From Thunnus maccoyii (lineage: Eukaryota; Chordata; Actinopteri; Scombriformes; Scombridae), in assembly GCF_910596095.1 (NCBI RefSeq), contig NC_056546.1, positions 12,611,925 through 12,675,924 of the forward strand: a stretch of 64,000 nucleotides of DNA, in the 5' to 3' direction. Positions within the stretch are counted from its first letter, which is position 1; every line of letters starts with the position of its first letter. Of the stretch, positions 1 through 64,000 are shown piece after piece. Below the pieces are notes generated by a model that did not search any database, was not told where the DNA came from, and was given only the letters and a program-made list of their open reading frames with translations. The translations under genes and the position numbers were made by a program.

Positions 1-185
1 TTATTACCCCCAGTAAACACTTTCCTAATGCGTTTTTGGTCTCAATCGCTAGTTCTGCAATACAACCTGATGTTCATCTTGTAAACTATGATCCCATTTA
101 AAGTAAAATAGACAATAAAGCAGCGTATGCGTTAGGGCGTGGCTGCCTTGTGATTGACAAGTCGCTACCACGGCGACAACGCTGG

Positions 186-203
186 TTACGTTACGTAACG
201 TAA
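186..203. promoter_or_regulatory. 18-bp perfect palindrome with PAR-bZIP-type site
   Basis: ttacgttacgtaacgtaa is its own inverse complement and contains gttacgtaac (190-199), a full match to the RTTAYGTAAY consensus bound by NFIL3/HLF-type bZIP factors. It lies 112 bp before the THAP-like ATG and may be part of the repeat there. Confidence 0.4.
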
Positions 204-314
204 TCATGGCAACCGCAGACTCGCAGAGTATAGGGCACAGATGTCGCTGCCGCCGTTTGTGTTGTGTTCCGTTCCGTTTATGGAAGTTAATTAATCACAT
301 TTTGGTTGCCTGAA

Positions 315-375
315 ATGTCTTGTTCAGCGTTTGGCTGTGATAACCTTCGAAGGAGTCGGCTGTTCGGCTTTTCCG
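315..375 (+). CDS. Possible first exon of a THAP-like zinc-finger protein (partial or relic)
   Basis: ATG at 315 opens MSCSAFGCDNLRRSRLFGFS, ending at G375 before a good donor (gtaagt). The C-x4-C pair (CSAFGC) right after the initiator and the F-x-F ending resemble the start of a THAP C2CH domain, which often has an intron near this point. The second half (distal Cys/His, AVPTIF-like motif) is not found nearby. The surroundings (about 130-702) look like a composite fish repeat, so this may be a transposon-carried or dead exon rather than a host gene. The family assignment is inference from about 20 residues. Confidence 0.25.
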
Positions 376-572
376 GTAAGTACATTTTGTTTTAATGGTT
401 TTAGGCATGTTTTTCGCTAGCGAAAATTAGCATTAGCATTAGCATTATTACAGTTAACGTTAACCATAGGCTGTAAATGCACCGTGCTAACCAAGTTAGC
501 AGCTAGCGCTAGGATCAGCTCCATCTGGCTCCAAAAATCAAAGATGGCGGCGGTCTAATAGCTAAACTCGAG

Positions 573-633
573 GCTTCAAAACATGGATGTACATCTCTGT
601 ATACATCTATGATGTACATCCATGCTTCAAAAC
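573..633. repeat. Palindromic 41-bp insertion flanked by 10-bp direct repeats
   Basis: gcttcaaaac occurs at 573-582 and again at 624-633. Between them lies a 41-bp foldback with perfect arms catggatgtacatc (582-595) and gatgtacatccatg (611-624). Removing the insert and one direct repeat restores the surrounding repeat. Confidence 0.7.
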
Positions 634-944
634 GGCAGTCCTCAAACCAATGGGTGACGACCGGCACGGTGAGTACGTCCATATTTTTTACGGTCTATGG
701 TGTGTCATGTAGATACTGCGAGTCCGCAGATGAACCAACTTCATTTGACGTATGGAAATTGACAAGAAGTTACACTGGCTACGGCACACAGATCCTCTCC
801 GCTCACGTAAGTGTCATAAAACAGTATACTTCGCTCGGTAATAGTAGCACTATTCTCGTCTGAAAAAATAGCCTAAACTGTACACACACTGCACTGCTAA
901 CTTCATACTCTGTGGCACTGACCCTACTGTTGCGGTCCAGCCAA

Positions 945-1038
945 AAAATGTCTAAAACTACTAATCAATTATCAAAATTATTGCCGATTAATTTTCCGTC
1001 AATCGACTAATCGTGCATCGACTACTCGTTGCAGCTGT
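945..1038 (+). mobile_element. 3' fragment of hAT-like fish MITE
   Basis: Ends in gttgcagctgt, preceded by ctaatcaattatcaaaatta and ttgccgattaatttt. This matches the 3' end of the full copy at 9121-9454. The 5' part is missing. Confidence 0.55.
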
Positions 1039-4000
1039 AATCAAGATTACACAGATCATGGCCGTGCTATCATTGTGTACAGTCACAGGATGCTCAGTGT
1101 ACAGACAGCTAGTGTCTGTGTCACTTGTCTGTCCCCTGAGACAACAAGAACAGGACTTGGGTAGACATGACAGTCGACCTCATCAGTTGAACCATGACCG
1201 CCGGAGCAGCCAATTACATCACTTTCCAACAGCTCGAACAGCCTGTCCACACTAATGTTATTTTATTGCAATTTAATTATGCTCAGGTTTCCACTGGGGC
1301 CAGATCCTATTGAATAATTTACACACAGCCACAATGATTTGTCGGCATGCAAAGACAAAGTGCACACTTCTCTGTGCTCTCATTTGTTACAATAGTTTTG
1401 TTTTTGATTCTCATCATATAAATCACTAAAACAATAATCTTATGTTGTGTTTTCTGCTAAGTATTTCTTGCAGTAAGAACTGCTGCAGCCTTTGGTGTGA
1501 AAGAGGGATTTATTAAGCCTAAAAATACTTAAGGGGAATAATTGGTCAAACTTAATTTTACATTAATGACATGTCCACTGCACCATATATTAAGCAGTTC
1601 TGTTAAAGGGCAGTGAGCATGTATTAATCAGACTGAGAGCAGGTAATACTCTAATAGGGATTACTGGGGCTGGCATTTACACCCAATAATGCCGTGGTCA
1701 CACTGATGGAAACTTACATAGAAAGGACTTCCTACAAATTTATTATGTGAAAAACTGTGTTGGATGTTGAATTAGCTACCTTAAGGTATGGAGGTAATTA
1801 TGTAATATGTAATAATGTAATGTAAATCAAACACTTTTTGACTGTTTTGATACAATTATTCATATACTTAACATTTTTAAGCGCCTGACTTTAACTCAAA
1901 ACCTTTACAAGACTATCCAAATTATACGAGCGAGTTTGAATACACACACTGCTGCATGTAGAATAGGCTTAGGGACAACACCTGTCTTTTGAGAAGGTTT
2001 GTTATCCACTTGCTCTGATTCACATTTAAAAGGCCTGAATGAAAAGGTTCCCTTCTCCTCTTAACCGCTTGATCTACGGGCTGTTTGTGGTTTAACGCGA
2101 CACAAGACAATTCATTTGCTCCTCCTCTCCTGAAAGAAATTGGAATTTAATTTGGAGAAGGTCTTAAGCAGTTTTTTAAGACTTGGTGTCATTTGTTGGG
2201 CTTGTGTAAAAGCTGCATTAGAGATTACCCCTCTGGAAAAGCTTTTTAATCCTAGACAAGTGCAGCCATAGTAACGGTAGACGGGAGCCTCTTGGAGGCA
2301 GAAAGGTGAAGGGGGACTTTGACAAGATTTATTCTCTTTCTACTGAGACTGTTTCTTTCTTGAGGTCCCCTGCTCCACGTGGAGCATTTGAAAAAGAACT
2401 GAGAGGTGGGGGATAGGATAAAGGAGGTATATATTAAGCTTTTCTTTCTTCACACCACTTAATTTCCTTGCAGGCGCGCCTTGCGCCGTTGTAATGAATG
2501 TAATTGAGAATGCTATTATCTGGATCACACTTTACATCGGCAAACAAGACTGCCCCTCCCTCCACCTCCACCTCCCATTTAACTCAGCAATGAGACCTCC
2601 CAATTATGCAGGGAACAAGTGGCTTTTCATAAAGCCAGCGTGTCGCTCTTGATTGGTGAGGCTTGGAGCCGGCTACATGTGGACAAAGGATAGATTAGAT
2701 GTGATATAGGCACACCAAAAACCCCATTTCCTTGATTAATTTCCTGCATGCCTCGCAGAAAGGGCCCACTCTCTCCGCGCTGAATTCTATCTCTCCTTTA
2801 AAGACAAACTTTCATCTTTTGATAAATGTGGCAACTCAATGGACAGACAGACATTTTATTGACCTAAGTTTGACCACAGCTGCCTGGGCTTTAGGAGGGA
2901 ATAGGAGCAAAAAGAGAAATGTTTCACTTCAGCGTGGCAAGATGGGCTTATTTTTCACACAAAAATCTCAAAATCTGTTGTGTTCGACAGTATTTCTCCC
3001 CACCCTCTTTTCATGCTGATCTTTTTGTGTCTCATGTCATCACCTTCAGCACACATACACAAACATGGTTTGTTCATTCATTCTCTTTCTCTCTATTTCA
3101 CTCACCCACACACAAAGAAACACGCTAAACACCCATTTGATAATAGTGGTGAACAGATATGATGGGACTTTATGAGGCGATGCGCGATAAAGCTGCTGTC
3201 ACCTTAGGAGGTCTAAGTGTTCCTCTGACTGCCTTATTATCGTATTAAAGCAGCACTCGACGCATTCACACACACCTCAGCTAGGCTCTGACAACCCGGC
3301 GTGATTCTGTCCAATATTCCACCAGGCTGAAATATCGGGAACAATCAAATAGACTGTCACAAGTGACAAATTATACTATTACTCCTCAAAGATTGTCATC
3401 CTTGAAATGTATTCATAGCCATTTCTTCTTTATCGGTGAGTGATTATTCCTCTAAGCAAGCAATTCCCCAGTGATAAATTGGTAATCAATTCATTTGACT
3501 ATCACGCTTTGAGAATGGCCGCAAGGGATCAGCAGCATTGGTCACTTCCATTCACTTGCATATATATCCAAGACTAACTCCTGATGCTACTGGGCCTGAT
3601 GGATGCCGGCTGCCCCGACCACCTGACTCTTAAAGGTTTATACCATCAGAAACAGGTTGCCATCCGGAGCCAGTCACGACAGAAAGAATTGGCCAATATT
3701 TTTGACTGAAGTGGCATTTTAGCAGTATTTATTTGAGGGTCCGACTACCAAAACCATGGGCTACAAATAAAGAAGATGGTATAATAGCTTTTGACTGGCC
3801 AGCTAGCTCCCGACTTGAAATGAAGTGTCCAGTTGTGAGTTATCGTGGCCAAACGTCATTTGTACAGCCTGAAAAGTGGGGACATTTTTCTAGCTTGTCA
3901 CTCTCTGGCTATAGCTCATTGTCCTGAATGATGCCTCTGAACGCACAGTTGCCCTAATATGAGCATTTCACTCGCACCACAAGAAGGCTGGTAATGGATT

Positions 4001-4165
4001 AGCCTGTCCATGAGAAGATAATATAGTGCGCCCACTGGCACATCCTTAAACACCAATGGGTCGTGGTCACACGAAGAGTATCAACTCTCAGCATGTCTGC
4101 CACGCTGTACACAGTCAGTACTGATCTTAGCCATCTTTATAGTTTTGACTAAAACAAAACAAGAT
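1039..4165. other. Noncoding upstream domain, no gene seen
   Basis: Only short open frames without family similarity. Blocks at about 2470-2700 and 3420-3560 are of mixed composition with TAAT-type motifs and little repeat character. They look like possible conserved noncoding elements, which only alignment could confirm. Confidence 0.4.
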
Positions 4166-4169
4166 CTCT

Positions 4170-4592
4170 TTTTTTTTTAGTCTCACTTAATTGTTTGGTC
4201 TTTGAAATGTAGGAAAATAGTGAAAAATGTGTATTAAAGTAGTTCAGAGTCCATGTGATGTTTTCATATTGCTAGTTTTGTCAGACCAACAGTCCAGAGC
4301 CCAAAAATATTTAAGGATAGCTTACATTTTTTTTAGCTGACATTAAAAGGGTTATTGGTGTCCTGTCCATACTGGCTGCAAAATATCCCTTCTTAAAGTG
4401 ATTTCAGTGTAGGCTAAGTGATGGAGGAAACCAAAAACTCAGTGTACATTTGGGCATTTGAATACTGTTTTAAGACAAGTTTGAAAATTTGTGAAATTAT
4501 TCTTTAAGTTTGGCATTTTTGCTTGAAAAATGACTCGAATGATTAATCAATCATCAAAATAGACTAAAAACTAAACTAATCATTTCAGCTCT
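4170..4592 (+). mobile_element. Degenerate hAT-like MITE copy
   Basis: Follows the full copy at 9121-9454 in order: aattgtttggtctttgaaatg, a central part with cagtccagagcccaaa, then aaaaatgactcgaatgattaatca and the end catttcagctct. The 5' terminus is lost and the copy is heavily diverged. Confidence 0.5.
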
Positions 4593-5089
4593 ACTCTTCA
4601 TTTACTTTTCCCACTTCATTTTACGAGTACTGCCTAAAATATGAACATCAATAAATTAATTACACTTAATTACATTTTACCTTATTCTTTATATTCTATT
4701 TTATTCCTTAAAAATCCTGTTTATCTGTCACTTTATTACCTCGTGTTTCTTTTAACATTGTGTTTTATTGCCTTTTTATGTCTTAAGTAAAGCACTTTGA
4801 ATTACCTTGTTGTTGAAAGGAGCTACATTATACACATCAACTTTCTGTGCCATAATGAGGACACCCAGAGTTTGAGTTTAATGAAAGAAGAATAAGCAAA
4901 ATCTTTGGTAACTGGTTTGTAATTTTAAATTGTAGGATACCAGACTAACCCTTTTACGTTCACGAGATTCTTTCACAAAGTGCTGAATAAACTCAATAAT
5001 TCACAGTCAAACAAGGATATATTTGGTTACTTTCTGAAGAGTGGACATGTTTTTACTTTTTCTTTTTGCACATTAAGAATCCCTTTAGT

Positions 5090-5600
5090 AATCATAATGC
5101 GTCAGTATCGTGAACAAAACTGGTCTCAGTATTCCTTGGGGAGCTCACAACATTAAAAACTCCAGCGCACTCCAAATTAGCTGTTGAGTTTTGATCTCTG
5201 TATGGATCTGCTGGAGTGGCTATTGAGTCTGAGTAAAGAGTGGTCTGAATTGGACAGTCCTGCTAATGTGAGGGAAGTTTTAGATTAATGAGGCTTCTGC
5301 CCTTTGAGAATATTGATCAAACCCAATCTGGCCAGGAACGATTTCCCATGCTCCCCTGCTGTAATATTAATAATGTATCAACATCACGAACAAAACTGGC
5401 TCTGTATTCCTTGGGGGCACCTACAGGATAAAAACTCAAAGCTCCAAGAAAATGTGAGGCACACTTTGAATGAGCTGCTGAGTTTTGATCTCCGTATGGA
5501 TCTGTTGGAGTGGCTATTGAGTCGGAGTTAAGAGTGTCCTGCAATGGATAGTGCTGCTAATGTGAGGGAAGTTTTAGATTAATGAAACCTCTGCCCTTTT
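5090..5600 (+). repeat. Imperfect tandem duplication of about 220 bp
   Basis: Copy 1 (about 5090-5305) and copy 2 (about 5366-5600) share gaacaaaactgg, gtattccttgggg, gagttttgatctc, gagtggctattgagtc and aatgtgagggaagttttag in the same order, offset 276-294 bp. The linker gatcaaacccaatctggcca (about 5315-5334) has a further relative near 6532-6583. No coding capacity was recognised; the origin is unknown. Confidence 0.65.
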
Positions 5601-5609
5601 GAGGCCAAA

Positions 5610-7599
5610 CTCTTGAAATTCTTTGAAATTTTATTAGTTTTATTGCTGACAAACAAATTGCAAATTTTACAGTTACATTGTAGAGAGGAATAAAAACAAA
5701 ACGCCTGGGGTTCATAAAAGAGAAAAAACATTCCTCAGATAATTATCATAAAAAATGTAATACTTAGAGCAGCAGAATGGTTTGGAAATATTGCTTTAAT
5801 TCAGTTCAGTCAAACATAGCTTTTCAGGAGTATTACAAGAAATGACAAGGTTATATTGTTTTGTTGTTTTAGATATAAAAAATAAACATCACTCTAAACA
5901 GTAATATTACAGCTAATGAATCTGGAGACATTTTCTAGAAAACAAACATGTCAACATTAAAACCACAGAAAAAGCAACAACTATTTATAGCAAGTATTTT
6001 GATGTTCGTCTTTTCTTGTTTTCTGCAAATAATGTTTTGCTGGATTGAAACTAAGGCGTATTTAGAAACAGACCTATTTGAGTTTGTTTATAATTGACTA
6101 TCTAATGGCAGTGTCCAAACTTTTTCCCACTAAATATTTGAGACAAATCTGCACCAGATTACAGGACTAGGTAAAAACAAACAAACAAAACAAAAAACAA
6201 GCATATTTTACTGAATGAGGTCTAATTTGAAACCAAAGAAAAACATTAAAGGGCTGATTCAGCGTTTGATAACTGTTATAATATCAAATTCTTTTGCAGT
6301 AACAGAATATATACACCAGAAGTTCAGGATATTTCAATATAACACCTCAGAACTAAGTAACTGTCTTACCAGCACAATATTGATAAACCTATAAGGGAAG
6401 AATATGCCTTTGTTTCCTTATAGTATGTTACAGTTTTTCATTGTATATACCTACGTGGAGAGATATTGTGCTGTGCTGATTTTTGTTTTTCCAGATAAAC
6501 TTAAATCCTCCAGATGTACATAGACTCATAGTATTGATCAAACCAGTCTGACCAAGAACAATTTCCGTTGGCACCCTGCTGTTCTCTTTGTCCTTTTCCA
6601 GTCAGTGATATTATTGACATCAGCCAGCCCAGAGGCCATCGTTGCAGATATAGTTTTTAATTTTTTCCATTTTACAGAATTTATGAAAATCTGCACTTTA
6701 CAAATGATAACAGTAACATGCAGTTCAGTTTTGCAGCATTACTCAGCTCCGGTACTTCTACTATCATCTACTATCTTCATCTTAAATGGTGACTATTATT
6801 TATTTAGAAAATCATATTTTGAATTATTGAAAAAATGAAATAAATCTGATTATGGGGTGATATTTTTTTCACCTGCTTCCAATCAAGTCAACTAATTGCA
6901 GAATGAAGACTCATTTTCTTGATACTAGTTGAGCAATCTGTCATAATCTGTCTCGTTTTAACACACATACATTAAAAAAAAAAAATCATGAAACAGAGAA
7001 AACTGCACTAACAACATGAAGAAATATTCCACTATACTGCTGGATTTATGCTGTTCAGTTTCAGTGTGTGAAAATCCAAACATGTCACATTATCAACCAA
7101 GTGTGACCCAACAAACTGATCCACATTTCTCAGTAGCAGAGGATGGAGCGTCTCAAACCACAGCAAACATGCTTGTTATTGTCTTTTACAATACTCCTCA
7201 ATACAAATAGGTACAAAAACAATATTAACACAGATTACATGTAGTTTGTTTTTACATCAGCCTCAGATCCAAGCTCCAGGAGCTGCTTCCTCTCCCTGCA
7301 GTGGCTCTGTCTCCGGCCCTCCTGCAGGCATCGTTAGCCAGACGATGATGGGAGCTACAATGGCCATAATGGGAGGGTTGACTGACCCCTGACCCCGTAT
7401 CGATCTGCTGGCTGTGTCCAGCTGGGCCTCCCCAAACCCAGTCAGCTGGAGAGGTGTTTAAAAGCTAACACCCCGGCTCCCATCCACTCCGCTACACACT
7501 CATTAATTACATCATTTACCTGTGACAGTGACAAACCTGCCCGGCCACGCCGCAGTTTATTAGGGTCACTGTATAAAGCCCAGGCCAAACCCAGATCAA

Positions 7600-7600
<1 letters not shown>
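5610..7600. other. AT-rich noncoding stretch
   Basis: Apart from the related fragment at 6532-6583, I see no gene, RNA or named repeat here. Open frames are short and AT-driven. Confidence 0.4.

Positions 7601-7601
<1 letters not shown>

Positions 7602-7642
<41 letters not shown>
7602..7642. repeat. (GT)n microsatellite
   Basis: About 20 uninterrupted GT units. Confidence 0.95.
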
Positions 7643-7643
<1 letters not shown>

Positions 7644-9120
7644 AATGAGGAGTGAAAGACCCCATCTCATACAGTATGGGATTATGAGTATAGATGCATG
7701 CTCCAAAGGGGAGTGTGACTGCTTTGTCCTGGCCTGTCGAGCTCCTTAGTGGGGAAGTTTATTTTGATTTATCTGATATGTTGAAAGACAAAGATTGCCA
7801 ATTTTCTTGTACAGACAAGGATATGAGTATAGATTCTAGAGGAAAAAAATCACAAACAAAAACCTCCAGTAAACTTTATCATTGTAGTCCTTGTAAAACA
7901 CCACCCAAACGACGGTATTTGACATGTTTTTGGATGAAATATAAAATATTGTAGATTTAAGACCACTTCCTTTTTATGTGTTCTGTGTTTGTACTTTCTA
8001 TGCCAATTTGCTGACTCAGTTCTTGGCCCCTCTTTGTTGTCTTTGCTGCTCAGGAGCAGCTGGATGTTTGTGGCCTATTCATTCCTCAACTTTTGTTGCT
8101 GCCTTTGCATTGCCTCTTATTTCTGCAGGTGTCTCCAGCTCTATATCAAGCTAAAAATCACCCCCTTTTCCCCCCTTGCTCTCACCCCTCTATCGTTTCC
8201 TCCTCTTTCAATATCCCCCTTCCTTTTCTCCTCACTATAGCCCTCTACACAATAAAAGACTATTGGTTTCCTCTTGCCATACCTTTCCCACTACACACTG
8301 GTATTTCAATCTTGGCTCAATCGAGAAGGCTGACCTGGAGACATAAAGAATTGGCTTTAAGGCTTTCGAAATGGAACTAAATCTGCTGCAGGTCACACTG
8401 GGGGAAAATAAGCGGCAAATGTAAGTAAGCATGAAATAGTTTTTCATAAATAATCCAAATGACAGCAGGCTTTCTAATGGTGCCAGGGGGCTGTAAAAGA
8501 ATATGTTGCCAATTTCTCCCCTATTAAAGTGAAATAGAAAGCCAAATACATAACGGTGCTGACGGAAAAGTTGCATACCTGGGCCCGTTACAGTGGAGAT
8601 TGAGGACACAGTTGGGTGTTAGAGGTAGTTGTAGTTGGAGGTGAGGTGGGGGAGTGATTGCTCGCCGTACAGTCAAGGTCTTTCCACTGCGGGGAAAAGA
8701 ATGCCCCTTCTTCACATCAAATCAATTGGTCAATAACTGCCCCCCCCCCCCCCCCCTTTTTCCTGCATGTGCACAGGTAGGCAGCTCTCATCTGTCCCTG
8801 CGCAATGTTGATTTGATTTGCACTCATGTTTTTACAAATAATCAATGCTCACATTTTGACTAATACAAGGGCCTGTAACAGCGTACATCATCAGAGAGGG
8901 GGGAAAAAGAGAGAAACAAGGGAAGAAGTAAGAGGCATATATGGGTATGTTATTGACAGAAAAGATAAACGCCAGCATGTAAGAGTGCTGGGTGGTCTTA
9001 ACGAGACTAAAATAGTAGAGAGTCATTGTGGTTGCACTACAGAGCCCTCCAGGTAACCTTTGTACAGTATCATATCTGTTTACAGTTATTTCTCTGGATA
9101 TGAAGATGTTCGATAATAAT
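7643..9120. other. Noncoding stretch with poly-C run
   Basis: Contains a run of about 17 C at 8740-8756 and a mixed-composition block at about 8330-8530 that could be a conserved element. The open frame antisense to 8235-8609 has no recognisable domain. No gene seen. Confidence 0.4.
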
Positions 9121-9454
9121 AGGGCTGCAACTAACAATTATTTTCATTATCATTTAATTTGTTGATTATTTATTTGATTAATTGCTTAGTTGTTTGGTCC
9201 ATAAAATGCCAGAAAATGGTAAAAAACTGTTTTCAAATGTCTTGTTTTGTCCCGAGCACCAGTCCACAACCCAAAGATACTCAGTTTACTATCAAAGAGG
9301 ACTAAAGAAACCAGAAAATATTCACATTTTTTAAAGCTGGAATCTGAAAATATCCTTAAAAAATGACTCAAAATGTTTAATCAATTACCAAAATAGTTGC
9401 CGATTAATTTCATTTTTGCAACTAACTGATTAATTGACTAATTGTTGCAGCTCT
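9121..9454 (+). mobile_element. Full-length hAT-like fish MITE
   Basis: Termini agggctgcaac and gttgcagctct are inverted repeats with one mismatch in 11. The internal sequence (tagttgtttggtccataaaatg, tcttgttttgtccc, aaagaaaccagaaaatattc) is a family I know as abundant in teleosts. It is non-coding, and a clear 8-bp target duplication is not evident. Relatives in the window: 945-1038, 4170-4592 and 44842-45050. Confidence 0.7.
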
Positions 9455-9672
9455 TGATTAAAATGCTTGTTTCCTCCAAATAACAAACTGCGTGCGTTAC
9501 CTTTACCATTAAATACAAGTTTCCATTAAGATGTCACATCCTAGAAGCCTGAAGTCTGGATGTGGACTGTGAGAATAGGGAAAAAATGGGCATCACATAT
9601 GGTGTGCTATCCCAGCCATAAAACATTTGATTGGGCTTTTTGATGTTAATCTAGCTATTTGAGGATAGTATT

Positions 9673-9692
9673 TGTGTGTGTGTGTGTGTTTG

Positions 9693-9726
<34 letters not shown>

Positions 9727-9727
9727 G
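9673..9727. repeat. (GT)n-(GA)n compound microsatellite
   Basis: GT units with one interruption, passing into GA units. Confidence 0.9.
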
Positions 9728-10054
9728 CTGATCTGAAGTCCCCTTGAGTCAGAATCTGTTATTTATTGCTATTAAATGGTTAATTTTCCCGGTGCCCTGA
9801 GGACTTTGGGGTGCATTAAGATGTGAGGAAGATAGAGTTGTCAAGGGTTGGTGTGAATGCTTGATGTATTAGGAGAGCAATTTTGCGAGATCCATTAGGG
9901 ATTTGTTCTGGTCCCTCATACATTTTCCGCTTTTACTTAAACAAGGAAAATGATGATATGACTCAAACGATTTTTATTTAATTTCATGTTTGGGGAGTAA
10001 GTATCTATATGATATTTATATCTGTTTTTTCTGTTTATAGCTATATAGCTATGT

Positions 10055-10435
10055 CTACATGGCCAAAAGTATGTGGACAGCTCAATCCAAAAACATGACC
10101 ATTAACATGCTGCAATAACAGCCTCCACTCTTCTGAGTTGGCTTTCAGCTGCAAGGATTTGCTCCCATTCAGCCACATGAGCATTAGTGAGGTCAATAAC
10201 TGATGTTGGGCAGTAAAGGCCAGGTCCAATTCATCCTAAAGATATTGGATGCGGTTGACGTCAGGGCTCTGTGCAGGCCGGTCAAGTCCTTCCACATCTA
10301 ACTCAGACCCGGCTTTGTGCATGGGGGTATTTTCATGTCGAAACAAGAACGAGTTTTCCCCAAAACTGTTTCCACAAAATTGGAAGAACACTATTGTCTA
10401 AAATATCATTATATGCTATAGCATTAAAGGATACT
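10055..10435 (+). mobile_element. Fragment of widespread fish DNA-transposon repeat
   Basis: Recognisable phrases are ggccaaaagtatgtggac, cctccactcttctgag, gctcccattcagccacatgag, tcagggctctgtgcaggcc and cccaaaactgtttccac, in the usual order of a high-copy teleost element, probably Tc1/mariner-related (family uncertain). The copy is diverged and its ends are not exact. Confidence 0.55.
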
Positions 10436-10439
10436 GCTC

Positions 10440-12530
10440 AGCTGCAGTGGAAGGATAGTAATAAAAAGAGGGAATTTGGCACTAAATAGACAGTAACTTT
10501 GAAAGATGTTGACTTGATTTGACTAATGTGGATGGCAGAAGCTTCAAATTAACTTTAAAATACATTTTTGCTTTAAAGGAGGGCTGTAGATTACATTGAG
10601 AGTGCATTATGAAGGGATCTATTAATAGCCACTAGGAGCAGGAGGAATGATTACAGCAAGAACAACATTTGTCAATGTTCATTTGGGCACCGGACTGCTG
10701 TTTTAAGACAGACTTGAAAAATTGCGAACCTATCCTTTAAGATTTCCCGTAATTGTTACTAATGGACCTACCCCACACCATGAAAAATTTGGCCATATAG
10801 TCTTTATCTTTATCTATTCTGACTATAGCTAAATGTTTAGGAGAAATAACTCTACACATCAAATTAATCTGTCTATCTCTCACTTTGTGCCTGTTTAAAT
10901 TTGTGTGTGTGCGCGCAGGCCTCTCTTGTCTCTGCTCAAGTTTCCTCTCATTAGGCAGTCCTGACAGCTGCTGGAAGAGGCAGAGGAGCCATACTAATCA
11001 GCTGACAGACAGTAATAGCACTCTTTACCACCCCACGACATAAGAGAGGGAGAAAAGAGAGCAAACAAACACCAATTACTGTCCGTCATGAGGACGAGGA
11101 GGAGGCGGAGGAGGCGAGGGGAGGGGGGGCAATAATGTTTGGGCTCTCTTTGTGATCATGCGCTCCTTGCTACCAACAGACCAAACAAGAGGGTCAGCAG
11201 AGTTGTGTCCACAGGGAAGACATGAGTATTAGTGTCAAGTAGGAACACACAATTTTTGTTCTCTGACCCGGAGAGTGGAAACGGAGACTCTTGTTGAGTT
11301 TAATAGTCTTGTTCCTGTTTTGTGTTTGGGTATTTCCTCTGTTATCCTCTTCAGTTTCAGAGCGTTTATCCCATCGTGTGTGTCAGATAGCTGCAGGTTC
11401 TGAACTAAGCCGATGGAAAAGCAGAAACAAAGAGGCAGTTAAAGTGCTATTAGTTTTGATCGGCATGTAATGGACTCTTATTCATTAGCCAATTCATTGA
11501 TCCATCAGTAATCTATTTTCCGACGCAGGAGCTGAATCTCAATCCATTTCCTGAAGTGTCTTGAGTCAAGACGAAATGTACCCCAACCTTTTACTTAATT
11601 CTGATGAGAGGATCTGGTTCCTCCTTTAATGCGGAGTTCCGTCACATTACTATAGAGTGCACACGTCAGTCACACGTAGATGTGACTTATGTCTGTCTGG
11701 CCTAGGGATGCACCCCGTCTGTTTTTCGGGCCTCACTCGAGTCGATTCCTCTGGTCTGCTTGCAGGGGTCTAGTGTAACACTTTCTCATCCCTCTCAGGA
11801 TCACATCCTTGATAGCAACAGCTCTTCAATTATGCAGTGACACAGAGAGATCGGCTGACTCCTTGGACACGGACAAGATAATATGGTGACACTGAGGATT
11901 CATTACACCAGTTCTCTGGGTCAAGGCTCTGGGTTCATAGCCAAGCTCTTTAGAGGACTGTACTGCCAGTTAAACATTTTTGAATGTGAATGTAGAGGCA
12001 AAAATGTTGAATCACTGACTTAAATCATTTCAGTTCAAAGATTCGTAGTATGTTCACTTTTTTAAGCTAAGCAAACCCATCACCATTCATAACACCGTGT
12101 CGTTCTGCGCTGCTACTGACTGTCTGCAGTTGATTAGTATGTTCAGTCTGTTGGCTGTTCAAGCTGTGGCGTTCTGTTCTGGCTCATGCGAGAGCTGTTT
12201 ATAAGGTTTAATAGCTCAGCAGCCGCCTGTCTGTTACAGAGTTATCACATCATAATTGTTAATGTGGCTTTTGCAGTCATTCAGTAAGCTTTTAAGCAGG
12301 CAGTAACACCATGTATCACGGCTGAGCTGACAACAGTGCTTTCAGTAACAGCTGAGGAGAACTCCACTGCTAAAAGCTACTGATTCAGTGATGGCAATGA
12401 TTCAGTTTTGTAGTTTGAAGATTTGGTCTTTAAAGATTTGTTCGTACATGTACTGAGCACCTCTAGCCCTCTGATATTAGGAAATTGTGGAACTTAAATA
12501 CAGTCAACAGCATCTTCTAAAAGAGACTGT
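10440..12530. other. Noncoding upstream domain of hmx3
   Basis: No gene seen. Candidate conserved blocks lie at about 10930-11050 and 11395-11560, the latter with attagccaattcattgatcc and several TAAT-type motifs. The regulatory role is inference. Confidence 0.35.
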
Positions 12531-12532
12531 AT

Positions 12533-13083
12533 TTAAAGGAATAGTTTGACATTTTGGGAAATATTCTTATTAACTTTCCTGCTGAGAGTTGGATGAGAAG
12601 ATTGATACTACTCTCATGTTTGTACGGTAGCTCTAAAACTTGCCGATCAACATGTTATATCTTGTTTGTTTAATCTGTACCAACAACCAAAGTGTTGAAA
12701 TGTCAGTTCATCATTTTCCGAGTCTTGTGCCAAACTATTCCTTGGCTCGGAGCAATAACTTCCTTGAGTCTCTGCTGGTTGCCTAGTAACTGGTCCATTA
12801 ATACGGTGAATTGTGGTTTTCACACTTCTTTTTTTTTTTTTTTTTTTGTACGAATTAAACAAACAAGATATAATGTGTTGATCAGTGAGCTTTAGAGTTG
12901 CCAGGCTAGTGCCCCCCCCCCCCCCTTTTCCAGTCTTTGTGCTAAGCTAAGCTAACCAACTGCTTGCTCCAGCAACATATTTGCCATACAGAAATAGGAC
13001 CATTAGCCTATCATTCCTCTCATGTAACTCTGCACAAGAGAGCAACTAAGTGTATTAACCAAAATGTCAAACTATTTCTTTAA
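12533..13083 (+). mobile_element. MITE with 25-bp terminal inverted repeats
   Basis: Starts ttaaaggaatagtttgacat and ends with its inverse complement, with one mismatch over about 25 bp (ccaaaatgtcaaactatttc then tttaa). The internal gctaagctaagctaacc and gagttggatgagaagattga are typical of an abundant teleost family. It contains a T-run (about 12830-12847) and a C-run (12911-12926). No transposase. Confidence 0.75.
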
Positions 13084-13512
13084 TAATTTTGTCGCTGGCA
13101 AGATTACTAATCAATGATGTGATTAAAGTGATATAAAACAAACAAGCTCCTTTTTTTTAAACTACATCCTCGGTTGAATGGGTCGCCCGGGTCACATTTA
13201 GATATTGTTAAGTGGCTTTGAATAGCTCCCTTGATTTCACAGTTCCAAATGACCCGCGATAATCAGGTCATTAAAATGAGCCCATTCTCCACATCTGACA
13301 CACTTCCACTCCCGCCTCATCTGAATAACAAATCAGCTGTGGAGTGCTTTCTCAAACAGAAAGAGGGGGGGGAAAAAAGAGAAAGAGGGAAAACCAACTT
13401 TCTCTTTATTTTCAGGTTAACCTTATCTCTATATTCAGGAGTAAAGATGGCAAGTAAGCTAGAGGGGGGGAAAGGTCCTGTCAAAAGTGCCAGTGCCTGT
13501 GTGAAAGTACCC

Positions 13513-14050
13513 GGTTTTCTTAATTCATCCCTTAGGACCGGATAAGTCTATCAATCTGTTAAATTGGAAAGCCATTAGGTGCCCTGGTTTATGTGTTTCA
13601 AGCTGTTAACTAGAGGCTGATTGATTGTTGTTCCTTTGATGGGATATGCTGATCTAATCTCACTGTGTGCACGTTTGCAATAAATTACACAATTCATTTC
13701 CCCCCATTTAGAGGAGGGGGGAAATCACACCTCCAGGCATGCCTACGCTCTGCAGGCAAAAGAGCAGGGAACCTATTTTATGGTGCCATTTAGCCAGCAA
13801 GCTTTCAGCAATCCCAGCCTTCTTTCTAACCCCCCTCCTTCGCCCCTCTACCCCTCCAAAAAATCGAAGCATAATCAAGGTGTATGTTTAGAAAATTTAT
13901 TGTTATAATTTTCCCCCATAATCTCTTCCATTTTCCTGCAGCCGCGGTGACATAGATCATCATCTAAAAAGAGAAAATGGATAGCAGTTTAAAATTTATC
14001 GGTCTTTGATTCTCAATTATACGTGTTTATGACTTCATCTGTCTTCAGTG
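13513..14050 (+). promoter_or_regulatory. Duplicated noncoding element, copy A (upstream of hmx3)
   Basis: About 540 bp, 5.5 kb upstream of the hmx3 start, collinear and in the same orientation with 25645-26200 upstream of hmx2. Exact shared words in order: attggaaagccatta (13563-13577), aataaattac (13679-13688), acacctccagg (13727-13737), ttagaaaatttattg (888-902 of the 13-kb block, i.e. 13888-13902) and acttcatctgtc (14032-14043), with imperfect similarity between them. There are many TAAT/ATTA homeodomain half-sites and no ORF shared by both copies. It is best read as an enhancer duplicated with the gene; the enhancer role is inference. Confidence 0.75.
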
Positions 14051-15433
14051 ACTTCAACCTTTTCCATTATGGTGGAATATTATTTGTACGGAATCCATTA
14101 AATTCACAAGGCAGGACTCTAATGGTGGGGCTGCAGCGATTTGCAGAGGGAAAAGTTTTGAAAGGTTGGCTTTAGGAAAAGCGCGGCTGTTATGACACAA
14201 GAAATTGCTTTATTGATGGTCTGCTCTGCTGCCTGTGCATTTGGCCATTTGTTACCCAGCCCATATCTATATCTCAGGCTGACACTGATGAGAACTTTTC
14301 TGTTGCCCTCTCCAGATTACTGAGTTGTAATGACACATACAGGCAGGCTGGGTAAAAAGCCCAGACTCACTGACGATCCAGGGAAGATTTTTGGAGGTAC
14401 AGAAAGTGGATATTGAGGCTGGGTGCCTTGAGGGCTTGGACGAAGCTGCTCGTAATAGAGAAAAAGGGCTACATTGCTCCTGTGACTGTTTCCATCCAAA
14501 CCCTACAGAGGTCATCATCTCTGCTGAGAAACAATAAAGGGAAAGAAGGAGTGATAAAATGTAGATAAAATGATAGCAGGGGAGATAAAAAGGAGAATTC
14601 ATCTTCTATGAGCCCATATCAACTCATAGCATGCTAAGCGACATGTTTTCAGAATATTTCTAAAAGGGAGCGATCATATATTTATCGGAGGTATTACAGC
14701 CTTGTGTTACATTTGCCAGAAGAGCTGTCATCCTCATCTTAAATACATATTGTTTCCTGTTTACACAGGAAGTAACAAGATTCCCTCTAGTCAAGTGGCA
14801 GCTGAAGTGCTCCAACCCGAATGACATTGAGCTCCTTCGACTGGCTGGTGCAAGGTGCCGAGTAAAAGCCAATCACACTGTAATTCAAGATTCGCCTGGC
14901 CACTTACAATCAATACCTGCACAATCCCAATTAAAGCTTGCCGGGTCAGTGGAGGGCCACCAATTCCTTTACAAGTTAAATGCAATACTTAAATCTAAGC
15001 AATCTCAGTGTGGCCTTCGCCGGTTTAATGGCTCGTCCCAACAGGAGTGTCCAGTTAAAAGTCCAGGAAGGACACGGGGGTGGACAGCTCTCGGTGATGA
15101 ATGCTGCCGTCTGTTGTTAATGCAGTTTGACACTAAGATCTTGTTGTCCAACAGGATTCTGTACAAACTCTCCATTTCAAATCCTCATTCCAATTGAAAA
15201 CATCATGTTCGGAAAGGTTACATGCACAGATTGTGTTTCATCAGCTGACATCCGTGTTTACTCAAGCCAGAGTCATTTTGCGGTATAAGATTGTGTTTAG
15301 ACTGTGTCATAACAAAGGTCTGTAATACAGCAGAATGTGATCCACATTTTTATTAAATTAAACCCCCCCCTTTTTTTTCTTCAGTTTTACTGAAATTTTC
15401 CTAAATTGGTACAAAGACTCACAACCTCAGAAC
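14051..15433. other. Noncoding, CNE-like block between copy A and hmx3
   Basis: No gene seen. About 14780-15190 is low-repeat sequence with caattaaagcttg, gccaatcacactgtaattca and similar homeodomain/CCAAT motifs, and is a candidate conserved element. A 20-bp word at 14497-14516 recurs exactly at 39402-39421. Confidence 0.35.
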
Positions 15434-15976
15434 CAGTGGAAAGTAATTACATTTACTCAAGCACACATTTATACTTGTACTTTACTTGAGTGTTTCCATT
15501 TCATGTTCCTTAATACATTTACTTCACTACATTTCAGAGGGAAACATTGTACTTTTTACTCCATTACATTTAACTGACAGCTTTAGCTACTAGTTACTTT
15601 GAAGATTAGGATTTTACTATCAACCATTTATAAAATAAGATGCATTTTTGTAGATTAAACTACAAAACAGCATAAAAAGTAGTTAAAATTAGATCCACCT
15701 TGACTAACTACAAAAGGAAAATGCTTTTTACACATTAATGCATCAGCAGTAATGGTCCAACAATACACTGTAATATACAGTATACTGTGATAGTAAAACA
15801 TTTTTCTGCATTATGAGTACTTTTGCTTTTGATATAAGCACATTTTTACCAATAATTCTTTACTTTTACTTAAGTGACATTTTCAGTGCTCGTACTTGTA
15901 ATATAGTATTTTCATAATGCAGTATTGCTGCTTTTCCATAAGTAAAGGATCTAAATACTCCCTCCGCCACCACTCA
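15434..15976 (+). mobile_element. Non-autonomous DNA element of an abundant teleost family
   Basis: Begins cagtggaaagtaattacatt and runs through cttgtactttacttgagtg, ctacatttcagagggaaaca and tactttttactccattacat to taaaggatctaaatactccc and a ccaccact terminus. It is a very common fish repeat of about 540 bp without coding sequence; the superfamily was not determined. Confidence 0.7.
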
Positions 15977-18929
15977 GAACTCACAGTTCCACCTTCAACA
16001 TCTCATACCCACTTCTTTTTCTCCATTTTTCCCTCCAGTTTTCTCTCCCTGAGCTTTTGCCATTGCATCCATGCCACCACAATTTTGACCCACAGAAAGG
16101 AATTCTCACAAGATATCAAAACAAAAATCTATATTTAATATGGGAGCAATTACAAAGCGAAGTTGGCTGCACAGGGCCGTTGTCACCAGAGCGCGTGTTT
16201 TTCATCAAATAGGTCATTAGACGATGATGGATGTAAACCTATAAAGTATCTAAACTGGACCTTTTAACAAACCACGAGCAACACTATCATTTCTCTAATA
16301 GAACCTGCTGACCGTGTCATTCCCTCCTGCCATTTGTCATTTTTCCTTGTGAAATAATCAATATCTGGGCGCTTTGAAATAAATAATATAAAAGTCATAG
16401 TAACCTACCCGAGGAGCAACAAAAATAGACTTATGGAGCATTCAGAAGGCCAATATGGCCTTTGGGCAATGTCTACTGCATTTTTTAATCAATGCAAAAT
16501 ATGAACTGTATTTTCTAAGGTGCAAACTACAGGATCTTAGTTTGTGCAGTTTATTTTCAAGGTTAGCATCTGTTTTGCTCTTTTTATCCCCAGCTATGTA
16601 TGTGTTGGATTGCCATTAGCCACAATAAGAAGTCTTGTAGTAAAGTATTATTTGTGGAGTAAATATTGATATATTATTCAAAAACACAACGAGTCATAAA
16701 AAATCACTTTTATTCAACGGTTTAAATAATAATACACAGAGGAGAGTAATTTATCTGCACTATTCTATTTGCACCGTCTTGGTCACACAGATGTTCACCA
16801 GGCATCGTTCATTTCCTGACATCCCTCCACCTGAACCTTCATCTTTCTGAAATATTGTGACACATCCATAACTTAAATTTAAACAACTGGAATTATTTAC
16901 AATAATCTCAGACAACTATATTTTTAGTTTTGACACGAAGAAAATGTACTTTGTCAAGGAAGACGGATGATGTGATGTGAGTGAATCACAAATGTCTGCT
17001 TTACTGACAGATATTCTGCCCTGTTGGATTAGTATAGGTTGAGTAAACTGTGTTGAAGTTGTCAATTATTTTAATCATTTTAATAATGATAATAACTATC
17101 TTTATTTCACCACGTTGGTCTGTTTTTTTGTTCTAAAATTTCTTGTTTGATATATGGACTACTGTATGTTATATGTGTAAAGCTGGATTTACTCTGTTCC
17201 TTTAATGCTACTAAATGTGAACAGAGTTGAACACTGATGGTATCCAAAATGGTTTTATGGATATAAACATAAGTGGCACCTGATACACTATTACAATAAA
17301 ATAATAAAAAAAAATAAAATGACTGCATCTGGATGTAAAATTTCAATTGTAAGAATCAAGGCTTTCTGTCCATCACACCTCCATTTAGATTCAGACTGTC
17401 CTTATTCACAAAGCATCTAATCCCAACCAGAGATACACGTTTTGCACCACAGCCTGTGTGGTGTGCCATGAAATACCTGCGAGGGTGACCATGTAAGGAA
17501 AGGTGGTAATTACATCACAGTAACAGGATATCTCCACTTGAGCAGCACACTAAATGAATGACACGAGTTAATACACGGACATACCGGCGCATGTAGGAAC
17601 TCTCAAGATGATGGAGGGAAAAAAAAAGGCACCTCAGTACAACCCTTACCTCGTCACTGACACCCCTCATTATGGCTGCATATCACATGGCTAATGAATG
17701 TCTTCAGGGAACAGATGATGATGATGATAATTCATAACTGGAATGAGTATCTCAGTTAGGTCACACGTGTGATCACATTTTATAGGACAAAAAGAAGAAA
17801 GTTGTCCAATTTTTTGACTTTTTTGTCACTTTAGAGGACATTTACTTGTATTTATTCCCTGCATGGTGACTTATCCTAACACACACTCACACACTCCCCT
17901 CACACATGCGCACAAACTTGCATTTCCTCCTCACGGCCCACAGAGGACGCTGTCTCCCCGTTCTTCTACACCATCCACCATCCGGCTGCTTTTTTTTTTT
18001 TTTTTTTTTAAACAAGTCAATTAATATCAATGAGCGAATATACATAGCACATTTACAAAGAGTGCAATCTGAGGGATGAATTAACCAAATCGATTAGGGA
18101 GGATAAGTGACTGTGCGACCCGCAGACATGGTGGAAGTGGCCCTCGCTGGAAATCAATGAATTAGAAATATGAATCTAATCGCCCATTGGTGACACGTCG
18201 AGTAGCTGCAGCCTGATCTCAGGCCTTTTTCATATTGTGTCTGAGAGTCTGATAAGCAACAGTTTGGAGATAATTTGACGATTACAGTGATTACACACTC
18301 TTGGTGATGTTTAATTCGTTTTGTCAGCGTGTTGGGGTGCAAAATTTAAACGAATACTATTACTATTAGTTATTATTATTAAAATAGAGCGCGATTCCCG
18401 AGACTTTTGCTCTATTTATGTTAACATTACTATTATGAGTCTACATGGCTTTCAATTGGAGTATTAAATCTAGTATATGTGCTGTTGGATAGCTGTTATG
18501 GCTGGTTTGTTAATCTCACACAACAGGATTTGCTTTGAGATAATTTGCTTTTTATTCAATTTAATCTATTTGACGGACACAAATACATTGCAGACCTGGA
18601 TAACCAATGCAAGCTTTAGGTAGGCCTGTGAGTAGACTGTAAGCTGTAGGCTATTATTATTTTCTTATTTCGTTGAACCGCATAGGTTCTGGGGATAATT
18701 TTAGAAAGTTAAATAATATTTATCTATAGTGATAACCAAATTTTAAAAAACAACAAAACCCCTGCGGCCTGAATGGAAAATGTAGCCTATCACTAAATGT
18801 AAAAGAAAAAACCCCACAGAATTATGAGTAAACTAATGCAGTCGATCTGTGGCTGGCTGTAATGTTAGTTGTGTGTTGAGGCGCTTATCCCAAACCTTCC
18901 TTTTTGGCGCTAACAGCCCTGTGTTCATT
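15977..18929. other. Noncoding hmx3 upstream region
   Basis: No gene seen. Candidate regulatory blocks lie at about 16140-16420 and 18030-18340 (aatgaattagaaatatgaatc, gataatttgacgattacag). A T-run lies at about 17990-18009. The remainder is AT-rich. Confidence 0.35.
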
Positions 18930-18967
18930 TGCTGCCTAATTGGACTATATGAGACCAATAACAGGCG
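18930..18967 (+). promoter_or_regulatory. Facing CCAAT boxes, candidate hmx3 promoter
   Basis: ATTGG at 18939-18943 and CCAAT at 18955-18959 face each other 570-600 bp before the hmx3 ATG, followed by GC-rich sequence and then the long (TC)n tract. Paired NF-Y sites are common in developmental promoters. No TATA box is evident. The start of transcription is not visible. Confidence 0.3.
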
Positions 18968-19010
18968 AGCGCACACAGCCTGCAGCCAGAGCGCACAGAG
19001 AGGGGAGGAT

Positions 19011-19011
<1 letters not shown>

Positions 19012-19105
<94 letters not shown>
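19012..19105. repeat. (TC)47 microsatellite in the hmx3 5' region
   Basis: 94 bp of perfect TC, 433 bp before the hmx3 ATG and probably in the promoter or 5' leader. It generates spurious Ser-Leu and Arg-Glu open frames on the two strands. Confidence 0.95.
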
Positions 19106-19108
<3 letters not shown>

Positions 19109-19537
19109 CTCACCGTCTCTCCCTTAATCCCATTTGCCATTGTACATGCCCAATCGCCTATACTTTCCGCATTTAACTTGGATGACATTTTTATTTCATC
19201 ATTAGCATCAGACGCCAGACTGACTGACACGGTGGACACAGTTTGCGTTTTGACGAAAGAGCCCGGGATGATATATCTCCTGTGTTTGTACATGTTTTTA
19301 CCGCTCAAACAGCTTTATTTTATTATTTTTCTAGCCTAGAAGGACGTCTGTTTTGACGCGCTCTCCGGGTGTGAAATCGAGTCTCCGCGTTAAATCGTCG
19401 AGAAGAATAAAACAGGGAGTCATCGTAGCCAGGATATCAGCAGACTGTAAGTCAGCCTCGCTGTTTTGTTTTGGTTTTTTTTTTCTTTTTGATTTCTTGC
19501 TTCCGTGGTCCTTTGCGTCCAGACCACAGCCACAGCG

Positions 19538-21392
19538 ATGCCAGAGACAACGCAAGAGACGTGCGCTTCGGCCAAGGACTCTCCTTTCTTCATTAAGAAT
19601 CTGCTGAACTGTGATAACAAACCGTCCAAACCCAAACCCGTGCTGGCTGCCGCTAAGGCGGCTTTGGAGGGGGGATTTTCCCTCTCCCAGGTCGGGGAAT
19701 TCAACTTTCCACGCTTTGACCTGCCCGCACAGAGGTTCAGTCTACCGGCTCACTACTTGGAGCGCACCTCGGCGTGGTGGTACCCCTACGCCCTCAGCTC
19801 ATCCGCCCACCTACACAGAACCGAAGGTAAGACCGACAGACAGAAAACAATAATATTTATTATACATTATGGCCAGTGTTGATTTTTGAGTTTCTTTTTC
19901 TTGACCATTAAAATAGCAAGGGAATGTTAAAGGAAAACTGTTTGTTTAATAACAAACACATTAGATGACCTTTCCGGACCACGTGCACATGTCTATTAAT
20001 ATATCTAGTAATGTCACTGCACTTCCTCCTCAGATATTCAGTAGATAAGAGGAGGATTTGGGATGTTTTGGTGATGAGTAATAATATTGGTTGTCTTTGC
20101 CACACCGCCGAGTGAACTGGCGCCTTGTCCCGTATGAAGGCCTATTTTGTTATGCCATGCACGAGGGATAATAGATCAATAAAGTGACACACTGTGCATA
20201 AAATGAAGTAGACATCATCAAATCATCGGATGAGGGTGACGATGCGCAGCGTGCTTTTGATTTGTCTATTGGCGCTCACTCTGAACATCTTACCCCAGAG
20301 GTTTGACCACTGACAAGCTTTTACCTGCCCGTTTCTGTGATTTATTCACGCGGGATTCAAAACACGCTGATATGAACGGCACTATCATGGCTTCATGCAA
20401 AGTCAAAAGGGATTTTTTTTTTGCTTGCCTTGTTAGAAGAGAGGTTATATAACCAATTTGTTAAAATAAAAACTAACACAGACCTAGATGTTGAATAGTT
20501 TATTTCTTTAGTGCTCCTTTTATCAGGCTAATAAATAATAGTTTGAATAGGCCTATATTTGAACACGGTGTCAGTTGGGCATGGTGTCCTGTGTGGCTCC
20601 AAAAATGGGTGATATTGATGTTACAAGACAGTTTTTGGTGCTATTTAGGACCACTCTGGTTTTCCTAAAGCCCACATGCTGTCAGAATCAACAGGCTGTT
20701 GTAAAAAAAAGTCAGACACCATCAGGCCCCAGTGTTAATAACCACATATCCCTGTGTCCCCCATTCCAGTCACCGAGAAACCAGGAGCCAGAGACTCCTC
20801 TCCAACCTCGGGCACGGACAGAGACTCGCCGGACCTGGTGCTCAAATCCGAGCCAGACGCCAAAGACGACGACGAGGACGACGAGCACAACAACAACAAA
20901 AGCGGCGACGAGATCATACTGGAAGAAAGCGACACGGAAGAAGCCAAAAAAGACGAGCTGGGGGAGTGGAAGAAGATGGACGACGACAAGAAGCCGTGTC
21001 GCAAGAAGAAGACGCGCACGGTTTTCTCCCGGAGCCAGGTGTTCCAGCTGGAGTCCACCTTCGACATGAAGCGGTACCTGAGCAGCTCGGAGCGGGCCGG
21101 CCTGGCCGCGTCCCTGCACCTGACGGAGACTCAAGTGAAGATCTGGTTCCAGAACAGAAGGAACAAGTGGAAAAGGCAGCTGGCCGCGGAGCTGGAGGCC
21201 GCCAACCTCAGCCACGCCGCGGCGCAGAGGATAGTCCGGGTGCCCATCCTTTACCACGAGAACTCGGCCTCGGAGAGCGGAGGCGCCGCTGCCAACGTAC
21301 CCGTGAGCCAGCCGCTGCTCACCTTCCCGCACCCCGGCGTCTACTACTCCCACCCCATCGTCACATCCGTGCCGCTGCTCAGACCGGTTTGA
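19538..21392 (+). CDS. hmx3a: Homeobox transcription factor Hmx3 (Nkx5.1), two coding exons
   Basis: Sequence-specific DNA-binding nuclear factor of the HMX/NKX5 family; known roles are in inner ear, lateral line and hypothalamic neurons. Exons 19538-19826 and 20770-21392 join in phase 1 (exon 1 ends GAA G before gtaag; the acceptor is ccattccag) to give 303 aa. Residues 17-23 (FFIKNLL) form an Eh1-like Groucho-binding motif. The N-terminal stretch with [20 protein letters not shown] is typical of HMX3. LKSE near residues 121-124 fits a SUMO consensus (inference). An acidic Asp/Glu/Asn-rich stretch covers about 127-159. The homeodomain is 175-234, with W48 at residue 222 and N51 at 225, and recognition-helix core [12 protein letters not shown]. 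The HMX-specific [17 protein letters not shown] follows it, and the tail ends in VPLLRPV. The start was chosen because MPETTQ matches the family and lies in a fair context. Paralogue hmx2 lies 6.9 kb downstream in the same orientation. The 'a' suffix assumes the teleost copy linked to hmx2. Confidence 0.96.
19827..20769 (+). other. hmx3a: hmx3 intron 1
   Basis: A 943-bp phase-1 intron with donor gtaag and acceptor ccattccag after a pyrimidine-rich tract. It separates the N-terminal Eh1 exon from the acidic/homeodomain exon, the same position and phase as in hmx2. Short open frames run through the acceptor into exon 2 but have no family similarity. I see no other gene in it. Confidence 0.9.
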
Positions 21393-22324
21393 AAATAACT
21401 GAGTTTTACGGCACAAATTGGTGTCTATTTCCAAAATCAACTAATGCGAAAAGTAAAAAAAAAAAAAAAAAAAAGGACACAGCCTAATATTTTTGTACAA
21501 CTGACTAAATGAAGAAACAAAGAAAAGAAAAGAGACACACTGTCAGGCCTACATGGACCTATTTAGGCAAATATGTTGTGTCATTTTCCATAAGGTTGCA
21601 GTTTACACGTGATCCGACAATTCAATTTCATATTATTATTATTATTGTTATTATTATTATTATGATTATATGTAATTATCACCTCAGGAGTCCACCTGCT
21701 TACACTGCCTGATGAGTGTTTTGGTTTTTTTTCTCCCTAGTTCTACACCATGACTGTTGTTGACAGGACAATGTTGTGTAAAGTACAAGAAAATTTACAT
21801 TGTTTACAAAACCTGGCGGCCTAGAGGCGCGGGCCTGCTTATCATCTGACAGTTATTTGGTTTAATTTACATTTCCAGAACTGATAACACGAATATGTGC
21901 AATACACTGACGGTGTGCTGTGAATGAATGAATCCATGTTTTGTCATCCACGGTGGAATATTGATGAGGCTCTTTTGCTTTTTTTGTAATATTTCCCTTT
22001 TTTTTTTTTTTTTTTTTTTTTTTGCTTTTCAAAGCGCTTGACGGGGGACAATCAAGACACTCTCAACTGTAAAAATAGCCATGTAGCTTTATGTTTAGTT
22101 TTAGTGATTCTCACTCCTGCTCCCTCCACACGGACACGTCCTTCAAGCACAAGTGTGAGCTCCACTGTCACTTAATCTACTAAAAATATCGACTACACTG
22201 GTGTACAAAATATGTAAATGTATATATTTAATGAGGAGCGGGGAGAGGAGCTGCCACTTGCGGCTTCTTCTTTGTACAGAAAAAAAACAACGTTTTGATA
22301 TTGTATTGCTGAACCATGTTGTGA

Positions 22325-22330
22325 AATAAA
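22325..22330 (+). terminator. hmx3a: hmx3 polyadenylation signal
   Basis: AATAAA about 930 nt after the hmx3 stop, in a clear AT-rich 3' UTR. The UTR from 21393 contains an A-run (about 21457-21474), ATT repeats (21633-21664) and a T-run (about 21999-22023). It is the best placed signal before the sequence turns into dinucleotide repeats. The cleavage site was not determined. Confidence 0.6.
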
Positions 22331-22350
22331 TGGAGAATATTCCTTACATT

Positions 22351-22796
22351 TTTAGGAGTGCAGCATCGTGTGCTCTGTATCCCAGATCTATATAATTTCT
22401 ACTGTGTTCGTGAAGATTTTAAACCAGAGGAGGTGAAATGAGTCATATTTAATTAATACATATTTAATTTTTCGTCACTACAACGGGTTTCATTTTTTTT
22501 ACACTATCTTCATGCATTGGCATACAAAAAGTCTTCACATTATGATACAACTAATTCATCTTTAATCTGATATAGAAGAAAAAATACGCACAAACACACA
22601 CACACACACACACACTTGGAGGTTGGGCAGGTGGGTTTCTGTAATCATCTTACTGTTATGCACTTTAAAAACGTTATTTTACATAAAAAGTGGCTCGGTC
22701 AATTAGATGCGTAATTGCCACCATCTTGCCAAAATTATCAGTAATGTATTCAGAGGAGGACATTACTCCCTGAATATGAGCTGCTGTCTTTTAACA

Positions 22797-22841
<45 letters not shown>

Positions 22842-22846
22842 CTCTC

Positions 22847-22892
<46 letters not shown>

Positions 22893-22910
22893 TCACTCTC
22901 TCTCTCTCTC

Positions 22911-22948
<38 letters not shown>

Positions 22949-25644
22949 GTATGTTCAGTAGAGAGATGGAAAGATCTATGGCAAATATTTCCACCTCCAA
23001 TTTGTTTGGTGTTGCAGCAAGCTCTCAGTTTGACAGCTTTATCTTTATTTAAATTCCGTATTTTAAGCACATTTTAAAATATGTCTTAATCCAATTAAAT
23101 TGCTATTAGATAGAAAAAAACACCATATCCTTACCCCACAGTAAAAGCCTACATTAACGGCTTATCTCCAGAAATTGTAAAACAAACAAACAAACAAGAA
23201 AAAAAAAACAAAGTGTAAAATTTGAAACTCGAGATAAATGATTAAAGTGGTACTTTGTAACACATACGATCCTACAAGTGTCACTGGACACCTGATGCGA
23301 CTGTCTCATTGGAGACATGTCTAGGTGTGTATGTAATTTAAGTAAATAATACGTTCAAAGTCAGAAACGAATAAAAATAAGATGATGCTGCCGGTGTTTA
23401 TACACATTATCCTGCTTCAGCATTTTTTCTTTAACAAGGAAACAACCTCTGAGCGAATATGATGGATTTTAATTGCCTCCCACTTTGATTCAAGATACTG
23501 CGTGATTTGAAAAGATCGATGGAAATTAATAAAATTGCGTTAAAAAATATTACAGGCTACCCCATCCCGATCTTAATATTAAGAAAAAAAAGTTTCAGAA
23601 TCACATTTAGATTTTCAAAATAATAGCAGGATCCAGTTAAAGCATGACATTTTTACAATCATTATATGCACTGTTACTGTATATACTGTTTTTTGTTTGT
23701 TTGTTTGTTTGTTTTGTTTTCTTCAAACAGAACTGGGTAAATTGTCATAAAGTTATAAGGGAGCAATGCAGATCCAAGTGGAGGAGGCTGAACACTCAGC
23801 CTCTGTTGAACTGGGCGCAGCTATAAAAAGCAATAATCAGCAATAATGTAATAATTATTTTTGACCATTTCTCTATTAGCAATGAATTGCTCAATGATGA
23901 AATAATAAATAATAATCATAAGATATAATATTTTATTTAAACAACGGTTTAAACGTTTCTTTACGCTTGATTATCATCCACCTGCAGACTGTAAACAGGT
24001 GACGGTGTCCAGGTGGAGACTTGTAGACATCTGCAGAGAATCTATACAACCTGCCTGTGCATGCTTCCTTTAATTAAAACACCAACACTCGACAAAGCCT
24101 GATTCAGTAGTGCGCTCAGAGCGTGTTTGACACGCAGGACAGTTTTAAGAGACTCTGTAGGTTCAGTCTACCTGCAGGATACAGCAAATACATAATATCG
24201 CACCTGGATCGTCCAAGCATTCAAATTATTACTACCATAAAGAAATTTGCTGCCATTTTAAACGAGCTTGTGGGTGAAATCAACGTGTATTTCTCAGTCA
24301 GAACCTAAAAGGCCATTTTCTGTTTTCATCTGTGGGCTAATACAGTTATTGGAAATGAATCAGTCAGCTATAAACTCCATATGATGACCTCATCAAGAGA
24401 CAAAGGGTTCATTCAAAATATCGTCAGATCACCCAAGTATTGACGTGTACCTACCATGCACACTCAACACGGCCCCATTACTGCAAATTAATAGATTAGT
24501 ATGGCATTATTCCTCTGGCACATATCGATCTGTAAACGTCTGCAGCACATTGCGTCAAGTAAGAGCAACGTTCACAGGCCGCTTCGGCTCAGCTTATGAC
24601 CTTGATTTGCGCGCATAAATTGAAAAAATTACCACTCGATAATTTCCATTTGTGCGACATCTTTATGTAAAGGAGAATAGGGAGCGGGGCCAAAATCAGA
24701 TAAAGTAGCCTACATTTGTAGGAACGGGGGCAAACGGACGTGACCGGGGACAGCGCTCAGTGTATTACATTAAAATGGAGAGCTGAATGGGTAATTTTCT
24801 GCCATATCAATGGTTTTAGTGCCAGTTTGGAAACACACAAGTGGGCCCGACCACCTTGCGTAACGCTAGCCTCTTTTCTGCAGCCACTGGCATCTGCTTA
24901 CATGTGTGCAGGACAATTAAAGAATGTTATAGCGCGACTTAAAGGCTGCATTAAAGATTAACGCATTTATTTACAGCATCAAAGGGGGGATTCTGTTATG
25001 AACCATTTCTGGCAGTGGTTCATGAAATGAGGTTCAGATCCCCAACTGAGGTCCTTGAGAGGTTGGCAGAGGATCCCCTGCCAAGACAGAAACCATGTGA
25101 TTCCAGTGATATTTCAATTGAAGCAGTAAGATATGAGTTTAAAATATATTTTTACACCATCACATATGAATAATTTAAGAAATCATGTCAAACAACAAGC
25201 ATCCTCCTTTGGCTCCTTCGGGCAAAAACGTGCCAAAAAGTGAACGTGTGTGAAGAAAAGCTGCAGATCAAACACACTTTTTCACGTTGGCTCTGTGCGT
25301 GAGCAAATGGATCCTGATACAGGCCTTGGTAGAAATCATTAGTATAGTTTCATAATCAGAGGCCAAACAGAAGTGGTGTGAGCACCTCGTGCACCTGCTG
25401 TGACGCGTCAAGGCTCGTGTGTTTGAACAACTCTTTTTGACACTTCTCGGAGAGGAAATCTTGTTTTAAACCCGTATCATTTGCTTTCCTGATTGAATGC
25501 GAGCATCAGATTTTCATCAAAGTTCTATTAAGTGAAACATAGGTTGCGGGGCACCGTCTGATTGGAACAGTTTAAATTTTAATTGTGTTTTTAATTTGAC
25601 ATATAGTTGCTGTGAAGAATGACACTGAAACGCCGAGGGGCGGT
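22351..25644. other. hmx3-hmx2 interval, first part
   Basis: No gene seen. It has a CA repeat at about 22592-22615 and a long compound repeat at 22802-22947. Candidate conserved blocks lie at about 23440-23560 and 24540-24720 (gcgcataaattgaaaaaatt, cgataatttccatttg). Other open frames lack similarity. Confidence 0.4.
22802..22947. repeat. (CT)n-(GT)n compound microsatellite
   Basis: CT-rich with small interruptions to about 22914, then about 16 GT units. Confidence 0.95.
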
Positions 25645-25883
25645 CGATTTTCTTAATTTCTCCCCGAGGAATTGATGAGTCTATCAGGGCAGTAGATTGG
25701 AAAGCCATTAAAACTCAATGGTTAGGTTGTTAATTGGAACTTGATGGATAGGAGCCCTTGGATAGGCTGTACTGATCCAATCTTCCTGACTTTGTGTTTT
25801 CCAATAAATTACCCAGTTCATTTCCACACTCAGATTACATAAATTGTACACCTCCAGGGCTCAGGCGCTCTGCTTGCGTTTAC

Positions 25884-25930
<47 letters not shown>

Positions 25931-26200
25931 TCACACGCGCACACACACATGCGCGCGCAAGGACGCACACAAACCGCCTCCTGAAAAAAGAGCAGGCCCC
26001 GCTTTCTTGAATGAAAATCGAAACATAATCAACGTTTATACTTAGAAAATTTATTGATATCATTTTCTCTGGTAATTTCCTTATTCTAGAGTTGGACACG
26101 CCATATATCATAATACACACGTGTAAAGGGTCTTTGTTTAATATTTATCGAAGCTTGATTCCCAGATCAAAGCGCCTCATAACTTCATCTGTCTCTCTCA
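25645..26200 (+). promoter_or_regulatory. Duplicated noncoding element, copy B (upstream of hmx2)
   Basis: Partner of copy A, 2.1 kb upstream of the hmx2 start and inside the hmx3-hmx2 interval. Shared exact words: attggaaagccatta (25696-25710), aataaattac (25803-25812), acacctccagg (25848-25858), ttagaaaatttattg (26042-26056) and acttcatctgtc (26182-26193). Between the third and fourth words, copy B holds a (TC)n tract (25886-25922) plus CA/GC-rich repeat, where copy A has a different C/T-rich spacer. The element therefore has two conserved halves joined by a variable middle. Confidence 0.75.
25886..25922. repeat. (TC)n within duplicated element copy B
   Basis: Perfect TC run followed by CA/CG-rich dinucleotides to about 25970, filling the variable middle of copy B. 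Confidence 0.9.
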
Positions 26201-26828
26201 GACCTTTCTCTCCTGGTAAAGATCTTGTTCTGTTATTGCGGTAGGGCGGCCATACACCACCTATCATTGTGATAGAGCACGAACTTAGGGCCGCTGCTCG
26301 CTGTTTGGGCCTCGCTGTGCAGGCCTCGGTGAAAACATGGGGGTCGAGGATGAACATTTCCATACTAATAGAGGCAACTATACACTGCCTGCTCGGCCTG
26401 TGCGACCGGGCCCATAAAACGCTAACTCTGACATAAAAAAAAACACAACGTGTAGCCTACAACAATCCATTCTCTGGAGCACAATAGCAGCCTGCTATGT
26501 CCACTATCTCTATGATGAACTAATCTCACTTTGCAAAAGTCGTCTGAAAGTGATGAAAGCGGCTGCACTGACAAAGGTCTTTGTTTGAAAAGAGCGGCAT
26601 ATAAAATAAACCCATTTAACTGTCATTGCAGATTTCACGCCTTATGTGTAACCACCATAAATCCAGCATCCACCCTGATTGTCCTCATATATTTGCCCCC
26701 CCCCCCCCCCCTTTCCTCTCAGTAAAGCCTCCCCTGCGTAAGCGTTTTGTTAAGATCGTTTAGCAGCTGCTGGCCTCGCTGCCAGTTGACGATATTTACG
26801 CGTGGATCCAGATGCTTCAGTCTGGCTG

Positions 26829-26890
26829 CTATGATGATGATGATGATGATGACGACAGAATCTGCTGTCAACATCATCATCATCATCACC
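26829..26890. repeat. Triplet-repeat foldback (ATG)n ... (CAT)n
   Basis: An ATG tract is followed 6 nt later by its inverse complement. Arms of about 23 nt (26836-26858 and 26865-26887, two mismatches) could form a hairpin. Confidence 0.7.
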
Positions 26891-27122
26891 ATCAGCACCA
26901 CCACCGTCCACAGTCGTCGTCTTCTTCTCCCCTTTTTTTCCCCATCCTCTCTTAATACCAAATGCCGGTTGTGTAGCTACCGGGAAGGGGCGCTGACATG
27001 ATGATTAAAGCTGACCATTTGTAATGTGTCTGGGGCTCCCTTACAAAGCAGTAAAAGAGGGATAATGTGCCTCGAACCGCCAGCTCAAGCCCCGCAGCTG
27101 TCCCGCAGCCAGACACAACCAC

Positions 27123-27124
<2 letters not shown>

Positions 27125-27167
<43 letters not shown>
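27125..27167. repeat. (GA)n microsatellite
   Basis: About 20 GA units, 1.1 kb before the hmx2 start. Confidence 0.9.
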
Positions 27168-27170
<3 letters not shown>

Positions 27171-28010
27171 ACTGAGTATGGGTGGTGAAGTTGGGAGGAG
27201 GGCGGTGGTGGGAAGCGCGCCCCCCTCTTCTCTCAAACACACACACGCGTGCGCCTCAGCCCCCACCCCCCCACCACCACCACCTCCAATCAATTAGTCA
27301 ATCAATTAGCCGGCCTCCACTCCACGCGCGGTCATCACGAGGCAGATTAGCTCAGTAATGATCAAATTAATTCTTAATCGCAGATAATGGACGCGGAATG
27401 AGTTTATTATTTTCAGGAAAAATGAGTTAGGCCTCTGTATTAGTTCCAAAGCTGTATGCGTTTTACCGTCACCCGGACAATTTAGCATGCATAGGATAAT
27501 AGAAAAAGCCGACATGACAGTTCTTGCATGAGGTCATGCTCAGTTGAGTGAACCTTTCTTTGGTTGTTAAGGTAAGATAACAGACATGTTATTTTCACGA
27601 GTCACACCAGACTTTTAAAAAGATATCAGCGTGGCACATTTAAGCCACAAAAATGATTTTCAAGACTGATAAATGTTATGTTTTAGCATAATTATTCCTT
27701 TTCATAACCATATTAGTCCGTAATAGTGTTGAGTAATGGACATTGCCCCTCTTGTTTAATTTGAAATACTTTACACAACCTATATTGCATTTTTTATGGA
27801 ATCTGTGCAGTAAAAAATAAAATAAAAAGTAGCCTAAAGGTTTCTTCTGGCGTGTTTTGACAGGTTGTAATAATTTAAATGTTGTAAGCACAACTGAATG
27901 CAGGAATGAGCTCTGCTGCTCTTCTTCGGCTCTCTCGCTCTCATCCCATCACAAAACGTTGACAGGAGTTTGAAATTTCCGGGCTTATGTCGGAGTCTGG
28001 GATTGGCCCA

Positions 28011-28232
28011 GGAGGAGCTTACCTACATGCAAATTAGGCAACGCAGCCTTGCTGCCTCTGATCCAGAGCGTGAGGAGGAGGACCAGGAATACACTCATGT
28101 TCCCCGAGCTCTAGAAAAAACACCTCCAACTCCTCCAATGTAAAACTCCACAATTAAACAGGCTAGGGGGAAAAAGGAGGACAAAAGACGCGTTCGTATT
28201 TTTTTTTACGCACCAATCGTGTAGAAACCAAT
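28011..28232 (+). promoter_or_regulatory. Candidate hmx2 proximal promoter (CCAAT boxes and octamer)
   Basis: Within 280 bp of the hmx2 ATG lie ATTGG at 28012-28016, the POU octamer atgcaaat at 28027-28034, and CCAAT at 28213-28217 and 28228-28232. The last CCAAT shares accaataac with the CCAAT site before hmx3. The assignment rests on position and motif only. Confidence 0.35.
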
Positions 28233-28280
28233 AACGGAATACAAGGGACAGACAGATTCAGTCAATACTTCAATACTGGT

Positions 28281-28295
28281 ATGAAGCGAGAATGA
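28281..28295 (+). promoter_or_regulatory. Minimal upstream ORF overlapping the hmx2 start codon
   Basis: ATG AAG CGA GAA TGA: four codons, with the stop TGA at 28293-28295 overlapping the hmx2 ATG at 28292-28294 (ATGA). If the hmx2 5' leader includes it, ribosomes ending here sit directly on the hmx2 start. That arrangement is known to lower or condition translation through reinitiation. The upstream ATG has G at -3 and A at +4. The transcription start was not mapped, so inclusion in the mRNA is inferred from closeness (11 nt). Confidence 0.6.
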
Positions 28296-29819
28296 GTAGC
28301 GCAGAAGACAGCGGGAGCAAGTGCTCGTCGGGCCCGATTTCCAGCTTTACCATCCAGTCGATTTTAGGCACGCCGTCGGATGCGCCGCGCTCCGGGACCA
28401 AGGAGCTCTCCAAGGGAGCGCCGCCGGCGCCGCGGAGGCGCTCCCTGTCTGTGTCCTCAGAGGAGGAGTGCAGCGGCGGGGAGGACTCAGCAGACTGCTT
28501 CTGCTCCGACACGGGTCACAGCGAGCCATGCACCCAGCACCAAGCCCATAACTTCTCATGTTTAGGTGAGGGATATTTTATTATTACTATTATTATTGTT
28601 ATTATTATTGTTATTAAATTATTATGCTATTATAATTATTTTACAGAAAAGTGAATGATATCTAGTGGTACAAAATAATAATTAAATTTACTACTTTACC
28701 TTTTCATTACCACACTTCTTGTTGATTTATTTACTGTCTAAGATGGCCTGAAAGTAAATAAAAATAACCAGGCCTGTCGTTTTATGTTTTTGTTTGCACT
28801 TCAGCTCACATATCATTAGCTTGTGTTTGTGACTGTCACACTCACATGCAGCCCCTCCACCTCCACTTGTTTGCCATGTGTAGGCTATCACCGCTGCAGC
28901 AGCGGAAGAGTGGAGGGTCAAATAATTAGCCCTCTGTCTTTCTCTCTCATTTCAAATTTAATTGAGCCTGCTAATTGATGAAACATGTTTCCAAAATGGC
29001 TGCACTACACGTCGTCAATTGAGCGTTAAATAGAGCGGGATTTAATTAATAGTTTACTGTACACCGAGTATACTCGTACTGGATTGTTTATTTAAAAAGT
29101 CACCGGCTTTCAGAAAGTCAGAGTTCACACTCGACGGACTCTCAAACCGAGTAGCTTATGTTAAAAAAAAAAGTAAAATGATTTTTCTCCTGTCGCCTGG
29201 TTTAAAAAGCATGCTTTAAACATATGTGGCTTATGATTTTCATCATCTCCTACTCTCCTGCTGGCATTCAGGTCCCGCTAAAGGACTTCTGTCTGGAAAT
29301 GACGGGCTCGCTCGGCGGCCGCACCTGCCGCAGCCTCTGCTGCAGGATTACAAGGAGGAGCAGGAGAGACCGTGCCATCAAATGTCACCTCTGTCGGAGG
29401 AGAGACAGACAGACGGTGCGGACAAGCAGGGCAACTCGGCCAAGAAGAAGACGCGCACGGTTTTCTCCCGGAGTCAGGTGTACCAGCTGGAGTCCACCTT
29501 CGACATGAAGCGGTACCTGAGCAGCTCGGAGCGGGCCTGCTTAGCCTCCAGCCTGCAGCTGACGGAGACTCAGGTCAAGACGTGGTTTCAGAACAGGAGG
29601 AACAAATGGAAACGGCAGCTCTCAGCTGAACTGGAGGCGGCCAACATGGCCCACGCCTCCGCACAGACACTAGTGGGGATGCCGCTGGTTTTCAGAGATA
29701 ACTCCTTACTGCGTGTTCCAGTTCCCCGGTCTATCGCCTTTCCGACGCCCCTGTACTACCCGGGGAGCAACCTGCCAGCGCTACCTTTATACAACCTGTA
29801 TAACAAGATTGAGTACTGA
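28292..29819 (+). CDS. hmx2: Homeobox transcription factor Hmx2 (Nkx5.2), two coding exons
   Basis: Nuclear DNA-binding factor of the HMX/NKX5 family, known to act with Hmx3 in vestibular and hypothalamic development. Exons 28292-28565 and 29272-29819 join in phase 1 (exon 1 ends TTA G before gtgag; the acceptor is ggcattcag) to give 273 aa. Residues 19-25 (FTIQSIL) form an Eh1-like motif. A Ser/Glu-rich segment, [20 protein letters not shown], follows and is typical of HMX2. The homeodomain is residues 149-208, with W48 at 196. Homeodomain position 47 is Thr (QVKTWFQN), as in other HMX2 proteins, where Hmx3 has Ile. The post-homeodomain segment is [17 protein letters not shown], and the C-terminus ends [10 protein letters not shown]. 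The start has A at -3 and is overlapped by the stop of a 4-codon upstream ORF (28281-28295). Confidence 0.96.
28566..29271 (+). other. hmx2: hmx2 intron 1
   Basis: A 706-bp phase-1 intron with donor gtgag and acceptor ctggcattcag. The 5' end is an ATT/TTA-rich low-complexity stretch (about 28576-28640). The middle (about 28950-29050) holds AATTGA/TTAATTAAT-type homeodomain motifs and could be regulatory. No other gene is seen. Confidence 0.88.
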
Positions 29820-30281
29820 TTGACTCTACAGTATGTTCACCACTGCAGTCCACGTAAAAACATATTACAAAACAATACATTCCTATAAGTGTCTCGACAT
29901 AACCCCTGTATATTGATTGTATCACTTTATTTGTTGAGGAAATTCTTATTATGCAGCAACTGTACGTCTCACAAGAAAGCAATCAAGCTTCCCTATATGT
30001 ATAAAATACACCATGTGTATAATTAATTATAATAATTTTGTACTTTTTATTTTATTTTTGTTCTCTTCCTCATTACTGATAAAATATTGGAGTTTAGCCT
30101 TCATATCACAAGAAATGCGTTTACACTGTTTTTTTTTTTTTTAAAATCCATAATTGGTTTGTCAGATATTTTGCAAAGCATCAGTCATTTTATTTCACCT
30201 GACATGAACCCTAATGCTGACAGGAAAAACATCATTGTTTCTATTCTGTAATTTAGACCTTCAAGAATAACCTTCTCATTC

Positions 30282-30287
30282 AATAAA
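30282..30287 (+). terminator. hmx2: hmx2 polyadenylation signal
   Basis: AATAAA about 460 nt after the hmx2 stop, followed by a TG/T-rich stretch suited to cleavage. The intervening 3' UTR is AT-rich with no other open frame of note. Confidence 0.5.
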
Positions 30288-30305
30288 TTTTCTATTTCAG
30301 TGAAA

Positions 30306-30576
30306 ATTGGGTTTGCTTGGTTTTATTTCATGCACTTTTTTGTGTACTTATATATATAAAAAAATAACTATTGATATAGTTAATTTTTTTGTTAACACAA
30401 AATGTGCAAACACTTATGGCAGTTGTAAACAAGGCTAACATTACTTGACACTGAAGAGCAAACAAACAGTACACAAATTAATTATATTACAAACATGGGA
30501 CATAATTCAAGTGTAATAGTCCAGTGTGATTATCTCGATGTGTTAATAGCTAATCATGAAGTCAGAAATGAAAGGT

Positions 30577-30607
<31 letters not shown>

Positions 30608-33520
30608 AAAAGGTTTTTATTAGAGGTGTTTAAAACTAAGTATATCTGTGATTTAACTGTGGAAAAAACATGGAAGACACTGATGTAAATTAACTTAATT
30701 AACCTTGCTGTTGGCTCGCATATACATCTCATTATTACATTAAATAATATTATATGGTTCTTGACAGGTGGATTTTAATTGCAGCTTGAATTTGTGGAGG
30801 GAAAAAGCTGCATTTGTAAGGATGCAATGCAGTCTTCTTTCTGCATGACTCATACTGTAGCTTCCATATTTGTTTGTTCCTATGCACACTAGCATACAAG
30901 CAGAACAAAATACCACAGTGTTTCTAAAATTGCAGATGTTTTCATTATTCAAAGAGTTTTAAGGCACGCTTTCAGGTACATTTTTAATTCATAAACACTG
31001 CTAGTAGCCGCAGCGCTCTGCTGTAAATCAAAAGGTGGATGACCTGAGTTGCTGTCTTATAAAGGTAATGCAGAGGTAACTATAGAAGCAGGTAAAACAC
31101 ATTCCAGGGTGGAAAAGAGACGCACACCATCACAAGCCAATCATGCCTCTGGGCGGGATTTTCTCTCATTTGAAGTCTGCGTCTTATAGCTCTCAAGCAT
31201 CAGGCCTTGTAAGAGGAAACCTTATAATAAAGAGGCATATTGTCAAAGTTCAAGATTCTTGTCGTCATTGATCGAAGCTTTTTTCCATTTGTGAAAAAAG
31301 AGAAAAGAGCAGCAGTATGTCTTGTTAATTCAATTTAGATTTTCAAATGATCCGGTGTACCGACACGTTGTCAAAGTTCAATTTATTAATTCAATACATG
31401 CAAATATCAAACACAAGGCTGAATAGAGGCTGCACACACACACACACGCACTCAAACACACATACACTCACACACACACAAATGTCCCGTGGTTGATGGG
31501 GAGCGATAAAACCATGTCATTTGCCAGCTTTTCTTGGGTGTCACATCATGTACAGTACAAGGGACCCCCCTCCCACCCCCCCCCCACCCATCCTCTCTAC
31601 CCATCCCACCAATCTCTCAGTGTGTGCTAATGGCTGCATTACCTAGCAGAATCAGGACTAGCTAGGCTCTGCTGCCCTGCAGATTATGCCTGACCCAATT
31701 TCTGCAACAGCCGCCCTGTGTTTCTGGGAAAATGGATAGCGTTAGTTAGACAACAGCGGTGATTTATGGGTAACTCCAGCACCAGCGAAGAGGTGAGATG
31801 CAGGAGGATGAATTTGTGACAGATAGGAGAGGGAGAGAAAAGAGAGGAAGAGGGAGAGAGGGATGGGGGACCGTAACGCTTATGAAAAGGAGCAATAGCT
31901 TTGGTTGAATGAAGCTGTTTATTAGTTTCCAAGTGGTCATTATGTCATCAGGTGTGACGGCAATGTGCCGCTCTTTTGGATGGATGTTTGCACCCCACTG
32001 ACTTGTAGGGAAATCTGCATGACCTGTCACCTGAGGTTGTTTGATTTACAAGACAGGCAGAGAGAGAGATGTGTGGAGATGCAGCGATGAGCACGGGAGA
32101 GAATAGGAGCCAGAGAGAGAAAGTGAAAGAGGGGAATAGGTGGGGGCGGAGGAGGGGTTTGATGTAACTATGTATCACTGCAATGGCAGGTGTGAATTAC
32201 AAATTTTAATAGCAGGGCAATGAAAATGATTTGAAGTGGTTTAAACTGCAAAGAGACAGCGACTGGCATGGTGATGAAGATTTGTTGAGATGATGTGTTG
32301 TGCCTTAGGATTCATCAAACCTGCCTGGTAAGGTGAAAAGCAAGTGTAATTCACTCTGTGGTATAATTTATGATGGGAGTAATGGAAACTGTGGGCTACA
32401 CACAGTGTGGAGAGGGAGAGGCAAAGACAGAGAGCACTCGGCAAATTGATTCTCAGAATAGTTTTTAGAGCATATTTACAGGATCATAATGAATTATACT
32501 AAAACCTCCGGATATCGCCTCTTTTACATCTTGAGATAAAACGATGTAGATCAAAACTAACTTAATAGAGACCCTATTAAATTTAAACAGACTGCAACAA
32601 CATTATCTATCACTTACTTTTGGGTTATTTATAATGTTCCCTTCCAATATTTGAAAAACTCTTTTTCTTTTTTTTACATATTCCATCCAGGGCTTTTCAA
32701 CTATCTCTTAACATATTTACTGCCATTTGATTTAAAGAGGGTATGTGTGGCTTCATATTAGAGTTGGAAGGTTATGAAGTATAGCGCCACGAGCAGATGC
32801 AGAGCCTCGGGTCTGCCCCAAGACAAGAGTTTTAAAAGCGATCGCAATGCATTAAGCCAGACAACTCTCAAGACCTGTTTGCTCCCTAAATGAATTTGAG
32901 GGGAGTGTAACAAGGTTTTTGAGGCAGGCCCTGTCATCCGCTGGCTTTAACCAGCTTCTGTATTTATGGGTTAATGGTTAAAAAGGAGAGCTTGGACCAG
33001 AAGTGATTTTTCATGATTCTGTTTTATATCAACTGGAAATGAAGGAGCTGAAGGGAAATTGTGTTTGTCCCCCCTCCACCCCCCATTCCCCAGTCACCAC
33101 CCCTTCTCCTTAACAGGGGAGGAATATGCTACCAGGCACACTGAAATGGCAAATATATAGACAAAGTATATTAAGTAAAATATGGTAAAACCATTGCTTT
33201 TGTTGTTTTTGGGGAAATGATTTAAGGTACCTCCAACAATCCTATGCAAATGGAATAAATATGTATATAAATACATTTGGTACAATCTAAAACAAAGAAT
33301 GGGTCTGAGAACTTTTTTAGTCTTAAAATCTATTTATTTCAACTCATGATATTGTAACTGACAGTATCAACATGACTATATATTTTAAAACTCAAACTCA
33401 AGCACAAACAGATCTGTTATTTGAACTACAATGAAAGCTTTTCCATCTCCAAGTTAAACTCCCCAAGATCAATATTTAACCAAAAATCTGGATTAGGGCT
33501 TTAATGGCAAAATCATCATT
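30306..33520. other. Noncoding downstream of hmx2
   Basis: No coding exon recognised. There is a CA-rich repeat at about 31432-31481. Candidate conserved blocks lie at about 31100-31260, 31915-32050 and 32750-32990 (low repeat content, balanced composition). The (TTTG)n-rich stretch at about 30576-30610 is simple sequence. Confidence 0.4.
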
Positions 33521-33766
33521 GTTAGATAATAATAATAAATAATACATTTAATTCATACCATAGTTTTCATTCATAGTGAATGTGCTATTAAGTGCTATAG
33601 TATTAATAGCATAGAACACACAACATAAAGAAAATATTAATGAGAGTTAAGATGAAAAAGCTTTCCTGAATAGAAAGGTTTGTCGGCCTTTTTTAAAAGA
33701 GTCTAGGGTCTGTGCTGCCCTTGGATGGTTAGGAAGGCTGTTCCTCAAGCAGCAGAGCAGAAAGCT

Positions 33767-34700
33767 CTATCCCCCCATGGTGCGGAGCTTGGTACTTAGT
33801 GCCCAGAGTAGCAAGCTGCTGGCAGATCTGAGGGTGCAGGTGGAGGTTTGTGGTATGATCAGTTCCTGTAGGTAGGGAGGCACATGTCCGTTGATGGATT
33901 TGTATGTGAGTAGCAGGAGTTTGTAGTCAATCCTGAATGAGACAGGGAGGCGGTGCAATAAAAACAGAATTGGTATGTTCATGTTTTCGCACTCTCATCA
34001 GGATCCTGGCAGTGCTGTTCGGAATGTACTGGAGCTTCTGGATGCTCCTGCCAGGGATTCCTGTGAAGAGCACATTGTAGTAGTCCAGTCTTGAGGAGAT
34101 AAAGGTGTGGACAAGTTTCTCTGCATCTGAGAGGGTTAGAGAGGAGCAGACTTTAGAAATGACTATGAGATAGTAGAAAGTGGTTTTGCACAGATGGCTT
34201 ATATGGTCATCAAAAGTCAGCTGAGGATTGAACCTAACACCCAGATTAGTGACTTAGGAGGAAAGGGGGATGTCCTGCCCATCAAAGTAAGATGAGGTAT
34301 GGGGAATGACTGAAACTGGTGTGGAGTGCCAACAAGGAGATCTTCAGTTTTGCTGCTGTTTAACTGGAGGAAATTTGTGCTCATCCAGTCCTTTATCTCC
34401 TTAAGACAGGTGCTGAGGCGTGACATGTCTGCAGAAGGGCTTGGAGCAGTTTCAATATACAGCTGGGTATTATCCCAGCTGTATATTGTCTGCTGATGAC
34501 ACGTCCAAGGGGGAGCATGTAGAGAGTAAACAGGATGGGGCTGAGGACCGATCCTTGTGGAACACCACAGGTAACAGGGAGCGATCTAGATCTGCATCCT
34601 CCTGAGACATACATAACTGCAAACCTCTTAAGAGCAGAGTCTGACAGTCCAATGGTAGTGTGGAGGTGCTGTAAGAGGATCGTGTGATCCACAGTGTCAA
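33767..34700 (-). pseudogene. LINE reverse transcriptase and C-terminal remnants
   Basis: Separate frames carry DHTILLQHL and CGVPQGSVLSPILFTLYM (the conserved GVPQGSVLGP-type block, about 34566-34520). KEIKDWMSTNFLQLNSSKTE lies at about 34400-34340, and the L2 C-terminal motif near 33950-33860. The catalytic YADD region is disrupted by a perfect hairpin (34453-34488). It is clearly dead. Confidence 0.75.
34453..34488. repeat. Perfect 15-bp inverted repeat at the LINE YADD site
   Basis: Arms caatatacagctggg (34453-34467) and its inverse complement (34474-34488) flank a 6-nt loop, tattat. It sits where the catalytic Asp-Asp pair of the reverse transcriptase should be encoded. Confidence 0.8.
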
Positions 34701-35380
34701 ATGCAGCGCTCAGGTAAAGGAGAATCAGGAGAGAAGGGGACCCCGCATCAGCTATGTCAGAGCTGTTTCAGTGCTGTGTGCTGAACGAAAACCTGATTGA
34801 AGTTTTTTTAAAATGACAGGAGGAGGCAGAGAGGAAGAACTGGACATCAGAGAGTGGACGTTGTTGACCTTGGCTCTGAAAAACTCAATAAAGCTGTTAC
34901 ACTGCTCTTCTTTAGCCTCAATTGGGGAAGATGATTGTGGCTTCAGGAGATGATTTATGGCGGAAAAAGATGCTTTGGGTTGCCAGGATTGTTATTAATT
35001 AGGTTGAAGAAGAACTGTGACTGAGCATCTTTAAGAGACTTTGAGTAAGTCCTTTGATGTTCATGGAGGGCCAGTTTATGGACAGTGAGCCAGAGTGTCT
35101 GAAGCGTCATTCCAGAACATGTCCAGCTGTTTTTATTTTCCGCAGGTCATGAGTGAACCAGAGAACAGAGCATGAAAAATTGACCTCATGCATCTTGACA
35201 GGGGCGTGAAGATTAGAGTCGCTGCTCAGAGATGTATTGTAGAGTTCCACCAGTTCATCCACTGATGCAGAAGCTGGGCAGGCAATGTACTGGAGGTCCA
35301 TAATCATAATGGCTGGGTCAATGCTTTTCCAGTTCTGAAAAAGCATTTGACGCTTAGTTTAGTAGGGGGTGATGGGAATG

Positions 35381-36244
35381 TCAAATCCATTGAGACCACC
35401 CTGTGATCGGACACACCCAGATCATAGACCTGTAGGTTATTGATGGGGGCAGTGTGTGCCCCCTGGTGTGAGCAGGGACATCAACATGCTGCCTCGGGCC
35501 AAGACACTCAATCTGACTCAGGAACTCCACTGCAAAATGACAGGAGGGGTTGTTGACATGTATATTCATATCACCAGCAATGACAATGTCAGTTGACATG
35601 GAGCAGAGTGAGGTGAGGAGGTCATGTAGCTTAGTGAGGAAAGATGAGTTTGTTTTGGGGGGGCAGTAGATGAGAAGCATCGTCATGGAGTATGGAGGTT
35701 TACATTTTAGAGCAAGGCATTCAATAGAAGAAAGATCAGGCATTGGCAGAGGAGACAGTTTCAGCTCAGCCCGGTGTATGATTGCTAAACCACCACCACG
35801 GCCAGAGCTGTGGCCTTTTTCCATGTAACAATAGCCAGGAGAGCAGGCCTCATTAAGCACAGAATAGTCCCCTGGTTCATGCCAGGTTTCAGTCAGGCAC
35901 ATGAAATCAAGCCCCTTGGCCAAGATGTGGTTGTGTATGAGGAGGGATTTATTGGTGAGAGATAGTGTATTAAATAGTTCCGTGGTGGCAGGAGACAAAG
36001 CTGAGGATGGAAGTCTGTGCTCCGTAGTACACTGTGATCCACTCCATATTTTGCATCTCGCCTGGTATAGGGTAGTCTGGCGATGTTTCCAATGATGACG
36101 CCCAAGTTTGTTTTGCTTCCGCAATTCCACATTGAAACCACGGCGTGAGCCTCTATAGATGTAACGAGGTCTGTTTCTTAAAATCCCAAACTCTTGGCAG
36201 CGATTTCCTGAACTGCCTGATTTGAAGTGCCATTCTCTGTCCAA
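35381..36244 (-). pseudogene. LINE endonuclease domain (broken ORF)
   Basis: A 287-codon open stretch. LTETW at residues 117-121 carries the catalytic Glu, GRGGGLA lies at 148-154, and GDMNIH at 224-229 corresponds to the GDFN motif. RQHVDVPAHTRGHTL follows at 251-265, after which the frame shifts. The expected SDH motif is present in another frame at about 35401-35414. The domain cuts target DNA during LINE insertion; this copy is not expected to work because of the frameshift and the damaged RT downstream. Confidence 0.8.
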
Positions 36245-36250
36245 TATGCA

Positions 36251-39200
36251 TCAAACTATTATAGGCTACAGTACGTGAAGAGAACTCAGCTATTACTCTA
36301 GAGATAAGTCCATTAGCATTACCTTTGACACAATAATGGATGTGAGATACAATTTTCTGCTCTCCATTTTGTATTTGTAAGGATAATAGGGGGATTATCT
36401 TGAAGGCCTTATGCTACACACTCAAGAGTGAGACCACACTGAGGACAGAGAGCCCTGCAACAGTTGTTTTCACATCCTCCCCTCTCTCCTTCAACCCTTC
36501 CCTCTCCTCCAAGACCCTCTCAGAGAGAGGCAGGCAAGATAAAGCATGTCATTATTCTATTAAAGACCTACAATTTTTGTAATGGGACTTGCAGCGGTCG
36601 GCAGAAGTGCAGGCAGCTTCTTCAATATCCTGGACATTATTTGCTCGTTTAGTTAAATGATGTTTCTAATTCCCTCATAATTACTTGTAATGAGGCTGTC
36701 TCCCTCGTTTTGATGGGACTACATCTTAATACAGCATGGCATTCTTTTTTAGGGATAATTACCTCTCATGAGGCCGAGGAGCAAGGCTGGGGTTTGTTGT
36801 GCGCTGCACACGTGGCAAATTGGCTTGTTTCCTGCCATCTTGTCTTCCTGCAAATTGGTAAATTAAGTTTCTCGGCTGGAGCATTAGAACGGTTAAGTTT
36901 GCTTTCTCGGCTCCTTCAAATGATTGGCTTCACTGACAGAGAGATGTCTGTATATTCTGTGTTTTGTCTCACTAGTGTTGCAGACTGTTTATTTACAGAG
37001 TATACAGCAAATGTTAAAACGGTTGAAGGTCGGAGCATTAAAAAATTGTCCACAGTTTTGAAATGACTGGTACGTGCAACATACAGATAAATACAATGAC
37101 TATTTAATATTAAAGCATTTATATTATATATTCTTGTGATTTTACATGGTTCATTAAAGTTTTTTAAAGACAGAAGTTTAAAATCAGAGAGATAAAACTG
37201 TAGGGACAAAACCTTAAAAAGTCTAATTGTTAAAAACCATGAATACTGGATCATACAGTACAAACAAGGTTAATTTATCGTAGTGCATACAGACATCAAC
37301 AGTGTCATAAAATACACCTGGAAATGTCACTGTGCCAACAAAACCAGTAGAGCAGCTCCCTAATTTTCATCTTGATAATATCATCAAAGGAGCGCTGTAA
37401 ACCATTTATTATCTTAGGGACTACATAAATGAATAAATTAATTTAGAAAATAACATGTATGAACTCTCTCTCACAGTGGATTTTCCCTTTGCCTGTTTCC
37501 CCTCCACCGGCAGACCTGTCTGTTTCCCCCCTGAAATGATCCAGCTGCCGTATTCCAACCGCAGCCGTCGCAGGGTTGGCTGAGGGGTTTTTATTTCTAA
37601 GTGCTGATGTGTCGCAGACAGTTTGGCTCTACAAGGGCCTGTTATACGCCGATTAAAGAGAGGGAAGGAGTGCTCCCGCAGGGCGGCCTTGTACATTTAC
37701 CCTGACCACAAAAAGGTCTAACGTTTACGCCCCGGTGCTGACATGACCTTCAAACAAGGTCCCTCTGCTGCCTGGGTGGATACTGGAACTGTCTAGAGGA
37801 GACCTGCAGTGAAACTAACAGACAGACAGGAAGAAATCATATCTTTTATATCAGGAATGACCTGCCTGCCATATCCTGTGAAGTTCGAAGATTTGGCTTT
37901 TATTGGGAAATACAGGAAAGGATAGTTATTTTCGCACTTACTGTATATGGCAAAATGTTGTTTTCCAAAAGCTTTTATCGGATTCACTGAATGTTGGAAC
38001 ATAATATAAGAATTATCTTTTCTCCATTAAAATCACCTACATTGAAAAAACTGACAAACACAAAGGGGCACTAAATAATTCAGGTCTGAATCCAGTCATC
38101 AGACGTCTGTTGGTGTGACACAAACATATTGTTTTTATTTGAGTGACCACAGACAGATTCTCAAGTGATCCTCTTGTCTTTGCTGGGTCAGTGATCTGTT
38201 TGTTATGAGATTTGATATTGAGTTCTTTTTAATACGGAGAGTTGGGGTCTCTTTGTAAGGACCAAGTGGTCTCTTTCAGCTGCAGGGTGTATAGAGAGAT
38301 GATCTGTCTTTTCTGTCACTTCAGCCTGAGACTGACTGCTGACCACATAGCCTGCAGTGCAGCAGCAGGGAGCACAATGAAAGCAGCACGCTATCACCTG
38401 ACAGCTAATTAGGGATCACTCCCCTGGAAGGGAATACATTGTCTTTGAGGGAATGAGAGAAAGAAAGCAGGAGGTCGCTGAAATCTGTGTGAAGTGTCAG
38501 TCAAAGCCAGAAGCCACCTGCAATTTCTAAAGGCAATTCCTTGACGAGAACACTGTAACACTGTCAGCTTGCTGATATGTTTGGTTATCATTGCAGTAAA
38601 TTGTTAATGTTCTGTCATTGTGGTGGCAAAAATCAAATGACCTGACATTAGACAGTTCAGATATAAACTATTTTGGTATCTCTGTCTTGTGTCCCACAAG
38701 ATTGAATTAAAATAAGAACCTCATATCTCAAGATTCATAGTCCTTTTTAAATCTTCCAGTTCAGCACCACCAATTGTCTCCAATTTTGTCTGCCAATGTG
38801 TGTATGTGCAGTTAGTGTGTGTGTACATATATGCACATCTAGCAGTGTGAGTCTATGGTTTATACAGGAGACCTGGGATTTCTTTGAAAACACATTTGTA
38901 ACCATTAGTTGAGTGTAAGGTTTCATGTGCAGAGTGCATCCTCTGGACTGGTGTCAGAGTTTCTGCGAGGCTCTGCGGCAGCTTCTCTTGGCCAGCTGGA
39001 GGGACAGTGCTGAGAGGAGTAGGATGGAGGTGGTTGAGGAGGAGGAGGGGGAGCACTGGAGCCTAGGCGTCCCACCAACAAAGCATCACGGCAGGCAGGG
39101 TGTAATCTGAGCCCCCCCTCTGGCCCTGGTGTGGCCTGCCACAGCGCACTCCCTCTCGGCCCCTTTTGCACCCCCAAGATGCTTTTAAAGAGATTTGGTC

Positions 39201-42130
39201 AGCAAGAAAACAGCTCTTCAAAAGAATAGTCGTCACATTAGAAAGTAATTAGCCCGGCCTGAGGCCAAGGATTCCCTGACCTGACTAATTCTGCACCCCT
39301 AAACAATCCGTCTTGGTGCTAGGCGGCTGGTGAGGCACGTTCTCGGTGTACAAGGGAGGAGGTATTTTGGCAGGGGAGATTCCCATGGTCCTGCAGGTGA
39401 ACAAACCCTACAGAGGTCATCGGGAAAGGTTACTAGGTAATCCATCTGAGTAACGGTCTGCAGGAAGATTTGTAAGATCGGGTACAGGTAAATGTTGAAC
39501 CTAACTGTAGTCGAGATGTGAGGGAACCAGATGACTTATTTGTCCTGTTATAGTATGGGGGTTATTAAATACATTACTGCAATTAGTTTGTACAACTGAT
39601 TCAATTAAAAATTTTATCACAGAAGTATCACTGAAAAAACAGATCAGCTCTGATCTTATATGATTGCACAAACTTTAAGATGTTGGTGATCTAAGAGCCT
39701 AACATGGATGCAGACCATTGCATCTTTTTTGCAGATAAATGTAGAGAAACCATTTCACCACTTGGCCACCTGTTCTTCCACGCCTGCAGGGCCCACTGGC
39801 AGCAACCTTTCCTCTCACTATTAGACAAACTAATCTGATTGGGAAAAAGATGGAGGTGGGGAGGAGTGGGAAGGGGGACTTACAAACCACATGCTGCAGG
39901 GTGGGACTCGACACCACCAGTCCTCTTCTCCAATGCTTCTGATGGTTTAAGAGCTACTATAACCTTCAGAATTATCAGGCTGACACACATTAGGAGGCAG
40001 AGAAAAGAGAGAAAACACTCCTAAAGGAATACACAAACAACGCTGACTTTGAGAGGTTTTTAATTCCTTACTGAATTGTGAGATTGTACACATTCAAGGG
40101 AATATTCTCTGTTTTCATCTAAAATCGTAGTGGAACCCAAAAGCATTTGTATCTTATTACACTTATCATATGGCATATTACTCACAAATGAACCTTTTCC
40201 ATGCATGATGACACTGTAGACTTCTTCAGAAAAGTGTATAAATCTATATGGGGGGAAGAGACTCACTTCAAAGCCATCAGTGTTGATGTGGTAAGACATT
40301 GGAGAGTGGAAAGGAAAACATACCCTTGTTAAACCAGCAGGACTCAGAAATGGCACAGAGCAATTGGCCAATTAGGAAGTGGTCCATCATGTCAAACTCA
40401 TTTGCAAAGGGAAGGCTTAACCCTTAGGGTTGGAAGGTCGGGATCAAAGGGTGTCCCCCATGGGACCGCACAGAGATCCTTGAAGAAACGCTGATCCCAA
40501 GCTTTTGTAAAGGAATCTTCTAATTACAATAAATCTCCACTGCAAGGTAAAGACAGGAGTGCTTGGTACAGTGGCTATATGATAGCTCTTGCCCAAGGCC
40601 CTGCAGGTAGCCTATAGATGTCTGGATAGAAGACTGATAGGAGATAGTGGTTTCCACCAGGGTGGTGGCCTCTCATTTGCCCAGGTCAGAACCTCAGAGA
40701 ATGATCACAGCTTTGGCGGCTCAGGCTGACCAGCACCTATGAGCCTTTATAGCCTCTGGTGTGTAACCGGGTCTTTGACCTTGCCCACAGATTAGTATCA
40801 GTATCAGTATTAGTCCTGGATTTAACGCTCCTATTCTGAGTCCTCTTTCTTTTATTGTCTTGTTTTCTCACAAAGGCATGTCACAGTTGGGTTCCTCTGA
40901 ATGGAGAACACTCTTTTAATTGAGATTGGAGCCCTCTACTATGGACTTTAGTGATTGTAATTTGCCCTCTAATCTCTTTGGTCACCATGGTCACCAATAC
41001 TTGATTATTTTGAAAAGATGGTTTCATTAGATGCAGTTTGGCTGCCTATCACTGGTGTGGGGTGATGGTTTTGACATTTTGACTAAATAACTAACTAATT
41101 TGTTTTCTTTGACAACCTCATCTGTATAGCAGATATATTAGTAGATATTACGTCTACTAATAATACCTGAAATCTCAAACATCGGAATATTCTGTTGGTC
41201 TCTCTGAGAGGGCATAACACGAGCAGCAAAGGGACAAGGGTTTTCAAAAGCTGCCACTTAGAAGACAACCAATAAATGTATTTCACCTGACATGGTTAAG
41301 TTGAAATTGATACCTTTGCTTAAAAAAGGGAAGATTTCCATTTAGGTGGATAGAGTTATCATGCAGATAAGCCATTGAGCCTATCTCTGTACACTGCCAT
41401 AATGCCCTACAGAGGACAACATAAAAGCTGAGGCGAAATCAGTGGCTGTATGTCCAACCGTGTTTTTCCTCTACATATTGAATCTCGCTCGCAGAACAAC
41501 CCTCTTTGTTCCTTCTTCAAGCAGGCCTGTATGATGCGCTTTGTGCTTCTCAACAGGCTCTACCGTTGGCCAGAAGGGGAGGAGAGAGGAAAAGGAGGGG
41601 AGAGTAGCAGTTTGTTCTTCCTGCAATTAGCATTCACGGTTAGCTAAGCAGAACTAATGCAGCGAATCTTTGAGTCTCACGTTACCTGTCCTCCACTGTC
41701 GAAGTACCTGCGGGCCAGATTAAACTGTAGCAAGATGACAAACCCTCTATGTATCCATTACAAGCCTTTTATTATTAGCTGTGTTATTGGTAATTCCTTT
41801 TGAATGGCTGTGACAAAAACTATGCATTGGCTCAGGCGGACTTCAAAAAAACAGGATACTGCATGGGTGTGGGTGATGTGCTAGTGATACTGTAATTTTG
41901 AAAACAAACTGAGAGTGAGAATTACTCCTCCACTGGTGTGGCATTGTTTGGCAGTACTGACGGAAGGCATAACTCCCAGCGGCATATTTTGATCTGACCT
42001 GTTTTAAGTGATGGGCTTCCCATTACAACAGTCAGTGCTGTCACATGTCAACACAAGAGGCATCGGCCTCAAACATTGCTCCCTCACTGGCTTCATCCAT
42101 ATTTTATGGACCTTTCCTTTGTATATATAC
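36251..42130. other. Noncoding desert, part 1
   Basis: No gene recognised. Candidate conserved blocks lie at about 36700-36920, 37540-37770 and 39240-39460, the last containing the 20-bp word shared with 14497-14516. Open frames are short and lack family signatures. Confidence 0.4.
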
Positions 42131-42183
42131 ATATTTTTTATTACGACCAAGAAAAGGTAGTCTCCAAGTGTACTGTAACCGCA

Positions 42184-42468
42184 TTAAATATAACTATTGT
42201 GTCCGGCAGGGTCATCTCCGGTAGGTTCTTTAGCATCTAGGTCAAGACTGAATGATCTCATGACTTCCTTTTCAACTGGGACAGGATCTGTATATGGGCT
42301 CACCGTGTCACCATTATGGGATGTGGATGAAACGGCAATGATCTCATGAGTCTTAAGTGACAAGAACAATATGACCTTCTCACGCAGTTCTCGCAATGAC
42401 ATTTTCAGCTTGACGAATTTGGTTCTTGACTTGGATTGTGATTCTTTGTCTGCAGTTAAATACACCAA
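42184..42468 (-). CDS. Orphan protein-like ORF, possible terminal exon or relic
   Basis: 94 codons, MVYLTADKESQSKSRTKF... to ...DPAGHNSYI, charged and soluble-looking, with natural codon use and no transmembrane segment. On the same strand an acceptor-like tttaactgcag precedes residue 6, and AATAAA (plus-strand 42137-42142) lies 42 nt after the stop, as in a last exon. I do not recognise the protein and found no upstream exon. It may be a chance frame, a transposon relic or a fragment of an unknown gene. Confidence 0.2.
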   Translation of the reverse strand: MVYLTADKESQSKSRTKFVKLKMSLRELREKVILFLSLKTHEIIAVSSTSHNGDTVSPYTDPVPVEKEVMRSFSLDLDAKEPTGDDPAGHNSYI

Positions 42469-42589
42469 TCTCTAACTGAATTAATATTTGTGAATAAGCA
42501 AAATAACACAGTAGTTTTTGTATAAACAATAGACAATCAATGTCCCAGGCTAATTCTCTTTCATATTTTCTACCTTTTACTCCTTCAGT

Positions 42590-42772
42590 ATGTTGATTTG
42601 CTGTGTTTATCCTCAGCTAATCATTACCAGTTCACTGAAGTGTTGTCTTATCAGTTACAAACAGGTACAAGCGGAGCAAGTGCTCCCAATTGATCCGCTA
42701 AAGACTTTCACTGTGAGGAGGCCACTGTCTAGTCACACAGAACCCAAGGAAGAGACTGCTCAAAATCAATAA
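42590..42772 (+). CDS. Second orphan protein-like ORF, opposite strand
   Basis: 60 codons. The last 38 (from YKQVQAEQVLPIDPLKTF to ETAQNQ) read like protein and follow acceptor-like sites (cttatcag, acaaacag). AATAAA lies at 42888-42893, 116 nt after the stop. It starts 122 bp from, and points away from, the minus-strand ORF at 42184-42468. Not recognised; chance cannot be excluded. Confidence 0.15.
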   Translation: MLICCVYPQLIITSSLKCCLISYKQVQAEQVLPIDPLKTFTVRRPLSSHTEPKEETAQNQ

Positions 42773-42899
42773 GTCTCCCTGTGACACAGGGTCTGAAAAA
42801 GTCTACACTTCTAGCAGCACATAACTATGAATGTGAGGGTCATGTAATGTAAGAAATCACTGAAATAGAAACGATACCCTGTGCCACAATAAAATTGCA

Positions 42900-44031
42900 T
42901 TGATGATTTTAATTGCAGAAGTTTGTTTCCAAGACATTTGAAACCAAATAGTCACCAATAATATTTGATTACATTTTGAAAAAACAAAAAAGAATGTATT
43001 CAGGCCTAGGGGTGATGAAGAAGGTATATACTTTATTTTTCACACCTTGGCATGAAATATAATTTTTTGTGACCTAACAAAGGTCACACTTTTCACGGAT
43101 ATGTCAGCTGCATTGCAATTCTCTCATCTATTACCGTAAAGGGACTAAAATCTGCTGTTTGGGTTTTAAAAAAAACGTAATTGTGGTAGCAATCAATGCA
43201 CAGTAATTTCTGGAAAAGGTTGAGTCGCATTCTACCAAATGGTTGGAGGTACTTTCATTTAATTAATTTTGTATGTCTCTGTTTAACGTACATGGTTTTA
43301 GCAGAAAATTGACAATGTTGCTGGACAGCCCAGCTCAGAAAACTAAAGCTCTTTACAGGGGAATTACGGGGGAATCTCACTGCAGTGAATGGATTAAAAA
43401 AAAAAAATCACATTTCACTGCAGAGCTTTTATTGCCAAGTGGACAGTTTGAATTTGACTCACTGCTTTTGTTTAAATCAGAGCCAAACTGAATTGTCTTA
43501 ACTAAACATTTTTGAAAGGTTTTAGACAGAAGTATTTCATGAATACATTTCAGCTTTAAAAATCAAGACTGAGGTACAACTCCAAGTACTTCTGTCTCTC
43601 ATTCTAATATTGTATCATGATCTAGTTTGTATCACCCTGTCTCCTTGTTGAACCGCAACTACTTGCCTCTACTTGATGTCCAATCTAAATAAAAAAGGTT
43701 GTAATATAATAAAGGACCCATAGTCCCTACTTATATACACTACTTTTTGAGTGGAACATTGAGATTTATATAACTCCTCTCAATGAGAGAGAAAGAGAGA
43801 AAAGGAGAGGAAGAGGGAAACAGAGTTTCTCTATGATTGCGAAGGGAGTTTAAGGTTACCGACTAATTTCCCAGTCGTTACCTGCCGACAGCACCACATC
43901 CGGTCTCCTCAGTGTTTTTCAACAGGGAACAGTACAATCTGTTATACTGTAGTGATCATCAGCTCTTCCTCGACCAATGATTACCAGTAATTACCTGTTT
44001 TTCTCTGCCTCTCTCCGTCCCTTCATCCCTC

Positions 44032-44103
<72 letters not shown>

Positions 44104-44841
44104 CCTTTCTCCCTTGAGCTATTACCCTAACTGGCTGTTGTGGAGCAAAGAGGAGGTGTGTAGAGAACAAGGCAGGCTTTTATGGACTCCCCACCAGCGC
44201 CACTCCACACCGCTCCATTTTGAAATTATCGGGTCCCCTTGCTTTTGAAGTCTCTGTAAGCGCACCCTCCTATTTACGAGATGGCTATGTACTTAAAGGT
44301 CACAGATTGATCAAGAGGTCCTAAAGATGGCCTTTTCACTGAAAGCACCGCAATACTGTGGCTTCCACAGGCCACATCTGTGGTAAAAAAAAAAAAGAAG
44401 AGGGAAAATAAAATGTATCACTCCCCCAAAGTCAGGCATATTCAGACTTTAATGCACAATTCCATTTACCCTGGAAAATGCCACAATTGAGTATGGAATT
44501 CACAATGAGCACAGCAATTTATCATTGCTTTTTTGTTCAAGCATATTTTACTTACTGATTACCCACAGGTCATTTTATAAATGTGTCAGGCTCTAACTTT
44601 TTTGAACATGAGACCTTCATTACATTGTTTGGTCCATTTTAAAAATACATTTGACACACAGAAAAGTAAGAAAACAGCAGCATCAATATTTTGAGAGTGT
44701 GTAGACCAGCCGGCGGTTCACTGAAGCCCACAGGCTGTAAGTTAGATTTTTAAAGAGATGGATGCTCATACAAAAGGCCAGTTACAGTATGTCTGCATGT
44801 CTCTGTGCATATCTCTCACATATTGGTTTTATTTATTGATT
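42900..44841. other. Noncoding, with (CT)n tract
   Basis: Contains a (CT)n microsatellite at about 44035-44100. No gene seen. Confidence 0.4.
44035..44100. repeat. (CT)n microsatellite
   Basis: About 33 CT units, uninterrupted. Confidence 0.95.
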
Positions 44842-45050
44842 AGGGCTGCAACTGACGATTATATTTTCATTATTGATTAATCTGTTGATTATTGTCTTGA
44901 TTAATAGATTAGTTATTTGGTCTATAAAATGTGCGAAAATTGTGAGTAGTGTTGATCACTGTTTCCCAAAGCACAAGATGCAACCTAAAATGTATTGTTT
45001 TGTCCCGACCATCAATCCACAACCCAAAGATTGATAATTACTGAAATTTG
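44842..45050 (+). mobile_element. 5' part of hAT-like MITE
   Basis: Starts agggctgcaactgacgatta, continues attagttatttggtctataa and tccacaacccaaagat, then breaks off. Same family as 9121-9454, with the 3' half absent. Confidence 0.65.
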
Positions 45051-48000
45051 TGGCAGATTATTGTGTTCTGTTTATGGTTATAACAAAATATGTGATGTTA
45101 TAAATGAGACATTTCTCTTTTAGAAAGAATATTGTCTAAAAATGAACTTGTTATAACAACATAACTTTTAATTTATTCAATATTTTTTTTCTTTGTAAAT
45201 AAGAAAAGTTCATATGTTGTTAGTACAAGAAACATTTGTAAATTGTTGTAATGAGAGAAACTTAAAGTCAAAGCCTAAAGAAAAGAGATTGTAGTCTATA
45301 GACTATAGATAGAGTGAGTGGTGTGGATGTGCTCAATAGTGTGCATTTGTTCCTATGCTGATGTTTTTTGTGCTTTTTCTATCTGTTAATGAGATTTACT
45401 GAGCAGTGAATGGTTTTATGGATCTTTGGTGCAAGGTAAATTATAAGGCATGATACAGTTTGATGAATATTCATTAGTTTTTTCATTATAGTTAAGAAAT
45501 TAAAGAGGTGCTCTTTTTAAAAATAATCAGTTATTGAGTTTTTTTTATAGATGATACAGCTTTGAATATATGAAATATGTCATGCTTTGTTGTATAGTGA
45601 GCATAGTTTTCTTTTGTGGTCCCAAGAACAATCCTCAGTGTAGAAAAGACTTTAATCAAGGACTAGGACTATAGTTTCCTTACAACCTTTTGTTTCCTCT
45701 GCCTCTTAGAGGTCAGACTGATTATTTTTTCTGGCAGCCCTACAAACATTTAAAATTTCTTCTTAGTGTATGCGTTACCAAGGTAATACCATCTACTGTT
45801 CTCAATAATAGCAGAAATTTACTGTGTCTCTTCACAAGCTTGAAACAAAACCAATTAATCTAAAGAGCTATTGTTAATTTCACCAACAGAGGCTACAGTG
45901 TCTTTAGACTTGAATGCATCTTTTGGTCATTATAACATTAAATATATGACATTTTTTATAACAGCATACCACCATGTAATGAGAAAAAGTTGCTATAACA
46001 AGATAAACTAAAATGGTGTTTTTCATTATTAGGATAAAAATTTCTACCTATACGAAACCGAGAAGCTTTTTTTTATGATATGTGGCTGACTACGACTATA
46101 GATCGTTGCATATCATTTAATATCAAAGAGGTTTAAATATGTAGAGCATACTGAACAGTCCAGATAGGGTAAAGAGAGAGAGCACCACGGTCTTGATTCA
46201 GTTGGATATTTATTTAACTAATGTAATCCCCTGAATCAAAGTGTTTGTCTGAGACTCACTCGCTCAGAATGCCAATGTGTCAGCACCAAACAAAGCTGTA
46301 CAAAAGCACGCAGGCTTCGTTCATCATAGGGTCCCAAACTAAACTCACTCCGTTATTATTATTGATAGACAGTGCCTTCAGCCTGTCTTATTTATTAGCT
46401 AACCGGGGATGAATGGGAGAGGGCCAGGCGGCATATACAATACAATCTGGCCGTATGTTTTAAAATATGCACGACTTGAACACCAGGCCAGGCAACTTGG
46501 CAGCAGCGGGGACTTTGAAATTTTACTGATTGCATCACTCACTGATAATATGATGCATGTCACATCTGACAACACTATAAGAAGAGGGGTCAGAGCGCTA
46601 GGACTAATGAAACTGTTTTGAGAACGGGGGGGAGCGAGGAGATGGATGTTGTTTTCTACAACATTAACCTTGCAAATGGCTGCCAGAGAGCAGCGATGCC
46701 TCACACACCCTTGCTGTCAACTCTGGCAACTTCCTGATGTTTGACATTAACACCAAGCCAAAAATCCCGAACCATTAAAAATACCTGTACTCATGCAGGG
46801 AGCTAAAATGAAGTAATATGTTTTCAAATAAATGAAAATCTTATTAACATCAGAACAGCGCTCGTGGCAAAACACTGGGTGATTTGAAAAGTGTCCCCTG
46901 CTGTCTGCTAGTGGGGATGACAGATGAGGTGAGGACGATGTAAAGAGATTGGTGTGGAGCAGGGGTGGGGTTGGGATGTAGAGAGCGGCTGCTAAGGAAC
47001 AGACCCTGAGTTAAATTCCTCCAAAATGAGTAATCTTACATAATAATATCCTCATGTGTCTTGATAAGAGCAAACCCAGAACAAGCCGACAGCATCCGTC
47101 AGCATGGTCTATGAAAACTCACTAACAACGTTATGGATCCTGAAGGCAGCTATAGCCCCGGCAAATATGCTCTGTGAACCTCTAATTTGGCAGCTATATC
47201 TTCTTTAACGACACCATTACCAGTGGCTATCACCATAACCGCATCCATAGCAACAATCCTCACAAAACCCATAATGTGAAACCACGTTAAGATGGCTCCC
47301 GTGGAGCAGTGCTGCTGTGCTGTTACACACATGAACAGCCTACAAACCCACACACAACTACAGGCATTAAATGGTCTCTTCTGGGCACATTAGCTATCTG
47401 GTATTGTTTTAACTGGGAAGTAATTAACTGACTTGGTCAATAGGAGGGATGAAGAGCCAGTCTGCAAGGTGTTTATAGGTCCCTGGAGTCACGGCTGAGG
47501 TGAGAGGGCACGATAGAGCCCATCTATCCAAACACGACAGATCCTATCAATTATTGATAAGATAAAAGAGACTTTAGTTAAAAAATACTGCAGTCATCCA
47601 TAACCACAGATACAACTGCTACACTGTTTGAAATGAATGATACAGATTTATGTGTATTTGTGTACTAGCTGTGTCTTTGAGAGTACATGTTCGAATGTGC
47701 GCAAGTGTGTAGGTGTGTGTTAATCAGACAAGCCGAATGTGCTCCCTTTTTATTTTTTAACACGCTGCACAGAAAGGCGCTGCGGATCAGTAAATGGCTC
47801 CCTTCGCTAATCATCTCTGCTGTAGCAAGGGAAAAAGGGAGAGATAAATGTTTGAGTGGAGAGGTTGAGGGCGTCTCTTTCAGACCTGCCCCTACTGTCT
47901 GTGAATAAAAGCCTGAAAAGGAGCCACAACGACAGGCTAGAAGTGAGTCCAACTGGGCTTTGAAAATGCTGCCTCTTCTCCAGGCCTTGGTGCTAATGCA

Positions 48001-51000
48001 TCTGACTCAAAAGCTGTAAGCCGGCGAGAGAGAGAGAGACCAAGAGAGAGAAAGTGAGAGAGGTGGGAAGAAAGAAAAAAAGAAAGAAAAAGAGAGAGAA
48101 AGGGGGAGAGAGACAAGGAACTGGTGCTACAGAGGACAAAGAGCTCCAAGGTGTGCACTCGGTATTCAGTAATTGGTAAAAGAAGGTTCATTTCTTGCAG
48201 TGATTTCCTGTCTTTTTACCATCTCTGACAATCCTGATGCTTTTAATAGGGGTATGAGTAGGGGCTATTCTGTGCAACCACCCCCCTCCTCCCCTCACAC
48301 ACCAACCTGTCTGGCTGCTCGGTGCTCAGCCTGACCACCCCTCCAATCTCCTTCTCTCCTCACAAAATGGAAAAAGGAAAAAAAAAAAAAAACATTAACC
48401 ATATTCCTTCTGTCATTCTCTCTTTTTGAATACCTCAAACCCCTTTAGCTTTAATCATTTCTGGATCAGACTCAGTCCAAATAAGCCAAGCCATTTTCTG
48501 CACTCAATTACTCCCTTAACAGCATCAAAAAGAGAAAGGATTCAGGTATAGTGAGGAGAGAAAGAGGGTGAGAGGGAGAAAATTGTGAAGCATCTTCATC
48601 CGCCGAAATGCTTTGAATGCTTCAAAAGGCTTTCTTTTTTAATGAAAAACCAGTAATAAGAGATGGTTCTGACTATAACAAAATGTTTACTGTCTGTTCG
48701 CTAGCTGTGAGCTCCTCAGTCGCCCCAGATAAATCGTTGAAGTGGGAGAGGGGGAATAAAGGCTTGAAGAAATGGGCCTCCAAATTACTAAATTTCCACC
48801 GAATCCTGCTTTCATTACCAAAGAAAATATATCAGAAGGTACTTCAATCCGAAAGGTATAAATATAATACATTACTTTTCTCATAACTACTCTTAACCTT
48901 TAGATACAATACATTTTGGATGAATGCAGCTGTCATGGCTTGGTGTTCAGATAATGAGACATCCAACTCTTATTTACTGTTGTCTGCCTGAGTTTCGGGA
49001 GATTTCACACATTGTACTACGAGTCTGGCTTCTATGCAGACATACTATATATACGGCAAGTCAGTCCAAACTACAAATACTCTCTGATGGGCCTGAATGA
49101 GGGCACAGCTCCATCCAGCGCTTCTGGGTATTTCATAAAATGTATGCAGGAAGTGCATCTAAATAGGTTGCTCTTTTTCGTAAAGTAGCACTCAATCCAT
49201 AAGCATGGGCTTCGAGCTCGAAAATGCTGCCCTGTTTTTCCTCATTGCCCAAATTGCCCATATTGTTCTAAACGCCCGCCAGTAGATACAAATCAAGTAT
49301 GAAATGTGTGAACACCAACAGAGGTCAATAAAGCATGTCCACAGTAATATAATGTGATTGATTTTTCTCTGCAGCTCTTTCCATAAGGGATTCTGCAGTG
49401 TGCACATTGCCGATGATTACACAAAAACTGCTGATGGTTAATCATAATGGCTCAGGGTGAGCACTTTACTTTGGTGCTCCCTCCTTCTCATACCCTGCGC
49501 TCATTTCCCCTCTTAGCCAGCCGATGGTCAGTAAGGTCAACGTGACACGCATGCATCCCAGAATGCCATCCACAGAGGTGAGAGTGGAAGCCACTGTTTG
49601 GATGCCTCACCAAGAGCCTCTACTGGCACCGGTAGTTTCTCTCCACAGTCTCTCATTATATCAGTAGTGCTACAGTGGGTGCTGGGGTCGAACACTGAGC
49701 GCAGGGTGGCCGCTTATCTAGGGTCCTCAACACAGAAATAATATCTTTGCCTGCCAGAGGAATGCAAACAGTAAACAGAGAAAGTAAACAGGTAGATGTG
49801 AACCTCTTGTGTTGCAATCAATACTCAGGTCTGGACAACCGAAGGAACATTAATTCCATGAAGTGTCAACATATTCTGTTTGAAGCTGCTTTTTCATGAT
49901 CTCCAAACACCTTATTCTTGCCAAAGTATTACAGTGTCATCAGCAAACTTTTCTATCTCCTGTTATATTTGTTGTTGTACACTTTTGCGAAATGAATATC
50001 GCCGACTTGAGTCAGGAAGTTGTGTGCTTGTCGCTAACAAATCCCTCATGACAGCACATATTCTTCGCCTAATGAAGGCAAATTACAAACAAGATGAGGA
50101 TGAGTAAAGACGTGCAACAGGGTACTCTTGGTATCAGAGTGGGCAAAGAGGCGCAATGCATCTGGGCTATGAAAAGAAAAAGGCCTCTGTAATGTCTCTG
50201 TAAAGCACCTTTTAAAAACATACTCAAAATTATAGCTCTGTTCTTTGCTAAGATGATCATTTACAGCACACGAACAAAGCTGCCAGCTATCCAGGGTGTT
50301 AATTAAATCTAGATGCCTTTTAATGCATTTAAACACCCACTTTATATTTTCCACTTTTCATCTGTCCACAACATATTTTTACCATTCCCTTATTATGCCC
50401 TTTAAAGAAGAAAATCCAGGCCAAATGAATGTTCACAGAAAAGAACAGAGGCTTTGACTCTTAATGGGCACGTTAGCTCAGCAAAGTCGCTAATGGACGA
50501 TGCTAATTATCACAAGCTTGGAAGACCTCACAAAGGGAGTGGATCAATATGTGACGCGGCGTGCACCACTCATTCATAGATGTTGGATGATGACATTCGC
50601 TCGAAATATGGCACTAGACAAGAGTGCATTGTAGGGGTGGGATGGTGGTGGGTGACAGGGAGGGCGAGTACCAAGAGTGTTCTGCTCTTTCATTTCCAAT
50701 GCGTGTTGGCTCAAAGAGGATAACTAATGCTTTCATAAAGGCAGACAACAGGCGACGGGAAGAACGATGTGTGCCGTTGGATAAAGGAAAACAAGCTAAC
50801 CTCGGTCATATTGAATGTGGTTGCACTGGAAGGTTAACAGGTAGTCTCTGGAGAGTGAAGTGGTGGAGAAACTGACAAAGAAAACTTTGTTAGTTTGGGT
50901 TAGCAGCAGAATCATAATTTTTCATGCGCTATTCCTAAATGTTTTATGTAAATATAACCAGTTAAGAGTGATCAGTGATGCCTCTTATCGGGCGTCAAAC

Positions 51001-52312
51001 AGAAAAAATCACTTCATTAAAAAACATGTGCGAAGAGGAACTCCAACAGTTTGAACCAGAAGAAATGATGAGGTCTGAGGCACAATTTGGGGTCTTTATT
51101 TGTGAAAACCAACACATTTTTTAAACCAAGAATAGCTTCCATTTATATCAAACCCAAAGATGTTTGATTGTCTATTCAGGTTAATATCTTAATCACATTG
51201 TATCTGTTTCCAAATCTGCTTATTTTCCAAACTTATGGCTGATGAAACTGCAACTCAGTGGAAATTTCACCTCTAATTTGAAACAATTTTAACACACTAC
51301 ACTTCAACTGTAGCTAGATTCATATTATAATTATCTATAAGTCGAGATAAGTTTTGTCACATCAGCTTGACTTGTGTTTTATGTTGTGTGGTGGCCCTAA
51401 ACAGAACAAAGCTTGTTGGACAATTCTGTGTCATTGTAATCTGTAATACTAGTTCCAAAGCCGGATCTTTGGTAGGTGTGGCATGGGCATACAGCCAAAA
51501 TAGGCAAGTGAACATTCAAACTAAAACATTTGAACAAGTAACATGATCCTCTGCAACTTTGTGGGTGATTTGGACACAGCATGGCACACTTTCTTTGGGA
51601 AATATCCTGCTCTGGACCCCTCCTCCTTCCCTTCTCCTCCCCGGAGAGACCCATTGATCCGCTGTCTGGTGAGCCCTGTGTCTCCAGTATCAGAATAATT
51701 CCAGGAGGGATTGGTTTTCCCTTGTTACCTTGTAGTTGGGAGCCCTGTTCCTGCCCCTTCCTAATTCTCCCCGCCTTAACTTCCCAGTGGCACTGGGCAC
51801 AACCAGCAGACAAGGGTCCCTTTGTCCCCTGCTTGAGGCAGGAAATAGAAGAGATGGAGTTGGGAATGAAAGAGATGTAGATGGAAGGTCTGAAGATGCT
51901 TCTGTACCTCTACCAGCAGCATGCACCTGTGTAAATAAACATATACGGGCAACTGTAAATAGACACGCTCTTTTATCAAGTATGTTCATCAAAAATCCAA
52001 GTAAAGTGTTTTATCTTCTAGTGTCCCAAAGTGTACCCATGACAAGCTGCTGGGAATCCCCAGAGCACCGTCATGCAAATAAGATATTTAACAGAAATGA
52101 TCTCTCTAGATATCTTCTTTTCTTAAACAAGTTGTCAATCTGATGTTCCCTCATGTGGTTATTCGTTGCCCTTTTTATCAGAAGTATCTGTGTCCTCACC
52201 CAGTATGTCCTTCCACTCTGCTCGTTTGTCTGAATTGCCTGTCTTACTAGTTTTCCTCATTGTTTTCTGTACTTTCTGTCTTTATGCAATAGAAATTGTT
52301 GTCATTGTGCAA
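45051..52312. other. Noncoding desert, part 2
   Basis: No gene recognised. Candidate conserved blocks lie at about 46380-46640 and 50400-50540 (gctaatggacgatgctaatt). A GA-rich low-complexity stretch is at about 48025-48115. Confidence 0.35.
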
Positions 52313-52313
52313 T

Positions 52314-52346
52314 GCCCAACCCAACCCAACCCAACCCAACCCAACC
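52314..52346. repeat. (CCCAA)n minisatellite
   Basis: Six to seven CCCAA units ending a few bases before the long-inverted-repeat element at 52352. Confidence 0.9.
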
Positions 52347-52351
52347 ACGCT

Positions 52352-52782
52352 CTTGATGATTTCATGCATGAATTCATGCTGGATGTATCATGAATTCCTG
52401 TCACTCACCATTAACAAATGATCAAGTCATTATGACTTTATGTGATTAGTTCACACTTAATAGTTGCCACATTTATGAGCTAGCAACATGAGATGGATGT
52501 ATTGTACATGATCAGGTTGTATCATGCTTCAATCTTATAGTCACAGTAACTGTGGGTATAAAAACTGTCAATTAATGTATGAAGTAAGTTAGTTAACATT
52601 CATTAATTGACTATTAAGTTTTCTATTAGCTTAAGTTTTCTATTAACTAAAAAATCAATGTATCTATTAAGTGTTAACTAATCACATAGTCATAGTGATT
52701 TAATTATTTGATAATGGTGAGCAACAGAAATTCATGATACATCTTGCATTGCATCCTGCAATTCATACATGAAATCATCAAG
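52352..52782. mobile_element. MITE with long (about 115-bp) terminal inverted repeats
   Basis: The left arm 52352-52463 (cttgatgatttcatg ... gtgattagttcacacttaat) is matched by the inverse complement of 52664-52782 over its whole length with scattered differences. A 200-bp AT-rich spacer lies between. There is no coding sequence. The long foldback arms suggest a non-autonomous DNA element; the superfamily and target duplication are not clear. Confidence 0.75.
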
Positions 52783-55700
52783 TCTCATGCATTAGTTAGG
52801 CATTACTTAATAAAATGTATTCTTCTTCTTATTACTTAAGTATATTAGTTGTAGCCTTATTATACTCAGTCTCCAAAGGGGAGGCGAGTCCCCACAATGT
52901 GACTGTGTAAACTTATGTAAATAAATCATGATACTATATGGCAATAAAATTTAATAATTCTTATTTGTACAGAAGATCTTTTGTCTGGTACATATTCAGG
53001 CATGTATCAAAATGAAATCAAATCCCCTTTAAAATGTTTGGCAATTCATCATTTGCTCAGTTATTTTATTTTATACAGCCAAATTATTATTTATCTTTAA
53101 GGTAGCATGTACATATGAGCACAAACAGTGCAATCATACTCTCAAAAAAATATTTTTGTGTACTGTTCACCAAAATGAGAATTTAGGCTGCCTGTGACAC
53201 TAGACATCTCTTTTATCAAGCCCTCGTTTCCTCTTGACCTGAAATAATGCCATGAGAGCTTCCTCTACAAAAGTTCCCAGCACACAGGCAATTCTTATTT
53301 TCCTTTCATTGTCCCTGCTGGACAACACAAACAAGCAAACAAGGCTTGAGAGCGCATCATTTCATTTCCATATAGATGAAAAGTGTGCAATGAAATAAGC
53401 AAGTGTCCATTTGTACACAAGGCACAATGGTTTTCATCTTGATGCTTCAGTATTGTTCGAAGTGCTCTAAGAATTACCCGAACAAAACACTAGATAGGAT
53501 GATATTCATTGCATTGTAATTCTAAAAGGGTACTAATAGATTTTGCCAGTGTCCGAGCACTTGAGACATGAAAGAGGTTAAAGCAACATGGGAACTGAGA
53601 TGATAGTACCCCTCTTCAGTCTTATTCACACCAGATGTCATTATACTCACTTATACACACTTGTGACCACATCCAGTTCCTTTTAGGTCTTGTAGTACAA
53701 TCTAGGATTTATCCTGTATGGAGCATATTGTAGAAATGCATTGACTATTAAAACCCATTGAGTATTTATAAAATCTATATGACCCAAGATAACCTTTCAT
53801 AGTGGTAGAAATTTGGAAAAAATAAAAAAAAAACAAATGTATTTTTCACCTTTTTTGATACATATAGTGAGAAAGATATTAGGAGTTGCATGTAATTCTC
53901 TGCCAAGAGATGTCACCTTAAGTCCTTTTTTGTTAGTATAAGGCAAGGAAGTGTGAAGCCCAAGTAATGGATAAGGTTGGAAATATGCAAGGAGGCAAGC
54001 ACTGCAACCAAATAAGTACTTACCTACAAACCACAGTGTAAATTCTGATGACGACATTACTTAATATGAAGGAAAAGACAGACTGAATTACAGGTGAACG
54101 GCCTCTTTAATCTGAAAAGAGTTCAGACTGCAGGAACCTATAGGGAGCTCTGATAGATGCAATGATCAAGGTTTATATTCCTTTGATCTGGACAACCCCA
54201 GTTCTTTGCCAAACCTCTCAAGACCAGTTCCCGGGCTTACACACCCCAGCCTCTCTCATCTTATGATGAAAAAGCTTGTGCGGTGCACACAGCTAAACAA
54301 TATTTCACTCCCAGGTTCCAGGTCCCATTTGAAGAGATCACATCGGGACATGAAAGCATTCTTTTTTCCTTATATCCAACCCCACTCATGTTTGCCTGAA
54401 GCGTCGATCCTCTGATGGTGGTAAATGAGTTAGAGACAATCCAAGTCTTGGGTAAATGGAGTACTGAGCTGTTAATGCTGCTCGAGTGGTTGTAACAAAG
54501 CACTGAAGAGACATAAAATGCAGAAATAAAAAAAAACACCATACTGTCTTAGACATGTTGGATGATTGGAGATAAGCACAGACAACACATTAGCAAGATG
54601 TTCAGAACTGAAGAAAGCCAACATGCGGTACATCCATTACGACTGAACCCTGAACTTACCTCAGTTCTAGTGTCCAACTGTTGACAACAGTTGTTAGTTG
54701 GTTGTCATGATTATTGTGGCAATGTCTAATTAAGTATCCTGGGATAAATTATGCTAATGTAGCTGTTGAATAACTTTTCTCCTCTCATAAGAGGTTAGTT
54801 GTTTTTAATCTCGCCCAATTAGCACATTAAACACAAAGTGCTACAGAACCGAGCAGCACTGGAGCAAATGAGCCCACCAATCTAATTGGGAATTAATGAA
54901 TGCTTTAAAGTGCTAGCAGCCAGTGCAATTGTAATTCAAAACAAGAGAAAATTAATCACAGTAATTTCTGGGAGAGAAAGTTAGCATTAACATAATTGAA
55001 GCAGAGAGGATAAAAAGGCCATGGCAGCGCAGGGGAGCACAGCTAATCAGTAACCCTCCGTGGAGGATATTGTTTGTTATTACAATTAATTATCCACTGT
55101 ACTTAATCACCTAAATTGCAACTCAAAAACATTTTTTCCCTTTTTCTAGCTTTCATATCACAGAAGATGAACTGTCCAAGGTTGTTCGTTGGTGGGTGGG
55201 AGAGGGTTCACTAAAATGGCTGCAATGGGAGAAGGATCTGAGTTCACTGTATGTAACTTGCTACTGTTTAGTTTAAACAGTAGCAAGTTTTCATTTTGGC
55301 ATTTTCTCATTCCTTTCCCTCAGCTTCACTTCTCAAAGAGTTACTGCCTTTCACCTTTGTATAGGGCAAGAGATACATTTTTACACCCTGCGTTCGTGAA
55401 TAAATGACTTGAAAAATTGGAATCCATTGGCAGTGATACAGTCTGCTATATATCCTTTGTTTTTTACAGTCTCATTGCAGGTATGATAGTCCTGAACAAG
55501 CAGCAACATTTATCCTGGACATAGGCATGATTGTAATGATGTTGGGAGAGAATGTATCTGTTGCTTTCAGAGCATCTGTTGCCAATGCAGCCGTGATGGC
55601 ATTAGCAGCAAAAAGCCACGGAACATTAACCGCTCCCAACAGAACTTCCAGATGGATTCTGTTCTAATGGCATCATTATACGCTAAATTAAAAGGCGGGT

Positions 55701-58700
55701 AAATGGAAGTGTAAAAATTTAAATGACTGCAAAAAAAAAAAGTCTCTCAAGCTTGAGCTGTCTTTAGTGGAGGCCTCCGACAGAGAGATTGGAAGCTGAG
55801 CCACGCAATGAGTGTTAATCATACGCATATATAAAATAGTAATGAAGGAATGAATAGTACAGTAGGGTGGCAGTACACATTACACTCTGTTATGTTTAAC
55901 GCACCAGCTGAGACTGAAATGGCTGCTTTGCAGATGATGCGTTCAGCTTACATTTCACTTGTTAACCTGTTAGACACTCTTTAAGTGATTTCTCAAGCTA
56001 ATGTGGCGATTTTATGAAATTATCTTGACCCTTATGTTTTCTTGGCACAGTGTTTATTTTTTTCTTATTCTCATTAAAACCCAAAATGTAGAAATATATC
56101 GAAGGGGTAACCTTTTCATTTGCCACAAAGTGGGCTTATGCATTTGAGGAAGGTGACAAAATATGGAAATAACCATAAAGCATTATTATTATTACACTAA
56201 ATAACTAAATGTTTTATAAGCTATATGAGTTATGCATGAAGAAATATTCCTTTTGTCTGCCAGACAGTCATTCACAGACAAAGAAATCTACAGTGTGTTA
56301 TCCAATGTGGTGACATTACTAATGTTTAAGGTCAATTAGACCCTTGAGCAAACAGTTTTAAAACTCCAATAACACAAGTACAAATGGACTTATTTGGCAT
56401 TTGGGAGGGGTATTTGTGCTTAAAGGTGCAGTCAACACCAATCACCAATATATAGCATATAAAAAAACATCCGATTTAACAATGTTTTACTGTTGGGATC
56501 TTTGAGATCACAAGCAAAAGTAATTCATCACTTTCTGGAGCAGCCATCTGAAACACGTCGTCAGTTAAAAATCATCTTTATAAGAAATTCTCAAAGGATC
56601 CGAAAAAATAATGAAGTCTCAAGGTGATAAAACAGAAGTTGTCTATAGCGTCTCACTCACTTTCTCCTTCACCAAAGAAAGGAAGGGAAGTCAATGGAAA
56701 CATTAATGCAACACACAACTGTGGGCGCAGACTTGGGGTCATCTGGTGTCCTGACCCTGACTGAGACCTTCTGACCTCTGTCTGGGCCTCGACAGACACT
56801 CATGGCCTTAACCTTTACCCTTTGACAAGCTGTTGTGTCCAAAACCATCTATGAGCTCCATGTGTAAGGTCTGGTCATTTCCTGGATCGATCACACACAA
56901 GGAATGAACTTTTGCGAGGATAGAACAAGGTCATCTGCATATAAAGGTCATCAGACAACACGTTGCCTTGTGGCTCTCATACTTTAATTTGGAGAATTCA
57001 TCATCCTTCAACTGAACACTTGTTTTTTAATTCCAGAAAAGGCAAGTTGTCAGTTGAGAAACAACAGTTTTATGTGCTCTCCATGCTATCACCACATTTC
57101 TTTGTACAAATTGCTTTTAGAAAAGAGCTTCAACAAAAGTAACTGAGGCTATGTTTTACACCAGAGGTACAGCGCGCTCTGTATCGCTGCGGGAAGGGTC
57201 GGCAGCACTCACTGTTGTGAAGAGGGATGAAAGAGAGGGAGTTTGAGCTGCTACCCTCTGACCCGGTAATTAAAAAGGAGAGATTCGACAAAACACCATT
57301 ATCAAAACAACTCTCCTAAACCCATTTAACATGACTTATTTCCTGAACACATAACAGCTAATGTAACTGAGCAACCCTTGTGGTAATGATTGCTACTAAT
57401 GTTCATATTGTCTACATTTGCATGTTTTTTTTTTTTAATTGTGCGGGTCAGTTTTTACTCACCGCTCTTATGTGGCTATGACTGCTATCATTCACTCTTT
57501 ATCTTTCCCAATAGGCAAATTTCAGTTTCAGTGTTTTCTCTGGACCCTGCAACACAACTCTGCTACCGCTAACATTTATGTGAATTTAACTTTCATGTAA
57601 AAGATAATTTTTGAATGATTTCGCCCGTATCTACCTCCTGCTCCTCAACCCCCTTTTGAGTGTCCCTCCAACATGTTTGTCTGCCTTGACAAAAGCTTCA
57701 TTAGAGAGTCCCAGCCATCTCGGTAATTGGGCCCATTTATTTCAAAGGTACATTTAATGGTGTCTCTTATTTTTCAGCAGTGTGCTGAGGATTAAAGTAG
57801 ATCACAATGCCCCTTTTCTCATGGTTCTATTTTCTTCATTTTAGAGGTGGTCAATTATTAAATTATTTTCACTTTTTCTTTCATCTGCAACATACAATAA
57901 ATTGTACAGACCTCTTTAGTTAATGGTGGCAGTGGCAATGGGTGTCCACGTGCATGTGTGTGCACGCCTGTGTGTACTGCGTGCATGTGTGTGAGCATGC
58001 ATACTCGTGTGTGTCTGTCTTTGTGCATTTCATTTAGTTTACGTCTTCTTATACTGTACATACAGTGCAAATATGAGTGTGTACTGTATGTTTATGTGGC
58101 ACTGTGCATTTTATGTGTGTATCTTTGTACGTTTACTCGTCCGTTTGTATGCGTGTGTGTGTGTGTTTTAAAGGGTATTTCCATATCTACTGTTCACACT
58201 GCAGCAGAGGGGGGGTGGTCATGCCAGACACCCCTCAATCCTTTTATTACACACCCCAAAACATCAAAAGCCACGTAAGCAACCAAGGTGGAGAGAAATT
58301 ACTTTGTGTGTGATTTCTCTGCCTCTGACTCTCATGTCAGCTCTCCCCTTTATGTCAGTAATTGTGGGTGATTATTTTAACTGTGAAAAGGGTAGCAGGT
58401 AATAGAGGCTGATTAAATCCAATGGACAGCAGCCCAGACAACCCTTAAGACACAGCCATGTAATAATACTGAAAACCAGCATCACCTACACAGCCCGTCC
58501 ACTCACCTTATTTTCCGTGACATGAGGCCAGATGCAATTTAATGCATTTATTGTGGTGTTGGTCCCTATATTGACAGCTGTAAACAGTTGTGGTTAAATT
58601 GAATCTTGCAGCACTGCTATGGTTCTCTATGGTAAAGCTTATGTTACAGTGACAAAATGTGCTGGCGTACTCCAAAATGAAAAGAATGCACTCTTGTACA

Positions 58701-61700
58701 CACACACACACACACACTCACATACAAGGAGATGATATACTATCATTTGGCAACCACAGGCTGACACAACAGGGATTAGTGTCAGTGTGGAGACCTTTCT
58801 TTCTTTCAAAAAAAGAGAATAACCTAATATGAAAAGTATTACTGCCAAGAAGCATGAAGTCCTCATTTTTCATTCCTAAACAAGACACCTTGTAATCTCA
58901 ACTCAAGATATCCAGTTAAAAGGCTTGTTGGAACAAGTGCAATACAGTCATAGTAGATAACCAAATAACACCTTTATGCAAGCGGCTTATGATGTGCTAA
59001 TTTGTTTATCTTATTCAGGGGTCATGTTTACATGACAGATGACTATGTGAAAAATGTGTCATTGTTCATATGTGTATTTACGCAGGAACACAATGTCTTT
59101 ACACATGAACAATAAAGCACACTGACAAAAGATCTGCAAAAAATGCTTTGAGGTTGTTGCAAGTATGGTTTATGTGGATGTATGTGTCTTATGGCATTTT
59201 TATGTTCATTCGCTTAATTAAAATGACAGTAAAGTGAGGAAAAAATGAAGGGCTTTCTAAACCAAACAGGCAATACTTCAGCTGTGCTTCATTATGTGAA
59301 AACCCACACAAAAATTACCTTTTATGTGAACGGGCAGCTGAAATGCCTCACGGGTTTGTTGGTCGCAGGGCTTAAAACAAATTGACAACTTCCTCTAAAA
59401 GTACACAGCATCTAACACATCTGCACTTGTGTCACACATTGTTCTGTTTCTTTTTCTGAAACCACCTTGTTGCATCCCCTCTTGCAAAAGTTTTACACAA
59501 GGAACAGTGAAATTTCAGTTATACTCCCTGAAGTTACTCCAAATTGTGTGTGACTATTTATTTAGAAAAAAAAAAACTCTAGAAATCAAATCACCATCTG
59601 AGTTTGGAGTGAATTCTAAATGTGATCTTTATTGATGAACAGGGCTGGTTGAACAGGCCATGAGCACAAAGAAGTCAGTCTGTTGGTGGTGGTGGCAAGC
59701 CTGATATAAATCACGTCTCCTCCATGCTATTAACTTTTGGAGCTACAGGGAGGTTAGGAGTGAGGCTGCTACAGGAACATCCCCTACAGAGACCATTGGT
59801 GGATGGGGGACTTAACACCCAAGTAAACAACTCTCCCTGCCCAGAGGGCAGCACCAACAATACCCCATCCATTACAAAGAGTAGAGAAAGAAAGAGGGTG
59901 GGAAACAAGGAAGGGAAAGAAACAACAAACATTTATTTACTGTCGCTGTTGTCACTTTTTTCAGCAATTTTTTCATGATTTACGATTGGCTTGGAGAAGC
60001 TTGAGGTGAATTGATTGGGTCTGGTAAATTTAAGAAGGAGGCATTGGTCCTGTAAGGAGCGAGCTCAAAAGTTGCTTTTAGAAAGAACTGGAATATACAA
60101 AGTAACAAGAGAGGCATGACAAAATGCGAAAAGCCACTTTGTCAGAAACAATGCACCTTAGTATTCAAGGCATTACCTAGAAAGTAAAAAACTGCATCAC
60201 AAACACATGAATATGAATGCTTTTGCAAGAACATCTGACCACAGCCATCATTACAGAGAGGAAAAAGCTGTCTCAGAAATAAATGTCTCATTATTTGACA
60301 AACAAAACCCCAAAGAATTTCTCAATCAAATACAAGTCCTCCCATTCATGAAGAAGAAGCACCTGTCATCTCTCTGGCTCTTGTGGGCTATGAATTATGT
60401 CTCGGCTCCTGTGGGTTGTGCGATAATGGGAGTCTGATTATTTTAACTACCGCTGTCCATCCGACCACCTCACCTGAGGAGGATAAGCTCACATTCCTCA
60501 AATGTCTGCAGATGCACCACAACTTCTTTAAATAGCTTGAAAACCAAACCACAGTGACATTACATGACATTGAATATTCATTGGTCTTTATTTCTCTGCC
60601 AGAATGAGTTCAACCACACAAATACATAAACATATTGATAACAGAACAATTAATAACTGGTTTCTACTCTATTTAATCGATTTAATAAGGACTTTGATCT
60701 TTTGCTCATTTCCCTGGCAAGTGTGAATGAGCAGATTTAGTAATGTTGTGTCTGGTTGTTCAGAGCATGTCTGGGATGGAAAGAACAGTATAAGGTAACC
60801 AAGTATCCCAGCTATGAACCCACCTGGATTAAGTGACCTGATACAGATGTATCATCTTTACCTTCAAAGCCCAAATTAATCATATTTTTTATAATTAATT
60901 TGAAATTACGTCTAGATTTGGACTCAATTTAGCAGCATATTTATTTTCGTCTTCTATTTTTTTGTATTTATGGTATCTTAAACATTCTCTGAAAAAATTA
61001 TAATGTTGGCATGTGCAGCAAAGTTAAGTGTGACTTGTCTTGTTGCAAGCATGGAAAGAAAGATTATAGAGTTAAGGTTACTTTAAAGGCTTTGAATTAA
61101 TTTCCTTTTTGTGGACAATTGACCAATGAGCCAGAGTTGCAGTGAGAATTGGAAAAGTAAAGGCAGAATGGCAGCGGGGAGAGAAGGAATGGAAAGAAGA
61201 GGTACGGCAAGTGATTATTGAGAAGACAAAGACCCCGCTGTCTTGGGTCTGACAGCACCCTCTACATCAGGTGCCCCCCATCCCTCCTCCCTCCATCCAT
61301 CCCTGAGCTCGCCATCCAATTCCATCTAGACAAGGGAATTTCCTCCTCCCCACCACCCACCCATCATCCATTTATCCCTCCATTCATCTCTCTTTTCCCC
61401 AACAAATGGAAATAATAACACACAACAACACAACAACCAACAGTTCGCTGTTCCTCCTTTCTCCAACCTCACATCCAAACTCAGCTCCTCAAGATGACGG
61501 GTCTTTTGATCAAACCTCTCAAGTCGGTCCCAATGGGGGAAAGAGATACTTCTGAATCACGCAAAGAATGTAACTGGCAGGTTTTGGTGTGGTCTAGCCA
61601 TCCTGTCTGCCAGCGAATTCCGTACAGTGCAGGCCAACAGTCGAGACGCCTGCGTTAACGCAAGTATTCGATGTCACAGACAAAGCTGGTTTTGCATTAC

Positions 61701-64000
61701 ATTAGATTATTCAGACACTTTGAGACAACCGGCCGACTCACAATAGAATTACAGTTGAAGCGCTTGCTTATAGAGGTTTACATTCTTAAGATAAGCAAGG
61801 ACAGGAGTTGTTGACTGTGTGCCTAAACATTGTCTGGGTTGGTTCCAAAGGACATGAACCAGATGGCTGACTACTCTTACCTGCGGATTTCCCCATGCCT
61901 TCAATCATAGCTCGGGTTGTTGTTATTGAATAAGGTGTTTGTGAAGCGTGAGTCACCTGAGAGAATTTTTTTAGTCATAAACACCAAGCGTAAGAATGTG
62001 TGAAAGGTGAAAGAAGAAAGTGACTCAGAAGCGATGGTCAGCCCGCGGCGTGAGCGTTCTTCGGAAAGTAACATCTGCCTCTTCATCACCATCTAGATGT
62101 AGATTTATGTAAACATACTGTGGAGTCAAAGTTATTTTGCTCTGTTAAAAGATTTTGCTTCACAACAAGACGTTTGCTATTCCTTATGTGAAAGAACAAA
62201 TTTTCCATGGTAATTCACAAGTCTTTCACATTTCAGGTTTGGCATAGTTTTCAGGAATTAAGGTTTAGAAGTTTGAGTTTCTTCTTTTCTTTGTATGTTC
62301 AACACTGGACAAGCTGCTGTGGCTGCCTTAAATGTAAAAACAAGTAAATTCCTATGTGCTAGAGGATTTTAGAAGAGCAAATGCATTAATGATGGCAGGA
62401 AATTATTCACATCATGCCTTGTAAATCACAAACATAAAACCCTGGGGACATCACATCAAAAATAGAAAGGCAATACGATTTAGTAGGATCAATTTAATGT
62501 TAGTTTTGGTCTCTTTATGGGATTTGTTGACTCTAAGAAAAAACACACACTATCACCAGAGTTATCCTTTAAGTTTAAAAGGGTTACTTCAGTGTATTGC
62601 ACCTCAGCCACAGGCAATGTGGAGGTAAAATAAAGTGTTAAAAAAAAAGAAAGAAGCGCATTCGTATATGTTTCCCTGCCAGGAGATCGGGACCCTTGGG
62701 GCGCAGACATCGGACAAAAGAGTTTTAGCTCACACTTGTGACCCAGTGAGCTATGTGCCCTACAGCGTGAAACACAAAGGGAACAACATAGGTGATTCGA
62801 CACATGCTCCTGTCCTGCTTTTTCAACACTTGTACTCTCTGTCTCTGTCACCCCGTGCTACTTAGTGACATCAACCTTTGGCACAATGACAACCATGTCC
62901 AGGTTTCAATTTACAGAGCAACGGTGAGCAACCAAAAGGCCTTCCTATCTTTCTATAAAGAGACCTTCCTCAACAGGGTTTGAATTTTTGGTAAAATTCA
63001 TGCAGGTATTTAGGTAAAAAGAAAAGTGTCAGGAGCTAATCTGCTGCAATCAATGAAGAGGGGCTTTAGTTAACAGAAAGATGCCTCCACATTTAAGGGG
63101 ATTTGGACGGCGGTGTCACTCTCTTCTCTGAATTTGGTTTCAATTGTAGCAATGGACAATACAATGGTCTCTGGAGATATGGTGATAAGAGGTCAGGACC
63201 TGAAACCAAACCTGCCTGCATAGAGTTTCTTGCATAGGTAAGCTTTCACATTATTTTCATCCTCCACACCCAAACAAATTCATCTTTGGATCACTGACTT
63301 AATGTCTTAAACGTCTCTTAACAGCTCTTTTCCTGATTTGATTGCCCGTAAAGAGCATGTAATATGCATGTAATGAGGGCATCACAGTCAAAGTATGAGT
63401 GAGTGAGAACAACAGAGAAAAAAAGAAAGAAATGCACAGATTGGAGAGGAATATCACAGACAGTTGTTTGACTGACAACTTAACTGGCATTGAGTAATGA
63501 CACATACTTTGTGTGTGCCGGGGATGTGTCATCACCTGCATGTTTGCCATTCAATCTGCACAGCTTCTTCCTTGTTAATTTACACAATAGCTGAACATGA
63601 GCATGCATGGGGCCGCAGTTTTACCTGGAGCCAACAGTGCTGAGTTACAAGTGAACCCAAGATAGAAAGGTAAAGCCACACTAGCAAGAAAGAAGCAGAG
63701 ACTTCAAGGAAGGAAACACGTTCATGCACACATGTGTGAAGTCTGTGTATTATAATATCTGAGGTATCTAGTGTGACACAAAGTGCAAAATCAGTGCATG
63801 AGGATACAAATGAACAGGTAGAGTAATGTTACAGAAAAAGGAGATACGTCACACAGCAGTGACCAGAAATGCACTTTATCAGAACATCATCATGTATGAT
63901 ATATAACCACATTATACTGCATGATATGGACACTGTGCTTTTTTTCCCCCAGCTTTTTGTCAGATTTTGGGAAAGACACCATCTTAATTTAATCTACATT
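52783..64000. other. Noncoding desert, part 3
   Basis: No coding exon recognised to the window end. About 54710-55110 is dense in homeodomain-type motifs (ccaatctaattgggaattaa, gcaattgtaattcaaaacaa, acaattaattatccactgta), and 55565-55720 is similar. Both are good candidates for conserved enhancers of a developmental gene. A perfect hairpin lies at 55255-55289. The segment at about 62490-62650 has repeat-like wording (ggtctctttatgggatttg) of an uncertain family. Confidence 0.4.
55255..55289. repeat. Perfect 16-bp inverted repeat, 3-nt loop
   Basis: aacttgctactgttta (55255-55270), loop gtt, then the exact inverse complement (55274-55289). It is a near-ideal DNA or RNA hairpin in noncoding sequence. 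Confidence 0.85.

Follow-up and report, generated by a model that had tools for sequence, protein, structure and literature searches.

The stretch of DNA analysed here (the window) comprises 64,000 nucleotides from Thunnus maccoyii and contains two homeobox genes on the plus strand. The first, hmx3, occupies positions 19538 to 21392, with exon 1 at 19538-19826 and exon 2 at 20770-21392. The second, hmx2, occupies positions 28292 to 29819, with exon 1 at 28292-28565 and exon 2 running from about 29272, one of two open acceptor options, to 29819. Both products contain a Pfam Homeodomain, and their best protein matches are named HMX3 and HMX2, respectively. The hmx3 product displayed 98% identity to HMX3 of Trachinotus anak, the best among 120 of 2494 matches listed, and the hmx2 product displayed 99% identity to HMX2 of Mastacembelus armatus and others, the best among 120 of 249 listed. 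Among the matches listed, spiny-rayed fishes were at the top for both genes. Searching the PDB with the hmx3 reading frame gave, among the 60 of 119 entries listed, only homeodomains of other proteins and was of no help in naming the gene. A preliminary description of this DNA had named the genes hmx3 and hmx2 and had placed one copy of a noncoding element upstream of each; the protein matches and the distances to the start codons bear out both points.

The two noncoding blocks were subjected to local alignment, each taken with approximately 100 bp of flanking sequence. Copy A (13512 to 14044, plus strand) and copy B (25645 to 26194, plus strand) matched end to end in plus/plus orientation, with 344 identities in 501 columns plus 81 gap positions. 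Copy A starts 6026 bp and ends 5494 bp before the hmx3 start codon. Located between the genes, copy B begins 4253 bp beyond the hmx3 stop codon and stops 2098 bp short of the hmx2 start codon, and the two copies share the same side and orientation relative to their own genes. These bounds fall within a few bases of 13513-14050 and 25645-26200, the limits originally proposed for one noncoding element present twice in the same orientation, and that proposal is upheld.

The alignment score was 91.5, compared to a mean of 12.9 (sd 1.5, maximum 19) for dinucleotide shuffles of copy B (n = 300) and a maximum of 19.5 when both copies were shuffled (n = 300). The reverse complement scored 13.5 and reversed copy B 12.5, and no other place in the window scored above 19.0 when both strands were sampled at a step size of 200. 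Because the score lies far above those of the shuffles, the reverse complement and other places in the window, the similarity is not due to chance, and the concern raised in the preliminary description, that the blocks might align no better than shuffled AT-rich sequence, is answered. In a BLASTN self-comparison of the window the pair ranked fourth of 15 at E≤1e-3 (E 2.9e-20), outranked by the homeobox exons and by two pairs resembling repeats at other places. When the region upstream of hmx3 (6000-19500) was compared with the region upstream of hmx2 (21400-28290), A and B were the sole strong pair other than simple repeats among the best 12 rows per strand. Together these results confirm that the duplication is real.

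Several other repeats were seen in the window. An inverted repeat with 75-bp arms that are 77% matching (12533-12607 and 13009-13083, BLASTN) lies just upstream of copy A and is possibly a small transposon remnant. Two adjoining segments of about 240 bp (5083-5305 and 5359-5599) form a direct repeat with 77% identity by BLASTN. A dispersed direct pair (9063-9278 and 44783-45031, 67% identity by BLASTN), parts of which are matched by 4187-4308 and 4259-4309, is likely a repeat family.

Similarity between the copies is organized in two conserved halves, with 164 of 230 and 132 of 179 columns identical, on either side of a diverged middle in which 48 of 92 are identical. In copy B the middle carries a (CT)n microsatellite (25886 to 25926) that is absent from copy A. 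Each half aligns with its own counterpart far above shuffles and does not align with the opposite half. Perfect runs of at least 8 bp measure, in order, 11, 9, 15, 11, 11, 8, 9, 9, 15, 8 and 13 bp. The preliminary description had reported exact matches of 15, 10, 11, 15 and 12 bp in the same order with diverged spacers between them; that list of matches is close but not exact. Six runs of at least 11 bp were observed compared to 1.5 expected, a count that 3 of 2000 shuffles of the columns attained when the gaps stayed fixed. Under the same shuffling, the three runs of at least 13 bp were reached in 31 of 2000 and the two of at least 15 bp in 39 of 2000. A gap-skipping form of the statistic, which merges some runs, gave 4, 177 and 184 of 2000 for runs of at least 11, 13 and 15 bp, respectively.

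Three of these runs form the longest identical cores, all on the plus strand. The first 15-bp core, ATTGGAAAGCCATTA, is found at 13563-13577 and 25696-25710, and the second, TTAGAAAATTTATTG, is found at 13888-13902 and 26042-26056. The 13-bp core ACTTCATCTGTCT at 14032-14044, aligned with 26182-26194, contains an E-box, CATCTG. When up to 2 mismatches were allowed, ATTGGAAAGCCATTA had two matches in the window, and 5 of 100 shuffled windows likewise had at least two. A pattern built from 9 and 14 bp of core gave 0 matches in viral and genome contig collections, a result that is uninformative on vertebrates.

Candidate binding sites were examined by a scan of eleven motif classes. The CATCTG at 14036 is the sole CANNTG of copy A and is retained at 26186 in copy B, which has two extra CANNTG sequences at 25946 and 26118. 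Five of the eight ATTA/TAAT cores in copy A align with one in copy B. Both TGATNNAT sites of copy A are also aligned in copy B, 13618 with 25742 and 13952 with 26103. At the first of these, copy A carries TGATTGATTG (13618 to 13627, plus strand), a match to TGATNNATKR, while the aligned site at 25742 retains TGATNNAT only. At the second, copy B carries TGATATATGG (26101 to 26110, minus strand), also a match to TGATNNATKR, while the aligned site at 13952 retains TGATNNAT only. Each copy thus has the full pattern once, and the aligned site that carries it differs between them. TGATNNATKR is quoted as a PBX-HOX consensus in PMC4489388. It is not commoner than chance in the window, where 19 matches were counted compared to 16.9 expected. 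The scan revealed no aligned sites for the TAATTA, TCF, SOX, MEIS and POU patterns, and the MEIS site CTGTCA is absent from both copies.

A random 6-position pattern is retained from copy A to copy B at 61 of 526 positions when gapped and at 73 of 528 when contiguous. Since gapped patterns are conserved at this rate in any case, and since eleven classes were scanned of which several had no aligned site, the conserved sites are suggestive only. The E-box, the homeodomain cores and the PBX-HOX-like sites may be regarded as putative inputs.

Work on zebrafish allows the copies to be compared with elements of known position; the zebrafish details given here are from PMC10683209. Three CNEs at matching positions emerged when zebrafish was compared with human, mouse, chicken and Xenopus, with CNE I and CNE II located 6193 bp and 2886 bp before hmx3a and CNE III located between hmx3a and hmx2 (PMC10683209). 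Copy A resembles CNE I in position, starting 6026 bp upstream compared to 6193 bp. Copy B is intergenic like CNE III, and its offsets from the hmx3 stop codon and hmx2 (4253 and 2098 bp) differ from those in zebrafish (3199 and 3297 bp) by 1.1 to 1.2 kb. By position, copy A would correspond to CNE I and copy B to CNE III. The sections of PMC10683209 examined do not describe CNE I and CNE III as copies of one another. Six zebrafish primers, covering the three CNEs, were compared with the window and only two reached 15 of 20 matching bases. None of the four primers for CNE I and CNE III matched more than 14 of 20 bases anywhere in the window, in general not above shuffled primers. The CNE II forward primer matched best at 16138 (15 of 20, 3.4 kb before hmx3), which 32 of 100 shuffled primers equalled, and the reverse primer matched 15 of 20 bases at 21540, equalled by 29 of 100.

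The region 16138-16726, around the expected place of CNE II about 2.9 kb before hmx3, is a candidate conserved element. We found no convincing duplicate of CNE II in the window. One segment at the expected CNE II place, 16618-16726, was considered as a second duplicated element together with 23829-23953. The score of this pair, 23.5, exceeded the maximum of 22 from 300 shuffles, but two of 60 control queries on the same target scored higher (24.0 for a query from 30551, and 70.5 for one from 43751, which overlaps a CT repeat). The order is not colinear and the match was judged to be AT-rich chance similarity.

The zebrafish reporters differ in activity. CNE III drove spinal-cord expression like that of the endogenous gene and missed the ear and lateral line, whereas CNE I, assayed in injected F0 embryos, gave only a weak signal at ectopic sites, namely heart, notochord and skin (PMC10683209). 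Among the zebrafish CNEs tested, hmx-like expression came from the intergenic element only (PMC10683209). The spinal-cord activity of CNE III therefore supports enhancer function at the position of copy B. Because the element at the place of copy A gave only a weak ectopic signal, copy A may be unable to act as an enhancer on its own, and the difference between CNE III and CNE I argues against a simple reading of two redundant enhancers. The suggestion in the preliminary description that the pair accounts for the overlapping expression of hmx3 and hmx2 is weakened by the same reporters.

Based on these results, we conclude that A and B are, in all likelihood, paralogous enhancers that arose by tandem duplication of an ancestral Hmx gene together with its upstream enhancer. 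The copies are homologous, they agree in position and orientation relative to their genes, and they contain common sites. Additionally, PMC7768253, citing Wotton 2010, takes the neighbouring positions of Hmx2 and Hmx3 as suggestive of a tandem duplication. Duplication of gene and enhancer together, the origin proposed in the preliminary description, is retained here as the best reading of the homology, the orientation and the gene adjacency, the account of overlapping expression that had been attached to it being partly contradicted by the zebrafish reporters.

It is improbable that a local duplication, independent of the gene duplication, placed a copy of the enhancer by itself between hmx3 and hmx2. 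Such an event would be in keeping with a similarity that is limited to the blocks; outside them, no convincing resemblance in noncoding sequence was found between the regions upstream of hmx3 and hmx2. The 1-kb 5′ flanks of A and B scored 16.5, matched by 2 of 100 shuffles and at non-corresponding places, and the 1-kb 3′ flanks scored 13.0, matched by 39 of 100. The promoters (1.5 kb before each ATG) scored 14.0, inside the range of 60 shuffles (maximum 18), and nothing common downstream of hmx3 and hmx2 was better than E 0.35. However, if the event is very old, flanks and promoters are expected to have diverged beyond recognition, and the location of the copies on the same side and in the same orientation at both genes favors joint duplication.

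Even less probable is an origin of A and B from a dispersed transposable element, two copies of which landed by chance upstream of the genes. The window does contain retrotransposon remains, namely non-LTR retrotransposon-like RVT_1 and Exo_endo_phos pieces (Pfam) on the minus strand at 34393-34767 and 35381-36250, which lie 4.5 to 6.5 kb past hmx2. In a profile search with A and B, however, no third copy was detected in the 64-kb window beyond one weak hit (18964-19054, E 3e-4) overlapping the CT repeat at 19012-19105; the remaining rows had E values of 0.63 or worse. The BLASTN self-comparison of the 64-kb window, too, gave two copies only. Furthermore, the perfect runs are clustered, and the positions of the copies agree with those of conserved zebrafish elements (PMC10683209). 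That the copies are noncoding RNA or unannotated exons instead of enhancers is hardly credible, as no supporting point was found, the window has no Rfam match at the gathering score, no stop-to-stop frame of at least 110 aa overlaps A or B (a length that leaves room for shorter exons), and the zebrafish element at the position of copy B acts as a reporter enhancer (PMC10683209).

Under joint duplication of gene and enhancer, an ancestral Hmx gene would have been duplicated in tandem along with its upstream enhancer to give A and B. Each copy would be a cluster of binding sites, with two conserved halves around a middle that is free to vary. The inputs common to both would be the E-box CATCTG, the five aligned ATTA homeodomain cores and the two PBX-HOX-like TGATNNAT sites. 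Proneural bHLH factors, Neurogenin among them, could plausibly act through the E-box. In Ciona, Neurogenin knockout abolishes Hmx expression in bipolar tail neurons (PMC10909405, citing Papadogiannis et al. 2022). We propose that A and B probably activate hmx3 and hmx2 in neural cells, in the spinal cord in the case of copy B and, in line with published work, also in cranial sensory ganglia, and that copy B, being intergenic, could reach the promoters of both genes. Enhancer function in Thunnus maccoyii, the binding factors and the age of the pair are what we infer.

We consider it doubtful, yet worth stating, that the lineage of this fish has seen a division of inputs between the copies. Both would have the E-box and the homeodomain cores, the full PBX-HOX site would be held by the first half of copy A and the second half of copy B, and copy A would act only with copy B or in another tissue. 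If so, the pair would represent a natural dissection of one ancestral enhancer and not a redundant pair. With a tandem-duplicated enhancer beside both daughter genes, core sites can be read from a single genome.

Tandem-duplicated enhancers are, according to the preliminary description, found in a few other homeobox clusters such as Irx. For Hmx itself, Papadogiannis et al. (2022, Nature 605:701, 10.1038/s41586-022-04742-w) reportedly described a unique tandemly duplicated enhancer pair that regulated Hmx in the stem-vertebrate lineage, and are said to have tested Hmx elements in lamprey and Ciona. Published work reportedly places Hmx enhancer activity in cranial sensory ganglia. That pair reportedly consists, like the present one, of two noncoding elements of the Hmx3-Hmx2 locus that are similar to each other. 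Its layout, reportedly one copy upstream of Hmx3 and one between Hmx3 and Hmx2, is also that of A and B. The present sequence differs in coming from another fish. Given the layout, A and B are presumably the Hmx enhancer pair of Papadogiannis et al., and the duplicated pair has very probably been described already. The link that such a pair makes between vertebrate cranial sensory neurons and an old Hmx programme is reportedly a point already made. What is new here is one further fish sequence and a candidate list of common and copy-specific sites. The duplication is probably old, and retention of both copies over hundreds of millions of years, as the preliminary description proposed, would agree with the stem-vertebrate pair reportedly described in the 2022 study. 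The cross-species positions of the CNEs in the examined sections of PMC10683209 point in the same direction.

In the literature collection searched, no paper describing such a pair at Hmx was found. Several published elements may be set beside A and B. CONDOR CRCNE00009713 and CRCNE00009716 are vertebrate-conserved and close to HMX2/3, and in the bat Pteropus alecto CRCNE00009716 ends some 4 kb short of the Hmx2 start codon (PMC4302572). A and B are similar to these elements in location near HMX2/3, a likeness of place. The element hmx2.9713, which from its number would appear to be CRCNE00009713, drives expression in zebrafish hindbrain and spinal cord (PMC4489388). On a longer time scale, an Hmx enhancer is reported to be conserved as far as sea anemone (Royo 2011, cited in PMC10735318). 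A and B resemble the duplicated conserved noncoding elements (dCNEs) at other developmental genes, where paralogous elements are found beside paralogous genes (PMC2781166, PMC1896008). In contrast to the CNE duplicates of PMC11034925, which belong to paralogous loci from whole-genome duplication, A and B fit a tandem duplication.
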